The position numbers and the translations under genes are program-made. A DNA stretch of 64,000 bases from Pelagibius marinus (GTDB lineage Bacteria; Pseudomonadota; Alphaproteobacteria; Kiloniellales; Kiloniellaceae). Location of the stretch: contig NZ_JACSDK010000016.1 in the NCBI RefSeq assembly GCF_014925385.1, positions 1 through 64,000 of the forward strand. Reading direction: 5' to 3'. Below the pieces are notes generated by a model, which worked only from the letters and a program-made list of their open reading frames with translations, made no database searches and was not told the origin of the DNA. Of the stretch, positions 1 through 64,000 are shown in pieces (position 1 is the stretch's first letter; each line of letters starts with the position of its first letter).

Positions 1-452
1 GAGGCGCAGCCGTCCTTCGGCCAGATCAGGCCAGAGAGAGGCCGTTTGGTCCGGTCAACCAGCAGAGAAGCCAGGAACGGTACCGAGCATCTGGTTCCTG
101 AGGAGGCTGGCATCGCTACCCGGCGCACCATTTCCGTCCCGGCCCTGAAGGCCCCGCGGCTCGCGGCCCGGCAGCCTTGCGACGGCATTCAGCTCTCTCG
201 CCTCTGATCGGCCGCGAGGCTCCAGTGCCCACCTTCAGAGATTGGATTTGGTTCCTCGGGGTGAGAAGGGGCCAGACTACAGCAAATGTCGCCTCTGGCG
301 CTCCTGACCGACTTCGATAGGTGTCATGTAAAGTTCGGTTTTTGACCCCAAGCGGTACTTCCATATCAATCAGCTCGGCGGTAAGAGTTCGAGATCCGCA
401 CGGCAAGATGCCGATATCTAGACTTCTAGCCTAAGATTATTGAGAGTGCTGT
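1..452. other. Left-end intergenic stretch, no gene recognised
   Basis: No open frame here shows a recognisable family. A minus-strand frame at 116-406 is rich in Arg, Gly and Pro and looks like chance translation of GC-rich DNA. One small inverted repeat is visible (arms CAGGAAC and GTTCCTG near 73-111). The toxin partner expected for the following immunity-type gene is not present here. Confidence 0.5.
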
Positions 453-1091
453 ATGGCCTTCAAAGTAGACCCTAGCCCCGCACAAAAATTCCAGCCGCTT
501 ATAGAATGGGAACGCTTGCCCGAGCGCGGCGCTCCGCGAATATGGGGCGGGGTGGCTCTCATGGAGGAGCAAGTTCCGAAGCGCGGCATTTTGAAATCCA
601 AGCACAAGAGGCTACCGGATGTTTTTCCGTTTAAGGGTGGGCTCGTAGTTTGTGATGCATTCCGCGAGATTGTTGAAGACCTCGAACCCACTGTCCATCA
701 ATTCTTCCCTTTCTCGGTGATAAGCAAAAGGGGGCAGCCCGTTCCAGGCAACACCCCCTACTATGTCCTTAATGTGACTCGAAAACTCGACGCCATCCTG
801 GTTTCGAGATCGAACGTCACCTGGATGGATGTTGACCAAAGGCTGGCGGCAGGGGAGAAGTTTCTTATTCCCGGCAGGGGTCCATTGCAACTCGTTATGA
901 GCAGACCAAAGATAGCCGGAAACCACGCTTGGCGTGGAGATCGAGTGTTTGGAACTGACCTTTATTTCTCGGACGGCCTAGTCAGTGCAATCGAAGACGC
1001 GGGCCTTTCGAAACTAAAGTTCACTCGGATTGATGAGTCTGATGAGACATGGCGTGAAGAAGGAAACGTGTTTCCTGCCCAGGCAGGATAG
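453..1091 (+). CDS. Imm11 (DUF1629)-like immunity protein, orphan
   Basis: A 212-residue cytosolic protein without signal peptide or membrane segment. The overall pattern resembles the Imm11/DUF1629 immunity family of polymorphic toxin systems: a central strand-rich part (YYVLNVTRKLDAIL) and a C-terminal segment of the type DLYFSDGLVSAIEDAGLSKLKF. In such systems the protein binds and blocks a cognate secreted nuclease-type toxin. No toxin or secretion gene lies within the window on either side, so the partner is either left of position 1 or lost. The start has only a weak GAGAG ribosome site. Family assignment is by pattern recognition and is moderately sure; the toxin-neutralising role is inferred. 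Confidence 0.6.
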   Translation: MAFKVDPSPAQKFQPLIEWERLPERGAPRIWGGVALMEEQVPKRGILKSKHKRLPDVFPFKGGLVVCDAFREIVEDLEPTVHQFFPFSVISKRGQPVPGNTPYYVLNVTRKLDAILVSRSNVTWMDVDQRLAAGEKFLIPGRGPLQLVMSRPKIAGNHAWRGDRVFGTDLYFSDGLVSAIEDAGLSKLKFTRIDESDETWREEGNVFPAQAG

Positions 1092-1157
1092 AGTCGTCGC
1101 TGCGTCCGTTCACTCGCCCCTCACATCTGTCCATTGGAGGGGCGGCGTAGTCAGCGA

Positions 1158-1303
1158 TTGGCACGCCCCCGACATTGGGAGGCAGGTGGAGCATGTCCAC
1201 TCCGCCTCTGAAAGGTGACATTGGGGGCCGGGCCGCAGAAAACGTCAGCTGAGGGGCTGTTGACGGACCAAGTAGATTGGCACGGGGAAGGCGGCTCGTG
1301 ACC
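1158..1303. repeat. 146-bp direct repeat, left copy
   Basis: This 146-bp stretch recurs in the same orientation at 14040-14185 with about nine mismatches (about 94% identity by eye). Each copy starts with TTGGCACG and carries TTGGCACG again near its end. Each also contains two GACATTGGG-like words about 50 bp apart (the second decayed in the right copy). Internal repetition of this sort is seen at the ends of some insertion sequences, for example the IS21 type, but no transposase gene is present. The two copies bracket the whole LysR-to-gabD cassette. Confidence 0.85.
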
Positions 1304-1330
1304 TAGAGCGGCCTTGTCGGCGGCCGTTGG

Positions 1331-2242
1331 CTAGCGCGCAAGCTGTTCTTCGCCGATATGCATGAATTCGCGAAATGCCGAGACGGCGGAGTTCTGCTCG
1401 ACGTTCGTGGCCCAGGCCAGGCCGACATCCATGGTGGGAATGCTGTCGGCGAGCAAGATGACTTCGACGCGGCGGCCGTCCAGTGACCAGGGCCGGTACA
1501 CCATGTCGGAAAGGATGGTCACACCCATACCGCTGGCGACCATCGAGCGCACAGCCTCTACCGACGAGGTGCGGAATATGGTGTGCGGGCGGTAGCTCGT
1601 GCGGTTCCAGTAGCGCTGGGCCGTGTTGCTGGCCTCATCGACCGTCAGCATGATGTAGGGCTCGGCTGCCACGTCGGCGAGCGAGATCGAGGGCTGTTCG
1701 AGCAGCGCATGCTGCGACGACAGCCAGAGGCGGCGGCGCGACTGCAGCAGCGTGTCATAGGACAAGCCCTCCTGGTTGACGATATTGGAGGTGAGCATCA
1801 CGGCCAGGTCGAAGGTGCCGGAGACCAGGCCGTCCTCGATGGCGTTGCGCGAGGCCTCGGTGAGCTTGAGATCCACGCCGGGAAAAGCGTGAACAAAGCG
1901 CTCGATATAGGGCGGCAGGAAATAACCAGCCACCGTATAGGTCATGGCCAGCCGCAGCGTTCCCCTGACGTCGTCGCGCCGGCGGCGCGGCGAGCGGACC
2001 GCCTCGTCCACCGCCGCCATGATCCGGCGGGCGTGGTCGAGAAAGATGTTGCCTTCATAGGTCAGCGCCACGCCGCCCGGATGCCGTTCCAGCAACTGGG
2101 TTCCGACAATCTCTTCCAGCTGTTTGACGGCCGTGGTGACCGCCGACTGGGAGACATTGAGTTCCATGGCGGCACGTGAGATCTGGCCGGAATTCGCCAC
2201 GGCAATGAAGTAGCGGATCTGTCGGATCGAGGGCTCATTCAT
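1331..2242 (-). CDS. LysR-family transcriptional regulator
   Basis: A 303-residue LysR-type regulator. The winged helix-turn-helix is at about residues 1-65 (RQIRYFIAVANSGQISRAA, then SQSAVTTAVKQLEE) and the effector-binding domain fills about 90-295. Length is normal for the family. It is divergent from the transporter/pxp cassette across a 333-bp region containing two dyads, the usual arrangement in which the regulator controls both itself and the neighbouring operon in response to a pathway metabolite. The inducer cannot be read from the sequence; a cyclic amide or GABA-related compound is the guess from context. ATG at 2242 is the natural start. Confidence 0.9.
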   Translation of the reverse strand: MNEPSIRQIRYFIAVANSGQISRAAMELNVSQSAVTTAVKQLEEIVGTQLLERHPGGVALTYEGNIFLDHARRIMAAVDEAVRSPRRRRDDVRGTLRLAMTYTVAGYFLPPYIERFVHAFPGVDLKLTEASRNAIEDGLVSGTFDLAVMLTSNIVNQEGLSYDTLLQSRRRLWLSSQHALLEQPSISLADVAAEPYIMLTVDEASNTAQRYWNRTSYRPHTIFRTSSVEAVRSMVASGMGVTILSDMVYRPWSLDGRRVEVILLADSIPTMDVGLAWATNVEQNSAVSAFREFMHIGEEQLAR

Positions 2243-2575
2243 TTTTCTGATGGTCCATATCGAAAAAACAGAATCGGAGCTGATGCCTCTTGACCGGCGA
2301 TTGGACAGGGAGAAGGGCGCGGTTCGGGGTGAGGGGCGATATGAAGTTCATGTATTTCATATAGCTACGCGGCTACCCAACCGCTGCGCAATGAGCGGCG
2401 GCGACAAAATGTACCTATTTGTACACCACTCACTAATATTAGAAAATCAGATTTATGGCGTCTGATAATCGTATTTTACTATTTCTTCCCCGCGTTCTTT
2501 CATTTTCTGGCCGTCCTCCCGGTGGCGGTCAGCAAAGCGGGCCGTAGCGGCCCGGCGAGAACAGGAGGCTCAATC
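2243..2575. promoter_or_regulatory. Divergent promoter region with two dyads
   Basis: This AT-rich 333-bp gap separates the divergent LysR gene and the transporter operon. Two inverted repeats stand out. One is ATATGAA and TTCATAT separated by 10 bp at 2339-2362. The other is ATCAGA and TCTGAT separated by 9 bp at 2446-2466. Both have the size expected for a LysR-type site. The second lies about 110 bp before the transporter start codon, so it could act on that promoter. Assignment to the LysR protein is inference. Confidence 0.5.
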
Positions 2576-3649
2576 ATGAAAAGAATGCTCAGCGCATTGC
2601 CGGCATCTGCGGCGATGGCGCTCGCGCTTACAGGCAGCGCGGTCGCTGGGGACTGGTACCCCTATCCGGTCGAAGTCTGGGACCCGCCGTTCAACATGGA
2701 AAGCCCGCGCAAGACGATGGACTACGTGCCACTCGAAAAGGCCGCGGAGAAGTGGGACATCTGCGTTTCCTTTCCGCACATGAAGGACGCCTATTGGCTG
2801 GGGGTCGACTACGGCATCACCGAAGAGGCCAAGCGCCTGGGCGTGAAGGCCAACGTCGTCGAAGCGGGCGGCTATACCGAGCTCAACACCCAGATCTCCC
2901 AGATCGAGGACTGCGTCTCGGCGGGGGCCGACGCGGTCGTCATCGGCGCGATCTCCTTTGACGGATTGAACAACCTGGTCAAGGAGATTCGATCCAAAGA
3001 CATCCCGGTCATCGACGTCATCAACGGCATGTCCTCCAGCGAGCTCTCGGCGAAGTCGCTGGTCTCCTTCGGTGAGATGGGCGCTAAGGCCGGTGAGTTC
3101 CTCGCCAAGGTGCATCCCGCCGGCGGCAAGGCGGCAAAGGTTGCCTGGTTCCCCGGGCCGGCCGGCGCCGGCTGGGTGGAAGCGGGCAATACCGGCTTCC
3201 AAAGCGCGATCGCCGACAGCTCGGTCGAGCTGGTCGACACCAAGTACGGCGACACCGGCAAGGAAGCGCAGGCCAAGCTGGTCGAGGATGCGCTAGAGGC
3301 CTATCCCGATCTGAACTACATCGTCGGCACCGCGGTGACGGCGGAGGCCGCCGTACCGATCCTGCGTGCCCGCGGGCTGACCGATCAGGTCAAGATCGTC
3401 TCCTACTACTACACGCCAGGCGTCGACCGCGGCATCGCGCGCGGGCAGATTCTGGCGGCGCCGACGGATTCGACGGTCATTCAGGGGCGCATCGCGGTGG
3501 ACCAGGCCGTGCGTATCCTGGAAGGCAAGGGCTATCAGAAGCACGTCGGGCCGGCACTCTATGTCGTGACCCAGGAAAACCACGGCAAGTTTGACCCCGC
3601 GTCGACGCTGGCGCCGAACGGCTTCAGCCCGATCTTCTCGGTCGACTAG
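2576..3649 (+). CDS. TorT-like periplasmic substrate-binding protein
   Basis: A 357-residue periplasmic protein with a clear signal peptide (about residues 1-24, Ala-Val-Ala before cleavage). It belongs to the periplasmic-binding-protein type 1 fold and resembles TorT, which in the TMAO system partners a sensor kinase. Here it is directly followed by a ribose-type ATPase and permease, so it most likely delivers a substrate to that importer. The ATG at 2576 has an AGGAGG site just upstream and places the signal peptide correctly; an upstream in-frame start at 2522 would add an unlikely tail. The ligand is unknown; the downstream enzymes suggest a small amide or lactam. Confidence 0.8.
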   Translation: MKRMLSALPASAAMALALTGSAVAGDWYPYPVEVWDPPFNMESPRKTMDYVPLEKAAEKWDICVSFPHMKDAYWLGVDYGITEEAKRLGVKANVVEAGGYTELNTQISQIEDCVSAGADAVVIGAISFDGLNNLVKEIRSKDIPVIDVINGMSSSELSAKSLVSFGEMGAKAGEFLAKVHPAGGKAAKVAWFPGPAGAGWVEAGNTGFQSAIADSSVELVDTKYGDTGKEAQAKLVEDALEAYPDLNYIVGTAVTAEAAVPILRARGLTDQVKIVSYYYTPGVDRGIARGQILAAPTDSTVIQGRIAVDQAVRILEGKGYQKHVGPALYVVTQENHGKFDPASTLAPNGFSPIFSVD

Positions 3650-3669
3650 GCGCAGGCGACAAACGGACC

Positions 3670-5220
3670 ATGTCGACCTCACAGGCCGCCGTGCAAGGTG
3701 GGGGGGCGCCATCATCGCCCTCCCCCCTGCTGCAGACGATAGCCGTGACCAAGGACTATCCCGGCGTCAAGGCGCTGGACGGCGTGCACTTCGACCTGCG
3801 TGCCGGCGAGGTGCATGTTCTCTTCGGTGAGAACGGCGCCGGCAAGTCCACCCTGATCTCCATCCTGGCAGGCGCCAGCCAACCGAGCGCCGGCCGTATC
3901 CTCATCGATGGAGAACCCGTGACGCTGGCGTCGGTCCACGACGCCCGCGCCTACGGCATCTCCGCTGTGTTCCAGGAGTTTTCCCTGATCCCGCAGATGA
4001 CCGTGGAGGAGAACCTCTTTCTGGGCGCAGAGCCGACGCGTGGCGGCTTCACCGATCGGGCGCGCATACGCCGCGAGTCGCTGAAGATCCTCGGGGAACT
4101 GGGCTTCGCGTTGAAGCCCGAGCAGCGCGTTGATCATCTGACGCGCGCCGAGCAGCAGATGGTCGAGATCGCCAAGGCCTTTCGGTCCGACCTCTCCGTC
4201 CTTATCCTCGACGAACCGACGGCTTCGCTCACCAACCACGAGACCGATCGCCTCTTCGAGCTGATCGGCCAGCTGACCGGGCGCGGCGTCGGGATCGTCT
4301 ACATTACCCACCGCATGGCGGAAATCCAGCGCATTGGCGACCGCATTACGGTGCTGCGGGACGGACGCTACATCGACACCGTCGACGCCAAGACCGCCTC
4401 CGAAGACGACCTGGTCCGCCTGATGACCGGCCGGGTGGTTGGCGGCATATTTCCGCCGATCGACCTCGCGGCCCCGGGCGACACGGTTCTGGAGGTGCGC
4501 GATCTGACCACGCCCGACGAAGCGGTCGTCCAAGCCTCGATGCACGTGCGGGCCGGCGAGATCGTCGGCATGGCCGGCCTCGTGGGTTCCGGCAAGTCGG
4601 AACTGATGCAGGCCTGCTTCGGCGCCGGCCCGATCGCGTCCGGCAAAGTCATGCTGCGGGGCCGCGACATCACCGGACAGGGGCCGCGCCGCAACATCCG
4701 CGAAGGATTTCTCTATCTGCCCGCCGACCGGCGCAGCGAGGGCCTGATGATGATGCGCTCGGTGCGCGAGAACGTCGCGCTGGCCTCACTGGGCATCCCC
4801 CCCTTTTCCAACGGCCTTGTTCTCGACCGCGCCGGCGAGACGCAGAGGGTTACTGCGTTGGCCGAACGGCTGAACCTCTCACCACCGCGCATCGAGCGTG
4901 CCGTGGATCATTTCTCCGGCGGCAACCAGCAGAAGGTGATGTTGGCGCGCAGCCTGACGCGCAACTACGATCTCATCGTTTTCGATGAACCCACCGTCGG
5001 CGTCGATGTCGGCACTCGCGCGTCGATCTACGAATTCATCGTGGGGCTGGCACGCAGCGGTGTCGGCATCGTGCTGATCTCCTCCGACCTGCCCGAGATT
5101 CTCCACCTGACCACCCGCGCCTATGTCTTCTATCGTGGCGGCGTCCAGGCCGAGTTGCGGGCCGGCGAGCTTACGGAAGAGAACGTGCTCGCCCATTTCT
5201 TCGAGAGGGAGGCCGCATGA
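3670..5220 (+). CDS. Ribose-type ABC importer ATPase (two ABC domains)
   Basis: A 516-residue tandem ATPase of the RbsA/MglA type. The first domain has a canonical Walker A (GENGAGKST, about residues 55-63) and Walker B (LILDEPT). The second domain has the degenerate Walker A GLVGSGKSE usual in this family and the signature SGGNQQK. It powers uptake of the ligand captured by the preceding TorT-like protein through the following permease, at the inner face of the membrane. Its stop overlaps the permease start by 4 bp (ATGA), showing translational coupling. Sugar specificity should not be assumed, because the operon continues into amide and GABA enzymes. Confidence 0.9.
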   Translation: MSTSQAAVQGGGAPSSPSPLLQTIAVTKDYPGVKALDGVHFDLRAGEVHVLFGENGAGKSTLISILAGASQPSAGRILIDGEPVTLASVHDARAYGISAVFQEFSLIPQMTVEENLFLGAEPTRGGFTDRARIRRESLKILGELGFALKPEQRVDHLTRAEQQMVEIAKAFRSDLSVLILDEPTASLTNHETDRLFELIGQLTGRGVGIVYITHRMAEIQRIGDRITVLRDGRYIDTVDAKTASEDDLVRLMTGRVVGGIFPPIDLAAPGDTVLEVRDLTTPDEAVVQASMHVRAGEIVGMAGLVGSGKSELMQACFGAGPIASGKVMLRGRDITGQGPRRNIREGFLYLPADRRSEGLMMMRSVRENVALASLGIPPFSNGLVLDRAGETQRVTALAERLNLSPPRIERAVDHFSGGNQQKVMLARSLTRNYDLIVFDEPTVGVDVGTRASIYEFIVGLARSGVGIVLISSDLPEILHLTTRAYVFYRGGVQAELRAGELTEENVLAHFFEREAA

Positions 5221-6245
5221 TGGCCAAGGGTACCGCGACTGCGCGGCCGTCGGGCGGCGCGGGCGACGCCGCCAAGCGGCTTTTCGTCAAGCTCGGCATC
5301 CTGCCGTTCCTGCTGGTGATCGCTGTGGTGGTGTTCACGCTGATGTCGGACAACTTCCTGACGCCGCGCAACTTGATGAACGTGCTGCGCCAGTCAGTCT
5401 ATCTGATGATCGTCTCTCTGGGACAGATGATGGCGCTCTTGACCGGTGGTTTCGACCTCTCGGTCGGCACCATCGTGGCGCTTTCCTCTGTCGTGGGGGC
5501 GATGGCCATGGCCGCCGTCTTTGCCGCGGCGCCTGACGCGGTGTGGCTGGCGATCGCCGTCGGCTGCCTTGCCGGCATAGCCGCGGGGGTTGCCATCGGC
5601 GTCGTCAACGGCATCGGCGTCGCCTTTTTCAATGTCTCCCCTTTCATGATGTCCCTCGGCATGGCCTCGGTCGGCTTCGGCATCGCGCTCTACCTGACTG
5701 GCGGCGTCCCCGTCTACGGCATGCCGCAGGCCTTCGGCGACATCTTCGGTTTCGGCATGCTGTTCGGCGTTCCGGCACCAGTCTATGTCGCGGCGCTGCT
5801 CGTGGTGGCGCTCTATGCATTCCTCTACCGGACCCCGCAAGGGCGCTATTTCTATGCCGTCGGCGGCAACCTGAAGGCCGCTGCGCTGTCGGGCATCAAC
5901 GCCACCGGCACTCTGTTCTTCACCTATGTGTTCTGCGCCTTCTTCGCGGCGGTCGCCGGCATGCTCCTGACCGCGCGCCTGGATACGGGCGAGGCCAACA
6001 TCGGGGCCTCGATGCCGTTGGAATCCATTGCCGCATGCGTGATCGCCGGGGTGAGCTTGCGCGGCGGCGTCGGCCGGCTGGAAAACGTCGTGCTCGGCGC
6101 CTTGTTTATCGGCCTGGTGCAGAACGGCATGAATTTGGCGCGCATCGAGTCTTACCTGCAGACCGTGGTCCTCGGCGCCCTGCTGATACTCGCCGTGATC
6201 GCCGACCAGATCCGGCTCCGCTATGTCGCCTCGCTCAAGGATTAA
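5217..6245 (+). CDS. Ribose-type ABC importer permease
   Basis: A 342-residue inner-membrane protein of the RbsC family (BPD_transp_2) with roughly eight to ten hydrophobic segments and the typical GGFDLSVGTIVALSS segment near residue 77. It would form the homodimeric channel of the importer with the preceding ATPase and the TorT-like binding protein. It overlaps the ATPase gene by 4 bp and is followed after 13 bp by pxpA, so importer and enzymes share a transcript. Specificity is unknown. Confidence 0.9.
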   Translation: MMAKGTATARPSGGAGDAAKRLFVKLGILPFLLVIAVVVFTLMSDNFLTPRNLMNVLRQSVYLMIVSLGQMMALLTGGFDLSVGTIVALSSVVGAMAMAAVFAAAPDAVWLAIAVGCLAGIAAGVAIGVVNGIGVAFFNVSPFMMSLGMASVGFGIALYLTGGVPVYGMPQAFGDIFGFGMLFGVPAPVYVAALLVVALYAFLYRTPQGRYFYAVGGNLKAAALSGINATGTLFFTYVFCAFFAAVAGMLLTARLDTGEANIGASMPLESIAACVIAGVSLRGGVGRLENVVLGALFIGLVQNGMNLARIESYLQTVVLGALLILAVIADQIRLRYVASLKD

Positions 6246-6258
6246 GGAGAAAGAGAGT

Positions 6259-6987
6259 ATGCCTGTGGATATTAACTGCGACATGGGCGAGAGCTTCGGT
6301 CTTTACAAGATGGGCGATGACGAGGGCATGATGCCCTACATCACGCAGGCCAATGTCGCCTGCGGCTTTCACGGCTCGGACCCGAACCACATGCGGCGCA
6401 CGGTGGAGCTTGCACAGGCCCACGGCGTGAAGGTTGGCGCGCACTTCTCGCTGCCCGATCTGCCGGGCTTCGGGCGGCGGGAGATGAAGATCGACCGGGA
6501 AGAGATGGCGAACATCATCATCTACCAGATCGGTGCCCTGAAGGGTTTTCTGGACGCTGCCGGCGTACCGCTGTCGCACCTGAAACCGCATGGTGCGCTG
6601 TATGGGATGGCCGCGCGCCTGGAGCCGATCGCCCACGCCGTCGCCGATGCGGCGGAGGTCTACGAGGTGCCAGTGCTGGGTATGACCGGGACGCTGCATG
6701 AGCAGATATACGCCGACCGCGGTGTCGGCTTCCAGGCTGAGTTCTTCGCCGACCTCGACTATGACGACAAGGGCGGGTTGATGATCACCCGTGAACACGA
6801 CACCGTCGATCCGGCCTTTGCCGCGGCGCGCGCCGTCGAAGCCGTGCGCGACTGCACGATTGCCTCGATCAATGGCAAATCGCTGCAGGTGCGCGCCGAG
6901 ACCATCTGCGTTCATTCCGATACCCCGAACTCCGTTGCAATCGCCAAGGCGGTGCGCAAGGCGGTCGGAGAATTGGAAGCCGCCTGA
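6259..6987 (+). CDS. pxpA: LamB/YcsF family protein, 5-oxoprolinase subunit A-like
   Basis: A 242-residue protein of the LamB/YcsF family. The N-terminus VDINCDMGESFG, the ANVACGFHG segment and the SHLKPHGALY segment are the conserved blocks that form the active site. In PxpABC this subunit opens the ring of 5-oxoproline with ATP. Here it sits with a biotin carboxylase, a carrier and PxpB/PxpC homologues, suggesting that it hydrolyses an activated (carboxylated) lactam. The start at 6259 follows an AAGGAG site and begins directly with the conserved block; an earlier in-frame start at 6223 would overlap the permease. Confidence 0.9.
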   Translation: MPVDINCDMGESFGLYKMGDDEGMMPYITQANVACGFHGSDPNHMRRTVELAQAHGVKVGAHFSLPDLPGFGRREMKIDREEMANIIIYQIGALKGFLDAAGVPLSHLKPHGALYGMAARLEPIAHAVADAAEVYEVPVLGMTGTLHEQIYADRGVGFQAEFFADLDYDDKGGLMITREHDTVDPAFAAARAVEAVRDCTIASINGKSLQVRAETICVHSDTPNSVAIAKAVRKAVGELEAA

Positions 6988-7018
6988 CAGGCCGCCTGTC
7001 CAAGAAGGAGATCAAGCG

Positions 7019-7258
7019 ATGGCAAATCATGAGGTCAAGTCCCCGATCCCGGGCACCTTCTACCGCAAACCGGCTCCCGACCAGCCGCCCTACAAGGAGG
7101 TCGGGGATCAGGTCGTCAAGGGCGATACCCTCGGCCTTGTCGAGGTGATGAAGACCTTTCACGAGGTAAGGGCCGACGCCGACGGCACCCTCGCCGCCTT
7201 TCCGATCGAGGACGCCGAGCCGGTGATGGCCGGCCAGACCATCGCCGAGCTGGACTGA
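7019..7258 (+). CDS. Small biotin carboxyl carrier protein
   Basis: A 79-residue biotinyl domain. The attachment Lys is residue 45, in EVMKTFH, a variant of the classic MKM site, and Gly residues frame the hairpin as in other biotinyl domains. It is much shorter than the AccB of fatty-acid synthesis because it lacks the N-terminal extension, so it is probably a dedicated carrier. It would shuttle the carboxyl group between the biotin carboxylase encoded next and the PxpB/PxpC-type carboxyltransferase. The ATG at 7019 follows an AAGGAG site. Confidence 0.88.
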   Translation: MANHEVKSPIPGTFYRKPAPDQPPYKEVGDQVVKGDTLGLVEVMKTFHEVRADADGTLAAFPIEDAEPVMAGQTIAELD

Positions 7259-7265
7259 GGCAATC

Positions 7266-8657
7266 GTGGCCGGGACTATCAAGAAGCTGCTGATTGCCAA
7301 CCGCGGGGAGATCGCGGTACGCATCATCCGTGCCGCGCGTGATCTGGGCATTGCCACGGTGCAGGTCCACAGCGAGGCGGATGCCGAAAGCCGTGCGGTG
7401 CAAATGGCCGACGAGGCGGTCGACATCGGGCCGCCGCAAGCGGCGAAGTCGTATCTCAACGTCGAAGCGATCCTGAATGCAGCGAAGAAGACCGGCGCCG
7501 ACGCCATCCATCCGGGCTACGGCTTCCTTGCCGAGAACGCGGACTTTGCTGATGCCGTTGTAGCGGCTGGGCTGATCTTCGTCGGACCGAGCGGGGACAC
7601 GATCCGCCTGATGGGTGACAAGGCGGCGGCGCGGAAAGAAGCAAAGAAGGCGCAGGTACCAACCGTGCCGGGCAGCGACGGCGTCATCAACGGTATGGAG
7701 GTTGCCGCTTCGCAGGCCGAGGCCATTGGCTTTCCGGTGATGATCAAGGCGGCGGCGGGCGGCGGCGGGCGCGGGATCCGCGTTGCACAGGATGCGGCGG
7801 AATTCAGCGCACTCGCGCCCCAGGCTTCCTCCGAAGCCAAGGCCGCCTTCGGAGACGGCGGCGTCTATGTCGAGAAGGTCATCGAGCGCGCCCGACACAT
7901 CGAGGTGCAGGTGCTGGGCGACGGTGAGGATGTCGTCCACTTCTACGAACGCGAATGCTCGCTGCAGCGCCGGCGCCAGAAGGTCTGGGAGGAAGCGCCG
8001 TCGGCGGCATTGCCCGAAGCGGTACGCGACTCCCTTTGCACCGCAGCCGTCGCGCTTGCCAAGGCGGTCCGCTACAAGGGCGCCGGCACGGTCGAGTTCC
8101 TCTACGACGACGAAAGCGGCCAGTTCTACTTCATCGAGATGAACACCCGCATCCAGGTCGAGCACCCGGTGACGGAGATGATCTGCGGCGTCGACCTGGT
8201 GGCCGAGATGATCGCCATTGCCGGTGGAGAGAAGCTGCGCCTACGTCAGGAGGAAATCCGGCGTCATGGCCACGCCATCGAGGTGAGGCTGAACGCGGAA
8301 GACCCCGCCAACAATTTCATGCCCTTTCCCGGCATCGTCGGGGCGTTGGCGGTGCCTTCGGGGCCGGGCGTGCGTTTCGACCATATGCTCTACCCGGGCT
8401 ACGCAGTGCCGCCCTTCTACGATTCCCTGCTTGGCAAACTCATCGTCTGGGCCGAGGACCGTGAGAGTGCGCTGCGGCGGCTCGAGCGCGCCCTAAGCGA
8501 GCTGCAGGTGTCGGGCCTGCCGACGACGGCGCCGCTATTCCGGGCGCTGCTTGAAAGCGAGGAACTGCGTGCCAGCTCCGTACACACGCGCTGGCTGGAA
8601 CCCTGGCTCGAAAACAACATCGATCTCATCAGGCAAAAAGGAGGTGCAGGCGCATGA
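7266..8657 (+). CDS. accC: Biotin carboxylase
   Basis: A 463-residue biotin carboxylase of normal length with the three expected parts: N-terminal fold (IANRGEIAVRI), ATP-grasp region with a Gly-rich loop near residue 163, and the catalytic EMNTRIQVEHPVTE block at about 291-304. It charges the neighbouring small carrier with bicarbonate using ATP. Because it lies between the carrier and PxpB/PxpC homologues, it probably belongs to this dedicated enzyme rather than to housekeeping acetyl-CoA carboxylase; the symbol names the family only. The start is GTG, 7 bp after the carrier gene, and its end overlaps pxpB by 4 bp. Confidence 0.9.
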   Translation: MAGTIKKLLIANRGEIAVRIIRAARDLGIATVQVHSEADAESRAVQMADEAVDIGPPQAAKSYLNVEAILNAAKKTGADAIHPGYGFLAENADFADAVVAAGLIFVGPSGDTIRLMGDKAAARKEAKKAQVPTVPGSDGVINGMEVAASQAEAIGFPVMIKAAAGGGGRGIRVAQDAAEFSALAPQASSEAKAAFGDGGVYVEKVIERARHIEVQVLGDGEDVVHFYERECSLQRRRQKVWEEAPSAALPEAVRDSLCTAAVALAKAVRYKGAGTVEFLYDDESGQFYFIEMNTRIQVEHPVTEMICGVDLVAEMIAIAGGEKLRLRQEEIRRHGHAIEVRLNAEDPANNFMPFPGIVGALAVPSGPGVRFDHMLYPGYAVPPFYDSLLGKLIVWAEDRESALRRLERALSELQVSGLPTTAPLFRALLESEELRASSVHTRWLEPWLENNIDLIRQKGGAGA

Positions 8658-9526
8658 GCCGATACACATTTGGCGGCGACGAGCACATTTTCGTGGAGGT
8701 CGACGAGGCGATGACGCTGGAGGCCTTCTTCGTCAGCCTTTCCATGACCAATGCAGTGCGGGATGCCGGGATCAAGGGTGTCACCGAGATCTGCCCGGCC
8801 AATGCCTCCTTCCAGATCAAATTCGATCCTGACGTGATCCGCCCCGACGACCTGCTGGCGGAACTGAAGCGGCTGGAGGCAACGGCCGAGAACGCCGATC
8901 GCGTGCTGGACACGCGTATCATTGAAATTCCCGTCTATTACCAGGATCCCTGGACGCACGAGACGCTGATGCGGTTCCGCGAGCGGCACCAGGAACCGAA
9001 TGCGACCGACATTGAGTACGCCGCTTCGATCAACGGCTTCGACAGTGTGGAGAAGTTCATTGAGGCACACTCAGGGGCGCCGTGGTTCGTCTCCATGGTC
9101 GGCTTTGTCTCCGGGCTTCCCTTCCTCTATCAGATGGTCGACCGTCCGCGGCAAATCAAAGTACCGAAGTACCTGCGCCCGCGCACGGACACGCCGCGCC
9201 TGACGGTGGGCTACGGCGGCTCCTTTTCCTGCATCTACTCGGTGCGCGGCGCCGGGGGCTACCAGATGTTCGGCATCACGCCCATGCCGATCTTCGATCC
9301 AGAGCAGAAGGTCTCCTACTTGAACGACTTCATGGTGTTCTTCAAGCCGGGTGATATCGTCAAGTTCAAGCCCATCGACCGCAAATCCTACGATGCAGCC
9401 GTCGCCGAGGTTCAGGCCGGAAGTTTTGCGCCGAAAAGCAGCAGCGTCCGCTTCTCGCTCGACGACTACAACGCCGATATCGACGGCACCAACGCCAAGC
9501 TGATGGGGGCCCTCTATGCCGATTAA
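8654..9526 (+). CDS. pxpB: PxpB/KipI-type carboxyltransferase subunit, long variant
   Basis: A 290-residue protein of the AHS1/KipI family, longer than the roughly 220-240 residues usual for PxpB. The conserved core is present in altered form: GFVSGLPFLYQM replaces the common GF-PGFPYL block, and it continues with TPRLTVGYGGSFSCIYS and GGYQMFGITP. In urea carboxylase the equivalent half-domain, paired with the PxpC-like half, moves the carboxyl group from biotin to an amide nitrogen. It overlaps accC by 4 bp and pxpC by 11 bp, so equal production of the subunits is likely. The divergent core suggests a substrate other than 5-oxoproline. Confidence 0.82.
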   Translation: MSRYTFGGDEHIFVEVDEAMTLEAFFVSLSMTNAVRDAGIKGVTEICPANASFQIKFDPDVIRPDDLLAELKRLEATAENADRVLDTRIIEIPVYYQDPWTHETLMRFRERHQEPNATDIEYAASINGFDSVEKFIEAHSGAPWFVSMVGFVSGLPFLYQMVDRPRQIKVPKYLRPRTDTPRLTVGYGGSFSCIYSVRGAGGYQMFGITPMPIFDPEQKVSYLNDFMVFFKPGDIVKFKPIDRKSYDAAVAEVQAGSFAPKSSSVRFSLDDYNADIDGTNAKLMGALYAD

Positions 9527-10490
9527 CGTGATCTCCGCCGGTATCGCCACCACGATCCAGGACCTCGGGCGGCCAGGCTATTACCACCTGGGAATTCCCA
9601 TGGGCGGCGCGATGGACCGCTTGGCCCTGCGGGCGGCCAATCTGCTGGTCGGCAACGACGAAGGGGCGGCGGGGCTCGAATCTGTCTTCGTCGGTCCGGA
9701 GCTGGAAATTACCGAAGATGCAATGGTTGCCGTCTGCGGGGCGGAACTGCCGCCCAAGGTTGACGGCGAGCCGCGCGAGACGTGGACCGCTTTCCAGGTC
9801 AGGGCCGGCCAGGTTCTGTCCTTCGATTTCCTGCAGTCGGGTGCGCGCGCCTACATCGCGATTTCGGGCGGCATAAATACGCCACCAATGCTCGGCAGCC
9901 GATCGACTTACGCCATCGGTGCGCTGGGCGGCGTCAACGGCCGCGCCGTTCAGCCCGGCGACACCCTGCCGCTGGGCAACGGTGCGGACGCTAGAAAGGA
10001 AGGCTTGTCCGTGCCGCAGAAGCTGCGTCGCGGGCCGGGAAATGCCGCCGAGCTGCGCGTCCTGCCGGGGCTGTACTGGCATCGCATCACCGAAGCGGCC
10101 CAGCAGAACTTCTTCGCGGACACCTGGAAAGTGGCCAATGAGGCCGACCGCATGGGATACCGCTTCCAGGGTGGCCGTACGTTGGAGTTTGTGGAGCGCG
10201 AGCAACCATTCAGCGCCGGCGCCGATCCCTCCAACATCACCGATGCCTGCTATCCCTACGGTTCGGTCCAGGTGCCCAGCGGCACCGAGCCGATTGTGCT
10301 GCATCGCGACGCGGTCTCGGGGGGCGGCTACTTCATGCTGGGTACGGTCATATCCGCAGACATGGATCTGATCGGCCAGTTGCAGCCGCATACGCCGACG
10401 CAGTTCGTGCGGGTCGACATGGACAGCGCGCTCACCGCGCGGCACGACCGCACCGCGACCATGAACGCCATCCGTGAAGCTCTCTCCTGA
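9516..10490 (+). CDS. pxpC: PxpC/KipA-type carboxyltransferase subunit
   Basis: A 324-residue AHS2/KipA family protein of normal length. It begins with the hallmark ATTIQDLGRPGYYHLGIPMGGAMD and later has YIAISGGINTPPMLGSRST. It pairs with the preceding PxpB-like chain to make the carboxyltransferase half seen in urea carboxylase and in 5-oxoprolinase. The gene order carrier, biotin carboxylase, PxpB, PxpC supports a biotin-dependent reaction on an amide nitrogen. The substrate is not determined by sequence; 2-pyrrolidinone is my leading candidate because GABA-degrading enzymes follow. Confidence 0.87.
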   Translation: MPINVISAGIATTIQDLGRPGYYHLGIPMGGAMDRLALRAANLLVGNDEGAAGLESVFVGPELEITEDAMVAVCGAELPPKVDGEPRETWTAFQVRAGQVLSFDFLQSGARAYIAISGGINTPPMLGSRSTYAIGALGGVNGRAVQPGDTLPLGNGADARKEGLSVPQKLRRGPGNAAELRVLPGLYWHRITEAAQQNFFADTWKVANEADRMGYRFQGGRTLEFVEREQPFSAGADPSNITDACYPYGSVQVPSGTEPIVLHRDAVSGGGYFMLGTVISADMDLIGQLQPHTPTQFVRVDMDSALTARHDRTATMNAIREALS

Positions 10491-10508
10491 TCCAGAGGAC
10501 CCAAGACC

Positions 10509-11093
10509 ATGACCACGACCACCTATCCGACCCTCTCCCTCGCCGTCGGCGGCGGCAAAAGGGGCGCGCTTCGGTCGATTCTCCTTGCCCTGGCCGGCTC
10601 GGCCTTGCTCTGGACCTCAGCCAAGGTCCAGATTCCCTTTTATCCGGTGCCGATGACCATGCAGACCTTTGTGGTCCTCTTCCTCGGCTTCGTACTGGGG
10701 CCACGCCTCGGGGCGGCGACAGTGCTGCTCTACCTTGCCGAGGGCTTGGTCGGCTTGCCGGTCTTTGCCGGCACGCCGGAAAAGGGGCTGGGGCTGGCCT
10801 ATATGGCCGGACCGACCGGCGGTTACCTGGTGGGTTTTGTGATCTCGGCCTACATCGTCGGCTGGTGTGCGGAACGTGGCTTTGACCGTCGGCTGGTTCC
10901 TGCCGCGCTGTCCGCGCTTGTGGGGCTCATTGTACTCTACGTGGCCGGCCTCGCTTGGCTCGGCTTCGTGGTCGGCTGGGACAAGCCGGTGTTGGCCTGG
11001 GGCCTCTATCCGTTCCTTCCCGGAGAAGGTCTGAAGCTCGCCCTGCTGGCGGCGACGCTGCCTCTCGTCTGGCGTGGCATAGTCCGGCGCTGA
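10509..11093 (+). CDS. bioY: BioY biotin transporter
   Basis: A 194-residue membrane protein of the BioY family with about six hydrophobic segments and the conserved KVQIPFYPVPMTMQTF motif near residue 38. BioY is the substrate-binding S component of ECF-type biotin importers and works with BioMN or a shared energising module, or in some cases alone. No bioM or bioN is nearby. Its place within an operon encoding a biotin carrier and biotin carboxylase makes sense: it supplies the cofactor needed by the pathway enzyme. It starts 18 bp after pxpC. Confidence 0.92.
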   Translation: MTTTTYPTLSLAVGGGKRGALRSILLALAGSALLWTSAKVQIPFYPVPMTMQTFVVLFLGFVLGPRLGAATVLLYLAEGLVGLPVFAGTPEKGLGLAYMAGPTGGYLVGFVISAYIVGWCAERGFDRRLVPAALSALVGLIVLYVAGLAWLGFVVGWDKPVLAWGLYPFLPGEGLKLALLAATLPLVWRGIVRR

Positions 11094-11237
11094 ATGGACC
11101 AGACCCGGCGTCGTGAGGGACATGCCCTGCGCCGGCAAATGCACGTGCCTTCGGAGGAGTCGAATACTTGGACCCCGACGACGGCTCACGCCCCAACGAT
11201 ATACAGTTTCGGGTCATGCCGGCCGGAGGAGTTGCGC

Positions 11238-12512
11238 GTGCCTAATGCCAAGATTGAAGAACGCCGCACAGATGCGATAGCCCGCGGCGTTGGTGTTCAG
11301 ACACAGGTTTTCGCCGACCGTGCCAGAAACGCCGAACTATGGGACGTCGAGGGTCGTCGCTATATCGACTTCGCCTCCGGGATTGCCGTGCTGAACACCG
11401 GGCACTGCCATCCGAAGGTCATGAAGGCGGTTCATGAGCAATTGGATCGATTCACGCACACCTGCCATCAGGTGGTGCCCTACGAGAACTACGTTTCACT
11501 CGCGGAGCGGCTGAATGCCGTCGTGCCGGGCGGCGGCAGGAAGAAGACGATCTTTGTCACCACCGGCGCGGAAGCGCTCGAAAACGCCGTGAAAATCGCC
11601 CGCAGCGCAACCGGGCGCAACGCCGTCGTTGCTTTTTCCGGTGGATTCCATGGCCGCACGTTCATGGGAATGGCGATGACCGGAAAGGTGTTCCCATACA
11701 AGGCGGGCTTCGGGTCTATGCCGAACGACGTTTACCACGTCCCCTTTCCGATGGACCTGCACGGCGTGACCGAAGAAACGTCCATCGCTGCGCTCGACCG
11801 CCTGTTCAAGTCGGATGTCGATCCGGCGCGCGTCGCGGCGCTGGTCATCGAGCCGGTGCAGGGCGAAGGCGGCTTTTATGTGGCACCAAAAAGTTTCATG
11901 CGACACCTGCGCACGGTTTGTGACCGGCACGGCATTCTGTTGATCATTGACGAGGTGCAGACCGGCTTCGCGCGTTGCGGTACACTGTTTGCCATCGAGC
12001 AATACGATGTCGAGCCCGACCTCGTCACCATCGCCAAGAGTCTCGCCGGCGGCTTTCCGCTGGCTGCCGTCACCGGCAAGGCGAGCGTCATGGATGCGCC
12101 GTCACCGGGCGGACTGGGCGGCACCTATGGCGGCAGTCCGATCGGGATTGCGGCGGCCCATGCCGTGCTGGACATCATAGAGGAGGAGGGACTCTGCGAG
12201 CGTGCCAATCGCCTCGGCGCACGATTGAAACATCGGCTGGAATGCCTGCGTGACGAGGTCCCGGAGATCAGTGACATTCGCGGTCCCGGGTTCATGATTG
12301 CCGTTGAATTCAAGGATGCCGCCTCGGGCGCGCCCAGTTCGGCCTTCGCCGGCCGCGTGCGCGAGATCGCGCTTTCAAAGGGATTAATACTGCTTACCTG
12401 CGGTGTCCATGCCAATGTGATCCGCTTTCTGGCACCGATCACTATAGAGAACGCGGTCTTCACCGAAGCCCTCGACATCCTTGAGGCATCCATCCGGACG
12501 GCGCGGGCATGA
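11238..12512 (+). CDS. gabT: 4-aminobutyrate aminotransferase
   Basis: A class III PLP-dependent aminotransferase of 424 residues with strong GabT similarity throughout (RRTDAIARGVG, FASGIAVLNTGHCHPKV, EPVQGEGGFY). The PLP Lys is residue 267 in AKSLAGGFPLAAVTG. It converts GABA and 2-oxoglutarate to succinate semialdehyde and glutamate. I chose GTG at 11238: a GGAGGA site ends 7 bp upstream and the resulting length matches GabT. The earlier in-frame ATG at 11094 would add 48 residues lacking family similarity. It overlaps gabD by 4 bp, and its presence after the pxp-type genes suggests the imported compound yields GABA. Confidence 0.92.
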   Translation: MPNAKIEERRTDAIARGVGVQTQVFADRARNAELWDVEGRRYIDFASGIAVLNTGHCHPKVMKAVHEQLDRFTHTCHQVVPYENYVSLAERLNAVVPGGGRKKTIFVTTGAEALENAVKIARSATGRNAVVAFSGGFHGRTFMGMAMTGKVFPYKAGFGSMPNDVYHVPFPMDLHGVTEETSIAALDRLFKSDVDPARVAALVIEPVQGEGGFYVAPKSFMRHLRTVCDRHGILLIIDEVQTGFARCGTLFAIEQYDVEPDLVTIAKSLAGGFPLAAVTGKASVMDAPSPGGLGGTYGGSPIGIAAAHAVLDIIEEEGLCERANRLGARLKHRLECLRDEVPEISDIRGPGFMIAVEFKDAASGAPSSAFAGRVREIALSKGLILLTCGVHANVIRFLAPITIENAVFTEALDILEASIRTARA

Positions 12513-13996
12513 CGCCCTCGATAGAAGACGCCCTGAGTTCGCGCCTCTCTGATCCCACTCTTGTGCGACCGGCCGGCCTGGTGGGGCCGGATTGGATCGA
12601 TGCTGCCGGAAGCGGCGCCACATTCGCGGTCGACAATCCCTCGACCGGCGAAATCATTGCCAGACTGCCCGAGATGGGTGCGGAAGAAACACGCCGTGCC
12701 ATCGAGGTCGCCTACACTGCCCAGAAAGAATGGGCTCGGCACACCGGCAAGGAGCGCGCCGCCCTCTTGAGTGCGCTCTATGGGCTGATGGTCCGGCATG
12801 CCGACGATCTGGCGGCGATCCTGACCACGGAGATGGGCAAGCCTCTCGCCGAGGCGCGGGGAGAGATCCTCTATGGTGCGTCCTATCTGGAATGGTTCGC
12901 CGAGGAGGCAAAGCGCATACATGGCGATCTGCTGCTCGGCCACCAGCGCGACAAGCGCATCATGGTGATGAAGCAGCCCGTCGGCGTTGCCGGCCTGATC
13001 ACGCCGTGGAACTTCCCAAACGCCATGCTGGCGCGCAAGCTGGCGCCGGCACTGGCGGCTGGCTGCGCAGTCGTCGCCAAGCCGGCCGAGCAGACCCCGC
13101 TCTCAGCCATCGCGCTGGGCGTCCTGGCCGAACGTGCGGGGCTGCCGGCTGGCCTGTTCAACCTAGTCCTCGGCACCGACGGGCCGTCGATTGGTCAGGA
13201 GATGTGCGCCAATCCCAAGCTGCGTAAGATCAGTTTCACCGGCTCCACCGAGGTCGGCCGCATCCTGCTGCGCCAGGGCGCCGAGCAGGTTCTCAAGATG
13301 AGCATGGAACTGGGCGGCAACGCGCCCTTCATCGTCTTTGACGATGCCGACATCGACGCCGCTGTGGAAGGAGCAATGGTGTCGAAGTTCCGCAATGCCG
13401 GCCAGACTTGGGTCTGTGCCAACCGCATTTACGTCCAGCGCGGTGTCTATGATCTCTTCGCGGCGAAGCTGACCCAGAGGGTCGCCGAACTGAAGGTTGG
13501 AGATGGCTTTGAGGAGGATGTGACGACCGGGCCTCTGATCGACGGCCATGGGTTGGCCAAGGTAGAGGATCACATAGGCGATGCGGTTGCCAAGGGTGCC
13601 CGCATCGCCGCGGGCGGCAAGCGCTCGCAGAAGGGGGCGCTGTTTTTCGAGCCGACCATCCTTGCCGGCGTGACGCCGGCGATGAAGATCGCGCGCGAAG
13701 AAACCTTTGGACCGGTCGCCCCGCTCTTCGCCTTCGATACTGTCGAAGACGTGATCGTGCAGGCGAACGATACGGAGTTCGGACTTGCCGCCTATTTCTA
13801 TGCCCGTGACCTGTCGCGCGTCTGGCGCGTTGCCGAGGCGTTAGAGTACGGCATGGTCGGCGTGAATACCGGCCTCATCTCTACAGAAACCGCTCCTTTC
13901 GGCGGCGTGAAACAGTCGGGCCTGGGCCGGGAAGGCTCCTACTATGGAATCCAGGACTATCTGGAGGTGAAGTATGTCTGCTTCGGTGGCATCTAA
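12509..13996 (+). CDS. gabD: Succinate-semialdehyde dehydrogenase, catalytic Cys replaced by Trp
   Basis: A 495-residue aldehyde dehydrogenase of the GabD type, full length. NAD(P)-binding and general-base features are intact: TPWNFPNAM, FTGSTEVG and Glu267 in MELGGN. In the family the nucleophile is the first Cys of GQTCVCANR. Here the codon at 13409-13411 is TGG, giving GQTWVCANR, so residue 301 is Trp and only the second Cys (303) remains. TGG is one base from TGT or TGC. Either the enzyme is inactive, Cys303 has taken over, or the base is a sequencing error. Intended role: oxidise succinate semialdehyde from GabT to succinate. Confidence 0.88.
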   Translation: MTPSIEDALSSRLSDPTLVRPAGLVGPDWIDAAGSGATFAVDNPSTGEIIARLPEMGAEETRRAIEVAYTAQKEWARHTGKERAALLSALYGLMVRHADDLAAILTTEMGKPLAEARGEILYGASYLEWFAEEAKRIHGDLLLGHQRDKRIMVMKQPVGVAGLITPWNFPNAMLARKLAPALAAGCAVVAKPAEQTPLSAIALGVLAERAGLPAGLFNLVLGTDGPSIGQEMCANPKLRKISFTGSTEVGRILLRQGAEQVLKMSMELGGNAPFIVFDDADIDAAVEGAMVSKFRNAGQTWVCANRIYVQRGVYDLFAAKLTQRVAELKVGDGFEEDVTTGPLIDGHGLAKVEDHIGDAVAKGARIAAGGKRSQKGALFFEPTILAGVTPAMKIAREETFGPVAPLFAFDTVEDVIVQANDTEFGLAAYFYARDLSRVWRVAEALEYGMVGVNTGLISTETAPFGGVKQSGLGREGSYYGIQDYLEVKYVCFGGI

Positions 13997-14039
13997 TGTG
14001 TTGCCGAGGATCGCCTTTTCGAGGTCGGCTTGTCCGGAG

Positions 14040-14185
14040 TTGGCACGACCCCGACATTGGGAGGCAGGCGGAGCATGTCCACTCCGCCTCTGAAAGGCAA
14101 CATTAGGGGCCGGGCCGCAGAAAATGTCAGCTGAGGCGCCGTTAACGGACCAAGTAGATTGGCACGGGGAAGGCGGCTCGTGACC
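14040..14185. repeat. 146-bp direct repeat, right copy
   Basis: Second copy of the repeat at 1158-1303, in the same orientation. It starts 43 bp after the gabD stop. Substitutions are scattered, with no insertion or deletion. The rest of the gap to 14388, beyond 14185, contains no gene that I recognise. With the left copy it delimits a 12.7-kb segment containing one complete pathway, consistent with mobilisation or recombination as a unit. Confidence 0.85.
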
Positions 14186-14388
14186 CGTTCCGGACATGTG
14201 TGTTCCTTCCAATGAAAGTCGTTTCTAAATGGTTGTACCTCTGTCTGCTTGGAATGCGGGGGCCTTCTATTCTTTCCATTTCTCGCGATCACCTGGCCGA
14301 TACTCGTTCAGACAACAGCGGGCCACATATCGGCTTGGCGTGGCTTGATTGATCGGGGGCATGGGGGCGGCAGGGCCCAGCTTTCGAC

Positions 14389-15090
14389 TCAGCCGGCTTC
14401 GACTTTGGCGGTGAACATGTACCCGGCGCCATAGACGGTTCGGATCAGACGCGTGGAATCCGACGCCTGCGCCAGGGTCTTGCGCAGCCGCGCCACGCGG
14501 ACGTCGATCGCCCGATCCAGCGTGTTCTCCCGTCCCGCCTTGTCGAGAAGATATTCGCGTGACAGCACCCGGTTCGGCGCTTCGATGAAGGCGCGCAGGA
14601 GGTTGGATTCGGCGGCGCCGAGCTCGATCCTCTCACCATCCGGCTTGACCAGCATCTGGGCGCCGATGTCGAAGAGATAGCCTTCGAAGCGGACGCTTTG
14701 CGCTCCTTCGGCCGGTCGCGCACCGCACTTTGCGCGCCTCAGGGCGCTGCGCACCCGTGCGATCAGCTCGCGCGGCTCGAAGGGTTTGATAATGTAATCG
14801 TCGGCGCCCAGCTCCAGGCCAATAACCCGGTCGCTTGTGTCCCGGCGCCCCGACAGGATGATGATCGGAAAACGCTGCGATTGCCGGATCTGTCCCATCA
14901 GGGCAACACCGTCGCCGTCGGGCAGGCCAAGATCGAGAATGCAAAGATCGGGCGTCGAAGTAGCTAAGCTTCTCAGGAAGTCGCTGCCACAGGAGTGACT
15001 GGCGGTCCGGAACCCGAACTCTGACAGGCAGCGTTCCAGGACCTTCCTGACCTCCGGATCGTCTTCGATGATCGCGATAGTTTCCGGCAT
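14389..15090 (-). CDS. OmpR/PhoB-family response regulator
   Basis: A 233-residue two-domain regulator. The receiver domain (about 1-120) has the acidic pair EDD at residues 9-11, phosphoacceptor Asp53 in ILDLGLPDGDG and the conserved Lys in KPFEP. The C-terminal winged helix (about 135-230) carries the typical ESNLLRAFIEAPNRVLSREYLL and RTVYGAGYMF motifs. It lies 15 bp downstream of the hybrid kinase on the same strand and is its probable phosphorylation partner. Targets are unknown; the divergent Liv operon is the obvious candidate. Confidence 0.93.
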   Translation of the reverse strand: MPETIAIIEDDPEVRKVLERCLSEFGFRTASHSCGSDFLRSLATSTPDLCILDLGLPDGDGVALMGQIRQSQRFPIIILSGRRDTSDRVIGLELGADDYIIKPFEPRELIARVRSALRRAKCGARPAEGAQSVRFEGYLFDIGAQMLVKPDGERIELGAAESNLLRAFIEAPNRVLSREYLLDKAGRENTLDRAIDVRVARLRKTLAQASDSTRLIRTVYGAGYMFTAKVEAG

Positions 15091-15105
15091 CTCGGCACCG
15101 CTCCT

Positions 15106-17046
15106 CTAGACGGTGCGGCCAATCAAGGTGGCCAGCGCCTCTGTCGCGAAGGGCTTGGCCAAAGTGGGATAGGGGCAGGTGGCCGGCAAGTGGCCGTCCC
15201 GCGGCTCGGCATAACCGGTGATCAGGCCGATCCGGATCTCGGGAGCGACTTCCTTGGCCGTCTCGGCCAGGGACAGGCCGTTCATTTCCCCCTGCATGAC
15301 GATATCCGAGATGAGGTAGCGAATCTCCCCCACAGAGTTGATGAACTGCAGCGCCTCCTGTGCGTCTTCGGCTTCCAGCACCCCATAGCCGAGATCGACC
15401 AGTTGGCGCCGGACCACCGCGCGCACCGTTGGATCGTCCTCCACCAGCAGAACCAGTTCGCCCTTGCCGTGCGGTGTCTCGACGGCCGCGTCCGGCGTCT
15501 TCTCCAGTTCGGCATCGCTCTTTGCTTTGGCGCAGGGCAGGAAGAGCGCGACGCGCGTACCGCCGCCAGGTTCCGATTCGATCGTCACCCCGCCGCCGGA
15601 CTGACGCACAAAGCCGTAGACCATGCTCAGTCCCAGCCCGCTGCCCGATCCAAACTGCTTGGTCGTGAAGAAGGGCTCAAAGACTCGCCGCCGAGTTTCT
15701 TCATCCATGCCCTGGCCGCTGTCCTCGACCAGCAGCCGCACGTAGTCGCCGGTCGAAACCTCGAGGTGCTGTGCCTCGTCCCCCGCGAGGTGCAGTTCCG
15801 AGACATCGAAGACGATGCGCCCTGCATCGTGCATCGCGTCGCGGGCGTTGAGCGCCAGGTTCAGCAAGGCGTTCTCGAGCTGCCCCGGGTCGGCCAGAAC
15901 GCTGCGCGGCACCCCCCGGACCTTGGTCGCCACCTCGACCGAGCTAGGGAGCGAGCGGCGCAGCAGGCGCGACATGTCGGCCACCACTGCCTCGACGTCG
16001 ACGGACTGCACCTGAAACTCCCCGCCGCGGGCGAAGGTCAACAGGCGGTTGGTCAAATCGGCGCCCCGCTGGGCAGCGTGGACGGCCGGCTCGAGGTAGT
16101 CCGTTAACTGTTGCTCGTCCTCGATCTTTCCTCTCAGGGCCACCAGATTGCCGAGGATGATGGTCAGCAGATTGTTGAAGTCGTGCGCGATGCCGCCGGT
16201 AAGCCGGCCGACGGCTTCCATCCTCTGCGCCTGGCTCAACACCGCCTCCTGATGCCTCTGCTCCGTTACATCGAGCGAGAGCACGAAACAGCCGCGGATC
16301 TTTCCCTCGTCGTCGCGGTCGGGAATCAGGGTCGAGCGCATCTCGGCATGCCGTCCGTCAGGACCCTTGCGGCGATACTCGTAGGTCACCTCGCGACCCT
16401 CGAGTGCGGCGCTGACAGGGAGCTGCAACTCGGCATAGAGGTCCGGCTCCAACACCTGTTCCACGCGCATGCCGACGATCTCGTCCACTGTCCGACCGAA
16501 CCACTCGGCATAGCGCTTGTTGGCGAAGGTGTATTTGGGTTCCGTATCGATCGTGGCGATGAGGGCAGGGATGGCATCCGTTATCAACCGCAAGCGCTGC
16601 TCGCTTTCGTGCAGGTCCCGGGTCCGCTCGGCCACCACGCGGGCAAGGATTTCCTGCCGCTGACGCTGCTCGGTCACGTCCGTATAGGTGGTCACGAAGC
16701 CACCCTCCGGCAACGGGGTGCCACGAACGGAAATAATTTCCCCGGTCGGCCGCCGACGTTCCAGCTCATGGGGCTCGAAGGCCGCCGCCCGCGTCACCCG
16801 CTCCGCCACCAGTTCGTCGATGTCGCCTTCGCCATACTCACCGCGTTCGGCGTTGTAGCGCATGAAGGCAGAGAATGGCGTGTCCATCCGAGCGAGCGAT
16901 AGCGGAAACCCCAGCAGCTCGAAAAACCGGCGGTTCCAGCCGACCAGCCGCAGGTCGTTGTCGAAAACGGTGAATCCCTGGTTGATGTGATCCAGGGCGG
17001 CTTGCAGCAGCCTCAGCTGTGCGCTTTCCGGCGAATCCTTCGTCAT
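15106..17046 (-). CDS. PAS-containing hybrid sensor histidine kinase
   Basis: A 646-residue soluble hybrid kinase. In order: a PAS_7-type domain (about 10-125), a second PAS domain (about 150-270), a HisKA segment with the phosphoacceptor His in GGIAHDFNNLL (about 290), an HATPase domain with N and G boxes (LNARDAM, DSGQGMDEE), and a C-terminal receiver with Asp in LISDIVMQGEMNG. There are no convincing membrane segments, so it probably senses a cytosolic signal. I start it at 17046, after a GGAG site; a start at 17229 would add 61 low-complexity residues. The first PAS domain closely matches that fused to the divergent LivG. Confidence 0.9.
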   Translation of the reverse strand: MTKDSPESAQLRLLQAALDHINQGFTVFDNDLRLVGWNRRFFELLGFPLSLARMDTPFSAFMRYNAERGEYGEGDIDELVAERVTRAAAFEPHELERRRPTGEIISVRGTPLPEGGFVTTYTDVTEQRQRQEILARVVAERTRDLHESEQRLRLITDAIPALIATIDTEPKYTFANKRYAEWFGRTVDEIVGMRVEQVLEPDLYAELQLPVSAALEGREVTYEYRRKGPDGRHAEMRSTLIPDRDDEGKIRGCFVLSLDVTEQRHQEAVLSQAQRMEAVGRLTGGIAHDFNNLLTIILGNLVALRGKIEDEQQLTDYLEPAVHAAQRGADLTNRLLTFARGGEFQVQSVDVEAVVADMSRLLRRSLPSSVEVATKVRGVPRSVLADPGQLENALLNLALNARDAMHDAGRIVFDVSELHLAGDEAQHLEVSTGDYVRLLVEDSGQGMDEETRRRVFEPFFTTKQFGSGSGLGLSMVYGFVRQSGGGVTIESEPGGGTRVALFLPCAKAKSDAELEKTPDAAVETPHGKGELVLLVEDDPTVRAVVRRQLVDLGYGVLEAEDAQEALQFINSVGEIRYLISDIVMQGEMNGLSLAETAKEVAPEIRIGLITGYAEPRDGHLPATCPYPTLAKPFATEALATLIGRTV

Positions 17047-17401
17047 GGCTCCAACCTTGCCAGCACCAATCTGCACAACGCGAAAAACAGGCATTTCAAG
17101 TCGATGGGCCTGGAGCGGAAGCCGTCTCCGGGCCGGAAGAGGCTTCTCGCAGGTGAGCGGGAAGCAGGTCCTCTTCCTTCTCCCATGCTGCTGCCAAGGT
17201 AGCACAGTCTCTGCGGGAAATCGCGACACCTTGTGGCGTCGAACACTTGAACATTGTTTGCAACACTTTGAAACAATCGGCGCATATCAGTGAAAAGGCT
17301 TCCTCCTACAGTCGGCGCCAAGAGAAATCGTCAGTACTGGGCGATCACGGAGAGCCGGTCCAAGGCAACAGCCTGCTTCAGGGCCGGAAAGGGAGGAAGG
17401 A
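17047..17401. promoter_or_regulatory. Divergent promoter region between sensor kinase and Liv operon
   Basis: No gene is evident in this 355-bp gap. A perfect dyad, ATTGTTT and AAACAAT separated by 11 bp, lies at 17253-17277 within a local AT-rich stretch in otherwise GC-rich DNA, about 125 bp before the PAS-LivG start. It is a reasonable operator for the response regulator encoded nearby, or for another factor. The PAS-LivG start has a very strong GGGAGGAAGGA ribosome site. Confidence 0.45.
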
Positions 17402-18553
17402 ATGGTGCCTGCCGGTCCGATGCAGGACGACACTCTATCCGCAGCGGCCCAACTGGACGTGCTGCAGGCCGCGCTGGATCAGCTGGACCAGGGGATCACG
17501 GTCTTTGACAGTGAACTGCGGCTGGTCGGCTGGAATCACCGCTTTTTCGAACTCCTCGACTTTCCCGCCGAGCTGGCCCGCCGGGGTTCGCATTTCTCGG
17601 ATTTCATGCGCTACAACGCCGAGCGCGGCGAGTACGGCCCCGGCGACGTGGACAAGCTAGTCGAGGAACGGGTCGCGCAAGCACGCCTGTTCCAGCCGCA
17701 CAGTATGGAGCGGGTGCGCCCGAGCGGCAACGTCATCGCGGTCAAGGGGATACCTTTGCCGGGCGGCGGCTTCGCCAGTATCTACACCGACATCACCGCG
17801 CAGCGGGGTTACGTCCTCAAGACCAAGGGGCTGACCAAGGAGTTCAAGGGCTTCGTCGCGGTCCGGAACGTCGACCTGAATGTCCGCAAGGGCACGATCC
17901 ATGCCTTAATCGGCCCCAACGGTGCCGGCAAGACGACGGTGTTCAATCTGCTGACCCGCTTCCTTGGGGCCACGGCCGGCACCATCACCTACAAGGGACA
18001 GGACATCACCCATACGCGCGCCGATACCATCGCCCGCCTGGGCATCGTCCGCTCGTTCCAGATTTCCTCGACCTTCGCGCATCTCAGCGTGCGCGAGAAC
18101 GTCCGCGTCGCCCTGCAGCGCAAGCACGGCATGGACATCCACTTCTGGCGGCCCCTGCGCTCGCTCGATGTATTGAATGACGAGGTCGACCGCCTGCTCG
18201 CCGATGTCGGGCTGGAGTCTTTCGCGGAAATCCCAGCGGTTGAGCTTCCCTATGGCCGCAAGCGCGCACTCGAAATTGCCACCACGCTGGCGCTCGACCC
18301 CGAGATGATGCTGCTCGACGAACCAACCCAGGGCATGGGGCATGAGGATGTCGGCCGGATCGCCTCCCTGATCCGCAAGGTGGCGGAGGGACGTACCGTG
18401 CTGATGGTCGAACACAACCTCGGCGTCGTCGCCAATCTGTCAAACTGGATCACGGTCCTGCAGCGCGGCGAAATCCTCGCCGAGGGCACCTACGGCGAGG
18501 TTTCCCGCAACCCCGCGGTGATCGACGCCTACATGGGGTCGGCCCATGCCTGA
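17402..18553 (+). CDS. livG: PAS domain fused to LivG-type ABC importer ATPase
   Basis: A 383-residue fusion. Residues 1-135 form a PAS_7-type domain (QGITVFDSELRLVGWN, FMRYNAERGEYG, IYTDITAQR). Residues 136-383 are a LivG-type ATPase with Walker A GPNGAGKTT at 171-179, a variant signature LPYGRKR and Walker B MMLLDEPTQGM. The junction is seamless: the PAS terminal motif is followed at once by LKTKGLTKEFKGF, the normal LivG beginning. No in-frame ATG, GTG or TTG occurs between the junction and Walker A, so LivG cannot be made separately. The PAS part could let a cytosolic signal gate transport. Downstream genes complete the importer. Confidence 0.9.
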   Translation: MVPAGPMQDDTLSAAAQLDVLQAALDQLDQGITVFDSELRLVGWNHRFFELLDFPAELARRGSHFSDFMRYNAERGEYGPGDVDKLVEERVAQARLFQPHSMERVRPSGNVIAVKGIPLPGGGFASIYTDITAQRGYVLKTKGLTKEFKGFVAVRNVDLNVRKGTIHALIGPNGAGKTTVFNLLTRFLGATAGTITYKGQDITHTRADTIARLGIVRSFQISSTFAHLSVRENVRVALQRKHGMDIHFWRPLRSLDVLNDEVDRLLADVGLESFAEIPAVELPYGRKRALEIATTLALDPEMMLLDEPTQGMGHEDVGRIASLIRKVAEGRTVLMVEHNLGVVANLSNWITVLQRGEILAEGTYGEVSRNPAVIDAYMGSAHA

Positions 18554-19271
18554 GACCGCGGACCAGCTTCAGCCGCTGATCGAGGTCGAGGGCCTGCACG
18601 CCTACTACGGCGAGGCCCATGTGCTGCACGGCGTCGGGCTCAAGATCTGCAAGGGAGAAGTGGTGACCCTTCTCGGCCGCAACGGCGCCGGCAAGACGAC
18701 GACTCTGAAGTCCATCATGGGAATGATCGGGCAGCGGCGGGGAGCGATCCGTTTCCGCGGCGTCGAGACCATTGCCATGAAGTGCAATCGGATCGCCCGG
18801 CTGGGCATCGCCTTCTGTCCGGAGGAGCGCGGCATCTTCTCCAGCCTCACGGTGGAGGAGAACCTTTATCTCCCGCCGGTGATTGCCGAGGGTGGACTCA
18901 CCATCGACGAGCTCTATGACCTCTTCCCGAATCTGAGCGAGCGGAGGCATACCCGCCAGGGCACGCGGCTTTCCGGAGGCGAGCAGCAGATGCTTGCCAT
19001 CGCCCGCATCCTGCGCAGCGGCGCCAGGGTTCTGTTGCTCGACGAGCCGACAGAGGGCCTGGCGCCGGTCATCGTCGAGCAGATCGGCAAGGTTATCGAA
19101 CAGCTCAAGAACCGCGGCTTCACCGTGCTTCTCGTCGAGCAGAACTTCCATTTCGCCTCCCGACTGGCCGACCGGAACTACGTCATGGAGGACGGCCGGA
19201 TCGTCGAAATGGTCGACCGCAGCGAGCTCGAGGAAAAGGAAGCATTGCTGCAGGAATACTTAGGAGTCTGA
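18546..19271 (+). CDS. livF: LivF-type ABC importer ATPase
   Basis: A 241-residue ATPase of the LivF family with Walker A GRNGAGKTT, signature LSGGEQQ and Walker B VLLLDEPTEGL followed by the LivF-typical APVIVEQIG. It overlaps the PAS-LivG gene by 8 bp and forms the second ATPase of the importer. Unlike LivG it carries no extra domain. The six genes from PAS-LivG to the CoA ligase are close together on the same strand, suggesting one transcript. Confidence 0.93.
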   Translation: MPETADQLQPLIEVEGLHAYYGEAHVLHGVGLKICKGEVVTLLGRNGAGKTTTLKSIMGMIGQRRGAIRFRGVETIAMKCNRIARLGIAFCPEERGIFSSLTVEENLYLPPVIAEGGLTIDELYDLFPNLSERRHTRQGTRLSGGEQQMLAIARILRSGARVLLLDEPTEGLAPVIVEQIGKVIEQLKNRGFTVLLVEQNFHFASRLADRNYVMEDGRIVEMVDRSELEEKEALLQEYLGV

Positions 19272-19301
19272 CCAGTGAAGCAATACAGGAGGAAAAGCCA
19301 G

Positions 19302-20507
19302 ATGTTGAAGAGATTAGCCCTAGCGGCCATGGTCGGCGGCCTTGCCGCGCATCCTGCCGCGGCTGCCGAGATTTCAGACGATGCCGTGCGTATCGGTGTG
19401 CTGACCGACATGGCCGCGGTCTATGCCGACCTTTCAGGTAAGGGGTCCGTCATCGCCGCCGAGATGGCGGTGGAAGACTTCGGCGGCAAGGCGCTCGGCA
19501 AGCCCGTCACGGTGATTTCCGCCGACCACCAGAACAAGGCGGATATCGCAGCTGCCAAGGCCCGCGAATGGATCGATACGCAAGGCGTCGACATGATCAC
19601 GGACCTCGTGACCTCTTCAGTTGCTTTGGCCGTTTCCGAGGTCGGGCGGGAGAAGAACCGGGTCACCATGGTGGTCGGTGCCGCGACCTCCCGGCTCACC
19701 GGCAAGGACTGCTCGCCGGTCGGCTTTCACTGGGCCTACGATACCTACGCCCTGGCCAATGGCACCGGAACGGCGGTGGTCAAGAACGGCGGGGACAGCT
19801 GGTTCTTCATCACCGCGGACTATGCCTTCGGTCATTCCCTGGAGAGCGACGTCTCCAAGATCGTCGAGGCCAACGGCGGCAAGGTCCTGGGCGCCGTGCG
19901 TCATCCTTTTCCTTCGTCGGACTTTGCCTCCTTCCTGCTTCAGGCCCAGGCATCGGGAGCCAAGATCATCGGTCTCGCCAACGCCGGTGCGGATACCATC
20001 AACGCCATCAAGCAGGCTTCCGAGTTCGGAATCGTCGCGGGTGGCCAGAATTTGGCGGGCCTGCTGATGTTCGTCACCGACATCCACAGCCTCGGCCTGA
20101 AATCTGCTCAGGGGCTGTACATGACCACGGGCTGGTATTGGGATCTCAACGATGAAACCCGGAAATGGGCGGCGCGTTTCGAGGAGAAGGCGGGCAACAA
20201 GCCGACAATGGTTCAGGTCGGTGTTTATTCCTCCGTGCTCAACTACCTGAAGGCGGTCGAGCAGGCAGGTACCGACGAGGCCACTGCGGTCTCCACCACG
20301 CTAAAGTCGATGCAGATCGACGATGTCTTCGCCAAGGGTGGCAAGGTCCAGCCAAACGGCCGGATGGCGCACGATATGTACCTCGCCCAGGTCAAGAGCC
20401 CTGCCGAGTCCAAGGGCGCCTGGGACTATCTCAATATCGCGCGCACTATTCCGGGTGACGAGGCCTTCCGCGACCCGGCGGCCTCCGGCTGCCCGCTCGT
20501 CAACTGA
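19302..20507 (+). CDS. Liv-type periplasmic substrate-binding protein
   Basis: A 401-residue periplasmic protein of the leucine-binding family with a signal peptide (LKRLALAAMVGGLAAHPAAAA). The body reads as a Peripla_BP_6 protein (VRIGVLTDMAAVYADLSG; ITADYAFGHSLESDV) with a C-terminal Cys in SGCPLVN. ATG at 19302 follows an AGGAGG site; the in-frame GTG at 19275 would add nine charged residues in front of the signal. Liv-type proteins of this sort bind branched-chain amino acids but also amides, aromatic acids and other carboxylates. The CoA ligase in the same operon argues for an organic acid ligand (inference). Confidence 0.88.
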   Translation: MLKRLALAAMVGGLAAHPAAAAEISDDAVRIGVLTDMAAVYADLSGKGSVIAAEMAVEDFGGKALGKPVTVISADHQNKADIAAAKAREWIDTQGVDMITDLVTSSVALAVSEVGREKNRVTMVVGAATSRLTGKDCSPVGFHWAYDTYALANGTGTAVVKNGGDSWFFITADYAFGHSLESDVSKIVEANGGKVLGAVRHPFPSSDFASFLLQAQASGAKIIGLANAGADTINAIKQASEFGIVAGGQNLAGLLMFVTDIHSLGLKSAQGLYMTTGWYWDLNDETRKWAARFEEKAGNKPTMVQVGVYSSVLNYLKAVEQAGTDEATAVSTTLKSMQIDDVFAKGGKVQPNGRMAHDMYLAQVKSPAESKGAWDYLNIARTIPGDEAFRDPAASGCPLVN

Positions 20508-20539
20508 TACTCAAACCGACGCGCCGTGGGTGAAGACCG

Positions 20540-21457
20540 ATGACGATGATCTTTGATCTCCCCCTGTCCTACCTCGGGCTTCAGCTCCTCATCGGGCTGC
20601 AGAACGGCGCATTTTACGCGCTTCTGTCGCTTGGTCTGGCCGTGATCTTCGGCATGCTGAACGTCATCAACTTCGCCCACGGTGCGCAATATATGATGGG
20701 CGCATTCCTTACCTGGATGTTGCTGGATTGGGTCGGAGTATCCTATTGGTGGTCTCTGCTTCTGGTGCCGCTTGCGCTCGGCGCCTTCGGGATCCTGATC
20801 GAGCGCGCACTTCTGCGCTGGCTCTACGATCTTGACCACCTCTACGGTCTGCTTCTGACCTTCGGTCTGGTCCTCATCATCGAGGGCGTGTTCGTCGAGA
20901 GTTTCGGCGCCTCAGGACTGCCCTATAACAAGCCGGACCTGCTCGCCGGGGCCCAGCGCATCCCCCTGGGCGCACTAACCGGCAATGAGAAAGACGTCAT
21001 GATGATGCCAGTCTACCGCTTGTGGATTATAGGCGTCTCGCTGGCGATCTGCCTCGCCACCTGGTTCGGGATCGAGAAGACGCGACTCGGCAGTTATCTG
21101 CGTGCCGCGACCGAAAATCCGATGCTGGTGCGTGCCTTTGGCATCAACGTGCCGGTCATGATCATGTTGACATACGCCTTCGGTACCGCCCTGGCCGGCT
21201 TTACCGGCGTCCTGGCCGCGGGCCTGCAGGCCGTGACGCCGCATATGGGCGCCAATCTCATCATCGTCGTCTTTGCGGTCGTCGTGATCGGCGGTATGGG
21301 GTCGATCATGGGGTCGGTCCTGACCGGCTTCGCGTTGGGCCTGGTGGAGGCCTTCGTAAGGATCGCCTATCCCGAGGCCTCCAACATCGTGATCTTCGTC
21401 ATCATGATCGTCGTTCTCCTGGTCCGGCCGGCGGGCCTCTTCGGACGGGAGGCCTGA
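20540..21457 (+). CDS. livH: LivH-type ABC importer permease
   Basis: A 305-residue inner-membrane protein of the LivH family with about eight hydrophobic segments and the typical QLLIGLQNGAFYALLSLGLA N-terminal helix and NFAHG motif. With LivM it forms the translocation channel energised by the PAS-LivG and LivF ATPases. It is separated from the binding-protein gene by 32 bp and from livM by 3 bp. Confidence 0.93.
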   Translation: MTMIFDLPLSYLGLQLLIGLQNGAFYALLSLGLAVIFGMLNVINFAHGAQYMMGAFLTWMLLDWVGVSYWWSLLLVPLALGAFGILIERALLRWLYDLDHLYGLLLTFGLVLIIEGVFVESFGASGLPYNKPDLLAGAQRIPLGALTGNEKDVMMMPVYRLWIIGVSLAICLATWFGIEKTRLGSYLRAATENPMLVRAFGINVPVMIMLTYAFGTALAGFTGVLAAGLQAVTPHMGANLIIVVFAVVVIGGMGSIMGSVLTGFALGLVEAFVRIAYPEASNIVIFVIMIVVLLVRPAGLFGREA

Positions 21458-21460
21458 ATC

Positions 21461-22420
21461 ATGTCATTGTTTGACGGAGGTTACACCATCCGCCGCTTCG
21501 CCCTTTCGCCGCGCCGGCTGGCGCTGTGGATCCTCACGGCCGCCGTTCTGGCCTCCTTGCCCTTCGTCGTCTACCCCGTGTTTCTCATGAAGGCGATGTG
21601 CTTCATGCTTTTCGCCTGCGCCTTCAATCTGATGCTGGGCTTCGCGGGCCTTTTGTCCTTCGGCCATGCCGCCTTCTTCGGTACAGCCAGCTATGTCGTC
21701 GCCCATGCGCTCAAGGTCTGGGGGCTGACGCCGGAGCTGGCCGTTGCCCTTTCCGTGCTCGCGGCAGCTTTCCTCGGCCTCCTGTTCGGCCTCGTCGCAA
21801 TCCGCCGCCAGGGGATCTATTTCGCGATGATCACCCTCGCGTTGTCGCAGATGATCTTCTTCTTTGCCCTTCAGGCACCCTTCACCGGCGGCGAGGACGG
21901 CATCCAGGGTGTGACGCGTCAGCCACTCTTCGGCGTGATCGACATCTCGAATAACCTGACGCTCTACTTCGTCGTGCTCGTAGTATTCCTCTTCGGCCTT
22001 TTCGTCGTCTATCGCACCGTGCATTCACCCTTCGGACAGATCTTGAAGGCCATTCGCGAGAGTGAGCCGCGCGCGATCTCACTCGGCTACCGGGTGGATC
22101 ACTACAAGCTGACGGCCTTTGTCATCTCCGCCGCCCTGTCCGGCCTGGCCGGCGGGACCAAGGCTCTGATTGTCCAGGTGGCCAGCCTGACTGATATCGG
22201 TTGGCAGATGTCCGGCGAAGTCATTCTGATGACCTTGCTGGGCGGCATGGGAACCGTGTTCGGCCCGGCCGTAGGCGCCGTCGTCGTCGTGACCCTGCAG
22301 AATTATCTCAACGCCTTCGGATCGCTTGTCAGCATCGTGATCGGGGTGATCTTCGTCATCTGCGTCTTGCTGTTCCGGCGCGGGATCGTTGGGGAGATCC
22401 AGGCCAGGATTGGACGCTAG
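21461..22420 (+). CDS. livM: LivM-type ABC importer permease
   Basis: A 319-residue membrane protein of the LivM family. The family motif NLMLGFAGLLSFGHAAFFG is at about residues 50-68, and GGMGTVFGPAVGA is near residue 264. About nine to ten hydrophobic segments are expected. It completes the Liv-type importer and lies 3 bp after livH. The CoA ligase gene begins 50 bp downstream. Confidence 0.93.
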   Translation: MSLFDGGYTIRRFALSPRRLALWILTAAVLASLPFVVYPVFLMKAMCFMLFACAFNLMLGFAGLLSFGHAAFFGTASYVVAHALKVWGLTPELAVALSVLAAAFLGLLFGLVAIRRQGIYFAMITLALSQMIFFFALQAPFTGGEDGIQGVTRQPLFGVIDISNNLTLYFVVLVVFLFGLFVVYRTVHSPFGQILKAIRESEPRAISLGYRVDHYKLTAFVISAALSGLAGGTKALIVQVASLTDIGWQMSGEVILMTLLGGMGTVFGPAVGAVVVVTLQNYLNAFGSLVSIVIGVIFVICVLLFRRGIVGEIQARIGR

Positions 22421-22470
22421 CCTCGGCATCGCATTGGGAGAAAGCATTGCATCAGGAAGGAGGAACCATC

Positions 22471-24096
22471 GTGACCACGCCATACGACACGGGGCTTGAC
22501 CGTAACAGCGCCAACTATGTTCCCCTGTCGCCGCTTTCCATGCTGCGCCGGACGGCACGGGTCTATCCGGAGCGGACGGCGGTGATTCACGGCAAGGTCC
22601 GCCGCAGCTGGGCCGAGACCGAGACCCGTTGCCGCCGTCTTGCCTCGGCGCTGGTCCGCCGTGGCATCGGCCTGGGTGACACCGTTGCCATCATGGCCCC
22701 GAACATCCCGGAGTTCGTCGAGGCGCATTTCGGCGTACCCATGGCCGGTGCCGTGCTCAACTCGCTCAACATTCGCCTGGACGCGGAAGCCCTGGCCTTC
22801 ACCCTGCGCCACGGCGAGGCCAAGGTCGTGCTGACCGACCGGGAGTTCTCTGGGGTGATCGCGGCGGCGCTGGCTCAGCTCGAGGAGCGGCCCCTGGTCA
22901 TCGACATCGATGATCCCCAGGGCGCTGGTGGCGAACTGATCGGCGACACCGACTACGAAGCCTTCCTGGAGGAAGGCGATCCGGACTTTGCCTACGGTCC
23001 GCCCGCGGACGAATGGCAGGCGATCGCTCTCAACTACACCTCCGGGACCACGGGTGACCCCAAGGGGGTCGTCTACAGCCATCGTGGCGCCTATCTCAAT
23101 GCCATCAGCAACGCGGTGGATTGGGCGATGCCCCACTTTCCGGTCTATCTCTGGACCCTGCCCATGTTCCACTGCAACGGCTGGTGCTTCCCTTGGACGG
23201 TGACCGCCAAGGCGGGGACCCACGTCTGCCTGCGCAAGCCGGAGGCCTCCGCGATCTTCCAGGCGATCCGCGAGCACGGCGTGACCCATCTCTGCGGCGC
23301 GCCGATTATCATGTCGATGATGGTGAACGCGGCCGAGTCCGAGCGTCGCGCGATCGGCCAGGGCATATCCATGATGACCGCCGGCGCCGCACCGCCGGCG
23401 GCGGTGATCGAGAAGATGGAGGCGATGGGCATCGAGGTGATCCATGTCTACGGCCTGACCGAGGTTTACGGCCCTTGCGTGGTCTGCGCCTGGAAGCCCA
23501 AGTGGGACGCGTTACCGGTGGCGGAGCGGGCGGCGCGGAAGGCCCGGCAGGGCGTGCCCTACACGATGCAGGAAGACCTTACCGTCATGGATCCTGACAG
23601 TCTGCAGCCGGTGCCTGCCGATGGCAAAACCATCGGCGAAATTATGATCCGCGGCAACATCGTCATGCGCGGCTACCTGAAGAACCCCCGAACGACGACC
23701 GCGAGCTTTGGAGGCGGCTGGTTCCATTCCGGCGACCTGGGTGTGATGCACCCGGACGGCTATATAGAGATCAAGGACCGCTCCAAGGATATCATCATTT
23801 CCGGCGGCGAAAATATCTCCTCGATCGAGGTCGAGGCCGCCCTCTACAAACACCCCTCGGTAGCGGCCGCGGCCGTGGTCGCGAAGCCGGACGAAAAGTG
23901 GGGTGAGACGCCCTGTGCTTTTGTCGAACTGCGGCCCGGCATAGCGGCGGAGGAGGGTGAGATCATCGCCTTCTGCCGAGAGCGACTGGCGCACTTCAAG
24001 TGCCCGCGCCAGGTGGTCTTCGTCGAACTGCCCAAGACCTCGACCGGGAAGATCCAGAAGTTCAGGCTGCGCGAAATGGCGAAGGCGTTGATCTGA
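22471..24096 (+). CDS. Acyl-CoA synthetase (AMP-forming)
   Basis: A 541-residue adenylate-forming ligase. Motifs: ATP-binding YTSGTTGDPKG, the YGLTEVYGP core, GWFHSGDLGVMHPDGYIEIKDR and the C-terminal catalytic Lys in TSTGKIQKFRLRE. It activates a carboxylic acid with ATP and joins it to CoA. Similarity is to medium/long-chain and methylthiopropionate-type ligases, and exact chain preference cannot be read. The start is GTG at 22471 behind a GGAAGGAGG site; a longer reading from 22201 would overlap livM widely. Placement after a Liv importer suggests import and CoA activation of the same acid. Confidence 0.9.
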   Translation: MTTPYDTGLDRNSANYVPLSPLSMLRRTARVYPERTAVIHGKVRRSWAETETRCRRLASALVRRGIGLGDTVAIMAPNIPEFVEAHFGVPMAGAVLNSLNIRLDAEALAFTLRHGEAKVVLTDREFSGVIAAALAQLEERPLVIDIDDPQGAGGELIGDTDYEAFLEEGDPDFAYGPPADEWQAIALNYTSGTTGDPKGVVYSHRGAYLNAISNAVDWAMPHFPVYLWTLPMFHCNGWCFPWTVTAKAGTHVCLRKPEASAIFQAIREHGVTHLCGAPIIMSMMVNAAESERRAIGQGISMMTAGAAPPAAVIEKMEAMGIEVIHVYGLTEVYGPCVVCAWKPKWDALPVAERAARKARQGVPYTMQEDLTVMDPDSLQPVPADGKTIGEIMIRGNIVMRGYLKNPRTTTASFGGGWFHSGDLGVMHPDGYIEIKDRSKDIIISGGENISSIEVEAALYKHPSVAAAAVVAKPDEKWGETPCAFVELRPGIAAEEGEIIAFCRERLAHFKCPRQVVFVELPKTSTGKIQKFRLREMAKALI

Positions 24097-24328
24097 TCAG
24101 CCGGCTAGTGTGACGTCTGTTTCTGGCACGTAGCGGCAGTGCCGCTGGATCGGCGGACAGGTCTGCTGCCAGGCGGCAAGCCGACAGCGGGCAGCCGCGT
24201 CGCTTCCAGCGTCAGCTAAGGCGCAGCAATCCGACGAACGCGAATTGCCTGCCTGAAGGCCCCTTTTGACCCTGGGCAGATTTCCGGAATTCCCAGCCGC
24301 GTGGCGGTGTCGCAGCGCTGTTTCCCGA

Positions 24329-25321
24329 TCACATTCCCCAGCGCAGCGCGGCGCTGTGCACCGGCGCGTCCCAGTAGGACGCCATCTCGGCATCCAGCTT
24401 GACCAGCGTGAGGGAGCAGCCGGCCATTTCCAGCGAGGTGCAGTAGTTGCCGACCAAAGAGCGGACCACCTTTAACCCGCGCGCGTCCGCCTCGCGCACC
24501 GCTGCGTCGTACATGCCGTAGAGCTCCAGCAGCGGCGTGCCGCCCATGCCGTTGACCAGCAGCAGTACCTCCTGGCCTTTGTCCGGCTTGATGTCGTCGC
24601 AGATCGCCTCCATCAGGGTAGCGGCCAGGGCATCGGCGGGCATCATCGTGGTGCGTTTGCGACCAGGCTCGCCGTGGATGCCTACACCCAACTCGATCTC
24701 GTCGTCGCCGAGCTCGAAGTTCGGTTTTCCTGCTGCCGGCACGGTGCAGCTGGACAAAGCCACGCCCATGGAGCCGGAGGCGGCATTGACCCGCTCGCCC
24801 AGGGCGACGCAGTCGGCCAGGGCGGCGCCGGCCTCGGCCGCTGCCCCGACGATCTTCTCAAGGACAACCGTGGCGGCGACGCCACGCCGTCCCTGGCTGT
24901 GGGGCGAGTTCTCCCCTGAAACGTCGGCGGTGGGGGGCACCGGGGCCCGTTCGCCCGGGCTCATTTCCGACGCCATCTCGAAGTTCATTACATCGCCGGC
25001 ATAATTCTTGACGATGAAGAGGGTGCCGGCGCCGCCGTCGACCGCCTCAGCGGCGGCCAGCATCTGGTCCGGCGTCGGCGAAGTGAAGACCTGTCCCGGG
25101 CAGGCGGCGTCCAGCATGCCGTGGCCGACAAAACCGGCGTGCATCGGCTCGTGGCCCGAGCCGCCGCCGGAGATCAGCGCCACCTTGCCCTGGCGGGGGC
25201 TGCCCTTGCGGATGACGAACATGGGATCGAGGTTGACGGAGACGATGTCCGCGTGCGCATGCCCGAAACCGCGCAGGCTCTCCGTCAGGACGCCGTCGAC
25301 GGCGTTCATAAGCTTTTTCAT
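24329..25321 (-). CDS. dhaK: Dihydroxyacetone kinase subunit DhaK
   Basis: A 330-residue DhaK protein. The substrate-binding His is residue 216 in GVGIHGEPGR, and the GGGSGHEPMHAGFVG loop is at 52-66. DhaK holds dihydroxyacetone (or a related short ketose) covalently on this His while DhaL-ADP-Mg, recharged by DhaM, passes on the phosphate. It is the last gene of the long minus-strand operon that begins with the binding protein at 34473. A 232-bp gap with no gene separates it from the convergent acyl-CoA synthetase. In this family the kinase may prefer tetroses such as erythrulose, so the substrate is open. Confidence 0.92.
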   Translation of the reverse strand: MKKLMNAVDGVLTESLRGFGHAHADIVSVNLDPMFVIRKGSPRQGKVALISGGGSGHEPMHAGFVGHGMLDAACPGQVFTSPTPDQMLAAAEAVDGGAGTLFIVKNYAGDVMNFEMASEMSPGERAPVPPTADVSGENSPHSQGRRGVAATVVLEKIVGAAAEAGAALADCVALGERVNAASGSMGVALSSCTVPAAGKPNFELGDDEIELGVGIHGEPGRKRTTMMPADALAATLMEAICDDIKPDKGQEVLLLVNGMGGTPLLELYGMYDAAVREADARGLKVVRSLVGNYCTSLEMAGCSLTLVKLDAEMASYWDAPVHSAALRWGM

Positions 25322-25358
25322 AAGATAGGTCTCCCTCTTGACTGCGCTCTCCCGGCGC

Positions 25359-25823
25359 TTACTTCTCGTCGTCTTTCCGCGGCAGGTCCGGCTGACCGCC
25401 CCCCGATTGGGCGAGGGCGATGACCCGCTCGGCGAAGTCGTGAATGAGCTGGCGCACCTGGTTTCGGCGCGTCTCGTCCATACCGTGGGGCAGGGGGATG
25501 CGCAGCACGTCCCGCTCGATGGAGGCGAGTTCCTCCATGGCCACGGACTGGGCTGGATGGGCGCGGCCGTAGAGCTCCAGGAAGTGGCGCTGCTCTTCCT
25601 CGCTCAAGTGGCAGACACGGAACATCGCCGGGATGTGCTGGGCCGGCAGCGGCACCCGGTAGGCGGGGTTGGTGACCTGGGAGATGAAGCTCTTATGGGT
25701 GCCGAAGGCCTCGGCGAGCTTCTGGCGCGTGCCCGAGGGCCGCCGGTCCAGATAGCGCTTCAGCAACACCTTGTATTCGGCGACCGGATCGTCGGCCTCG
25801 CGCTTCGGGGCGTCGTCAGCCAT
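25359..25823 (-). CDS. Small helix-turn-helix protein of the dha operon
   Basis: A 154-residue soluble protein not assigned to a named family. Residues about 28-50 (TRQKLAEAFGTHKSFISQV) read as a helix-turn-helix, and the following residues are helical and charged. It begins within the end of the enzyme I gene (8-bp overlap from ATG at 25823) and precedes dhaK. It could be the operon's own regulator or a DNA-binding adaptor. The start is uncertain, because an upstream in-frame start at 25862 also exists. Confidence 0.65.
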   Translation of the reverse strand: MADDAPKREADDPVAEYKVLLKRYLDRRPSGTRQKLAEAFGTHKSFISQVTNPAYRVPLPAQHIPAMFRVCHLSEEEQRHFLELYGRAHPAQSVAMEELASIERDVLRIPLPHGMDETRRNQVRQLIHDFAERVIALAQSGGGQPDLPRKDDEK

Positions 25824-27468
25824 GGTCCGCGCCGTTCCTCCCTCTGCCGTCATAGTCTGCAATAGCCAGCTTGACCGGCCCGATCTGGGCCGGCGCGCAG
25901 CTTAGCATGGTCAGGCCGCAATCCAGCAGGCTGGAGATCAGGGCGGGCGATGAGGCCATTTCGCCGCAGAGGCTGACCTCGACGCCACGGGCCTCGCCGG
26001 CGGCGACCACGCGGCGGATGAGTTCCAGCACCGCCGGTGTGCGCGGGTCGGCCAAGGCGGCTACCGCCGGATTGTCGCGGGCGCAGGCGGCGGTGTATTG
26101 GATCAAGTCGTTGGAGCCGATGGAGTAGAAGTCGGCCTCGAAGTCGCCGGCCATGAGCGCGGCGGCCGGGACCTCGATCATAATGCCGAGCGCTGGGTGG
26201 GCGCAGGGGATGCCAGCCTGCCGCAGCCCGGCGATTTCCTCGTCGAGCATGGCCCGGGCCTGATCCAACTCCCAGGGCGCGGTGATCATTGGCAGCATGA
26301 CCTTGAGGTTGCCGGCCTCCTCCGCCGCGCGTACCAGGGCGCGCAGCTGGCAGCGGAAGACCTCCGGCCTGGCGAAGGAAAGCCGCAGGCCGCGCACGCC
26401 CAGAAAGGGATTCGTCTCGCCGTCGATGGTGACCCCGGGCAGCGGCTTGTCGCCGCCGGCGTCCAGGGTGCGCACGGTCACCGGCCGCCCATCAGCCCAG
26501 GCCAGCAGGCGGCGGTAGAAGGCGAGCTGTTCCTCCTCGTCCGGCTGCCGCCCACCCGCGAAGAGAAACTCGGTGCGGGTGAGTCCGACGCCGTCGCAGA
26601 TGTCCGATGAAACCTGGTCCAGCAGGGCGGGGGCGTCGATATTGGCCAGGACCATGACGGGTATGCCATCGGCAGTACGCGCCGGCTGGTGAAGCACGGC
26701 GGCAATAGCGCGCTCCTTCTCGGCCTCGGCGGCGCCGGCGGCTTCCGCCGCGGCGCGGGCAGCGCTGTCGGGATTGACGGTCAGGCGTCCGGCCGCGGCG
26801 TCCAGAATGGCCGTGCCGCCGGCCGGCAGTCCCTCGACGGCCAGGCGGGTGCCCACCACCAGACTGACGCCACGGGCGCGGGCCAGGATGGCGACATGGC
26901 TGGTCGGGCTGCCGCCGGTGGTGACCGCTCCCGCCAGCCGGCTCCAGTCGATGTCGAGGAAGAGGGATGGAGTCAGATCCTCGGCCACCAGGATTGCCCC
27001 GGCAGGCACCTCGGCCAGCGCCGCCGAAGAACCGGTCAGGGCACTCAGCACGCGGTTCTTGAGGTCGCTCAGGTCCTCGGCGCGGCCTGCCAGCACGCCG
27101 TCGCCGTCGCCGCGGTAGTCGGCGATTTCGGCGTCCATTTTGTCGATCCAGGCGCGGTCGGCCGGCGTGCCCCCGGCGATCGCCGCCAGCACCGGAGCGG
27201 TGATGTCGTCGTCTTCCAGCAGCGCCAACTGGAACTCCAGGATATCGCCGGCCAAGCTGTCCTCGGCCTCGATCAGGGCCTGCAACGCCGTTGCTGCCTC
27301 GTTGAGCGCCGCCTTGAAGGCAGCGGCCTCCTGGACCGGGTCCCCCGCCCGGCGCGCGGTCGCTCCCGGTCCGCGCAGCACGTGCAGCGGGCCCAGGGCG
27401 ACGCCGCCGCTGACGGCGATGCCTTCGTAGACCTGGGGCTGGGTTTGGGGCTGGGCGGGGGCAGTCAT
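25816..27468 (-). CDS. ptsI: PTS enzyme I (PEP-protein phosphotransferase) of the dha relay
   Basis: A 550-residue enzyme I of near-normal length. The phosphorylated His is residue 191 in GGSPTSHVAILARARG, and the PEP-binding barrel includes TLDAGGDKPLP, LGVRGLRLSF and SIGSNDLIQY. It autophosphorylates with PEP and passes phosphate to HPr. Embedded between HPr and dhaK in a transporter operon, it is likely dedicated to the Dha kinase. In many bacteria these parts are fused in one DhaM protein; here they are separate genes. Confidence 0.92.
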   Translation of the reverse strand: MTAPAQPQTQPQVYEGIAVSGGVALGPLHVLRGPGATARRAGDPVQEAAAFKAALNEAATALQALIEAEDSLAGDILEFQLALLEDDDITAPVLAAIAGGTPADRAWIDKMDAEIADYRGDGDGVLAGRAEDLSDLKNRVLSALTGSSAALAEVPAGAILVAEDLTPSLFLDIDWSRLAGAVTTGGSPTSHVAILARARGVSLVVGTRLAVEGLPAGGTAILDAAAGRLTVNPDSAARAAAEAAGAAEAEKERAIAAVLHQPARTADGIPVMVLANIDAPALLDQVSSDICDGVGLTRTEFLFAGGRQPDEEEQLAFYRRLLAWADGRPVTVRTLDAGGDKPLPGVTIDGETNPFLGVRGLRLSFARPEVFRCQLRALVRAAEEAGNLKVMLPMITAPWELDQARAMLDEEIAGLRQAGIPCAHPALGIMIEVPAAALMAGDFEADFYSIGSNDLIQYTAACARDNPAVAALADPRTPAVLELIRRVVAAGEARGVEVSLCGEMASSPALISSLLDCGLTMLSCAPAQIGPVKLAIADYDGRGRNGADHG

Positions 27469-27472
27469 CGGC

Positions 27473-27769
27473 TCAGTCGTCGAAGTCGCGGTTCAGCAGG
27501 TCGATGAGGGCCGCCACCGCCGCCGGGGCGTCGGCACCTGCCGCGCGGACGTGCAGGGGCTCGCCGTGCGCGGCCTTCAGCTTCATCACCTTGTTCGGCG
27601 ACTTGGCATTGGTCCAGTTGTTGCCGTGATTGGCGCGGATCTCCACCGCGGCCTCGAAGGTCTTCGCCAGTCTGGTCAGCTTCACGGCGGGACGCGCGTG
27701 CAGGCCGGTCGGATCCTGGATCACCGCGGCGTCAGAGACCCATTCGACGGTCGGCTCAATATCGCTCAT
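27473..27769 (-). CDS. HPr-family phosphocarrier protein
   Basis: A 98-residue HPr. The phosphorylatable His is residue 24 in DPTGLHARPAVKL. The region around the regulatory Ser of classical HPr reads AKSPNKVMKLKA: the Ser is kept but the flanking residues differ. It relays phosphate from enzyme I to DhaM. Its ATG overlaps the end of dhaM by 4 bp (ATGA) and its stop is 4 bp before the enzyme I gene, so the three relay proteins are translated together. Confidence 0.92.
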   Translation of the reverse strand: MSDIEPTVEWVSDAAVIQDPTGLHARPAVKLTRLAKTFEAAVEIRANHGNNWTNAKSPNKVMKLKAAHGEPLHVRAAGADAPAAVAALIDLLNRDFDD

Positions 27770-28155
27770 GATTGGAACTCCTCCGCCGTCGCGCAGACCA
27801 CGGAGAGCGCGGCACCGCCCGCCGCTTCCGTCGCCGCCATCACGGCGCCCTCGACAATGGGTGCGTTGCAGATCTTCACGTTTTCCGCCTGCCCCTCGGG
27901 CAGCATCTCGATCGCCATCTCGCTATTGGTCTCGGCTCCGCCCAGGTCGACCAGCACCGCCACGCCCTTGGGCGTGTAGACGCTCTGCAGCGCCTCGAGG
28001 ATCGCCGCTACGTCGGTGCCCAGGCCGCCGTCGCCGTTGCCGCCGCAGAAGGCCACGCGGACTTCCTCGCCGACCATCTGGCGCACCATGTCGGCCGCGC
28101 CCTTGGCAACCTCGGGCGAGTGGGAGACGATCACAATCGAAACGTTGTCGGTCAT
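27766..28155 (-). CDS. dhaM: DhaM, PTS EIIA-type phosphotransferase subunit
   Basis: A 129-residue DhaM protein of the EIIA-mannose fold. The phosphoacceptor His is residue 12 in SIVIVSHSPEVAKG, and VAVLVDLGGAETNSEMAIEML is the conserved central part. It rephosphorylates the ADP bound to DhaL. It contains only the EIIA domain, with HPr and enzyme I as separate neighbours. Its start overlaps the dhaL stop by 4 bp; a longer reading of the frame up to 28803 would lie antiparallel in phase over dhaL and is not real. Confidence 0.92.
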   Translation of the reverse strand: MTDNVSIVIVSHSPEVAKGAADMVRQMVGEEVRVAFCGGNGDGGLGTDVAAILEALQSVYTPKGVAVLVDLGGAETNSEMAIEMLPEGQAENVKICNAPIVEGAVMAATEAAGGAALSVVCATAEEFQS

Positions 28156-28766
28156 TCTTCCTCCAGGACGTCGCAGACCGCGTGCACCAGCAGCGCCGAA
28201 GAGCGGGCGCCGGGATCGAGGTGGCCGATGGAACGTTCGCCCAGGAAGGACGCGCGCCCCTTGGTGGCCAGCATGGCCTCGGTCGAGGCCAGACCTTCGT
28301 CGGCGGCAGCGCGCACGGCGGTGGCATCGCCACCCGCCACCAGGGCCGCCTGGACCGGGACCAGGACATCGAGCATGGTCTTCTCGCCGGCCTCGGACTT
28401 GCCGCGCGCCTTCACCGCCTCGACCCCCGCCGCAAAGATCCCGGCGAGCGTGGAGATATCCTCGGGCGCCTCGTCGCCCGCCTTGCCCATGGCCATGAGC
28501 AGCGAGCCGTAGAGCGGCCCGGAGGCGCCGCCGACTTTCATTACCAGTGTCATGCCGGCCTTCTGCAGGGCCTTGCCGAAGGGCTGGGCGCCGATCTCTG
28601 CCGCCGCCTCGCGCATGGCATCGAAGCCGCGCACCATGTTGTGGCCATGGTCGCCGTCGCCGATCGCCTGGTCGAGGGCCGTCAGTTCCTCCGCGTGGGC
28701 GGTGATGGTCGCCTGCGCGGCCTCGATGAAGCGCTGCAGCGAGAGCCTGGTCTGGGCGGCGGTCAT
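28152..28766 (-). CDS. dhaL: Dihydroxyacetone kinase subunit DhaL
   Basis: A 204-residue DhaL protein. The Mg-ADP-binding Asp cluster is visible in LDQAIGDGDHGHNM (about residues 31-44), and GASGPLYGSLLMAMG is the conserved loop. It carries tightly bound ADP as a cofactor, which is phosphorylated by DhaM and used on the DhaK-bound substrate. It overlaps the preceding ABC ATPase gene and the following dhaM by 4 bp each, tying uptake and phosphorylation together. Confidence 0.93.
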   Translation of the reverse strand: MTAAQTRLSLQRFIEAAQATITAHAEELTALDQAIGDGDHGHNMVRGFDAMREAAAEIGAQPFGKALQKAGMTLVMKVGGASGPLYGSLLMAMGKAGDEAPEDISTLAGIFAAGVEAVKARGKSEAGEKTMLDVLVPVQAALVAGGDATAVRAAADEGLASTEAMLATKGRASFLGERSIGHLDPGARSSALLVHAVCDVLEEE

Positions 28767-29821
28767 GGCCGTCTCTCCTGTAAACCCGTGGTTCCCGTGG
28801 CAAGGCGGCGTCCCTCGCCGTCGAAATAGAGCACCGCGCCGGGCCGCACCGCGGCGGTCACGCTGTCGCCCTCTGCGACGCCGCGCTGGCTGCCGAGCAG
28901 GGCGTGAACCTGCTGCGGCGCCCCGCCGGCTCCCGCCACCTCCAGCAGCGCGATGGACTCGACGCCGAGGTGCTCCAGGGTCAGCACCCTGGCCGCAACG
29001 CCGCGGCCGTTCAATACAACATCCTCCGGGCGTACGCCCAGGGTTTCCGTGCCGCCGGGGCCGTTTTCCAGACCCAGGGTTCCGGGCCGGAGCAGGTTGA
29101 TCGAGGGGCTGCCCAGGCGCTGGGCGGCATAGACGCTGGTCGGGCGCTCGTAGACTTCCCGCGGGTCGTCGATCTGCACCAGCCGCCCCTCGGCGAGCAC
29201 GCCGATGCGGTCGGCCAGGGTCATGGCCTCGAGCTGGTCGTGGGTGACGTAGAGGATGGTCGCCCCCAGCTCCCGCTGGATGCGCTTCAGCTCCACGCGC
29301 AGGTCCTCGCGCAGCTTGGCGTCGAGAGAGGAGAGGGGCTCGTCCATGAGGAAGAGGTTAGGCTGGCGCACCAGGGCGCGGCCGATGGAAACCCGCTGCA
29401 TTTCGCCGCCGGAAAGCTCGGTGGCGCGGTTGTTCAGCTTGCTCTCGATGCGCAGCATTTCGGCGATTTCCTGGACCCGCCGGCGGATCGCCTCCGGCGA
29501 GCCGCGGCGTCCCGGTGCTCGCAGGGGAAAGGCCAGGTTCTCGAAAACCGTGTAGTGCGGGTAGAGCGAATACTGCTGGAAGACGAAGGCGACATCGCGC
29601 TCGGCCGGGGCCTGGCAGGTCACCTCGTGGCCGGCGATATGCACGCTGCCTTCCTCCGGCTGCTCCAGGCCGGCGAAGAGGCGCAGGGTCGTCGTCTTGC
29701 CCGCGCCGGTCGGGCCGAGCAGGACGATGAACTCGCCGTCGGCGATATCGAGCGACAGCCCGGAGACTGCCGTGGTCTCGCCGAAGCGCTTGGTCACTTG
29801 GTGGAGCGCTACCTCAGCCAT
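28763..29821 (-). CDS. Polyol/sugar ABC importer ATPase, copy 1
   Basis: A 352-residue ATPase of the UgpC/MalK class: Walker A GPTGAGKTT, Q loop FQQYSLYPH, signature LSGGEMQR, Walker B LFLMDEPLSSLD, and a C-terminal OB-type regulatory domain (about 235-352). The ATG at 29821 follows a GGAGGTG site; the 30 extra residues of the longer frame lie inside the upstream gene. With the second ATPase it makes a heterodimer, an arrangement known from glycerol importers of rhizobia (GlpS and GlpT). The signature LSGGE is intact. Confidence 0.9.
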   Translation of the reverse strand: MAEVALHQVTKRFGETTAVSGLSLDIADGEFIVLLGPTGAGKTTTLRLFAGLEQPEEGSVHIAGHEVTCQAPAERDVAFVFQQYSLYPHYTVFENLAFPLRAPGRRGSPEAIRRRVQEIAEMLRIESKLNNRATELSGGEMQRVSIGRALVRQPNLFLMDEPLSSLDAKLREDLRVELKRIQRELGATILYVTHDQLEAMTLADRIGVLAEGRLVQIDDPREVYERPTSVYAAQRLGSPSINLLRPGTLGLENGPGGTETLGVRPEDVVLNGRGVAARVLTLEHLGVESIALLEVAGAGGAPQQVHALLGSQRGVAEGDSVTAAVRPGAVLYFDGEGRRLATGTTGLQERRP

Positions 29822-30926
29822 GGGCACCTCCTTGCACCGGCGGGGCTTCGAAGAGGGTGCTGGCAACTGAGCGGTCGGTCTCGGCATTGAAGACCACCAG
29901 GCGCTCCGCATCGAACGCCAGGCCCACGTTCTCGCCGTAGTCGACGGCGACGGTATTGGGCGCGCGCACGCGCAGGCGCCCGGCGGGGGTGTCGACGGTC
30001 ACCATCTGGCGCGCCCCCATGTATTCGACGGCGAAGACCTCGCCGCGCAACGGGCCGTCGTCGCGGATGGTGATGTGCTCTGGGCGGGCGCCCAGCACCG
30101 CGTTGCGGCTCGTCAGCGGTTCGCGCGTCTCCGGCATCGGTACCCGGGCACCGGGGATGCGGATCTCGCGGGCGCCGGCGGGCAGGCCGCCTTCGGCCTC
30201 CAGGAAGTTCATCGAGGGGCTGCCGATGAAGCCGGCGACGAAGCGGGTGGCGGGGCGGGCATAGACCTCCATCGGCGCTCCGATCTGCAGCACTTCGCCC
30301 TTGTTCATGATGCAGATGCGGTCGGCCATGGACATGGCCTCGATCTGGTCGTGGGTCACGTAGACCGTGGTGGCGCCGACGCGGTTGTGCAGCAGGCGCA
30401 GTTCCTCGCACATGAGGTCGCGGAACTCGGCATCCAGGGCGCCCAGCGGTTCGTCCATCAGGAAGGCCTTGGCTTGGCGCACGATGGCCCGGCCCAGGGC
30501 GACCCTTTGCCGGTCGCCGGCCGCCAGCCCGCCGACGCCGCGGTCCAGCAGGTGCTCGATGCGCAGCAGCTTCGCCACCTCCTCGGTGCGCCGCCGCACC
30601 TCGCGGCGCGCCATTCCCTGCACCCGCAATGGGAAGGAGATGTTGCGCCTGACGGTCATGTGGGGATAGAGCGCGAAGAGCTGGAACACGAAGGCGATGT
30701 CGCGTTGCGAGGCGCGGTTGAAGGTGACGTCCTCGCCGTCCAGCAGGATCCGCCCTTCGCTCGGCAGCTCCAAGCCGGCGATCATCCTGAGCGTCGTGGT
30801 CTTGCCGCAGCCCGAGGGGCCCAGCATGACGAAGAACTCGCCGTTTTCGATGGTGAAGGTCGAATCGTTCACTGCGACGAAATCGCCGAAGTGTTTCTTG
30901 AGGTTCTCGATGCGGATCTCTGCCAT
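29814..30926 (-). CDS. Polyol/sugar ABC importer ATPase, copy 2
   Basis: A 370-residue ATPase of the same class as its neighbour. Walker A GPSGCGKTT and Walker B FLMDEPLGALD are canonical, but the signature is GGLAAGDRQR rather than LSGGQ, so one composite ATP site of the heterodimer is probably degenerate. A C-terminal regulatory domain follows from about residue 240. It overlaps copy 1 by 8 bp and lies 6 bp after the small membrane protein. The two-ATPase layout supports glycerol- or polyol-type uptake (inference from rhizobial glpSTPQUV). Confidence 0.9.
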   Translation of the reverse strand: MAEIRIENLKKHFGDFVAVNDSTFTIENGEFFVMLGPSGCGKTTTLRMIAGLELPSEGRILLDGEDVTFNRASQRDIAFVFQLFALYPHMTVRRNISFPLRVQGMARREVRRRTEEVAKLLRIEHLLDRGVGGLAAGDRQRVALGRAIVRQAKAFLMDEPLGALDAEFRDLMCEELRLLHNRVGATTVYVTHDQIEAMSMADRICIMNKGEVLQIGAPMEVYARPATRFVAGFIGSPSMNFLEAEGGLPAGAREIRIPGARVPMPETREPLTSRNAVLGARPEHITIRDDGPLRGEVFAVEYMGARQMVTVDTPAGRLRVRAPNTVAVDYGENVGLAFDAERLVVFNAETDRSVASTLFEAPPVQGGAHG

Positions 30927-30932
30927 TGCCCT

Positions 30933-31142
30933 CTACTCCGGAAAATGGCTGACGACGACGAAGCCCAGCGTGCCGGTCAGGATGACCCCGAAGGACCAGC
31001 CGTAGAGCCAGGCAGAAAAGGGCTGCATCAGCATGAGTACGCCCAGGGCGATCAGCACGGTGGCCGCGTTCTCCCAGGGACCGCGGCGGAAAAGGCGCCG
31101 CTGCCGTGGGGCGGTATCTCGGGTGGTGTTGAGATCGCTCAT
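30933..31142 (-). CDS. 69-residue membrane protein of the ABC importer operon
   Basis: A short gene easily lost inside a longer overlapping frame. The ATG at 31142 overlaps the permease stop by 4 bp and the gene ends 6 bp before the ATPase start, so it is squarely in the operon. Residues 1-22 are polar and basic; two hydrophobic stretches follow (about 26-43 and 46-66, AATVLIALGVLMLMQPF and SFGVILTGTLGFVVV). It is comparable in place to small membrane proteins such as GlpU of rhizobial glycerol importers, but I do not see enough to assign it to that family. An accessory role in the importer is inferred. Confidence 0.75.
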   Translation of the reverse strand: MSDLNTTRDTAPRQRRLFRRGPWENAATVLIALGVLMLMQPFSAWLYGWSFGVILTGTLGFVVVSHFPE

Positions 31143-32092
31143 TTGCGCACCGCTCCGAAAGTGATGCCGCGCAGTAGCTGGTCGCGCAGCAGCACGGTGA
31201 AGATGACCACCGGCAGCAGGAAGAGGGTGGTTCCCGCCGCCACCGCCGGCCAGTCCAGCCCGCCCTCGCCGATGATGATGGGAATGAAGGGTGGCGCCGT
31301 CTGCGCCTGGCCGCTGGTCAGCAGCAGGGCGAAGGCATATTCGTTCCAGGCGAAGATCAGGCAGAAGATGGCCGTCGCCGCGATGCCGGCGCGCATCTGC
31401 GGCAGCACCACCTTGACGAAGGCCTGCAGGCGGGAATAGCCGTCGATCACGGCGGCTTCCTCGTATTCGCGCGGGATCTCGTCGACGAAGCCCTTCAGCA
31501 GCCAGACCGAGAGCGAGAGGTTGACGGCCGTATAGAGCAGGATAATGCCCAGCGCCGTGTCCGAGAGGCCGAGTTCCCGGTACATGAGGAAAATTGGGAT
31601 GGCCACGGCGATCGGCGGCATCATGCGCGTGGAGAGGATGAAGAACAGCAGGTCGTCCTTCAGCGGAATTCGGAAGCGCGAGAAGGCGTAGGCCGCCAGG
31701 GTGCCGAGGAAGACGGCAAGGAAGGTCGAGCCGAAACCGATGACGATGGAGTTCCAGTAGCGCCCGAGGAAGCGCGACGGCCCAGTGATGACCATGTTGC
31801 GCTCGCGCACCAGCGCATCGTACCAGGTCTGCGGCGGGCCCAGGCTCTCGATGTATTCCGGGGTCTGGCGCGAGCGGCTGGTGAAGAGGTTCACGTAACC
31901 TTCCATCGTCGGTTCGAAAACCACCTTGGGCGGATAGGCGATGGAGTCCGGCGGCGACTTGAAGCCGGTCAGCACGATCCAGACCAGCGGGATCATGCTG
32001 ACCAGGGCGTAGACGACGACCATGCCGCCGGCCAGCCACTTGGTGCGCTTGCCGGACTCGCTGACCGAGTAAGCTTTCGTGCTCACGCTCAT
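31139..32092 (-). CDS. Polyol/sugar ABC importer permease (MalG type)
   Basis: A 317-residue permease of the MalG/UgpE class with about six hydrophobic segments and the EAA loop EIPREYEEAAVIDGYSRLQA (about 205-224). It starts at ATG 32092, overlapping the first permease by 4 bp; a longer reading to 32191 would run into that gene. It forms the channel with the upstream permease. Confidence 0.92.
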   Translation of the reverse strand: MSVSTKAYSVSESGKRTKWLAGGMVVVYALVSMIPLVWIVLTGFKSPPDSIAYPPKVVFEPTMEGYVNLFTSRSRQTPEYIESLGPPQTWYDALVRERNMVITGPSRFLGRYWNSIVIGFGSTFLAVFLGTLAAYAFSRFRIPLKDDLLFFILSTRMMPPIAVAIPIFLMYRELGLSDTALGIILLYTAVNLSLSVWLLKGFVDEIPREYEEAAVIDGYSRLQAFVKVVLPQMRAGIAATAIFCLIFAWNEYAFALLLTSGQAQTAPPFIPIIIGEGGLDWPAVAAGTTLFLLPVVIFTVLLRDQLLRGITFGAVRK

Positions 32093-33039
32093 GACTTCAC
32101 CCTGTTGAGCGCCTTGACGTAGATATTGCCGAGGCCGAAGACGGTAACGAAGAGGATGATGGCGAAGGCCGAGGAATAGCCGGTGCGCCACTTCTCGAAG
32201 GCCTCGCGCTTCAGGTTGATGGAGGCCAGTTCCGTGGTGGAGCCCGGCCCGCCGGAAGTCAGCTCGACTACCATGTCGAACATCTTGAAGTTCTCGATGC
32301 CGCGGAACAGCACCGCCAGCATGAGGAAGGGCAGCACCCGCGGCAGGGTGATGTACCAGAACTTCTGCCAGGTGTTCGCGCGGTCGACCTCCGCTGCCTC
32401 ATAGAGGTAGTCGGGGATCGAGCGCAGCCCGGCAAGGCAGAGCAGCATGATGTAGGGGGTCCACATCCAGGTGTCGGCGATGACGATGGCCCAGGGCGCC
32501 AGCTCGACCGAGCCGATCATGTTCAGCGGCCCGACGTCGGCGAAGAGGTTGACGATGTAGCTGAAGATGCCGGTCTGCGGCTGGTAGAGGTAGGTCCAGA
32601 AGGTGCCTACCACCGCCGGCGAGAGCATCATGGGGATCAGGATCACCGTGGTCCAGAAGCTTGCGCCTTTGAAGTTACGATTGATCAGGAGGGCCAGACC
32701 CAGGCCGAGCAGCACCTGCAGGGCCATGGTCCAGCACACGAAGTGCGCCGTCGCCTGCATGTAGCCCCAGATGTCCTCGCTGCCCAGCAGGCGCTCGTAG
32801 TTGCGCGTGCCGATCCAGCGGATCGCCCGCCCCGGCTGGTTGGCCCGGTAGTTGGTGAACGAGAGATAGATCGTCCACAGTAGCGGGAAGATGTTGATGG
32901 CGAGCAGCAGCACGATGGTCGGTGAGACGAAGAGCCAGGCGATGGCGCCGTCCGAGAGGCCGGCGATCCGCCGGGAAAGGCCGCTCGGCGTCGCCTGCGC
33001 GACGCGCTCTGCTGCACGCTCGATGGTCTGGGTAGACAT
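32089..33039 (-). CDS. Polyol/sugar ABC importer permease (MalF type)
   Basis: A 316-residue permease of the MalF/UgpA class with six predicted membrane segments and the EAA loop SIPDYLYEAAEVDRANTWQK. I start it at ATG 33039; a TTG at 33063 would add eight residues. It follows the binding-protein gene after 114 bp containing a stable hairpin, a spacing typical where the binding protein is made in excess over the membrane parts. Confidence 0.92.
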   Translation of the reverse strand: MSTQTIERAAERVAQATPSGLSRRIAGLSDGAIAWLFVSPTIVLLLAINIFPLLWTIYLSFTNYRANQPGRAIRWIGTRNYERLLGSEDIWGYMQATAHFVCWTMALQVLLGLGLALLINRNFKGASFWTTVILIPMMLSPAVVGTFWTYLYQPQTGIFSYIVNLFADVGPLNMIGSVELAPWAIVIADTWMWTPYIMLLCLAGLRSIPDYLYEAAEVDRANTWQKFWYITLPRVLPFLMLAVLFRGIENFKMFDMVVELTSGGPGSTTELASINLKREAFEKWRTGYSSAFAIILFVTVFGLGNIYVKALNRVKS

Positions 33040-33107
33040 GCCTGTCGGTGTCCTGGGCTTCAAGGATTGCTCCGCCTTCGACGGAAGAGGGCAAGGCCCG
33101 CAAAATC

Positions 33108-33137
33108 GGCGCGCCCACCCGCCAAGGCGGGCGCGCC
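33108..33137 (-). terminator. Hairpin between binding-protein and permease genes
   Basis: Perfect 9-bp arms GGCGCGCCC and GGGCGCGCC flank a 12-nt loop that can also pair internally (CCGCC with GGCGG). No U-run follows. On the minus-strand transcript it lies directly after the binding-protein stop, so it probably stabilises or partly ends the mRNA there and so raises the ratio of binding protein to permease. Confidence 0.55.
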
Positions 33138-33153
33138 AGTTCAGGGAGAGTAA

Positions 33154-34473
33154 CTATATCTTGCCGTCGTCCTCGAAGGTAATCGTCCAGTCCTCGATCA
33201 GCTTGTCGAGGGCCTCCTGCGCCGTGCCCTTGTCGGCTACGACGTAGTCGTGGACGCGCTTCTGCATGGCGAGCAGCAGCTCAGCGTAAGTCGGCTCCTG
33301 CCAGAAGTCCTTGACCGAGCCCATGGCTTTCAGGAACTCCCCGGCGAAAGGCGTCGAGGTCGGGAAGTCGGGCGCGCCGGCCACCGCCTTGTGGCAGGAA
33401 TAGCCGCCCAGCTTCCACCACTTGGCCTGCACCTCCGGCTGGGCGAACCACTTGATGTACTGCAGCGCCTCTTCCTGCTTGTCGGAATAGGCTACCACCG
33501 AGATTCCCTGACCACCCAGGGTCGAGCCCTCGACCGTTTCCCGCGGGTTGGCGAAGAACCCGGAGACGTCACCGCCCACGGCCTCGTCCTTGGCGATGCC
33601 GGGGAAAAAGGCGAACCAGTTCATCTGCATGGCGACCTGACCGGACTTGTAGGCGTCCAGGTTGGCGACCATGTAGGCGTCGGAGTGGCCCGGCGGGGTG
33701 CAGCACTCGTAGAACTTCTTGTAGGCTTCCAGCGCCTCGACGGCGGCGGGCGAGTTCACCGCGCCGTCCATGTCGTACTTGCCGGGAGTGTTCTCGTACT
33801 TGAAGCCCCAGGCATAGAGCGCCGCGGTGACGCCCATGGTGATGCCTTCCGAGCCGCGCTCGGTGTAGATGGCGGCACCATAGACCTTCTTGCCGTCGAT
33901 CTCGCGGCCCTGGAAGAACTCGGCGGTCTCCATCAGCTCGTCCCAGTTCTTCGGCACCTCCAGGTCGCGGCCGTACTTCTCCTTGAAGGCGGCCTGGATC
34001 TCCGGGCGTGCGAACCAGTCCTTGCGGTAGACCCAGCCCAGCGCGTCGCCCATGGCCGGCAGGGCGTAGTAGTTGGGGGTTCCCTTCGGCCAGGTGGAGT
34101 AGGCGTTCACCGTGGCCGGCAGGAAGTCATCCATGGAGATGCCTTCCTTGTCGAAGAACTCGTTCAGCTTCACATAGTGGCCGTAGACGGCACCGCCGCC
34201 GATCCATTGGCTGTCGCCGATCATCAGATCGCAGAGCTTGCCGCCGGAGTTTAGTTCATTGAGCATGCGGTCGGCGAAGTTCGTCCAGGGGACGAACTCG
34301 AAGTTCATCTTGATGCCGCTCTCGGCCGTGAAGTCCTTGGACAGCTCCACCAGCGCATTGGCCGGGTCCCAGGCGGCCCAGCACAGGGTGATCTCTTTTT
34401 CCTGGGCGTAAGCGCCATTCACGACACCTGCCGTCAATACGGCGGCCACGGCGCAAGTCTTCAGAACTCGCAT
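33154..34473 (-). CDS. Polyol/sugar ABC importer binding protein
   Basis: A 439-residue extracellular solute-binding protein (family 1 type) with a signal peptide (about 1-23, ending AYAQ). It is the first gene of the importer-dha operon, with a GGAGGAAGGA site directly before ATG 34473. The body (ITLCWAAWDPANALVELSKDF; YYALPAMGDALGWVYRKDWF) is of the type that binds sugars or polyols. The kinase genes at the other end of the operon point to a short ketose or polyol such as dihydroxyacetone, glycerol or a tetrose as ligand (inference). Confidence 0.9.
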   Translation of the reverse strand: MRVLKTCAVAAVLTAGVVNGAYAQEKEITLCWAAWDPANALVELSKDFTAESGIKMNFEFVPWTNFADRMLNELNSGGKLCDLMIGDSQWIGGGAVYGHYVKLNEFFDKEGISMDDFLPATVNAYSTWPKGTPNYYALPAMGDALGWVYRKDWFARPEIQAAFKEKYGRDLEVPKNWDELMETAEFFQGREIDGKKVYGAAIYTERGSEGITMGVTAALYAWGFKYENTPGKYDMDGAVNSPAAVEALEAYKKFYECCTPPGHSDAYMVANLDAYKSGQVAMQMNWFAFFPGIAKDEAVGGDVSGFFANPRETVEGSTLGGQGISVVAYSDKQEEALQYIKWFAQPEVQAKWWKLGGYSCHKAVAGAPDFPTSTPFAGEFLKAMGSVKDFWQEPTYAELLLAMQKRVHDYVVADKGTAQEALDKLIEDWTITFEDDGKI

Positions 34474-34932
34474 TCCTTCCTCCCTAAGAGTAGCTGGGGC
34501 CCGCGCGCGTTCTGGTGCGGATTATCCGCGGGCCGGAGTGTCCGGCGGATCGAAGTCAGGGCACTAAACTTCCCGCCGGCTGAACTAAACTAAACTTCGT
34601 CACTAAACTCTGTCAAACACAAAATGTCGCATGGATGTATTGCAGCGCAGCATTATTGCGCTGAACGTCGCGTGATCTGGGAAACATTGCTGACGAGTCA
34701 GGCCGGTAGCGGGCTGGTTTAGTCGAGATTAAACCTCGATGGCTGCGCTGCAGTCGTTGACGGCCACGAATTGGATTCCAGATTTCCCCCGTGAAAGTCC
34801 CCTCCTGGCACTAGGCGGAAGTGGGCACGCCCGCTGCGTTGGTGCGGTTTGCCCCGATTAGCAAACCTGGAAGACAGCAATCGTAGTTAAACGGGCGCCG
34901 CGAGTGAGTGTTGGTGACCTGCCGGCCGAGCC
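34474..34932. promoter_or_regulatory. Upstream region of the importer-dha operon with ACTAAACT repeats
   Basis: This 459-bp gap is AT-richer than its surroundings and has no gene. The word ACTAAACT, or its TAAACT core, occurs at 34563-34570, 34584-34591, 34591-34596 and 34602-34609. A 20-bp dyad GGTTTA and TAAACC with an 8-bp spacer contains the same word in both directions (about 34718-34737). A second perfect dyad, CAGCGCA and TGCGCTG with a 7-bp spacer, is at 34643-34663. These look like binding sites for the operon's regulator; no regulator gene adjoins apart from the small helix-turn-helix protein. Confidence 0.5.
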
Positions 34933-35730
34933 TCAAAGGAGGCTCATTTGCTCGGCGTCGGGGGCGGGGAGGTTCGTTGACGATGCGGCCTGCTCGGGCG
35001 CGCGGTCGGGAAACTCGCAGCAGACAACTTCGCAGCGGGGGGAGACGTCGCGCCAGCCGTCCTGGTGGACCGTCGTGTCGATGCCGCAGCCGGCTTCCAG
35101 GTGAAGGCCTGTCTGGCGGGCAAAGCGGCGGTATTCCTCGCTCTCCCGGCGCGCATAGCAGGGAGCACCGGAGTAGACGAAGCCTGCCGACTTCTGAGGA
35201 ACGATGAAGGCGCCGAAGGTCGCCAGGTCAGAGGCCAAGTCGATGACCTTGTACTCGAAGTCAGGGCCACGGTACCGGGGCGCCGCCGGGCCCTTGATGC
35301 CGCGCCCAAAGGGCGGATTGGCGATGGCCACATCGAAGCCCCCCAGGGTACGGCAGACCTTGAAGATGTCGCCGCAGATCCAGGTTGCCTCGGGGAGGAC
35401 CTTCTTGCCGACCTCAACATAAGCCGGGTTGATGTCAATGCAGGTGATATCGGGCCGCCGGTCGTGGGCCTGGCGGTGGTAGTGCATGAAGCTCAAGACG
35501 CCGATCCCGGCGCAGAGGTCGATGACCTTCGAGCCGCAGATCTCAAGCTTGAAGTCGCAGGCGAGGTCCACAGGGGTAAAGAAGGCCCCGGCGGCGGTGT
35601 TCAGATGGCTGGCGCCCTCGTGCCAGTTCTCCAGAACGAACCATTTCTCATCGAATGTCAGTTCGTCCTTCTCCAGCAGGGCGCAGGCCTGCTCGTGCCG
35701 GCGGGTCTGGCTCTTGGTGAGTTTTGCCAT
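34933..35730 (-). CDS. N6-adenine-type DNA methyltransferase
   Basis: A 265-residue methyltransferase. The SAM-binding motif DLCAGIG is at 71-77 and the catalytic NPPF at 138-141 marks an amino-methyltransferase acting on adenine in DNA. An N-terminal AFFTP segment resembles the type I/IIG methylase motif. There is no restriction gene beside it. The C-terminal residues QMSLL resemble the QLxLF-type peptide that binds the replication clamp. Its place next to hairpins and a tRNA remnant suggests that it is carried by an integrated element. It could also modify RNA, but NPPF with this layout favours DNA. Confidence 0.8.
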   Translation of the reverse strand: MAKLTKSQTRRHEQACALLEKDELTFDEKWFVLENWHEGASHLNTAAGAFFTPVDLACDFKLEICGSKVIDLCAGIGVLSFMHYHRQAHDRRPDITCIDINPAYVEVGKKVLPEATWICGDIFKVCRTLGGFDVAIANPPFGRGIKGPAAPRYRGPDFEYKVIDLASDLATFGAFIVPQKSAGFVYSGAPCYARRESEEYRRFARQTGLHLEAGCGIDTTVHQDGWRDVSPRCEVVCCEFPDRAPEQAASSTNLPAPDAEQMSLL

Positions 35731-35764
35731 GTCGCTGTCCTCCGTTGTTGTTCAATCCCCGAAG

Positions 35765-35789
35765 GGGGTTGATGCCGTGCATCAACCCC
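35765..35789. repeat. Perfect 11-bp hairpin upstream of the methyltransferase
   Basis: Arms GGGGTTGATGC and GCATCAACCCC with loop CGT. It lies 35 bp before the methyltransferase start, in its leader. No U-run follows on either strand, so simple termination is unlikely; translational or mRNA-stability control of the methylase or a protein-binding site are options. Confidence 0.6.
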
Positions 35790-35896
35790 TGCCTCGTGGC
35801 GAACAGCGGAGGGGAAGGGGGCAAGGGGAATCTGCCGGCGTGGTGCGGCCCGCAGCCGCAGGCGAGGACACGGGGCCCGGCCGATTGTCCTTGCGA

Positions 35897-35924
35897 GGGA
35901 AGGGGGGTCGGAATCCCCCTTCCC
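35897..35924. repeat. Perfect 10-bp hairpin in the accessory patch
   Basis: Arms GGGAAGGGGG and CCCCCTTCCC with an 8-nt loop (35907-35914). Together with the hairpin about 110 bp to the left it gives this gene-free patch a structured character such as is seen at transfer or replication origins of mobile elements; function not shown. Confidence 0.55.
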
Positions 35925-36282
35925 ACTCAGCACCGAAAGACCGGCGCGGCCGCCCCCAGCGGCCGCGCTCCATCGATAGAGCTTAGCCAACCAGAAAAGG
36001 GAGCCTGCCAGGAGCCGCGCCCTCACGCGGCGGGAAGCGGCGGCAAGGCGGAGCGGGGTTCTCGGCGGCACCCGCAGGAGCGGAGGCGAGGCACGAGCGC
36101 AGCGGGATCGAGGGCGCCCCCGCACAGCCGGCATCACCAGGCCGCAGGCCTTCCACGCGAGGGATGGCCGCCGATCAGTGGCATTTTTCCTTTCAGACTC
36201 CCTCGCGGCACGCCCAGCATTTCTGCGCATCTTCCGGCCCGGCAGTGTTCTGAAATGTCGCAGAAAACCGCCATTTACATAG

Positions 36283-36329
36283 GCCTTCTAAGCATGGGGT
36301 CGCAGGTTCAAGTCCTGCCGGGCGCACCA
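36283..36329 (+). other. 3' half of tRNA-Arg(TCT), putative attachment-site remnant
   Basis: From the anticodon loop on, every part of a tRNA is canonical: loop CTTCTAA (anticodon TCT), 5-nt variable loop GGGTC, T stem GCAGG with CCTGC around loop TTCAAGT, acceptor strand CGGGCGC, then ACCA ending at 36329. The 5' half is absent: no GCGCCCG acceptor strand or D arm occurs in the 60 bp upstream. Such 3' fragments, broken at the anticodon loop, are left when tyrosine-recombinase elements integrate into tRNA genes. The orientation implies that the element lies to the left. Confidence 0.75.
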
Positions 36330-36525
36330 ATTCCCAGACTTTCCAGGTCCCTGGCGCCTGTCCCTCTGTAGGCCGCTGAGCCGCCCGGGTGCTACCTGCG
36401 GTTACTTATTGTACATGTTATTCGCACGAACTTCACCATTTCTTCACCTCTGCAGTCGAAGGTTGCAAATGTGCTCCGATTTTAGCGGGCGCATGCTGCG
36501 ATGAAGCTTTTGGCTGGAGGTCCCC

Positions 36526-36771
36526 GTGTTGCGAAACGCTTATCTGATGGCGGTTCTGACAGGAATCGCACTGCTCACCTCCACGCAAGATGCCTACGCC
36601 TACCTGGACCCGGGGACCGCCAGCCTCATCTTGCAGGGCATCATCGGTGGCATAGCTGCCGCCGCCGCCGTGGCCGCCGCCTATTGGCTGCGCGTCAAAC
36701 ATTTCTTCTCCAGGACCTTCGGGCGCGGCGGGAACAGCTGCATCACGGCCGCCGAAACGGACAACGAGTAG
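36526..36771 (+). CDS. Small LDPGT membrane protein
   Basis: An 81-residue protein with a signal-like N-terminus (1-25, ending DAYAY), the motif YLDPGTASLILQ at about 26-37 and a hydrophobic Ala-rich helix (about 38-57), followed by a basic tail. Small proteins with a signal and the LDPGT motif occur beside surface-polymer and sulfatase-like genes in other bacteria; their role is not established. The start is GTG with a GGAGG site 5 bp upstream. It lies 6 bp before the methyltransferase, so the three genes probably form an operon. It would sit in the inner membrane. Confidence 0.75.
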   Translation: MLRNAYLMAVLTGIALLTSTQDAYAYLDPGTASLILQGIIGGIAAAAAVAAAYWLRVKHFFSRTFGRGGNSCITAAETDNE

Positions 36772-36777
36772 GCGGCT

Positions 36778-38169
36778 GTGACCGCTTTCGATCCCGGATC
36801 TTTTCGGGACCCAGCCGGCCATGTTGTCAGGCAGGGGGATCGCGTATTCCGAGTCGTCGCGCCCGAGAGGGCGGAAGAGACGAGGGCGGTTCTCGAGGCC
36901 CCGTTCTTCAAGCGGCGCACGGGCACTTCGATTGTTCCGACCTGGATAGCCTCCGCCCGCGACCGGGTTAGTGTGACATCGGGAATTGAAGGCAACTTCC
37001 CGCTCGTGCTCGAGCACGAGCGGATCGAGGTCGTATCCTATCCGTTTGAATGGCCGTTCTCGCTTCTGAAGCGAGCCGCGGAACTTCACCTGGAAATTCA
37101 TCTCGAAGCGCTCGAGGACGGCTTCGATCTTTCCGACTCCAGCGCCTACAACGTGCAGTTCGCCGGCACACGTCCCCAGTTCATCGATATCTTGTCGTTC
37201 CGACGCTACCGGGAAGGCGCCTATTGGGCGGGCTACAAGCAGTTCTGTGAGGAGTTTCTGGCTCCGCTGCTGCTTACCGCCTGCCGGGGCGTTCCCTTCA
37301 ACGATTGGTACAGGGGCGGCTTGAGCGGCCTGGACCTTGTGTCGCTTTCCAAGCTGCTTCCGCTACGTTCCCGCTTCTCTTTGCAGGCGCAGATGCATGT
37401 CTTCATGCATGCGCGGCTGATGAGGCGGATCAGGTCGCATGAAGGCGGCGCGGCGGTCAAACAAGGGAAGCTTCCACTGGCTTCGTTGAAAGGCATCCTC
37501 AGGGGGATGCTGAGCTTCGTCCGGTCGCTCCAGCCGAGAGGTCTGGAGAGCACCTACTGGAAGGACTACGAGCTCAACAATTCCTATTTGCCGGAAGATG
37601 CCGAACGCAAGCGCGCGGCCGTAAGGGCTTTCATCGAGCGTGAAAAGCCCGATCTTCTCGTCGATGTCGGCTGCAACAGCGGCGACTTCAGCGAGCTGTC
37701 CGTTGCCGCCGGGGCCGGATCTAGCGTTGGCGTAGACTTCGATCAGGGCGCTTTGGAAGCGGCGGTTTCACGCGCCGACGAGCATGGCCTGCCGCTTTTG
37801 CCGCTGTATCAAGACCTGACGAATCCGAGCGCATCTCAGGGCTGGGCCGCAAGCGAGCGTGGCGGTTTCGTTGAGCGGGTGCGGCCCGATGCCGTGGTTG
37901 CCCTCGCTGTCCTCCACCACCTGATCATCGGCAAAAACATTCCCTTCTTCGCGGCCATCAAATGGCTCGTCGATCTGGCCCCGAAGGGACTCCTCGAGTT
38001 CGTCCCCAAGTCAGATCCCATGGTGCAGGGCATGCTCGCACATCGCGGGGATATCTTTCCGCACTACACGGAGACCAATTTTCGCGAGAGCCTTTCCCGT
38101 CTCGCCAGAATTACCTCCGAGGTGCAGAGCTCCGCGTCCGGGAGAAGGGTTTTTACCTATGAGCGATAG
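36778..38169 (+). CDS. NoeA-like SAM-dependent methyltransferase
   Basis: A 463-residue protein with a C-terminal class I methyltransferase domain: SAM motif LVDVGCNSGDFSEL at about 291-304 and GVDFDQGALEAA. The N-terminal part (FRDPAGHVVRQGDRVFRVV) is the block shared with nodulation protein NoeA and its relatives, which have the same length. These probably modify a surface or secreted glycan. The start is GTG at 36778. It overlaps the following gene by 11 bp. The acceptor is not known from the sequence. Confidence 0.8.
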   Translation: MTAFDPGSFRDPAGHVVRQGDRVFRVVAPERAEETRAVLEAPFFKRRTGTSIVPTWIASARDRVSVTSGIEGNFPLVLEHERIEVVSYPFEWPFSLLKRAAELHLEIHLEALEDGFDLSDSSAYNVQFAGTRPQFIDILSFRRYREGAYWAGYKQFCEEFLAPLLLTACRGVPFNDWYRGGLSGLDLVSLSKLLPLRSRFSLQAQMHVFMHARLMRRIRSHEGGAAVKQGKLPLASLKGILRGMLSFVRSLQPRGLESTYWKDYELNNSYLPEDAERKRAAVRAFIEREKPDLLVDVGCNSGDFSELSVAAGAGSSVGVDFDQGALEAAVSRADEHGLPLLPLYQDLTNPSASQGWAASERGGFVERVRPDAVVALAVLHHLIIGKNIPFFAAIKWLVDLAPKGLLEFVPKSDPMVQGMLAHRGDIFPHYTETNFRESLSRLARITSEVQSSASGRRVFTYER

Positions 38170-39754
38170 GCGTCGCGTCTGGATCGCGGGTATCGCGGCT
38201 TTCCTCCTGGTGCTGCTGCCCTTTGGGAACTTCGTGAAGACGAACTGCAGAGACGGGGCCTTCGTTCCCGTCAATTTCGTCTGTTTCTTCCTTCAGACGG
38301 CGCCGCTCGTGTTTGCGGTTGTCGGCGCCTTGGCCTTTCTGCTTTGCCGCTGCACGTCCGGACGAGCGCCGCATGCCTTCTCGCGCGCGGTCCTCACCGT
38401 CGGCGGTGCGTTCTTTCTGCTTTTCTTCTATCACCACTACGCGGTTTTGCTTTCCAAGAGCATTGATGGGTCGATAGCGGCAGGCTCCTTTCTTTTTCTT
38501 GTCGCGCTTCTTGCCGTGCTCCTGTTCAGGCTGGCAAAGCACCCGCCTGTCTTGGTGGCGGGGCTGGTCTTCGCCGGCGCCAACATGGGGCTCGCATTAC
38601 CCTCTATCGCGGAGACGACCGCTGAGGCCGTTCGAATTGCAATATTCAGAACCGCGGATGCCGAGGGTCGGAGCGTAGCGGAAACCGAAGCGCGGCCGAA
38701 CATCTACTATTTCATTCTGGACGCCTACCCGAGCGTCTCTTCCCTGCGGCAGAACCTGACCTACGACAATGGGCCGTTCATCGCGGCCATGCAGCAGCGT
38801 GGTTTCTACAACGCCGAGAGCGCTATTTCGTCCTACAATCGAACTGTTTTTACGCTCGCGGCGATCTTCGCGCAGGACTATTTCGTCACCAACGGAATGA
38901 CCCTGCAGGAAGGGATCAAGGGGCGGCTCACCTACCCGTCGCTTTTGAATGCGCCTCAGCCGCCGAACCTCGTCGCTGAAGCCAGAAGCCTTGGCTATGA
39001 GTTCCATATGATCGGCAACTATTGGGCGCCCTGCGCCGGTCCGTGGGTTTCTTGCGATGCGGCGGGAGGCGCAAGCGCCTACTTAGCCGATGTTTTCTGG
39101 AGCGCCACACCCGGCGGGTCCCTCGTCGCGATGGCGCGGGCGGGCGATGCTGGGGAGGCGCCAGATGTTGACGCGATTGGGAAGCTGCGCGAGAGGTTGA
39201 AGAAAAGCGGGGCGCCGAAAGCGCCGGCTTTTACTTTTGTCCACCACCTCTCGCCCCATGCGCCGTTTATGTTCCACGCGGACTGCAGCCTGAGGGATGA
39301 ATACGGGGTCGATCTCACGGAATGGGTAGAGAGCACGAAACCCTACTTCCTTGACAATCTGGCCTGCGTGAACATCAAGGCAGTGCAAATCGCCGATGAC
39401 ATCATGGCGCTCGATCCCAATTCTGTTGTCGTCTTTCAGGGGGATCACGGAACGTCATTCACGGTCACCTGGGACGAGCCCTTCGACGCGTGGTCGCCGT
39501 CGTCAATCCATGAGCGCTCTTCAATTCTGAACCTGGTTCGGCTGCCGGAGCGGTGCCAGACGTGGCTCACGCCGGATCTCGACAACGTCACCACAGTTCG
39601 AGCGGTTATGGGGTGCGTTGCCGGCCGTGCGGCGGTGCCGGACAGGCCGCGTGGCTACGTGACCACGTTTTCCGGAGAGAGCCCTGATCATGGCCAGGTC
39701 AGGCTCATAGACCCGCTGACTTTTCGCGCCTTGCCGGAAGCCGGGCGCGACTGA
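38159..39754 (+). CDS. Membrane sulfatase-like (alkaline phosphatase superfamily) protein
   Basis: A 531-residue protein. About five hydrophobic segments fill residues 5-150, followed by a soluble domain of the sulfatase/phosphoethanolamine-transferase type: PNIYYFILDAYPS near the metal site, HHLSPHAPFMFHADC, and the late metal motif VVVFQGDHGTS. Members act on the periplasmic face and transfer or remove phosphate or sulfate groups on lipids or polymers. The usual Thr or Ser nucleophile shortly after the first Asp is not obvious (DAYPSVSS offers Ser). It is third in the operon with the LDPGT protein and the methyltransferase, suggesting glycan or lipid decoration. Confidence 0.75.
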   Translation: MSDRRRVWIAGIAAFLLVLLPFGNFVKTNCRDGAFVPVNFVCFFLQTAPLVFAVVGALAFLLCRCTSGRAPHAFSRAVLTVGGAFFLLFFYHHYAVLLSKSIDGSIAAGSFLFLVALLAVLLFRLAKHPPVLVAGLVFAGANMGLALPSIAETTAEAVRIAIFRTADAEGRSVAETEARPNIYYFILDAYPSVSSLRQNLTYDNGPFIAAMQQRGFYNAESAISSYNRTVFTLAAIFAQDYFVTNGMTLQEGIKGRLTYPSLLNAPQPPNLVAEARSLGYEFHMIGNYWAPCAGPWVSCDAAGGASAYLADVFWSATPGGSLVAMARAGDAGEAPDVDAIGKLRERLKKSGAPKAPAFTFVHHLSPHAPFMFHADCSLRDEYGVDLTEWVESTKPYFLDNLACVNIKAVQIADDIMALDPNSVVVFQGDHGTSFTVTWDEPFDAWSPSSIHERSSILNLVRLPERCQTWLTPDLDNVTTVRAVMGCVAGRAAVPDRPRGYVTTFSGESPDHGQVRLIDPLTFRALPEAGRD

Positions 39755-39758
39755 CCCG

Positions 39759-39779
39759 GCGCCCCTGGCCCAGGGGCGC
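39759..39779 (+). terminator. GC-rich hairpin after the sulfatase-like gene
   Basis: Arms GCGCCCCTG and CAGGGGCGC with loop GCC start 5 bp after the stop codon. No T-run follows, so it may be a mRNA-end stabiliser or a Rho-assisted terminator rather than a classical one. Confidence 0.5.
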
Positions 39780-39837
39780 AGGCCCGCCCTCTGCCGGGCG
39801 CGCTGACTCCGGCAGGCCCTCCGCCACTAAAACACTA

Positions 39838-39852
39838 CCGAAGATTCTTCGG
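39838..39852. promoter_or_regulatory. Palindrome upstream of the AsnC-family gene
   Basis: CCGAAGATTCTTCGG is a perfect 15-bp palindrome with a single central base, 72 bp before the regulator's start. A related word recurs at 40426-40440 ahead of the aldehyde dehydrogenase. The location before both the regulator and its likely target suggests the binding site of the AsnC-type protein. Confidence 0.55.
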
Positions 39853-39924
39853 ATTACTGTCGACTGGAACCGAAAGCTGGCTTAAAAGCATGGGGTTCAC
39901 GGAACGGCGGCCTTTCCACACCCT

Positions 39925-40407
39925 ATGAAGCTCGACAAGCGCGACCTGCAGATCCTGGCCATCCTGCAAGAGGAGGGGCGGATCACCAAATCCGAGCTGG
40001 CGGCGCGGATCAGCCTGTCGCCGGCGGCTTGCTGGGACCGCCTGAAACGCCTCGACCAGGCCGGCTTCATCAAGGGCTACCACGCCGAGGTGGCGCTGGA
40101 GAAAATCGCCCCGGCGTCCCAATTCCTGGTCCAGATCGAGTTGGAGAGCCACCAGGCCGCCGATTTCCAGCGCTTCGAGGACGCCATGCAGGTCATCCCG
40201 CAGGTGGTGCGTTGCGTGGCCGTGGGCGGCGGGGTGGACTATTTCATCGAAATCGTCGCCCGCGACGTGTCGGCCTACCAGGTGCTGATCGACCAGATCC
40301 TGGAGAGCCGTATCGGCGTGAAACGCTACTTCACCTTCGTCGTCACCAAGCCGGTGAAGGAGTCGCCGCCGCCCCTGGAACTGCTGCGCGGTGAGGGGGA
40401 CGATTAG
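39925..40407 (+). CDS. Lrp/AsnC-family regulator, DoeX-like
   Basis: A 160-residue Lrp/AsnC protein. The N-terminal helix-turn-helix (about 1-60: LDKRDLQILAILQEEGRITKSELAARI, SPAACWDRLKRL; each part named separately) precedes the RAM effector domain (about 65-150). The pattern is close to the DoeX regulators of ectoine catabolism, and the next two genes resemble doeC and doeD. It probably responds to a pathway amino acid and controls those genes through the two CCGAA-type palindromes. It is transcribed in the same direction with 160 bp to the next gene. Confidence 0.85.
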   Translation: MKLDKRDLQILAILQEEGRITKSELAARISLSPAACWDRLKRLDQAGFIKGYHAEVALEKIAPASQFLVQIELESHQAADFQRFEDAMQVIPQVVRCVAVGGGVDYFIEIVARDVSAYQVLIDQILESRIGVKRYFTFVVTKPVKESPPPLELLRGEGDD

Positions 40408-40425
40408 CGGCCCGAATCGCCGGGA

Positions 40426-40440
40426 CCGAATATTCTTAGC
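40426..40440. promoter_or_regulatory. Second CCGAA-type site ahead of the aldehyde dehydrogenase
   Basis: CCGAATATTCTTAGC matches the palindrome at 39838-39852 at 12 of 15 positions. It lies just after the regulator's stop and 128 bp before the next start, suggesting that the dehydrogenase and aminotransferase have their own regulated promoter. Confidence 0.45.
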
Positions 40441-40567
40441 CGCGCGCGCCTGGGCGGCGTGGATTCATCGGTCCGGCCCGGCCACTTCCGACCCACCTTC
40501 CTCCGGCTCCCCGCTACCATCCGGCGAATCACCCCGCAGAATCGCGTCGATTTGCAGGAGGAAGCGC

Positions 40568-42070
40568 ATGTCGCAGTCGCCGAGCATCAAAGCCGTGCCC
40601 AAAGCACCCCTTCAGGACGCCTTCGCCTTGGAGGACCCCGGGTTGCTGGCCGGTCAGTCCTACGTCGACGGCGCCTGGATCGAGGCCGCCGAGGCCGGCG
40701 TGCTGCCGGTCGCCAACCCGGCCGACGGCGCGGTGATTGGCGAGGTGGCGGCGCTGGGCGAGGCCGGCGCGCGCCGCGCGGTCGATGCCGCCGAGCGCGC
40801 CTTTCCAGCCTGGGCGGCGCTGCTGCCGCAGCAGCGCAGCGACTGCCTGCGCCGTTGGTACGAGCTGATGATCGCGCACAGGGAAGACCTCGCCCGCATC
40901 ATGACCCTGGAGCAGGGCAAGCCGCTGTCCGAAGCGCGCGGCGAAATCGACTACGGCGCCTCCTTTGCCGAGTACTTCGCCGAGGAGGCCAAGCGCCCGG
41001 ATATCATGAGCGTCACCTCGCACCTGCCCTCGGCGGAGGTCGAGCTGTGGCGCGAGCCGGTCGGCGTGGCCGCCCTGGTCACCCCCTGGAACTTCCCCAA
41101 CGCCATGATCACCCGCAAGGCGGCGGCGGCGCTGGCGGTCGGCTGTACGGTGGTGGTGCATCCCTCGAAGGAGACGCCGCTCTCCGCCCTGGCGCTGGCC
41201 GAACTGGGCCAGCGCGCCGGCTTCCCGCCGGGCGTCATCAACGTGGTGGTGGGTGAGCCGGCGCTGATCGTCGGTGCCTGGACCGCGGACCCGCGGGTGC
41301 GGGCGCTGTCCTTCACCGGCTCCACCGAGATCGGTCGGTTGCTCTACGCGCAGTCCGCGCCCTCCATCAAGCGCCTTAGCCTGGAGCTGGGCGGCCACGC
41401 GCCCTTTATCGTCTTCGCCGACGCCGATCTGGACAAGGCGGTCGAGGAAGCCATCGGCGCCAAGTTCGCGACCTCCGGCCAGGACTGCCTGGGCGCAAAC
41501 CGCTTCTTCATCGAGCGGCCGGTCTACGAAGAGTTCTGCCGCCGCTTCACCGCGAAGACCGAGGCGCTGACCATCGGCTTCGGCCTCGACGACCCCGACA
41601 TCGGCCCGCTGATGAACGCCGCCGCCGTCGCCAAGCAGGAGGACCACGTGGCCGACGCTCTGGCCAAGGGGGCGAAGCTGCTGTGCGGCGGCGAGGGGCA
41701 CGACCTGGGGCCGCTGTTCTACCAGCCGACGGTGCTGGCCGATGTGCCGGCCGAGGCGAAGATCATGACGGAGGAGACCTTCGGGCCGGTGGCCGCCATG
41801 ACGCCCTTCGACGGCGAAGCAGAAATCATTGCGCGGGCCAACGCCACCGACTACGGCCTGGTCGCCTATCTGCACACCAAGGAGCCGGCGCGCATCTACC
41901 GCATGAGCCGCGCCCTCGATTTCGGCATGGTGGCGGTCAACCGCACGAAGGTGACGGGTGCGCCCATTCCCTTCGGCGGGATGAAGCAATCGGGCCTCGG
42001 GCGCGAGGGGTCGCGCCTGGGTATTGAGGCCTTTTCCGATGTGAAGTACGTATGCCGCGACTGGTCCTGA
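40568..42070 (+). CDS. Aldehyde dehydrogenase, DoeC/GabD-like
   Basis: A 500-residue aldehyde dehydrogenase with complete catalytic equipment: Glu273 in LELGGH and Cys307 in SGQDCLGANR, plus TPWNFPNAM and FTGSTEIG. The family includes succinate-semialdehyde and aspartate-semialdehyde dehydrogenases. With the AsnC regulator and the next aminotransferase it resembles doeC, which turns aspartate semialdehyde into aspartate in ectoine breakdown. I start it at ATG 40568, after an AGGAGG site; a longer frame to 40391 would overlap the regulator. It retains the Cys that the GabD at 12.5 kb has lost. Confidence 0.87.
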   Translation: MSQSPSIKAVPKAPLQDAFALEDPGLLAGQSYVDGAWIEAAEAGVLPVANPADGAVIGEVAALGEAGARRAVDAAERAFPAWAALLPQQRSDCLRRWYELMIAHREDLARIMTLEQGKPLSEARGEIDYGASFAEYFAEEAKRPDIMSVTSHLPSAEVELWREPVGVAALVTPWNFPNAMITRKAAAALAVGCTVVVHPSKETPLSALALAELGQRAGFPPGVINVVVGEPALIVGAWTADPRVRALSFTGSTEIGRLLYAQSAPSIKRLSLELGGHAPFIVFADADLDKAVEEAIGAKFATSGQDCLGANRFFIERPVYEEFCRRFTAKTEALTIGFGLDDPDIGPLMNAAAVAKQEDHVADALAKGAKLLCGGEGHDLGPLFYQPTVLADVPAEAKIMTEETFGPVAAMTPFDGEAEIIARANATDYGLVAYLHTKEPARIYRMSRALDFGMVAVNRTKVTGAPIPFGGMKQSGLGREGSRLGIEAFSDVKYVCRDWS

Positions 42071-42083
42071 GAGGAGAGGAATA

Positions 42084-43460
42084 GTGCTGAAGAACGATCA
42101 ACTGGAGACTTGGGACCGGGAATGTTTTTTCCACCCCTCGACCCACCTGGCGCAGTTCGCGCGCGGCGAGGCGCCGCAGCGCGTCGTCACCGGCGGTGAG
42201 GGCGTCTACATCCGCGACCGCGAGGGCAACAAGCTGCTCGACGCCTTCGCCGGGCTCTACTGCGTGAACGTCGGCTACGGCCGTCAGCAGATCGCCAAGG
42301 CCATTGCCAAGCAGGCCGAGGAGCTGGCCTACTACCACGCCTACGTCGGCCATGGCACCGAGGTCTCGATCACCCTGTCGCGCATGATCATCGACCGCGC
42401 GCCCAAGGGCATGAGCAAGGTCTACTACGGCCTCTCCGGTTCGGACGCCAACGAGACCAACATCAAGCTGGTCTGGTATTACAACAACATCCTCGGCCGG
42501 CCGGAGAAGAAGAAGATCATCTCGCGCTGGCGCGGCTATCACGGCTCCGGCCTGATGACCGGCTCGTTGACCGGACTGGAGCTGTTCCACAAGAAGTTCG
42601 ACTTGCCGCTGGCCCAGGTGATCCATACCGAGGCACCGTACTATTACCGGCGCCAGGACGACGCGATGAGCGAGGAGGAGTTCTCTGCCCACTGCGCCGC
42701 CGAGCTGGACAAGCTGATCCAGGCCGAAGGGCCGGACACGGTCGCCGCCTTCATCGGCGAGCCGGCGCTGGGTACCGGCGGCCTGGTGCCGCCGCCGGCG
42801 GGCTATTGGGCGGCGATCCAGGAAGTGCTGGCCAAATACGACATCCTGCTGATCGCCGACGAGGTGGTCACCGGCTTCGGGCGCCTGGGCTCCATGTTCG
42901 GCTCCGACCACTACGGCATCCGTCCCGACATCATCACCTCGGCCAAGGGCCTGACCTCGGCCTACGCGCCGCTGTCGGCCTCGATCATCGGCGACAAGGT
43001 CTGGAAGGTGCTGGAGCAGGGCACCGACGAGAACGGCGCCATCGGCCACGGCTGGACCTACTCGGCGCATCCCATCGGCGCGGCGGCCGGTGTCGCCAAC
43101 CTGAAGCTGGTCGACGAGTTGGACCTGGTGAACAACGCGCGCGAGACCGGCGGCTACTTCAACACCGCGATGAAGAAGGCGCTGGGCGATCATCCTCACG
43201 TCGGCGAGGTGCGCGGCGAGGGCATGCTCTGCGCCGTGGAACTGGTCGAGGACAAGGACACGCGCAAGTTCTTCGAGCCGGCGGGCCAGCACGGCCCCAA
43301 GGTGGCCGCGGGCCTGCTGAAGCGCGGCGTTATCGCCCGGGCCATGCCGCAGGGCGACATCCTGGGCTTCGCGCCGCCGCTCTGCCTCAGCCAGGACGAG
43401 GCCGATATCGTCGTCGGCGCCATGCGCGAGGCGGTTGAGGAGGTCTTCGCCGGCGCGTGA
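42084..43460 (+). CDS. Class III aminotransferase, DoeD-like
   Basis: A 458-residue PLP-dependent aminotransferase. The PLP Lys is residue 288 in TSAKGLTSAYAPLSA, and the GSDANETNIKLVWYYN segment marks the omega-amino acid/diamine group that includes SpuC and DoeD. DoeD converts diaminobutyrate to aspartate semialdehyde, the substrate of DoeC, which fits the preceding gene 13 bp upstream. Putrescine or beta-alanine are alternative substrates. Ectoine hydrolase and deacetylase genes (doeA, doeB) are not in the window, so an ectoine role is plausible but unproven. Confidence 0.87.
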   Translation: MLKNDQLETWDRECFFHPSTHLAQFARGEAPQRVVTGGEGVYIRDREGNKLLDAFAGLYCVNVGYGRQQIAKAIAKQAEELAYYHAYVGHGTEVSITLSRMIIDRAPKGMSKVYYGLSGSDANETNIKLVWYYNNILGRPEKKKIISRWRGYHGSGLMTGSLTGLELFHKKFDLPLAQVIHTEAPYYYRRQDDAMSEEEFSAHCAAELDKLIQAEGPDTVAAFIGEPALGTGGLVPPPAGYWAAIQEVLAKYDILLIADEVVTGFGRLGSMFGSDHYGIRPDIITSAKGLTSAYAPLSASIIGDKVWKVLEQGTDENGAIGHGWTYSAHPIGAAAGVANLKLVDELDLVNNARETGGYFNTAMKKALGDHPHVGEVRGEGMLCAVELVEDKDTRKFFEPAGQHGPKVAAGLLKRGVIARAMPQGDILGFAPPLCLSQDEADIVVGAMREAVEEVFAGA

Positions 43461-43569
43461 GCCCGCAGCCGCCTCTACAAGGGTTCTTCCGGCGGGCTAC
43501 CTCTTCCGTTAAGGGATGGCGGGCGCGGGCCTTCGCGCCCGCGTCGCTGTCGCTGTTGGGGAGGAAGCC

Positions 43570-44886
43570 ATGACCGGTGCCGGATCGGGCGAACAACTGA
43601 TTCCACGGGTGAAGAACGAAATCAGGGCGGTGCGCACCGCCTTGTGGTTCCGCCCCAGTGCCTACTGCATCATCGCCGCGTTGACCGCGGCCTTCGTCGC
43701 GACCGTCGACGGCTTCCTGCCGCCCCACATCCTGGCCTGGCTGCCGGAGGTGGAGGTGTCGACGGTCACCGAGCTTCTGAAGCTGATGGCCGGCAGCATG
43801 CTGACCGTGGCGACGGTGACGCTCTCGGTGCTGATGCTGGTGCTGAGCCTCGCCGCCGGCCAGGCCTCGCCGCGCGCGGTGCCGGAGATCATGGCCGACC
43901 CGGTGACGCAGAACGCCCTCGGCACCTTCCTCGCCACCTTCACCTTCGCCCTGGCGGCGCTGCTGCTCTTCGGCTTCGGGGCGGTGGCGGGGCCGGGCGT
44001 CACGCTGATTTTCTTCGGTGCGCTCTTCCTGGTGCTGAACGCGCTGCGCTACCTGGTGCAGTGGATCCATCACGTGGCCGACACTCTGAAGATCAACCGC
44101 ATGCTTCACCGTATCCACCGCCAGGCGAAGGCGGTTTTGCAGGCCTATCTGGAAATGCAATTGAAAGGGGACGGCGAGGCCGTGGAAGCGGCCGCGGGGG
44201 AGGAGACGCAGGTCTTTCCAAAGGCCACCGGCTACGTGCAGCTCATCGATGCGGGGCGGCTGCATGATCTGGCGCGCGCACACGACCTGTCAGTTCGGCT
44301 CTGCGTGCAGGAAGGCGACTTCGTCCACGACCACCGCAGCCTCATGCTGCTGCGCGGCAGCCGCGCCGACGACGAGGTCTGCGAGGCACTGCGGGCGACG
44401 GTGGTGGTCGGTTTCGAGCGCAGCCATGAAGGCGATCCGCGCCTGGGGTTCGAACTGCTGGCGGAGGTTGCCTGCCGCGCCCTGTCGCCGGGCATCAACG
44501 ATCCGCAGACGGCCCTCGCCGCGATCGAGTATCTCGGCAGCCTGCTGGCTCTGGCGGCGGTCCGGCCGGCCGCCGATTATCCGGCATGCACGACTCCCGA
44601 CGGCCGCGTCACCTTCCTGCACCCGGATTTCGGCGCCTTGGTGGAGCGCGCCCTGCGGCCGGTGGTCCGCGATGGCGCAGGCGAAGCCGAGGTCATCGCG
44701 GCGGTGATGCAGGTACTCTGCGACCTGGCCGCCTGCGCGGCCCCGGACCATCTGGACGCTATCCTGGAGGAGGCAGAGCGCGCCGAAGCCTTCGGCATGT
44801 CGGCCCTGACCCTGGAGCGGGACAAGGAGGCCTTCTGCGAAAAGGTTCAGGAGCTGCGCGACCACGTCGCCGGCCGGCGGCGATAG
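43570..44886 (+). CDS. DUF2254 family membrane protein
   Basis: A 438-residue protein with about four hydrophobic segments in the first 160 residues (WFRPSAYCIIAALTAAFVATV; SMLTVATVTLSVLMLVLSL; TFLATFTFALAALLLFGFG; GVTLIFFGALFLVLNALRYL). A long soluble part follows, with ALSPGINDPQTALAAIEYL near residue 305. This matches the DUF2254 family, which has no assigned function. ATG 43570 follows a GGGGAGGA site; an upstream start at 43516 is less likely. Confidence 0.85.
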   Translation: MTGAGSGEQLIPRVKNEIRAVRTALWFRPSAYCIIAALTAAFVATVDGFLPPHILAWLPEVEVSTVTELLKLMAGSMLTVATVTLSVLMLVLSLAAGQASPRAVPEIMADPVTQNALGTFLATFTFALAALLLFGFGAVAGPGVTLIFFGALFLVLNALRYLVQWIHHVADTLKINRMLHRIHRQAKAVLQAYLEMQLKGDGEAVEAAAGEETQVFPKATGYVQLIDAGRLHDLARAHDLSVRLCVQEGDFVHDHRSLMLLRGSRADDEVCEALRATVVVGFERSHEGDPRLGFELLAEVACRALSPGINDPQTALAAIEYLGSLLALAAVRPAADYPACTTPDGRVTFLHPDFGALVERALRPVVRDGAGEAEVIAAVMQVLCDLAACAAPDHLDAILEEAERAEAFGMSALTLERDKEAFCEKVQELRDHVAGRRR

Positions 44887-45027
44887 CCCATCCATCAGGG
44901 CCGCTTGGCGTTTGTGCCCGTTGCAGTCGCGGGGCGGCCCCGGCACACTGTGCCATGGTCAATGCCCGGCGGACGTGCTTTGCCGTCCGCCGTCGATGGT
45001 AGAATTTGGAGAGAGGGTACGACGTCC

Positions 45028-45321
45028 ATGGCAGCCTCCAGCGATAGTTTGCATGCGCCGCGTGAGCGGCTGAGCAAGGAAACCATCCACCTGCATCAAG
45101 CCATCGTCTCCTTGATGGAGGAGCTGGAGGCGGTCGACTGGTACCGTCAGCGTGCAGACGACTGTGACGATGCGGAGTTGAAGGAGATCCTGCTGCACAA
45201 CATGCGTGAGGAGATGGAGCACGCGGCCATGGTGCTGGAGTGGATCCGCCGCAACAGCCCGGACTTCGACAAGCACCTCAAGGAGTTTCTCTTCAAGGAG
45301 GGGGACATCTCCCACCATTGA
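45028..45321 (+). CDS. EncFtn-type ferritin-like protein without encapsulin tag
   Basis: A 97-residue two-helix ferritin-like protein closely resembling the encapsulated ferritin of Rhodospirillum rubrum. The MEELEAVDWY block gives Glu31, Glu32, Glu34, Trp38 and Tyr39, and EEMEHAAM gives Glu61, Glu62 and His65. These include the ferroxidase ligands known in EncFtn (Glu32, Glu62, His65). Such proteins form an annular decamer that oxidises iron at subunit interfaces. The C-terminal encapsulin-targeting extension is missing (it ends KEGDISHH), and no encapsulin gene is nearby. ATG 45028 follows a GAGAGGG site; the longer frame from 44905 lacks similarity. Confidence 0.88.
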   Translation: MAASSDSLHAPRERLSKETIHLHQAIVSLMEELEAVDWYRQRADDCDDAELKEILLHNMREEMEHAAMVLEWIRRNSPDFDKHLKEFLFKEGDISHH

Positions 45322-45343
45322 CGGCCGTTCGACCGCAGGCTTC

Positions 45344-45484
45344 TCAGTCGCGTTGTTCCTCGCGCTCCCAGAAGGGGCCGGAGTTGCGCGCGTCGGGGTA
45401 GGCCGAGTCGTAGGACGGCGGTTTGCAGGCGGCCAGGAAGACCGCCAGGGCGATGTAGGCGATCAGCAGGGAAAGCCTGGGCAT
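45344..45484 (-). CDS. Small lipoprotein, 46 residues
   Basis: A short gene hidden inside a longer frame. It begins MPRLSLLIAYIALAVFLAAC, a signal peptide with lipobox LAAC, followed by a polar 26-residue tail. ATG 45484 has a GGGAG site 9 bp upstream. It would be acylated on the Cys and anchored to a membrane. No family is recognised. It follows the coiled-coil gene on the same strand and converges with the EncFtn gene, ending 22 bp from it. Confidence 0.6.
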   Translation of the reverse strand: MPRLSLLIAYIALAVFLAACKPPSYDSAYPDARNSGPFWEREEQRD

Positions 45485-45591
45485 CGGGTTGAACTCCCTC
45501 ACTTCGCCGCCGGAGTGGCGGCTTCCTGTCTTGATCTGGGGCGCAGCGTCTCGGGGACAAGTCTTCGCCCGGCAGGGGGCGCTGCGGCGGC

Positions 45592-45936
45592 TCAGACGAG
45601 GGCCTTGACGGCCTGCTTCAGGAGCTTGTCGACCAGGCCGAAGACCTTGGTCGCCTTTTCGGCGATCTTCACGATGTCGTCGAGCTCCTTGGTGGCCTTG
45701 CGCAGGTCGGTGACGGCCTCGGAAACCTTGTCCTGGGCTTTCTGGAAGGCGGCGGCGTCCTTGTTGAAGCGGGCCGCTTCCAATTCCACCCACTGGGTGC
45801 GCAGTTCCTGGGCGCGGTTCAGCAGCGCCTGGCGCTGCGCGATCGGGATATTGGGATCCATGGACTTGTCCACCATTTCCCCGAAGGCATCCAGGAGTTT
45901 CTTGCGGACGCTTTTGGTGGCTTTGGTCGCGGGCAT
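45592..45936 (-). CDS. Small helical/coiled-coil protein, unknown
   Basis: A 114-residue, Lys-rich, almost entirely helical protein without signal or membrane segment. Heptad-like spacing runs from about residue 38 to 100 (NRAQELRTQWVELEAARF, KATKELDDIVKIAEKATKV). I do not recognise the family. A good AGGAGAGGA site precedes ATG 45936. It lies 54 bp after a lipoprotein that is also helical, suggesting a shared transcript and possibly a shared assembly. Confidence 0.65.
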   Translation of the reverse strand: MPATKATKSVRKKLLDAFGEMVDKSMDPNIPIAQRQALLNRAQELRTQWVELEAARFNKDAAAFQKAQDKVSEAVTDLRKATKELDDIVKIAEKATKVFGLVDKLLKQAVKALV

Positions 45937-45990
45937 GGCTGTTCCTCTCCTTTGGCGCCCGGGCCGTCGCCCGGTCTTCAGCGGATCCTG

Positions 45991-46953
45991 CTAGCTCGAG
46001 GCATCGCCAGCTTTCTTGAAGGCTGCGAAGACCTCTTCGGCGGTGGCGGCGTAATTGCGCACGATGGCCACCAGGTCATAGAGGTCCTGCGGGCCTTTGT
46101 CGGAGCGGGCGTAGCGCAGCAGGGAGTCGTGTGCTGCGTCGAACTGGTCGAGAGTCTGGAGGACCGACTGCAGGGTGATGAGGCCTTCCTTGCGGGCACG
46201 GATCTTCTGATCGATTTCGCGGAGCTTGGCGAGGCGTACGGGCTCATTGCCCAGCTGCTGAGCCTGGGCATATTCGATGGAAAGCTGCGAGATTTCCTGC
46301 TGCTTCAAGGTATCGCGCTGCTGGATGACAAACTCCAGATCCTCGCGCAGCAGCGCCGAGATGTCCTGGATCGCCGGGGCCGCCTTCTCGATCGCCGCGT
46401 CAAGGGCGCGGGCCCGCTTGGCATCGATGATCTCCTTTGCGATGACATTGGAAATGGTCCGCAAGGGGGAGATCGCATCGGTGATCGGCAAACTGGCCAG
46501 GGAAGGGGCCACGTTGGACAGGTCTTCGATCAGCAGCTCGGCCGCGGCGGCGGTGCGCTCGCTGGCGGCTTTCCAGCGCTCGCTCGCGTCGCTGTCGGCC
46601 AGGTCGGCCAACATCTGTGTGTATTGCTTCAATACCGAGAAGGTGCGGTCCCGGGCGCGCAGGGCCTCCGCGGTCAGCACCGGCGTGGCGAGCTTTCTGG
46701 CATCCAGCAGGCGGTCCGGGTCCTCGCGCAGGAGCTTCAGTTCGTTCTCGCGCTCGACGTCGTTGATGCCGTGGACGTATTCCAGCGCCACCGTCGCCGT
46801 CTGGTCCGTCGCCTTTTGGAACTCGGCGATGGTCTCCTGATAGACCGAGAAGTCACGGGGGGTGCCGCAGGCGGCGAGCAGAAGGGTCAGGGCCAATCCG
46901 CTCAAGGCTTGCCGGAACGGAGTGGCGGCGCGGCGGTCGGCCTTGCTGAGCAT
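45991..46953 (-). CDS. Helical lipoprotein, unknown
   Basis: A 320-residue lipoprotein. The signal runs to about residue 28, with lipobox LLAAC and Cys at about 29. The rest is predicted helical, charged and without Cys or clear catalytic motifs (e.g. DFSVYQETIAEFQKATDQTA, EFVIQQRDTLKQQEI). A GGGGAGGGG site precedes ATG 46953. It could be a periplasmic scaffold or stress protein. Two more small proteins, one of them a lipoprotein, follow on the same strand. Confidence 0.75.
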   Translation of the reverse strand: MLSKADRRAATPFRQALSGLALTLLLAACGTPRDFSVYQETIAEFQKATDQTATVALEYVHGINDVERENELKLLREDPDRLLDARKLATPVLTAEALRARDRTFSVLKQYTQMLADLADSDASERWKAASERTAAAAELLIEDLSNVAPSLASLPITDAISPLRTISNVIAKEIIDAKRARALDAAIEKAAPAIQDISALLREDLEFVIQQRDTLKQQEISQLSIEYAQAQQLGNEPVRLAKLREIDQKIRARKEGLITLQSVLQTLDQFDAAHDSLLRYARSDKGPQDLYDLVAIVRNYAATAEEVFAAFKKAGDASS

Positions 46954-47119
46954 TTTCCCCTCCCCAGAGTCAGTGCCGCCGGACGACGCCGAGTCGGCAC
47001 AGCGGCAGCCTATCAGTTTGATTAGGCGAATTGTGAGGTGGTTTCGCCGGCAACCGCAACCGCGAATTCCGGACTAAGCCCTGAGAGGTAGAGGCGCAGG
47101 ATTTCCGGCGCCGGTCCTT

Positions 47120-47395
47120 CTAGCGATGGTTGCGGGCCGCGGCGGGACGGGAGCGGGGACGCAGCACCTTGGCCGAGTTGCTCGGCCCGGACTGCCAGTT
47201 GAGGTCGACGCCCTGTTCCTTCAGATAGGCCTCGGCGGCGGCGCGGGCCTCGGCATGGGAATCGGCAAAGCCCTGGGCGTAGAAGCGCCCGTCCTTTTCG
47301 TAGGAGACGGTCCATCGGAAACCCTCGGTGCCCTTCTGGCTGCGCGGGCCCGGATTGCCACGCCAGGGTTCGATCAGGATATCGTGCTTTTTCAT
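47120..47395 (-). CDS. Small hypothetical protein, 91 residues
   Basis: A 91-residue soluble protein. The middle (GFRWTVSYEKDGRFYAQGFADSHAEARAAAEAYLKEQG, quoted only as type: strand pair then helix) looks like a small alpha-beta fold with an aromatic-rich strand region. The C-terminal part is basic and Pro-rich. I do not assign a family. No clear ribosome site is visible before ATG 47395, and it is separated from neighbours by about 100 bp or more. Confidence 0.55.
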   Translation of the reverse strand: MKKHDILIEPWRGNPGPRSQKGTEGFRWTVSYEKDGRFYAQGFADSHAEARAAAEAYLKEQGVDLNWQSGPSNSAKVLRPRSRPAAARNHR

Positions 47396-47496
47396 GGTAA
47401 CTACGATGATTTCTTAACAGTCAGAGTCAAAGGCGGCGACCACGGGGATCATAAGCCAAGCCGAGCACCGTTGTGGACTCCGTTTTGCGGGCCGCG

Positions 47497-47745
47497 CTAA
47501 TGGCGCAGCACCAGCAGCGCACCCTCGATCAGCTTAACGACGTCGGTGTGCCCCTCGCTGGCCGCCAGGTCGCGGGCCAGCTCAAGCTTGGCGATGCCTT
47601 CGTCCGGCGTGGTGGCCGGGCGCGAGATGATGGTGGCGTCCAACTGGCTCACCGTCGCTTCCATTGTGCCGCGGTCGAGATGGTGATGATCGCGGAGCAG
47701 GCGGGCGCGAACAATGGCGAGTTCGTTCAACGTATGCATACTCAT
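47497..47745 (-). CDS. Small hypothetical protein, 82 residues
   Basis: An 82-residue soluble protein, mainly helical by composition, with His-rich LLRDHHHLDRG at about 17-27. No family is recognised. Two in-frame ATGs occur at the start (MSM); the first is taken. It is monocistronic, between another small gene and modC, on the same strand as both. Confidence 0.5.
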   Translation of the reverse strand: MSMHTLNELAIVRARLLRDHHHLDRGTMEATVSQLDATIISRPATTPDEGIAKLELARDLAASEGHTDVVKLIEGALLVLRH

Positions 47746-47844
47746 GATTAAACCCCGCTCACTGACATCTCACGTGTGACAATTCGCGGTCACCTGCATC
47801 CCGCCGAGCGCATCATACAGCAGCGCTCCACCTCTGTCGCCACT

Positions 47845-49026
47845 TCAGTCATCCTCGCCCCCGTGGCCATTTTCGGGCTGCAGGCCGGCCTCGGTTTCCC
47901 GGTCTTCCTCGGCCAGGAAGCGCTCGGCGGCGTCACGCCGGCCCAGGCTCTGGCGGTCGATCGCGACGCTCTTGATCAGCGCATAGACCTGCATCCCGGG
48001 CTTGAGGTCCAGGGCCGTCCGCGAACGCGCCGTGATGCGGGCCCAGATAGGGGCGCCGCCGGCGTCGAGCTGGAGGTCGATCTGGGGACTCTGTTCTTCA
48101 CCTATTTCTTGAATTGTGCATGGGATAATATTGAGAATACTAATATTTTCCGGTGGGCTCAGGGAGATGGAGACATCGCGGGCCCGAACCCGGACGCGCA
48201 GCTTCTGGCCCAGCGGCAGGTGCAGGTGCGGGACGCGCAGGCGCCCGCCGGCGAAGCGCAGCTCGGTGAGGCCGAACATGCGGTCCTGGCCGGCGACCGT
48301 GGTGCTCAGCACCGCACCGGCCTCGTAGCGCCCGGTCAGGGGTCGCAGGTCCAGCCGGTTGGTCAGCTCCTCCAGCGGGCCCACCGCCTCGATGCGGCCG
48401 TTGGACATCAGCACCAGCGTGTCGGCCAGGCGCACGATCTCCTGCATGGAATGGCTGACGTAGACGATGGGCAGGTCCAGCTCCGCCTTCAGTTGTTCGA
48501 TGAAGGGCAGAATCTCTTCCTTGCGCGGCTGGTCCAGCGCGGCCAGGGGCTCGTCCATGAGCAGCAGGCGCGGGTTGGCCAGCAGGGCCCGGCCCAGGGC
48601 GACCCGCTGCTTCTCGCCGCCGGAGAGGGCGTTCGGGCGGCGCTCCAGCAGCTGCTCGATACCCAGCAGGCCGACCACCCGGTCCAGGCCGAGGGGGCGC
48701 TCGGCGGCCGGCGCGCGGTTGTAGCCGTAGAGCAGGTTGTGACGCACCGAGAGGTGCGGGAAAAGGCGGCCCTCCTGGAAGACGTAGCCCAGGCGGCGCT
48801 TTTCCGGCGGCAGGTCGATGCCCTTTTGCGAATCGAAGAGGGTCTGGCCGCGCAGCACGATGCGGCCGCGCTCCGGACGCAGCAGCCCCGCCAGGGTGTT
48901 GACCAGCGACGTCTTGCCGGCGCCGGATCGGCCGAAAATGGCCGTGATTCCAGAGGCTTCGCACTGGAAGTTGGCCTCCAGATCGAGCGCGCCGAGGCGC
49001 CGGGCAATATCGACTTCCAACATCAT
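47845..49026 (-). CDS. modC: Molybdate ABC importer ATPase
   Basis: A 393-residue ModC. The ATPase domain has Walker A GRSGAGKTS (32-40), signature LSGGEKQR and Walker B LLLMDEPLAALD. A C-terminal molybdate-binding TOBE domain follows from about residue 290 (ENISILNIIPCTIQEIGEE), and the extreme C-terminus is acidic and variable. It powers molybdate uptake with ModA and ModB. About 60 bp encoding the start of the TOBE region (around 48110-48165) is strikingly AT-rich compared with the rest of the gene. It is the last gene of the mod set, after modB. Confidence 0.92.
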   Translation of the reverse strand: MMLEVDIARRLGALDLEANFQCEASGITAIFGRSGAGKTSLVNTLAGLLRPERGRIVLRGQTLFDSQKGIDLPPEKRRLGYVFQEGRLFPHLSVRHNLLYGYNRAPAAERPLGLDRVVGLLGIEQLLERRPNALSGGEKQRVALGRALLANPRLLLMDEPLAALDQPRKEEILPFIEQLKAELDLPIVYVSHSMQEIVRLADTLVLMSNGRIEAVGPLEELTNRLDLRPLTGRYEAGAVLSTTVAGQDRMFGLTELRFAGGRLRVPHLHLPLGQKLRVRVRARDVSISLSPPENISILNIIPCTIQEIGEEQSPQIDLQLDAGGAPIWARITARSRTALDLKPGMQVYALIKSVAIDRQSLGRRDAAERFLAEEDRETEAGLQPENGHGGEDD

Positions 49027-49039
49027 GGCGCCGCCTCCC

Positions 49040-49732
49040 TCAGTCGCTCATCCGGGCCCGCAGGCGCCGGGCGATGGCCTCGGAGGCCGCCAGGGCGGCC
49101 AGGGACAGCAGCACCGAAAGCACGGCAAGCCGCAGGGCGCCGGCCTCGCCGCCGGGCGTCTGGATCAGGCTGTAGAGCGCCAGGGGCAGGGTTCGGGTCT
49201 CCCCCGGGATATTGGAGACAAAGGTGATGGTGGCGCCGAACTCGCCCAGGCTGCGGGCGAAGGCCAGGACCGCGCCGGCCAGGATGCCGGGCATGATCAG
49301 CGGCAGGGTGATGGTGACGAAGACGTTGGCCCGCGAGGCGCCGAGGGTGCGCGCGGCGGTTTCCAGGCTCTGGTCCACCGACTCGATGGAAAGGCGCATG
49401 GCGCGCACCATCAGCGGGAAGGCCATGACCGCGGCGGCCAGGGCGGCGCCTTCCCAGGTGAAGGGCAGGCTGACGCCGAAGGTGGCCAGCAGCCAGGCGC
49501 CCAGCGGTCCCTGGCGGCCCAGCAGCACCAGCAGCAGGTACCCCACCACCACCGGCGGCAGCACCAGGGGCAGGTGGACGATGCCGTTCAGCAGGGTCTT
49601 GCCGACGAACTCGTAGCGCGCCAGCAGCCAGGCCGTGGCCAGCCCGAAGGGCAGGCTCACGAAGACGCTCCACAGGGCGACCCGGAGGCTGAGGCCCAGC
49701 GCTTCGATTTCCAGCGGGGTCAGGTCGAACAT
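49040..49732 (-). CDS. modB: Molybdate ABC importer permease
   Basis: A 230-residue permease with about five to six hydrophobic segments and the EAA-type loop TAARTLGASRANVFVTITLPL (about 135). ATG 49732 gives the usual ModB beginning (LTPLEIEALGLSLRVA); a longer reading overlaps modA. It forms the channel for molybdate with ModA outside and ModC inside. It starts 8 bp after modA and ends 13 bp before modC. Confidence 0.92.
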   Translation of the reverse strand: MFDLTPLEIEALGLSLRVALWSVFVSLPFGLATAWLLARYEFVGKTLLNGIVHLPLVLPPVVVGYLLLVLLGRQGPLGAWLLATFGVSLPFTWEGAALAAAVMAFPLMVRAMRLSIESVDQSLETAARTLGASRANVFVTITLPLIMPGILAGAVLAFARSLGEFGATITFVSNIPGETRTLPLALYSLIQTPGGEAGALRLAVLSVLLSLAALAASEAIARRLRARMSD

Positions 49733-49740
49733 CGCGTCCC

Positions 49741-50556
49741 TTAGCTGCCGAGAGCGGGCCGCGTAAAGCCGTGCTTGCTGAAAATGGCGGTGGCCTCCGC
49801 GCTTTGCAGGAATTCGTAGACGCGGCGCACTTCCGGGCGGTCGCGGCCGGCGACAATGGCCAGGGGATAGACGATCTTCGGGCTCGCCGCCAAGGGAAAG
49901 CTGTCGACGATGCGCACCCGCGGCGAGATCGCGGCGTCGGTTTCGTAAACAATGCCGGCCACCGCCTCGCCGCGATCGACCAGGGCAAGGGCGGCGCGCA
50001 CGTTGCTGGCCTGGGCCAGCTTGGCGGCGACCTGCTCCCACAGGCCGAGGTTCCGGAGTGCCTCGCGGGCGTAGATACCGGCGGGCACGTGGTTGGGGTC
50101 GCCGATCGCCAGGCGGCCGTTCCCCAGCAGCCGGGCAAGGTCCAACTCCGGCGACAGGCGCAGGCGCAGTTGCGAGTCCGCCGGGGCGATGAGCACCAGG
50201 CGGTTGGACAGCAGCGGCAGGCGGCTGCCGTCCTGCAGCAGCTGCAGGCCGGCCAGGTGGTCCATCCATTTCGCGTTGGCGGAAAGGAAGAGATCGGCCG
50301 GGGCGCCCTGGGAGATCTGGCGCGCCAGGGTGGAGGAGGCGGCGACCACCGGACGGATCGAGCCCCCGGTCCGCGCGGCATAGGCCTCGGCGATCTCGTT
50401 TACCGCGTCGGTGGCGCTGGCGGCGGCGAAGAGGGTGACCGGCTTGTCGTCCTCCGCCGCGCCGGCGGGCGTGGACATCGGGGCGGCCAGGCAGAAGGCC
50501 AGCAGGACCCCAAATAACCGGGACAGGCGGCAAGCGCGCTGCGGCCAGGCGGTCAT
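49741..50556 (-). CDS. modA: Molybdate-binding periplasmic protein
   Basis: A 271-residue periplasmic protein with a signal peptide (about 1-33, ending GAA). The ModA core is clear: VTLFAAASATDAVNEIAEAY, then ASSTLARQISQGAPADLFLSAN and GDPNHVPAGIYAREAL. It captures molybdate or tungstate for ModBC. It begins 4 bp after hisI, so it may be co-transcribed with hisI and perhaps metC. I see no Mo-sensing riboswitch-like structure or ModE gene close by. Confidence 0.92.
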   Translation of the reverse strand: MTAWPQRACRLSRLFGVLLAFCLAAPMSTPAGAAEDDKPVTLFAAASATDAVNEIAEAYAARTGGSIRPVVAASSTLARQISQGAPADLFLSANAKWMDHLAGLQLLQDGSRLPLLSNRLVLIAPADSQLRLRLSPELDLARLLGNGRLAIGDPNHVPAGIYAREALRNLGLWEQVAAKLAQASNVRAALALVDRGEAVAGIVYETDAAISPRVRIVDSFPLAASPKIVYPLAIVAGRDRPEVRRVYEFLQSAEATAIFSKHGFTRPALGS

Positions 50557-50560
50557 GCGG

Positions 50561-50971
50561 TCAGGATCCGTAGAGTGCGTTGGGGTCCGCGGTGACCGGC
50601 AGCACTTCGGTCAGGCTGCCGTCCGCGGCGACGGCCCGGTAGAAGCAGGAGCGCCGGCCGGTGTGGCAGGCCACGCCCTTCTGGTCGACGCGCAGCAGCA
50701 GGGTGTCGCCGTCGCAGTCGACGCGCAACTCCACCAGTTTCTGGGTCTGGCCGGAGGTCTCGCCCTTGCGCCACAACTTGCCGCGCGAGCGCGACCAATA
50801 GCAGACCTGGCCGCTGGCCAGGGTCTCGGCCAGGGCCTCGCGGTTCATCCAGGCCACCATCAGCACCTCGCCGCTGTCGTGCTGCTGGGCGACCGCGCAG
50901 ACGAGGCCCTTGTCGTCGAAGGCGACGGATTCGTCCAGGTCTTTGGGCAGGTCTTGAGGAAGTTCACTCAT
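50561..50971 (-). CDS. hisI: Phosphoribosyl-AMP cyclohydrolase
   Basis: A 136-residue HisI. The motifs [29 protein letters not shown] and [10 protein letters not shown] are present, with metal-binding Cys residues in CDGD and in [12 protein letters not shown]. It opens the purine ring of phosphoribosyl-AMP in histidine biosynthesis. It is monofunctional (no HisE domain). It sits between metC and modA on the same strand, apart from other his genes. Confidence 0.95.
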
Positions 50972-51010
50972 CGTCGGGATTCCAAGATACGGGCTGCGGG
51001 GGGCTCCGTC

Positions 51011-52252
51011 TTACCCCGCGTGCGCGGATTTTCCACCATGTATTCCCCCGCCGCCGATCTTGGGGTCGAGCTGGGCCAGGCGCGCGAAGCCCGCCTCCAG
51101 GTCGGCGATCAGGTCGTCGGCGTGCTCCAGCCCGGCGTGGATGCGCAGGGTCGGACCGGCCGGCTCCCAGCGTGTCGCCGTGCGCATGCTCGCCGGATCG
51201 GTGAGAAGGATCAGACTCTCGTAGCCGCCCCAGCTGGCGCCGATGCCGTAGAGCTCCAGGCCGTCGATGAAGGCCATCACCGCCTCGCGGGAGCAGGGCT
51301 GCAGCGTGAAGCCGAAGAGCCCCGAGGCGCCGGTGAAATCGCGTTTCCACAGAGCATGTCCCGGATCGCCGGGCAGGGCCGGGTAGAGCAGCCGGTCGAC
51401 CTCCGGGCGCCGGCCCAGCCAGCCGGTCAGGGCCAGGGCATTGGCCTGGTGGCGCTCCAGCCGCACCGCCAGGGTGCGCAGGCCGCGCAGTCCCAGGTAG
51501 ACGTCGTCCGGGGCCGCCGCGCAGCCCAGGTATTGGCTGGTGCGGCGCAGACGCTCGTAGTGCGCCTCGCCGCTGACCACCACGCCCAGCATGGCGTCGG
51601 AATGGCCGACCATGTATTTGGTGGCGGCGTGCAGCACGACGTCGACGCCGTGCTCGAGAGGCCGGTAGTAGAGCGGCGTGGCCCAGGTGTTGTCGATCAC
51701 GGTCACCACGCCGGCGGCCTTGGCCGCCGCCACGATGGCCGGCACGTCCTGCACCTCGAAGGTGAGGGAGCCGGGCGATTCCATGTAGACCAGCGCTGTA
51801 TTCTCGCGCATCAGCTCGGCGATGCCGGCGCCTATCGTCGGATCGTAGAAAGTGGTCTCGACGCCCAGCCGCCGCAGCAGGTCGTGGCAGATCTTGCGGG
51901 CCGGGAAGTAGACGCTGTCGGGTACCAGGAAGTGCTTGCCGGCCTCGGCGAAGGCCATCATGGCGACGGCGACCGCCTGCAGGCCGGAGGAGACCGCCAC
52001 CCCGCCGTAGCCGCCTTCCAGGGTGGCCACGGTGTCCTCGAAGGCGAAGGTCGTTGGGGTACCCGTACGGCCGTAGGAACTTTTTCCCTTGTCCATACGG
52101 TGCCGGCCGGCTTCCTGGAAGTCCTCCATGGTTTCGTGGAGCAGGGTGGAGGCGTGGTAGACCGGCGTGTTGACGGTGCCGAAGTGCGAGGCGGGATCGC
52201 GGCCCAGATGGGACAGCAATGTCTCGGGACGGCGTGCGGCGGCTTTCTTCAT
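51011..52252 (-). CDS. metC: Cystathionine beta-lyase
   Basis: A 413-residue PLP enzyme of the Cys/Met metabolism family. The PLP Lys is residue 212 in HAATKYMVGHSD, with YGRTGTPT and the SSGLQAVAVAMMAF segment before it. MetC cleaves cystathionine to homocysteine, ammonia and pyruvate; related lyases such as cystathionine gamma-lyase cannot be excluded. I place the start at ATG 52252, where family similarity begins; the longer frame to 52336 adds 28 residues, and neither start has a strong ribosome site. Confidence 0.85.
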   Translation of the reverse strand: MKKAAARRPETLLSHLGRDPASHFGTVNTPVYHASTLLHETMEDFQEAGRHRMDKGKSSYGRTGTPTTFAFEDTVATLEGGYGGVAVSSGLQAVAVAMMAFAEAGKHFLVPDSVYFPARKICHDLLRRLGVETTFYDPTIGAGIAELMRENTALVYMESPGSLTFEVQDVPAIVAAAKAAGVVTVIDNTWATPLYYRPLEHGVDVVLHAATKYMVGHSDAMLGVVVSGEAHYERLRRTSQYLGCAAAPDDVYLGLRGLRTLAVRLERHQANALALTGWLGRRPEVDRLLYPALPGDPGHALWKRDFTGASGLFGFTLQPCSREAVMAFIDGLELYGIGASWGGYESLILLTDPASMRTATRWEPAGPTLRIHAGLEHADDLIADLEAGFARLAQLDPKIGGGGIHGGKSAHAG

Positions 52253-52630
52253 ACGGAACGGAATCCAATGGGTTTCGCCGGAGGCTAGAGAGGTCGCCCC
52301 CTGCAGCGCAATACGCGCTAGAGGTTCACCTATCATTCCGCGTTAGCCAAGCCGTTTCGCAACCATCGCTCTGTGGCGCCGCGGCCTGGATCGGCGGCTT
52401 CAGGTTTGGTGACGGAAGCCTGATAACGGTATCACGCGATCGGTATTTTTTTGACACAGCTCCCGTACCAAGCTGTTGCCTTTCCTCAAATACTGAGACA
52501 TGGTTCGCGGGTGTGGCGTGAATGCATCCCGCCGGAAGCCTGTAGTCTAACGACTGTATGCAGGTAGTGAGAGCGGGGCTCGCGGTCCACCTTAAGACAA
52601 TAAACTGTGAACAGCAGGGAAGGTTACTCC
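52253..52630. promoter_or_regulatory. Divergent region between metC and aapJ
   Basis: No gene in about 380 bp. Two CGGTAT words lie at 52427 and 52441, and a TTGACA (-35-like) at 52451-52456 faces the aap operon, but no good -10 element follows at the right distance. A GGGAAGG ribosome site stands before aapJ. Confidence 0.35.
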
Positions 52631-53650
52631 ATGTCTAAATTGAAGGTTCTGCTTGCGGCGAGCGCACTCACCGTGGTCGGCGCTGCCGGGGCTAATGCCG
52701 CGACTCTGGATGACATCAAAGCCAAGGGCTTCGTCCAGTGCGGCGTGTCGACCGGTGTGCCGGGCTTCTCCTTCACCGACGACGCCGGCAACTGGCAGGG
52801 CTTCGACCCGGCCGTGTGCCAGGGCGTGGCCGCCGCGATCTTCGGCGACACCAGCAAGGTCAAGTACACCCCGACCACCGGTAAGACGCGCTTCACCGCG
52901 CTGGCTTCCGGCGAGATCGACATGCTGGCCCGCAACACCACCTGGACGCTAAGCCGTGATGCCGACCTCGGCTTCACCTTCGTCGGCGTCAACTACTACG
53001 ACGGTCAGGGCTTCATGGTTCCGAAGGCTCTCGGCGTGACCAGCGCCAAGCAGCTGGACGGCGCCTCGGTCTGCATCCAGACCGGCACCACGACGGAGCT
53101 GAACCTGGCGGACTACTTCCGGCTCAACAACATGAGCTATGAGCCGGTGCCGATCGAAACCAACGAAGAAGCGCGCACCAACTACCTGGCTGGCCGCTGC
53201 GACGTCTACACGACGGACGCCTCGGGCCTGGCCGCTTCGCGCGCCGCCTTCGACAACGCGGCCGATCACATCATCCTGCCGGAGATCATCTCCAAGGAGC
53301 CGCTGGGCCCGCTCGTGCGTGAGGGTGACGAGCCCTGGGGCGACGTCGTCCGCTGGACCCTGAATGCGATGATCACCGCCGAGGAATACGGCGTGAATTC
53401 TTCGAACGTCGATGACATGGTCGCCAACAGCGACAACCCGGAAATCCGGCGTCTGCTGGGTGTTGAAGGCAACGTGGGCGAGATGCTCGGCCTCGACGCG
53501 AAGTGGGGCTACAATGTCATCAAGCAGGTCGGCAACTACGGCGAAGTGTTCGAGAAGTACATCGGCTCGAACACGCCGATCGGTCTCGAGCGCGGCATCA
53601 ACGCGCAGTACAAGGACGGCGGCCTGATCTACTCGCCGCCGATCCGGTAA
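52631..53650 (+). CDS. aapJ: General L-amino acid ABC importer binding protein
   Basis: A 339-residue periplasmic protein of the AapJ/BztA type. A signal peptide ends GANAA (about 23), then comes the SBP_bac_3 fold with LDDIKAKGFVQCGVSTGVPGF, NTTWTLSRDADLGFTFVGV and the late GLERGINAQY. AapJ binds a broad range of L-amino acids. ATG 52631 fits the signal; an in-frame GTG at 52607 is less likely. It is followed by a hairpin and then the permeases, the standard aap order. Confidence 0.94.
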   Translation: MSKLKVLLAASALTVVGAAGANAATLDDIKAKGFVQCGVSTGVPGFSFTDDAGNWQGFDPAVCQGVAAAIFGDTSKVKYTPTTGKTRFTALASGEIDMLARNTTWTLSRDADLGFTFVGVNYYDGQGFMVPKALGVTSAKQLDGASVCIQTGTTTELNLADYFRLNNMSYEPVPIETNEEARTNYLAGRCDVYTTDASGLAASRAAFDNAADHIILPEIISKEPLGPLVREGDEPWGDVVRWTLNAMITAEEYGVNSSNVDDMVANSDNPEIRRLLGVEGNVGEMLGLDAKWGYNVIKQVGNYGEVFEKYIGSNTPIGLERGINAQYKDGGLIYSPPIR

Positions 53651-53685
53651 CCGCACGACGGTTGACCGAAGCATGACATGAGCCT

Positions 53686-53716
53686 GGGAACGCCGGTGCA
53701 AGCCGCCGGCGTTCCC
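53686..53716 (+). terminator. Hairpin between aapJ and aapQ
   Basis: Perfect 11-bp arms GGGAACGCCGG and CCGGCGTTCCC around a 9-nt loop, 36 bp after the aapJ stop. There is no T-run. It is well placed to protect aapJ mRNA or cause partial read-through, so that the binding protein exceeds the permeases. Confidence 0.6.
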
Positions 53717-53775
53717 TCGCGCATTTGAATCATGCGTTGAAAATTTTCCTGGGATCGTCGTAGCTGGGAGTACCC

Positions 53776-54966
53776 ATGGCCGCAATCGAACAGGATTCTG
53801 AAAGCTTTTCGTTGGGCCAGTTGTGGTCGGACAAACGCTATCGGGCGGTGGTCACACAGATCCTCGTGATCGCCGGCGTTTTCCTCTTCCTCTCTTTCAT
53901 CATCACCAACGCGATCGAGAATCTTGAGGCCCTGGGCAAGACCTTCGGCTTCGAGTTCCTGGAAGCTCCCGCCAGCTACGATATCAACCAGGCTCTCATT
54001 CCCTACAATTCGCGCGACACCCACCTGCGCGCCGCGGTCGTCGGACTGCTGAACACCGCGCTGGTGGCCTTTTGCGGCTGTGTGCTCGCAACCATCCTGG
54101 GCTTCATCCTGGGCGTGCTGCGGCTGTCGACCAACTTCCTGATCAACCGCCTCGTCTACTGCTACATCGAGTTCGTGCGAAACGTTCCGGTGCTGCTGCA
54201 GATTCTGCTGTGGCACGGCGTCATCGTCACCTCGCTGGACGTGCCGCGAAATGCCTACAGCCCGGTCGCCGACGTCTTTCTGACCAACCGCGGATTCTAC
54301 GTGCCACGCCCGGTTTTCGAGCCCGGCTTCGTCTTCGTGGCGATCACCTTCGTCGCGGCCGTCGCCGGCATGGTCATCTTCAGGCGCTGGGCCAAGAAAA
54401 ACCAGGAAGCCACCGGCCAGATCTTTCCGGTCTTCTCCATCGGCGTTGCGGCGATCATCGGGCTTCCCGTGATCGCCTTTTTCGTGGCCGGCATGCCGAT
54501 GAGCCTGGATGCACCCGCATTGGAGGGCTTCAATTTCCAGGGCGGCATGGTGCTTAGGCCGGAGTTCACCGCGCTGTGGCTGGCGCTGTCGCTCTATACC
54601 GCGGCCTTCATCGCCGAGATCGTGCGTTCCGGCATCCAGTCGGTGAGCCATGGCCAGACCGAGGCGGCCTACGCCCTGGGCGTCAAGCCGAACTGGACCA
54701 TGCGGCTGATCATCATTCCGCAGGCCCTGCGGGTGATCGTGCCGCCGCTGACCAGCCAGTATCTGAACCTGACCAAGAATTCCTCACTGGCCATCGCCAT
54801 CGGTTATATGGACATCACCGCGACGCTGGGAGGCATTACGTTGAACCAGACGGGCAAGGAGATGGAGTGCATGATCCTGCTGCTGATGGTCTATCTGACC
54901 ATCTCGCTACTGATCTCGGCCTTCATGAACTGGTACAACAAGCGCATCGCGCTGGTTGAACGCTGA
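53776..54966 (+). CDS. aapQ: General L-amino acid ABC importer permease
   Basis: A 396-residue permease of the AapQ/BztB type. The long insertion between the first and later membrane helices is typical of this subfamily, which is much larger than ordinary HisMQ permeases. The conserved C-terminal channel half has SGIQSVSHGQTEAAYALGVK and LTSQYLNLTKNSSLAIAIGY. It pairs with AapM. A GGGAG site precedes ATG 53776; the stop lies 16 bp before the aapM start. Confidence 0.94.
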   Translation: MAAIEQDSESFSLGQLWSDKRYRAVVTQILVIAGVFLFLSFIITNAIENLEALGKTFGFEFLEAPASYDINQALIPYNSRDTHLRAAVVGLLNTALVAFCGCVLATILGFILGVLRLSTNFLINRLVYCYIEFVRNVPVLLQILLWHGVIVTSLDVPRNAYSPVADVFLTNRGFYVPRPVFEPGFVFVAITFVAAVAGMVIFRRWAKKNQEATGQIFPVFSIGVAAIIGLPVIAFFVAGMPMSLDAPALEGFNFQGGMVLRPEFTALWLALSLYTAAFIAEIVRSGIQSVSHGQTEAAYALGVKPNWTMRLIIIPQALRVIVPPLTSQYLNLTKNSSLAIAIGYMDITATLGGITLNQTGKEMECMILLLMVYLTISLLISAFMNWYNKRIALVER

Positions 54967-54982
54967 GGGGAGGAGGGACGAC

Positions 54983-56107
54983 ATGACTGATACCGCGACC
55001 CAACCCCGCAGCTACGAACCCGGCAACCACCCGGATCTGCCGCCACCGCTGTTGACCAGCGGGCCGCTCGCCTGGGTGAAGCATAACCTCTTCGGCTCGC
55101 CGCTCAACATCGCCTTGACGGTGATCTCGCTTTACCTTCTTTATCTCATCGTGCCGGGCCTCTTGAACTGGGCCATCTTCGACGCGGTGATCAATGCCGG
55201 GTCTCGCGAGGAGTGCAAGGCAATCGCCGCGGGCGCCTGCTGGGCACTGCCGGCGATTCGCTTCGACCAGTTCCTCTACGGCTTCTATCCGGACCATCTG
55301 CACTGGCGCATCAATCTCACGGCAGTGCTCTTCTTTCTCGCGCTGTTGCCGGTTCTCTGGGACAACGCGCCATTCCGGAAACAGTGGCTGATTTACTCCT
55401 GCATCTTTCCGGTGATCGCCTTCTTCCTGGTCGTCGGTGGTCTGGGCATGGAGGAGGTGGAGACCACCAAGATCGGCGGCTTTGCCCTCAACGTCATCAT
55501 CGGCGTCACCGGCATTGTCGCCTCTCTGCCGCTCGGCATCCTACTCGCCCTCGGGCGGCGCTCCCAGATGCCGATCGTGCGCACGCTCTGCGTCATGTTC
55601 ATCGAGTTCATCCGCGGTGTGCCCTTGATCACGCTGCTCTTCGTCGCCTCGACGATGCTGAACTACTTCCTGCCGCCGGGCACCACCTTCGACCTGATCC
55701 TGCGGGTGCTGATCATGGTCACGCTGTTCTCCTCGGCTTACATTGCCGAGGTGGTGCGTGGCGGCCTGCAGGCCATCCCCAAGGGGCAGCTGGAGGCGGC
55801 CGACGCCATGGGCCTGCGCTACTGGCAGTCCATGCGGCTTATCGTGCTGCCGCAGGCGCTGAAGATCTCCATTCCCGGTATCGTCAACACCTTCGTGGGC
55901 CTGTTCAAGGACACCACGCTGGTAGTGATCATCGGCCTGACCGACGTGCTGGGGGTCGGGCGCGCGTCGCTGTCTGATTCCAAGTGGCAGGGCCTGCCGG
56001 AAGAGGTCTACGTCTTCACGGCGATTCTCTTCTTCGTCTGCTGCTTCTCCATGGCGCGCTATTCGACCTACCTGGAAAAGAAACTGCATACCGGCCACAA
56101 GCGCTAG
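54983..56107 (+). CDS. aapM: General L-amino acid ABC importer permease
   Basis: A 374-residue permease of the AapM/BztC type with about eight hydrophobic segments and the conserved GGLQAIPKGQLEAADAMGLR and GIVNTFVGLFKDTTLVVIIG motifs. ATG 54983 follows GGGGAGGAGG, a stronger site than that of the alternative at 54956 within aapQ. With AapQ it forms the channel energised by AapP. Confidence 0.94.
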   Translation: MTDTATQPRSYEPGNHPDLPPPLLTSGPLAWVKHNLFGSPLNIALTVISLYLLYLIVPGLLNWAIFDAVINAGSREECKAIAAGACWALPAIRFDQFLYGFYPDHLHWRINLTAVLFFLALLPVLWDNAPFRKQWLIYSCIFPVIAFFLVVGGLGMEEVETTKIGGFALNVIIGVTGIVASLPLGILLALGRRSQMPIVRTLCVMFIEFIRGVPLITLLFVASTMLNYFLPPGTTFDLILRVLIMVTLFSSAYIAEVVRGGLQAIPKGQLEAADAMGLRYWQSMRLIVLPQALKISIPGIVNTFVGLFKDTTLVVIIGLTDVLGVGRASLSDSKWQGLPEEVYVFTAILFFVCCFSMARYSTYLEKKLHTGHKR

Positions 56108-56164
56108 GGCCGGCGCCGAACGAACGAGCGCCCCAGCGCGGGCCGAACAAGGAGGCTAAACGGG

Positions 56165-56941
56165 ATGTCTGAAGTTGCTGCTGCACCACAGATGCAGATC
56201 TCCGATGAAGTGGCGATCCAGATGATCGGCATGCACAAGTGGTACGGCGAATTCCATGTCCTCAAGGACATCAACCTGACGGTCAACCGCGGCGAGCGGA
56301 TCGTCATCTGCGGCCCCTCGGGTTCCGGCAAGTCGACCATGATCCGCTGCATCAACCGTCTGGAGGAACACCAGAAGGGCAAGATCATCGTCGACAACAT
56401 CGAGCTGACCCACGATGTGAAGAACATCGCGGAGATCCGCCGTGAGGTCGGCATGGTGTTTCAGCACTTCAATCTTTTCCCGCATCTGACGGTGCTGGAG
56501 AATTGCACCCTGGCGCCGATCTGGGTGCGCAAGATGCCGAAGAAGGACGCCGAAGAGGTCGCCATGGAATACCTGGAGCGGGTGAAGATTCCCGAACAGG
56601 CGGACAAGTATCCGGGGCAGCTTTCCGGCGGCCAGCAGCAGCGTGTGGCCATCGCCCGCTCGCTCTGCATGAACCCGCGAATCATGCTGTTCGACGAGCC
56701 GACCTCGGCGCTGGATCCGGAAATGATCTCCGAGGTGCTGGACGTGATGGTGAGCCTGGCCGAAAGCGGCATGACCATGCTCTGCGTGACTCACGAGATG
56801 GGTTTCGCGCGCAAGGTCGCCAACCGGGTGATCTTCATGGACGGCGGCGAGATCATCGAGGAGAACGAACCGGAAGAGTTCTTCAACAATCCGCAGTCGG
56901 CGCGCACCCAGCTGTTCCTCAGCCAGATTCTGCACCACTAG
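56165..56941 (+). CDS. aapP: General L-amino acid ABC importer ATPase
   Basis: A 258-residue ATPase of the GlnQ/HisP class. Walker [10 protein letters not shown], signature LSGGQQQR, Walker [14 protein letters not shown], and the [14 protein letters not shown] beginning are all typical. It is the last gene of aapJQMP and is followed directly by a strong terminator. No unusual features. Confidence 0.95.
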
Positions 56942-56955
56942 AAGCCCGCTACGGA

Positions 56956-56998
56956 GGGGCGCCGCGGAGCCGTCACGGCGGCTTCCGGCGCCCTTTTT
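56956..56998 (+). terminator. Rho-independent terminator of the aap operon
   Basis: Starts 14 bp after the aapP stop. Outer arms GGGCGCCG and CGGCGCCC, inner pairing of GGAGCCG with CGGCTTCC, followed directly by TTTTT. The U-run and the double stem make this the clearest terminator in the window. Confidence 0.85.
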
Positions 56999-57085
56999 CG
57001 TGCGCTTGAGCCTATGCGAATGTTCACGGGTCTTTCAGGGGCTTCTGCTAGAATTGCGGCCAAGAACACACTTGGGAATGCAGGC

Positions 57086-58165
57086 ATGAGCGAGAGCCAG
57101 GCGCCCCGGACCGGCCGGACCGCGGCCGCGCGCAATGCGGGCGACAAGGTCGTCTTCGCCCAGATCGAGCCGACAACCCGCTGCAACTATATCTGCGGCT
57201 TCTGCAGCGGCCGGCAGATGGACCAGACGGACTTCGCGGCCGAGGATTTCGCGCGCCTGCTGGACGCCTTTCCCGACCTGGAGCATATCGAACTGCAGGG
57301 CGAGGGCGAGCCGCTGCTGCACAAGGGGTTCTTCGACATGGCGCGCCAAGCGCGCGCGCGCGGGATCCGCCTGTCGATGATCACCAACGGCAGCCTGCTG
57401 TCGGAGGAGCGCGTGGCAGCATTGCTCGACCTCGGCATGGAGGCCATCAACGTTTCCGTCGAGTCCCCGGACGAGCAGGAGTTCCGCGACATCCGCGGGG
57501 GCAGCTTCGCCAAGGTCAAGGCCGGCATCGCGCGTCTGCTGGCGGCACGCCGGGCGCGCGGCCTGGACCGGCCGCTGGTCGGTTTCGCCGTCACTGTCCT
57601 CAAGCATACCATCGACCGCTTGCCGGAGATCGCGGCGCTCTACGAGGAACTCGGCATGGACGGCGGCGCGACGGTGCAGCCGCTGAGCCGCATGGAGGCT
57701 TACAGCGAAGTCTACGACGAGAAGATCGCAGCGCAGCTCTTGGACGAGGCGGATATGCAACGGCTCGCGCGTCTGCGCAACAGCGACCCGAAGGTGCTCG
57801 CGATGAAGCAGCAGGCGACACAAAGCAGCCATTTCTATCCCGAGATGCACAGGCGCTTTCCGATGCTGCACGGCTGTCCCTGGGTGAGGGGCGGTATCTA
57901 CGTCGACCGCCATGGGGCTCTGCTCAGCTGCTGCATGGTGAAAGACGCGGAGACTCACGGCCTGGGCAAGCTGGGCCTCACCCCCGTCGAGGTCGTGCTG
58001 AACAAGCGTCGGGAAATCGACGCGGCGCTCAGCGCCGGGCGGCCGCCGGAGCAGTGCCGGGGCTGTGCCTACTACAGGCCGCCCGAAGAACGGGAAATCC
58101 TGCTGCAGAAAGTCCGGGCGCAGATGTTGCGGCGCCGGCAGGCCAAGGCCGCTAAGCCGGAATGA
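57086..58165 (+). CDS. Radical SAM protein with SPASM-like C-terminus
   Basis: A 359-residue radical SAM enzyme. Cys33, Cys37 and Cys40 (TTRCNYICGFC) bind the SAM cluster; the QGEGEPLLH motif and NVSVESPDEQEF lie in the barrel. C-terminal Cys residues (HGCPWVRGG, LLSCCMVKD, QCRGCAYYR) resemble a SPASM/twitch region for auxiliary clusters. This class includes peptide-maturing and tungsten/molybdenum-cofactor-related enzymes. No short precursor peptide gene is obvious nearby. I take ATG 57086, where the GC-rich coding pattern starts. It overlaps the convergent GNAT gene's end by 14 bp. Confidence 0.85.
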   Translation: MSESQAPRTGRTAAARNAGDKVVFAQIEPTTRCNYICGFCSGRQMDQTDFAAEDFARLLDAFPDLEHIELQGEGEPLLHKGFFDMARQARARGIRLSMITNGSLLSEERVAALLDLGMEAINVSVESPDEQEFRDIRGGSFAKVKAGIARLLAARRARGLDRPLVGFAVTVLKHTIDRLPEIAALYEELGMDGGATVQPLSRMEAYSEVYDEKIAAQLLDEADMQRLARLRNSDPKVLAMKQQATQSSHFYPEMHRRFPMLHGCPWVRGGIYVDRHGALLSCCMVKDAETHGLGKLGLTPVEVVLNKRREIDAALSAGRPPEQCRGCAYYRPPEEREILLQKVRAQMLRRRQAKAAKPE

Positions 58166-59165
58166 TACCGCTGATCTGAGGGTCGATGATTTCCTGCTCC
58201 TCCTGGCGGTAGGGCACGAAGCCCATGCGCTGATAGAGGGGCAGGGCGCGCGGGTGGTCCATGGTGTTGGTGTTGACCGTCAGGCGTTGCGGCTCGTAGC
58301 TCCAGGCCTGCTCGATGGCCGAGTAGAGCAGGTAGCGACCCAGGCCGCGCCCCACGCAATGCGGCATGAGCCCGAAGTAGGCCAGGTCGATGGTCGGCTC
58401 CTCCCGGCGGTCGAGTTCGAAGTAGCCCGCCGGCGCGCCGTCGACGTAGAGCACGAAGACCTCGACCCTCTCGTCGGCCAGGATGCCGGCGAGTTCCTCG
58501 TCGGTCATCTGCCGCCGGTACCACCAGCGCCAGTCGCCGCCCACGGAATTGTACAGGTAGCGGTAAAAGCCAACGGTCGGCTGCTCGGCCAGCATCAGCG
58601 CAAACTTGGTCTTCATCGGCGGATGCACCGGGGCCAGGGCCGGGCGCTCGGTCATCTCCAGGTAGGTGATGGTGAAGCGCACCTTGGGATCGCGCCCGGC
58701 GGCCAGTTCCACCTCGGGCGGCAGGTCGATGTTCTCCGGCGGCTCCTTCGGCAGGCGCAGCCAGCGCGCCAGGATTGCGTGGGGGGTATAAGCGTAGCCG
58801 ATGGCCGTATAGAAGCCGATCACCGGGCGGTTGCCGTCCCGCACGATCAGTTGGACTTTCAGGATGCCCCGCTCGGCGAGCCAGTTCTCCGCGTGGCGCA
58901 CCATGCGACGGCCCAGGCCCGCGCCCTGCAATGCCGGATCGATCGCCACGTAGTAGAGCCAGCCACGGTGGCCGTCATGGCCGCAGCAGACCGTGCCGAC
59001 GATCTTGCCGTCGCGTTCGGCGACGAATATCTCGGCGCAGTCACTGCGTTGCCAGCGGGGAATGTCGAGGCTGGGATCGTTGTACCAGCAGGTAAGGCCG
59101 CAGCTGTCCCAAAGCGCGATGCAGCCGGCGAAGTCATCGTCGCCGTAAGGCCTGATCTTCGGCAA
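58152..59165 (-). CDS. Tandem GNAT acetyltransferase
   Basis: A 337-residue protein with two GNAT domains. The first (about 1-135, with the acetyl-CoA loop LQGAGLGRRMV and a YpeA-like profile) is joined to a second (about 175-330, with PHCVGRGLGRYLL and the LYQRMGF ending). Both loops look intact, so both sites could be active. Substrates are unknown. The start is doubtful: TTG at 59165 is the first start codon after the sseA stop, while CTG at 59171 overlaps that stop and a GTG at 59228 would overlap sseA by 61 bp. None has a good ribosome site. Confidence 0.8.
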   Translation of the reverse strand: MPKIRPYGDDDFAGCIALWDSCGLTCWYNDPSLDIPRWQRSDCAEIFVAERDGKIVGTVCCGHDGHRGWLYYVAIDPALQGAGLGRRMVRHAENWLAERGILKVQLIVRDGNRPVIGFYTAIGYAYTPHAILARWLRLPKEPPENIDLPPEVELAAGRDPKVRFTITYLEMTERPALAPVHPPMKTKFALMLAEQPTVGFYRYLYNSVGGDWRWWYRRQMTDEELAGILADERVEVFVLYVDGAPAGYFELDRREEPTIDLAYFGLMPHCVGRGLGRYLLYSAIEQAWSYEPQRLTVNTNTMDHPRALPLYQRMGFVPYRQEEQEIIDPQISGIIPA

Positions 59166-59167
59166 GG

Positions 59168-60043
59168 TCAGGACTGCTCGACGGTCGCCGGGCCGGTCTC
59201 GACGGGCGTGTCGCCCTCCAGTCCCCACTCGGACCAGGAACCGTCATAGACCGCCACGTCGCGGTGGCCGAGGCGGTGCAGCGCCAGGCTCAGTACCGCG
59301 GCGGTCACGCCGGAGCCACAGGTGGTGACGACGGGGCGGTTCAGGTCGATGCCGGCGGCCGTGAAGCGCTCCTTCAAAGCGGCGGCGTCCAGCAGGGTCT
59401 GCGCGCTCTGCTCGACGACCTCGACGAAGGGCAGGTTGCAGCTGCCGGGAATATGGCCGGAGCGCAGGCCCTGGCGCGGCTCCGGATCGCTGCCCTCGAA
59501 GCGCCCGCGGCCGCGGGCGTCCAGCACCTGCTCGCCGCCGCTCTTAAGGTTGGCCAGGATCTGCCCGCGGTCGCGCAGCAGGAAGCTGTTCATCCGGGGG
59601 GTGAAGTGGCGCTCCTCGGGGTGCGCTTCGCCTTCCTCCACCGGGCGGCCTTCGTTCAGCCATTTCGGCAGGCCGCCGTCCAGCACCGCCACCTCGTCGT
59701 GGCCGAAGTAGCGGAAGGTCCACCAGACGCGCGGGGCGCTCCAGATGCCGCGCTGGTCATAGATCACCAGGCGCAGCCCGTCGCCGAGGCCCAGCTTGCG
59801 GACCTTCGAGGAAAAGACGTGCGGTGGGGGCACCATGTGCGGCAGATCGCTGGACGGATCCTTGATGTCGTCGATGTCGAAGAAGACGGCGCCGGGAATG
59901 TGCTGGGCCTCGAACTCGCGGCGCGGGTCCAGGCCTTCGCCCGGCAGGTAATAGCTGGCGTCCACGACCCGCAGGTCGGGCGCCCCCAGGTTATCGGCCA
60001 GCCACTCGGTGGAGACCAGGGCGTCCTTGTCGAAATCGACCAT
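59168..60043 (-). CDS. sseA: 3-mercaptopyruvate/thiosulfate sulfurtransferase
   Basis: A 291-residue tandem rhodanese. The active Cys is residue 242 in TTCGSGVTA, the loop typical of mercaptopyruvate sulfurtransferases. Other rhodanese marks are GAVFFDIDDI and LDGGLPKW. It transfers sulfur from mercaptopyruvate to thiols or cyanide. ATG 60043 follows AGGAAG. It belongs to a minus-strand set with cysK and alaX, all linked to cysteine or alanine handling. Confidence 0.93.
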   Translation of the reverse strand: MVDFDKDALVSTEWLADNLGAPDLRVVDASYYLPGEGLDPRREFEAQHIPGAVFFDIDDIKDPSSDLPHMVPPPHVFSSKVRKLGLGDGLRLVIYDQRGIWSAPRVWWTFRYFGHDEVAVLDGGLPKWLNEGRPVEEGEAHPEERHFTPRMNSFLLRDRGQILANLKSGGEQVLDARGRGRFEGSDPEPRQGLRSGHIPGSCNLPFVEVVEQSAQTLLDAAALKERFTAAGIDLNRPVVTTCGSGVTAAVLSLALHRLGHRDVAVYDGSWSEWGLEGDTPVETGPATVEQS

Positions 60044-60089
60044 AGCTGCTTTCACTTCCTCCCGAAGGCTCCCCGCCGGGGCCGGGTTC

Positions 60090-60797
60090 CTATTCGTCAA
60101 ACAGAATGTTGATGCGCCGGTTCTGGCGGCCCTTGTTCTCGATCTTGCCGACCCTTACGCGGCCGATCTCGCCGGTGTGCCCCACGTGGGTGCCGCCACA
60201 GGGTTGCAGGTCGACCCCGGCGATGTCGAGCAGGAGCACGCGGCCGCCGCCCATGGGCGGCTTCACCGACATGGTGCGCACCAGGTCCGGCTGGGCCTGC
60301 AGCTCTTCCTCGGTGATCCAGCGCGGCGCCACTGGGTGGTCCTCGGCGATCAGGCGGTTGAGCTCCGCCGTGATGTGCTCCTTGTCCAGCTGGGTGTCCG
60401 GCAGATTGAAGTCCAGCCGGCCCTTCTCGGCGCCGATCTGCCCGCCGGTGACGTCACCGGTGACCACGGCGCACAGCAGGTGCAGGCAGGTGTGCATGCG
60501 CATGTGCTTGTGGCGACGCTCCCAGTCGATCTCGGCCGTGACCTTGCTGCCGGGGGCGGGGGCGGCGGCGCCGTCCTCCAGGACGTGGACCACCTCCTCG
60601 TGGGTCTCGCCCTTCACAGCCTCGGCCACGCGCAGCTTGCTGCCGTCTTCCAGGGTCAGGCTCCCGCAGTCGCCCGGCTGGCCGCCGCCGGTAGGATAGA
60701 AGACCGTGCGGTCCAGGCGTAGGCCCTCCGGCCCGCTCGCCGTCACCGTGGCCTCGCAGGACTTCAGATAGGGATCGTCCCTGAACAGCAGTTCCAT
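60090..60797 (-). CDS. alaX: Alanyl-tRNA editing protein AlaX
   Basis: A 235-residue free-standing editing domain. Zinc ligands are His102 and His106 (MHTCLHLL) with the late CGGTHV motif. It hydrolyses Ser or Gly wrongly attached to tRNA-Ala. Length fits the AlaX-M type. Upstream of it is cysK, and downstream is sseA. The start follows a GGAGAG site. Confidence 0.92.
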   Translation of the reverse strand: MELLFRDDPYLKSCEATVTASGPEGLRLDRTVFYPTGGGQPGDCGSLTLEDGSKLRVAEAVKGETHEEVVHVLEDGAAAPAPGSKVTAEIDWERRHKHMRMHTCLHLLCAVVTGDVTGGQIGAEKGRLDFNLPDTQLDKEHITAELNRLIAEDHPVAPRWITEEELQAQPDLVRTMSVKPPMGGGRVLLLDIAGVDLQPCGGTHVGHTGEIGRVRVGKIENKGRQNRRINILFDE

Positions 60798-60845
60798 GCT
60801 CTCCTCTCCCGGGCGTTTGTCGGTCGATGTTAGGTCCCTGCGGGC

Positions 60846-61856
60846 TCAGCCCCGCCAGCCGAGCCACTCGGGCACCGGCAGCCCTTTTTCGCGCAAGAAA
60901 GCCGGATTGAACAGCTTGCTTTGATAGCGCATGCCGCCATCGCAGAGGATGGTGACGATAGTATGTCCCGGACCCAGCTTCTTGGCCATGCGCACGGCCC
61001 CTGCCACGTTGATGCCGCTGGAGGCGCCGAGGCAGAGTCCTTCCTGCTCCAGCAGGTCGAAGACATAGGGAATGGCCTCACTGTCGGGGATCTGGAAGGG
61101 TTCGTTCACCTCGATGCCCTCCAGGTTGGCGGTGATGCGGCCCTGGCCGATGCCCTCGCTGATGGAGGAGCCCTCGGCCTTCAACTCGCCATGGGCGTAG
61201 TAATTGTAGAGGGCAGCGCCCATGGGGTCGGCCAGGCCGATGGCGATGTCCTTGTTGCGCTCCTTCAGGGCCATGCTGACGCCGGCCAGGGTGCCGCCGG
61301 TGCCCACGGCGCTGACGAAGGCGTCGACCTTGCCGTCGGTCTGCTCCCAGATCTCCGGGCCGGTGGTCTCGTAGTGGCCGCGCCGGTTGGCGACATTGTC
61401 GAACTGCTGAGCCCAGATGGCGCCCTGGGGGTGGCTTTCGTCCAGCTCCTTGGCCAGGCGCTCGGAGACGTGGACGTAGTTGTCCGGGTCGCGGTAGGGC
61501 ACCGCCGGTACTTCCTTCAGCTCGGCCCCGGAGATGCGCAGGATGTCTTTCTTTTCCTGGCTCTGGGTATCGGGGATGACGATGACGCAGCGGTAGCCGC
61601 GCGCCCGGGCCACCAGGGCCAGCCCGATCCCGGTGTTGCCGGCGGTCCCCTCGACGATGATGCCGCCCGGCTTCAGCGCCCCGCGCTCCTCGGCATCCTT
61701 GATGATCGCCCAGGCCGCCCGGTCCTTCACCGAGCCGCCGGGGTTCTGGAACTCCGCCTTGCCCAGGATTTCGCAGCCGGTCGCCTCGGAGAGCTTGCGC
61801 AGGCGGATGAGGGGGGTATTGCCGATTGCGCCGACAAAACCGTCGCAGACGTCCAT
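60846..61856 (-). CDS. cysK: Cysteine synthase
   Basis: A 336-residue PLP enzyme. The PLP Lys is residue 44 in NPGGSVKDRAAW, followed by EGTAGNTGIGLALV and the phosphate-binding GTGGTLAG loop. It makes cysteine from O-acetylserine and sulfide. The C-terminal part continues with GEGI-type segments of the CysK fold. ATG 61856 follows AAGGAAG; the longer frame to 61943 adds a charged 29-residue tail without similarity. Cystathionine beta-synthase-like activity is a less likely alternative. Confidence 0.9.
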   Translation of the reverse strand: MDVCDGFVGAIGNTPLIRLRKLSEATGCEILGKAEFQNPGGSVKDRAAWAIIKDAEERGALKPGGIIVEGTAGNTGIGLALVARARGYRCVIVIPDTQSQEKKDILRISGAELKEVPAVPYRDPDNYVHVSERLAKELDESHPQGAIWAQQFDNVANRRGHYETTGPEIWEQTDGKVDAFVSAVGTGGTLAGVSMALKERNKDIAIGLADPMGAALYNYYAHGELKAEGSSISEGIGQGRITANLEGIEVNEPFQIPDSEAIPYVFDLLEQEGLCLGASSGINVAGAVRMAKKLGPGHTIVTILCDGGMRYQSKLFNPAFLREKGLPVPEWLGWRG

Positions 61857-61979
61857 TTCTTCTTCTTCCTTGCTGAGACGCCGCCGCCGGAGGGGCGCGG
61901 CGTCTGGCCGGCGAGAGTAGCTGCCCCGGCCAAGGGGGTTCAAGGGTTGGTCCGATATTCTGACATATTTTCCTGTAGA

Positions 61980-62591
61980 TCACTTCCAAATACGCATAAC
62001 TTCTGTGTGATTCAAGGCCAACCATTGCAGGGCGGCCGCCGCGATCAGGTTCGTGACCGCCCCGGCGGCCAGGCGGTCCAGGGCTTCCGTGCGGTCCAGG
62101 GGCAGCACCCGGATGTCCTCGTGCTCGTGGTCCAAGCCGTGGACGCCCCCGGCACCCCGGCTGTCGATGCACCCGCAGTAGATCGTGACGGTCTCCGAGG
62201 AGCCGCCGGGGGTGGCCAGGAAGCGCCCGATGGGCAGCAGTTCACCCAGCGTGCAGCCGGCCTCCTCCACCGCCTCGCGGCGCACCACGGCCTCCGGCGT
62301 CTCGCCGGGCTCGATGATCCCCGCGACGATCTCGATCAGCCAGGGCTCCATGCCGGCGGCGTAGGCCCCGGGTCGGAACTGCTCGATCAGCACCACCCGG
62401 TCGCGCGCTGGGTCGTAGGGCAGGACCGCCGCGGCGTGGCCGCGCTCGAAGATCTCGCGGGTCATCTCCCCGGTCCAGCCGCCGTCGAACTTGCGGTGGC
62501 GCAGGCGGTAGCGGTCGATCTGGAAGTAGCCCTTGAAGGGCGTGGTTTTTTCCAGGATTTCGACGCGTTCATCCTCGGTGGGGTCGCTCAT
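61980..62591 (-). CDS. nudF: Nudix ADP-ribose pyrophosphatase
   Basis: A 203-residue Nudix hydrolase. The Nudix box reads GETPEAVVRREAVEEAGC (about residues 97-114), matching the catalytic pattern, and the preceding VLIEQFRPGAY is typical of ADP-ribose pyrophosphatases. It cleaves ADP-ribose or similar nucleoside diphosphates. The start is uncertain between ATG 62591 and ATG 62609. The long upstream extension to 62804 lies antisense to the next gene's start and is unlikely. Confidence 0.88.
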   Translation of the reverse strand: MSDPTEDERVEILEKTTPFKGYFQIDRYRLRHRKFDGGWTGEMTREIFERGHAAAVLPYDPARDRVVLIEQFRPGAYAAGMEPWLIEIVAGIIEPGETPEAVVRREAVEEAGCTLGELLPIGRFLATPGGSSETVTIYCGCIDSRGAGGVHGLDHEHEDIRVLPLDRTEALDRLAAGAVTNLIAAAALQWLALNHTEVMRIWK

Positions 62592-62754
62592 CAACTGGGG
62601 TCCCGTCATCTGTTTGTCACATGCATGCCCCGCGCGGAGGCGGCGCAACCTTAGCCGAGCCGCGCCGCCGGACCCAATGGCATTCCCGCGGCTTGCCCGG
62701 GGGACGCAGGCGTGCTGCGATCGGCGGGTAGTGGAAGAAGCGGGAGAGGCGGAC

Positions 62755-63987
62755 ATGTCGGTGAAGAGCGAGAAGGTAACCTTTACGGGCGCCGGCGGCG
62801 ACACGCTGGCCGCGCGCCTCGACCTGCCGCGCGGGCGGCCGCGGGCCTATGCGCTCTTCGCGCACTGCTTCACCTGCAACAAGGACATCTTCGCCGCGGC
62901 GCGCATCGCGGGCGCCCTGGCGGCGCAGGGCATTGCCGTGCTGCGCTTCGACTTCACCGGCCTGGGCGCCAGCGAAGGCGACTTCGCCAACACCAACTTC
63001 TCCTCCAACATCGCCGATCTGCTCTGCGCCGCCGACTACCTGCGCCGGTCTCACGAGGCGCCGAAGCTGCTGATCGGCCACAGCCTGGGCGGGGCGGCGG
63101 TCCTCATGGCGGCCGCCCAGGTACCGGAAGCGGTGGCCGTGGCGACCATCGCGGCGCCGGCCGACCCGGCGCACGTCACCGCCCATTTCACCGAGGCGCG
63201 CCCGGAGATCGAGGCGGCGGGCGAGGCGGAGGTGCTGCTGGTCGGGCGGCCCTTCCGCATCAAGAAGCAGTTCCTGGAGGACATCGAGCAGCACAAGCTG
63301 GAGCGCACGATCGGCGGTCTGCGCAAGGCGCTGATGGTGTTCCACGCGCCGCGCGATGCAACCGTCGGCATCGACAACGCCAGCCGTATCTTCCTGGCTG
63401 CCAAGCATCCGAAGAGCTTCGTCTCCCTGGACGATGCCGATCACCTGCTGAGCCGCAAGGCCGACGCCATCTACGTGGCCGACGTACTGGCGGCCTGGGC
63501 GGAGCGCTACCTGGGGGCCGGGAAGGCGGCGCCGGACCTGCAGGCCGCCGAGGGCCGGGTGGTGGTGGAGGAGACCGGCGAAGGCAAGTTCACCCAGCGC
63601 ATCGCCGCCGGGCCGCACCAGCTGCGCGCCGACGAGCCGGAGAGCTATGGCGGCCTGGACAGCGGGCCGTCGCCCTACGACCTGCTGCTGGCCGGGTTGG
63701 GCGCCTGCACCTCGATGACCCTCAGGCTCTATGCCGAGCGCAAGGGACTGGCCCTGGACAGGACCCGCGTGACCCTGTCGCACGACAAGATCCACGCCGA
63801 GGACTGCGAGACCTGCGAGACCCGGAGCGGCAGGATCGACCGCATCCAGCGAAACATCGAGATCACCGGGCAACTAAGCCCCGAGGAGCGGCAGCGGCTG
63901 CTGGAGATTGCCGATAAGTGTCCGGTACACCGGACGCTTGAAAGCGAAATCCTCATCGAGACGAAAGCGGGCGGTCAGAACGGCTAG
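62755..63987 (+). CDS. Alpha/beta hydrolase-OsmC fusion protein
   Basis: A 410-residue bifunctional protein. Residues about 1-255 form an alpha/beta hydrolase with nucleophile Ser110 in IGHSLGG and a candidate catalytic His at 230 in DDADHLL. Residues about 262-410 form an OsmC-type domain with its two redox Cys at 318 (LGACTSM) and 389 (DKCPVH). OsmC domains reduce organic hydroperoxides. The fusion is known in proteobacteria and suggests that an ester or lipid peroxide is cleaved and reduced together. ATG 62755 follows GGGAGAGG; the longer frame from 62533 overlaps nudF antisense. Confidence 0.92.
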   Translation: MSVKSEKVTFTGAGGDTLAARLDLPRGRPRAYALFAHCFTCNKDIFAAARIAGALAAQGIAVLRFDFTGLGASEGDFANTNFSSNIADLLCAADYLRRSHEAPKLLIGHSLGGAAVLMAAAQVPEAVAVATIAAPADPAHVTAHFTEARPEIEAAGEAEVLLVGRPFRIKKQFLEDIEQHKLERTIGGLRKALMVFHAPRDATVGIDNASRIFLAAKHPKSFVSLDDADHLLSRKADAIYVADVLAAWAERYLGAGKAAPDLQAAEGRVVVEETGEGKFTQRIAAGPHQLRADEPESYGGLDSGPSPYDLLLAGLGACTSMTLRLYAERKGLALDRTRVTLSHDKIHAEDCETCETRSGRIDRIQRNIEITGQLSPEERQRLLEIADKCPVHRTLESEILIETKAGGQNG

Positions 63988-64000
63988 CCTGCCGTCTTTG

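Follow-up and report, generated by a model that had tools for sequence, protein, structure and literature searches.

Which substrate is consumed by an operon that places a biotin carrier, a biotin carboxylase, two carboxyltransferase halves and a PxpA-family hydrolase between an importer and the genes of GABA degradation? In the window, the whole 64,000-nucleotide stretch of Pelagibius marinus DNA that was analysed, this operon spans positions 2576–13996 on the + strand and encodes a TorT-like importer, PxpA, AccB, AccC, PxpB, PxpC, BioY, GabT and GabD. Profile matches to the translated open reading frames located all the genes named in an earlier note on this DNA, intact, co-directional and where that note had placed them, with overlaps of 4 to 11 bases at AccC/PxpB, PxpB/PxpC and GabT/GabD.

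The importer genes (2576–6245) lie directly upstream of PxpA in the same direction. The periplasmic binding protein (2576–3649, + strand) scores 412 bits against the TorT model NF008185 (cut-off 200) and 300.6 against the TorT model TIGR02955, under its cut-off of 310; its best solved structure is 4yhs (E 5.8e-139). Profile matches identify the following genes as an RbsA-like (CUT2) ABC ATPase (3670–5220, + strand), which lies under every substrate-specific NCBIfam cut-off shown, and an RbsC-like permease (5217–6245, + strand). Divergent from the operon is a LysR-family regulator (1331–2242, − strand), whose best NCBIfam match, to CynR-type LysR, reaches 163.6 bits against a cut-off of 277.

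The proposed ring-opening hydrolase, PxpA of the LamB/YcsF family (6259–6987, + strand; alternative in-frame ATG at 6223), matches PF03746 at 294.9 bits and NF003814 at 277.6 (cut-off 226), which qualifies it as the PxpA subunit of prokaryotic 5-oxoprolinase. AccB (7019–7258, + strand; NF005457 122.4 bits, cut-off 87) is a biotin carrier of 79 aa with the sequence EVMKT around Lys45, the predicted biotinylation site; VMK followed by T or S recurs in at least 87 of the 99 top-scoring AccB matches, a set that also covers control loci. The biotin carboxylase AccC (7266–8657, + strand; NF009471 758.2 bits, cut-off 686) contains GGGGRG, HIEVQ, ERECSLQRRRQK and IEMNTRIQVEH, which we take to be biotin carboxylase motifs. 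Together with the CT_C_D and CT_A_B domains encoded downstream, these features are those of biotin-dependent carboxylases in general at the sequence level. The AccB and AccC genes sit between PxpA and PxpB, unlike the biotin-free PxpABC gene set as scored by gene presence. Biotin uptake is represented by BioY (10509–11093, + strand; PF02632 134 bits).

The two transferase halves are of urea carboxylase (UC) type in their diagnostic residues. The PxpB-like half (subdomains C/D; 8654–9526, + strand; PF02682) has 12 of 12 UC-type positions and the PxpC-like half (subdomains A/B; 9516–10490, + strand; PF02626) has 11 of 12. PxpB scores 107.4 bits against the urea carboxylase model TIGR02712 and 73.2 against the 5-oxoprolinase equivalog TIGR00370, whose cut-off of 145.55 it misses; PxpC scores 231 and, against the equivalog NF045499, 226.6, far under the cut-off of 500. 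As separate proteins, these two, AccC (534.3) and AccB (21.1) all stay under the single-chain TIGR02712 cut-off of 1303.85. Across groups, the mean number of UC-type residues is 11.6 for operon-family PxpC, 11.8 for urea carboxylases and 0.7 for biotin-free PxpC, and 11.9, 12.0 and 0.4, respectively, for PxpB, at 12 + 12 positions chosen from the same groups that they separate. A PSN..D..Y stretch of the operon transferase is also present in Kluyveromyces lactis urea carboxylase (3va7) and missing from Escherichia coli YbgK (5dud). The opposite pattern, residues common to the operon family and biotin-free proteins and not to urea carboxylases, occurs at 6 PxpC and 10 PxpB positions, and residues common to urea carboxylases and biotin-free proteins and not to the operon family occur at 3 and 8 non-gap positions. 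In the PxpC tree, the operon family, urea carboxylases and a third type group together, apart from biotin-free PxpC, with a support of 100/100, and operon-family PxpC forms a clade separate from urea carboxylase. Whole-sequence comparison with solved structures places PxpC closer to YbgK (177.8 bits) than to urea carboxylase (136.4) and PxpB closer to PH0987 and KipI than to 3va7, and the best Foldseek match of the PxpC model is YbgJK. There is no amidase, the allophanate hydrolase partner, among the annotated operon genes.

The earlier note had called for a search for the same gene order in other genomes. In 98 related loci picked by their PxpB, of which the 80 named ones are top matches to the window family rather than a random draw, PxpC was found in 98, PxpA and AccB in 95 each and AccC in 94; the gene grouping is therefore not due to chance. 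The three loci that lack PxpA and AccB (L090, L102 and L127) each run off a contig end; L039, the remaining locus without AccC, does not, and has no AccC between PxpB and AccB. AccB and AccC were near none of 20 biotin-free pxpB loci. A LysR of at least 40% identity occurs in 81 of the 98 loci, and BioY lies near the core in 26, compared with 0/40 controls. HyuA and HyuB lie near 25 and 20 of the related loci, respectively, and each near 0/40 controls; 11 of 26 HyuA proteins match the caprolactamase subunit CapA at E ≤ 1e-250, which places CapA-type genes near the core in 11 loci. Within the operon, no hydantoinase A/B domains were found among the scanned proteins; the window genome has a single Hydantoinase_B match, on contig C3.

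The last two genes point to the fate of the product. GabT (11094–12512, + strand) passes two GABA aminotransferase models (NF005692 785 bits, cut-off 724; TIGR00700 603.9, cut-off 506.65); its true start may be downstream of 11094, because the family match begins at residue 51. GabD (12509–13996, + strand) passes the succinate semialdehyde dehydrogenase model TIGR01780 (699.1 bits, cut-off 646.35) and misses NF008415 (726.6, cut-off 828). GabT lies near the core in 10, GabD in 9 and both in 8 of the 98 related loci, in several arrangements and with both PxpA types, and each is near 0/40 controls. Close GabT relatives are uncommon in the class, with 20 of 289 genomes at E ≤ 1e-120, own genome included.

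We propose, with a probability of roughly two in three, that the operon is dedicated to the breakdown of a small lactam, importing its substrate and opening the ring in a biotin-dependent manner, and most likely converting 2-pyrrolidinone (gamma-butyrolactam) to GABA and then succinate. The TorT-like/RbsAC importer would bring the lactam in. With ATP and bicarbonate, AccC would form carboxybiotin on Lys45 of AccB, using biotin provided by BioY, and PxpB and PxpC, in a putative complex, would act as the UC-type carboxyltransferase that passes the carboxyl group to the lactam nitrogen. N-carboxylation would loosen the amide, enabling PxpA to hydrolyse the ring, and the carbamate so formed, an N-carboxy amino acid, would shed CO2 spontaneously to leave an omega-amino acid, here most likely GABA, for GabT and GabD to turn into succinate. 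At the sequence level there is good support for biotin-dependent action on a lactam. The earlier note had inferred a split biotin-dependent, UC-like lactam enzyme separate from 5-oxoproline metabolism: its core gains independent support from the tree position and UC-type residues of the transferase, the linkage to BioY, the neighbouring genes of caprolactamase type, the recurrence of GabT/GabD and the additional candidate 5-oxoprolinase in every one of 16 genomes searched, and the proposal as a whole is borne out in part. Weighing against 2-pyrrolidinone, and leaving room for a delta-lactam or a substituted gamma-lactam, is the linkage of GabT/GabD in only about one-tenth of the loci.

It is highly improbable that AccB and AccC belong to a carboxylase of the fatty-acid type or of another CoA substrate, acting on acetyl-CoA or acyl-CoA, and lie beside pxp genes by coincidence. 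Such a role would fit the deposited name acetyl-CoA carboxylase in plasmid records, the score of AccC barely over the acetyl-CoA carboxylase equivalog TIGR00514 (629.3 bits, cut-off 626.5) and the treatment of Staphylococcus aureus accBC beside pxp as fatty acid genes in the available portion of one report (PMC11315280). Against it, AccB falls under the corresponding TIGR00531 cut-off (74.8 versus 115.2), no CoA-type carboxyltransferase gene is among the annotated operon genes, and almost all related loci keep AccB, AccC, PxpB and PxpC side by side. Moreover, the operon AccC is an extra copy, because the genome holds four further AccC-like proteins, one with 53% identity in a frame of 452 aa. 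A biotin-dependent 5-oxoprolinase, with the same chemistry, glutamate as product and GabT/GabD as incidental passengers, is quite unlikely. PxpA is as expected for that enzyme: it passes the PxpA subfamily model, its conserved residues are as in biotin-free PxpA, and its residues do not split operon-type from biotin-free PxpA (3 differing positions, none obviously meaningful). Most relatives also lack nearby GabT/GabD, and 14 of 16 genomes with the operon-type system have no other PxpB. However, another candidate 5-oxoprolinase is present in 16/16 genomes searched: 15 hold a fused HyuAB of 5-oxoprolinase type and the sixteenth a biotin-free PxpB. This second candidate, whose 5-oxoprolinase role is predicted, is compatible with redundancy, and fused HyuAB-type proteins are common in the class (120/289 genomes at E ≤ 1e-185). 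They are rarer in genomes with biotin-free PxpB only than in those with the operon-type system (6/15 in one set and 12/32 when every such genome is counted; Fisher p 0.002 and 0.0002, respectively, for phylogenetically non-independent genomes); the biotin-free enzyme could thus replace fused HyuAB, and the operon-type enzyme appears not to. The recurrence of GabT/GabD in several arrangements also argues against passengers.

The same biotin-dependent lactamase might instead act on the delta-lactam 2-piperidone or on a gamma- or delta-lactam that carries substituents, with GabT/GabD working on 5-aminovalerate and glutarate semialdehyde or on hydroxylated GABA, which we consider unlikely for the window. 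Because CapA-type genes lie near the core in 11 loci and OplAB of Pseudomonas putida, from the same superfamily, prefers delta-valerolactam in the part of the study available (PMC11033972), the biotin enzyme of those loci may act on delta-lactams or substituted lactams; Mo-hydroxylase (CoxL) genes in 8/98 loci and SDR genes in others suggest oxidised substrates. By contrast, the window's GabT scores over GABA transaminase cut-offs and its GabD over a succinate semialdehyde dehydrogenase cut-off, and a GabT-adjacent regulator at one related locus (L057) is PuuR-like, though under the model cut-off (127.5 versus 211).

The 2-pyrrolidinone reading of the window has wider implications. We lean towards the view that split biotin-dependent lactam hydrolases that N-carboxylate the ring amide are widespread in bacteria, are nature's efficient gamma-butyrolactam enzyme and escape notice behind annotations as acetyl-CoA carboxylase, allophanate hydrolase or 5-oxoprolinase. 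If so, the names acetyl-CoA carboxylase and 5-oxoprolinase are wrong for many genes. The highly stable gamma- and delta-lactams are the monomers of nylon-4 and nylon-5. A 2023 paper knew of no enzyme for gamma-butyrolactam opening, a role that the biotin route would fill. The question raised in 2011, in the text available, of whether split UC-type transferases partner with other biotin carboxylases or have a different role (PMC3199775) would then be answered for the branch of this operon.

The closest precedent is fungal. The Aspergillus nidulans 'urea carboxylase' P38095 is a 1241-aa urea-carboxylase-type protein, presumably LamA. Partial sources describe lamB, a PxpA relative, as serving the use of lactam (2-pyrrolidinone; PMC3412718) and AmdR as controlling lamA and lamB together with gatA and gabA (PMC8016842); LamB names the PxpA family (PF03746 LamB/YcsF), a likeness by family name. 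The lam genes share their regulation with a GABA transaminase gene; the operon likewise carries GabT/GabD, GabT being near about one-tenth of its relatives. In another source seen in excerpt, A. nidulans has this urea-carboxylase-type protein and urease without allophanate hydrolase (PMC3073912), a combination that fits a non-urea substrate. The fungal counterpart is a fused protein known from genetics, whereas in the bacterium four separate genes encode the parts, accompanied by an importer and BioY; we found no published test of the split bacterial enzyme in the literature.

Among enzymes with defined substrates, urea carboxylases (K. lactis 3va7 and bacterial UC) share with the operon the same kinds of parts, a related carboxyltransferase and the UC-type residues; the operon differs in its four-gene split, its PxpA partner in place of allophanate hydrolase and its separate clade. 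PxpABC of E. coli, Bacillus subtilis and Corynebacterium glutamicum has PxpA in common with it, as well as the general fold of the other two subunits; the operon departs from PxpABC by scoring under the curated PxpB and PxpC cut-offs, by its UC-type residues and by the added AccB and AccC. The caprolactamases CapAB/OplAB likewise open lactams with ATP, and CapA-type genes neighbour relatives of the operon, but they belong to a different protein family, and OplAB is described in the available text as having almost no activity on gamma-butyrolactam, of which about 4% was consumed (PMC11033972). By gene content, a six-gene S. aureus operon that includes pxpB, pxpC, pxpA, accB and accC has the same five kinds of genes; the portion of that report available mentions neither an importer nor GABA genes and takes acc and pxp as two functions (PMC11315280). 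Given the fungal lamA/lamB precedent and this printed acc–pxp operon, neither of which the earlier note mentioned, the gene set has less novelty than that note suggested: the operon is a split bacterial counterpart of one already known from fungal lamA/lamB and urea carboxylase.

A single co-directional string of genes occupies positions 2576–13996, by the window annotation and profile searches, in the order TorT-like binding protein, RbsA-like ATPase, RbsC-like permease, PxpA, AccB, AccC, PxpB, PxpC, BioY, GabT and GabD, with overlaps of a few bases between several neighbouring genes and a LysR regulator (1331–2242) divergent from the operon. The earlier note had placed the operon at 6259–13996; these coordinates are correct, and the importer genes lie outside them. 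The window, a stretch of one contig of a 5.44-Mb draft genome, has about as many promoter-like sites as its shuffles (3 versus 2.3) and 14 terminator-like sites versus a shuffle mean of 7.6. Elsewhere in the window, an Imm11-family immunity protein (PF07791) is encoded at 453–1091 (+), and the stretch 24329–27468 (−) contains a Dak1-type dihydroxyacetone kinase gene and, near it, a gene resembling PEP-utilising phosphotransferase enzyme I. At 17402–18553 (+), one reading frame joins a PAS_7 domain (PF12860, 136 bits) to a UrtD-like ABC transporter ATPase (ABC_tran); this gene heads a urea/amide-type ABC transporter set (17402–22420), the adjoining histidine kinase on the opposite strand (15106–17046, −) has the same kind of PAS_7 domain, and a Cupriavidus plasmid match to the fusion covers residues 61–383, across the junction.

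Profile scores set the transferase halves of the operon apart from ordinary 5-oxoprolinase subunits: PxpB has 73.2 bits with the PxpB model (cut-off 145.55) and 107.4 bits with the urea carboxylase (UC) model, and PxpC has 226.6 bits with the PxpC equivalog (cut-off 500) and 231 bits with the UC model. A PF02682 search of 16 genomes gave 120 to 147 bits for this biotin-type PxpB family and about 250 bits for two biotin-free copies. We then aligned the biotin-type family (94 PxpC, 95 PxpB) with 17 fused UC-type proteins and 22 biotin-free sequences, counting a position as UC-type when its residue is conserved in at least 85% of the family and of UC and occurs in no more than 20% of the biotin-free sequences. 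Scoring left out columns where the biotin-free set has gaps, one in PxpC and three in PxpB, and so used 12 positions in each protein; PxpB column 75, a gap in 15 of the 22 biotin-free rows, was kept. Mean scores for PxpC and PxpB were 11.6 and 11.9 in the family, 11.8 and 12.0 in UC and 0.7 and 0.4 in the biotin-free type, the choice of positions being circular for these three groups; the window scores 11/12 and 12/12. Six sequences of a third PxpB/PxpC type, which lay outside the position choice, average 9.5 and 7.2. The UC-type residues of PxpB include KY in place of RR and YQ in place of WH. Two proteins of solved structure are consistent with the residue scores, the PSN..D..Y stretch being present in K. 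lactis UC and absent from E. coli YbgK. A structure model of PxpC has a mean pLDDT of 74, with values under 50 at residues 233–272, the part that includes the UC-type stretch.

In a PxpC tree of a 56-row subset, the four types (the biotin-type family, UC, third and biotin-free) each form one group, with a 100/100 branch parting the biotin-free type from the other three and the third type sister to UC. This third type (loci L047–L051, genomes G196 and G081) has 4 to 5 PxpB matches per genome and many UC-type residues, and AccC adjoins it in L047 and L048. Two further sequence comparisons count against a UC-like lactam reading without altering its estimated odds. Among sequences of solved structures, the window PxpC is closer to YbgK (177.8 bits) than to UC (136.4), and PxpB is likewise closer to PH0987 and KipI than to UC; moreover, the family agrees with the biotin-free type but not with UC at 6 positions in PxpC and 10 in PxpB. 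Positions at which UC agrees with the biotin-free type but not with the family number 3 and 8, respectively.

The earlier note had proposed seeking the same gene order in other genomes, and the core set recurs in nearly all the relatives compared: among 98 loci picked by PxpB, PxpC is present in 98, PxpA in 95, AccB in 95 and AccC in 94. These loci comprise the best 80 (by title mostly Alphaproteobacteria, with a few gammaproteobacterial members, for example Marinobacter and Halothiobacillus) of at least 592 relatives in the genome collection, 7 plasmid records among 60 listed (509 matched) and, from the class sample, 11 of its 15 loci other than the window's; L032, L034, L036 and L043 were omitted because contigs equal in length to theirs reappear as L078, L080, L089 and L129. 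Within that class sample, 16 of the 289 genomes, among them the one that holds the window, have a close PxpB orthologue; apart from the window's own, these are 69–78% identical, and the next match is at 38%. Neighbours were counted at 60% or more coverage for all genes and at identities of 50% (GabT, GabD), 45% (AccC), 40% (BioY, LysR), 35% (AccB, TorT) and 28% (HyuA, HyuB, CoxL). LysR was found near 81 loci, a TorT-like protein near 58, a small cupin near 17 and a polysaccharide deacetylase near 7. One locus on a 4716-base contig (L039) has AccB directly adjoining PxpB with no AccC between, unlike the others. The closest solved structure to the window's TorT-like protein is 4yhs (BBta_2440, Bradyrhizobium sp. 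BTAi1), which is nearly identical to its counterpart in the related operon L134 of B. aeschynomenes. Many relatives (L053, L056, L080, L084, L097, L110, L128 and others) have a polyamine-type ABC transporter in place of the TorT/RbsAC importer, along with SDR genes, a binding protein, a GntR regulator and, in some, a polysaccharide-deacetylase-family gene.

GabT lies near 10 of the 98 loci, GabD near 9 and both near 8. None of GabT, GabD, BioY, HyuA, HyuB or CoxL was found at the same thresholds in 40 controls, namely 20 biotin-free pxpB loci and 20 ‘UC/other’ loci (17 fused proteins and 3 biotin-free loci); below threshold, the controls gave two class-III aminotransferases (32 and 34%) and three CoxL matches (26.6–27.6%), and class-III aminotransferases at 27–30% identity in 8 more of the relatives fall outside the GabT count. 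The difference in GabT between relatives and controls has a Fisher p of 0.028. Assuming one copy per 4.5-Mb genome, 98 windows of 20 kb should contain about 0.44 GabT, giving a Poisson probability of 5e-11 for the ten seen, among loci that are related; across the class, GabT occurs at E ≤ 1e-120 in 20 of 289 genomes. The placement of these genes varies. In the window GabT/GabD come immediately after BioY, and in L063 a cupin gene separates them from BioY; they lie farther downstream in L059 and L072, upstream in L057 (Ruegeria sp. TM1040) and L099, and after the importer in L120, L124 and L131 (and L133, with GabT only), while GabT follows PxpC in L073 and GabD alone follows BioY in L035.

GabT also accompanies both clades of the family's ring-opening subunit. 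In a PxpA tree of a 69-row subset, B1 (the window's; 4 loci with GabT) and B2 (about 40% identical to the window PxpA; 6 loci) are together split from biotin-free PxpA at 100/99. The PxpB/PxpC paired with them are much more alike than the two PxpA clades, as if PxpA had been swapped; the PxpA residues compared gave no hint of substrate.

Other neighbours would fit lactam use. HyuA lies near 25 of the 98 loci and HyuB near 20, and 11 of 26 HyuA proteins near relatives match the equivalog of the caprolactamase subunit CapA at E ≤ 1e-250, presumably the same 11 that show 69–95% identity or self in pairwise comparison. Bit scores above the CapA cut-off of 1000 are recorded for two HyuA, those of L100 and L089, and the CapB of L089 and L135 is above the CapB cut-off; the HyuB of L080 and the HyuA of L123 are below the caprolactamase cut-offs, so about half of the HyuA belong to another, unnamed group. 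HyuB–HyuA stand immediately before PxpA in L089, L093, L100 and L119, and HyuA alone does so in L094. A CoxL-type Mo-hydroxylase lies near 8 of the 98 loci (L059, L060, L081, L096, L101, L106, L111 and L112). In L059, where this protein scores below cut-off with the models for xanthine dehydrogenase and 4-hydroxybenzoyl-CoA reductase, the Mo-hydroxylase genes and GabT–GabD lie on one side of the core, a gene set with which a cyclic imine might be oxidised to a lactam.

AccB (79 residues, motif EVMKT) and AccC (with the usual biotin carboxylase motifs) were considered as acetyl-CoA carboxylase parts, a role that we set aside; the operon AccC is an extra copy, because four other AccC-like proteins (53, 51, 49 and 43% identity) are encoded in the genome, and BioY is nearby in 26 of the 98 relatives versus 0 of the 40 controls. 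Urea as substrate was likewise set aside, the operon having no amidase gene and the transferase standing in its own clade. 5-Oxoproline was set aside as the main substrate. The window genome has one Hydantoinase_B match, within an open frame of 1232 codons, whose 1225-aa reading from L179 is a fused HyuA–HyuB protein; its best match, the 1288-aa 7hk5, is named N-methylhydantoinase by its depositors, and an excerpt of PMC8453981 describes oxoprolinases as the fused members of the superfamily. A top-scoring fused HyuAB protein is present in 15 of the 16 biotin-system genomes, the exception being G131, which has a biotin-free PxpB. Among genomes with only biotin-free PxpB it occurs in 6 of 15, counted from 18 after excluding G001, G033 and G131, which carry the biotin system, and in 12 of 32 taken from class-search lists, with the biotin-free type confirmed for part of them, G070 not among these. 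Class-wide, a fused-type protein is found in 120 of 289 genomes at E ≤ 1e-185, a few of them unfused. Since genomes with the biotin system hold another candidate, the biotin-type family would not be needed as the only 5-oxoprolinase; redundancy with the fused protein is possible.

We favour, at a probability of about 0.85, a biotin-dependent lactam N-carboxylation with ring opening as the class of reaction, and 2-pyrrolidinone is somewhat more likely than not to be the main substrate of the window copy. AccC would charge biotin on AccB, PxpBC would carboxylate the lactam nitrogen as UC does with urea, and PxpA would open the ring; the carbamate product would decay, and GabT and GabD would complete the pathway. 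In A. nidulans, lamA and lamB mutants reportedly fail on 2-pyrrolidinone, and we take the protein P38095 to be LamA.

In excerpts of published work, YcsF is related to lamB, the lactam (2-pyrrolidinone) gene of A. nidulans (PMC3412718), AmdR controls amdS, gatA, gabA, lamA and lamB (PMC8016842), and P38095, a urea carboxylase of 1241 aa, serves as a query, with A. nidulans tabulated as having urea carboxylase and urease without the amidase (PMC3073912). Among bacteria, a six-gene S. aureus operon including pxpB, pxpC, pxpA, accB and accC is interpreted in part of PMC11315280 as amino acid and fatty acid genes, and a passage of PMC3199775 poses the function of split UC-type transferases as a question. 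A section of PMC11033972 states that its authors know of no enzymatic route for opening gamma-butyrolactam, of which OplAB (P. putida, same superfamily as HyuA/HyuB) consumes about 4%. No assay of this split biotin-type lactam enzyme was found among the matches listed in open-licence literature, a weak negative given that coverage, and an excerpt of PMC11394868 says nothing about this operon.

By the tested cut-offs, the window system belongs to neither the PxpABC 5-oxoprolinase nor the UC equivalog. It is proposed to work like a urea carboxylase combined with a lactam hydrolase, and by analogy the window operon is a new split form of an arrangement known from fungi.
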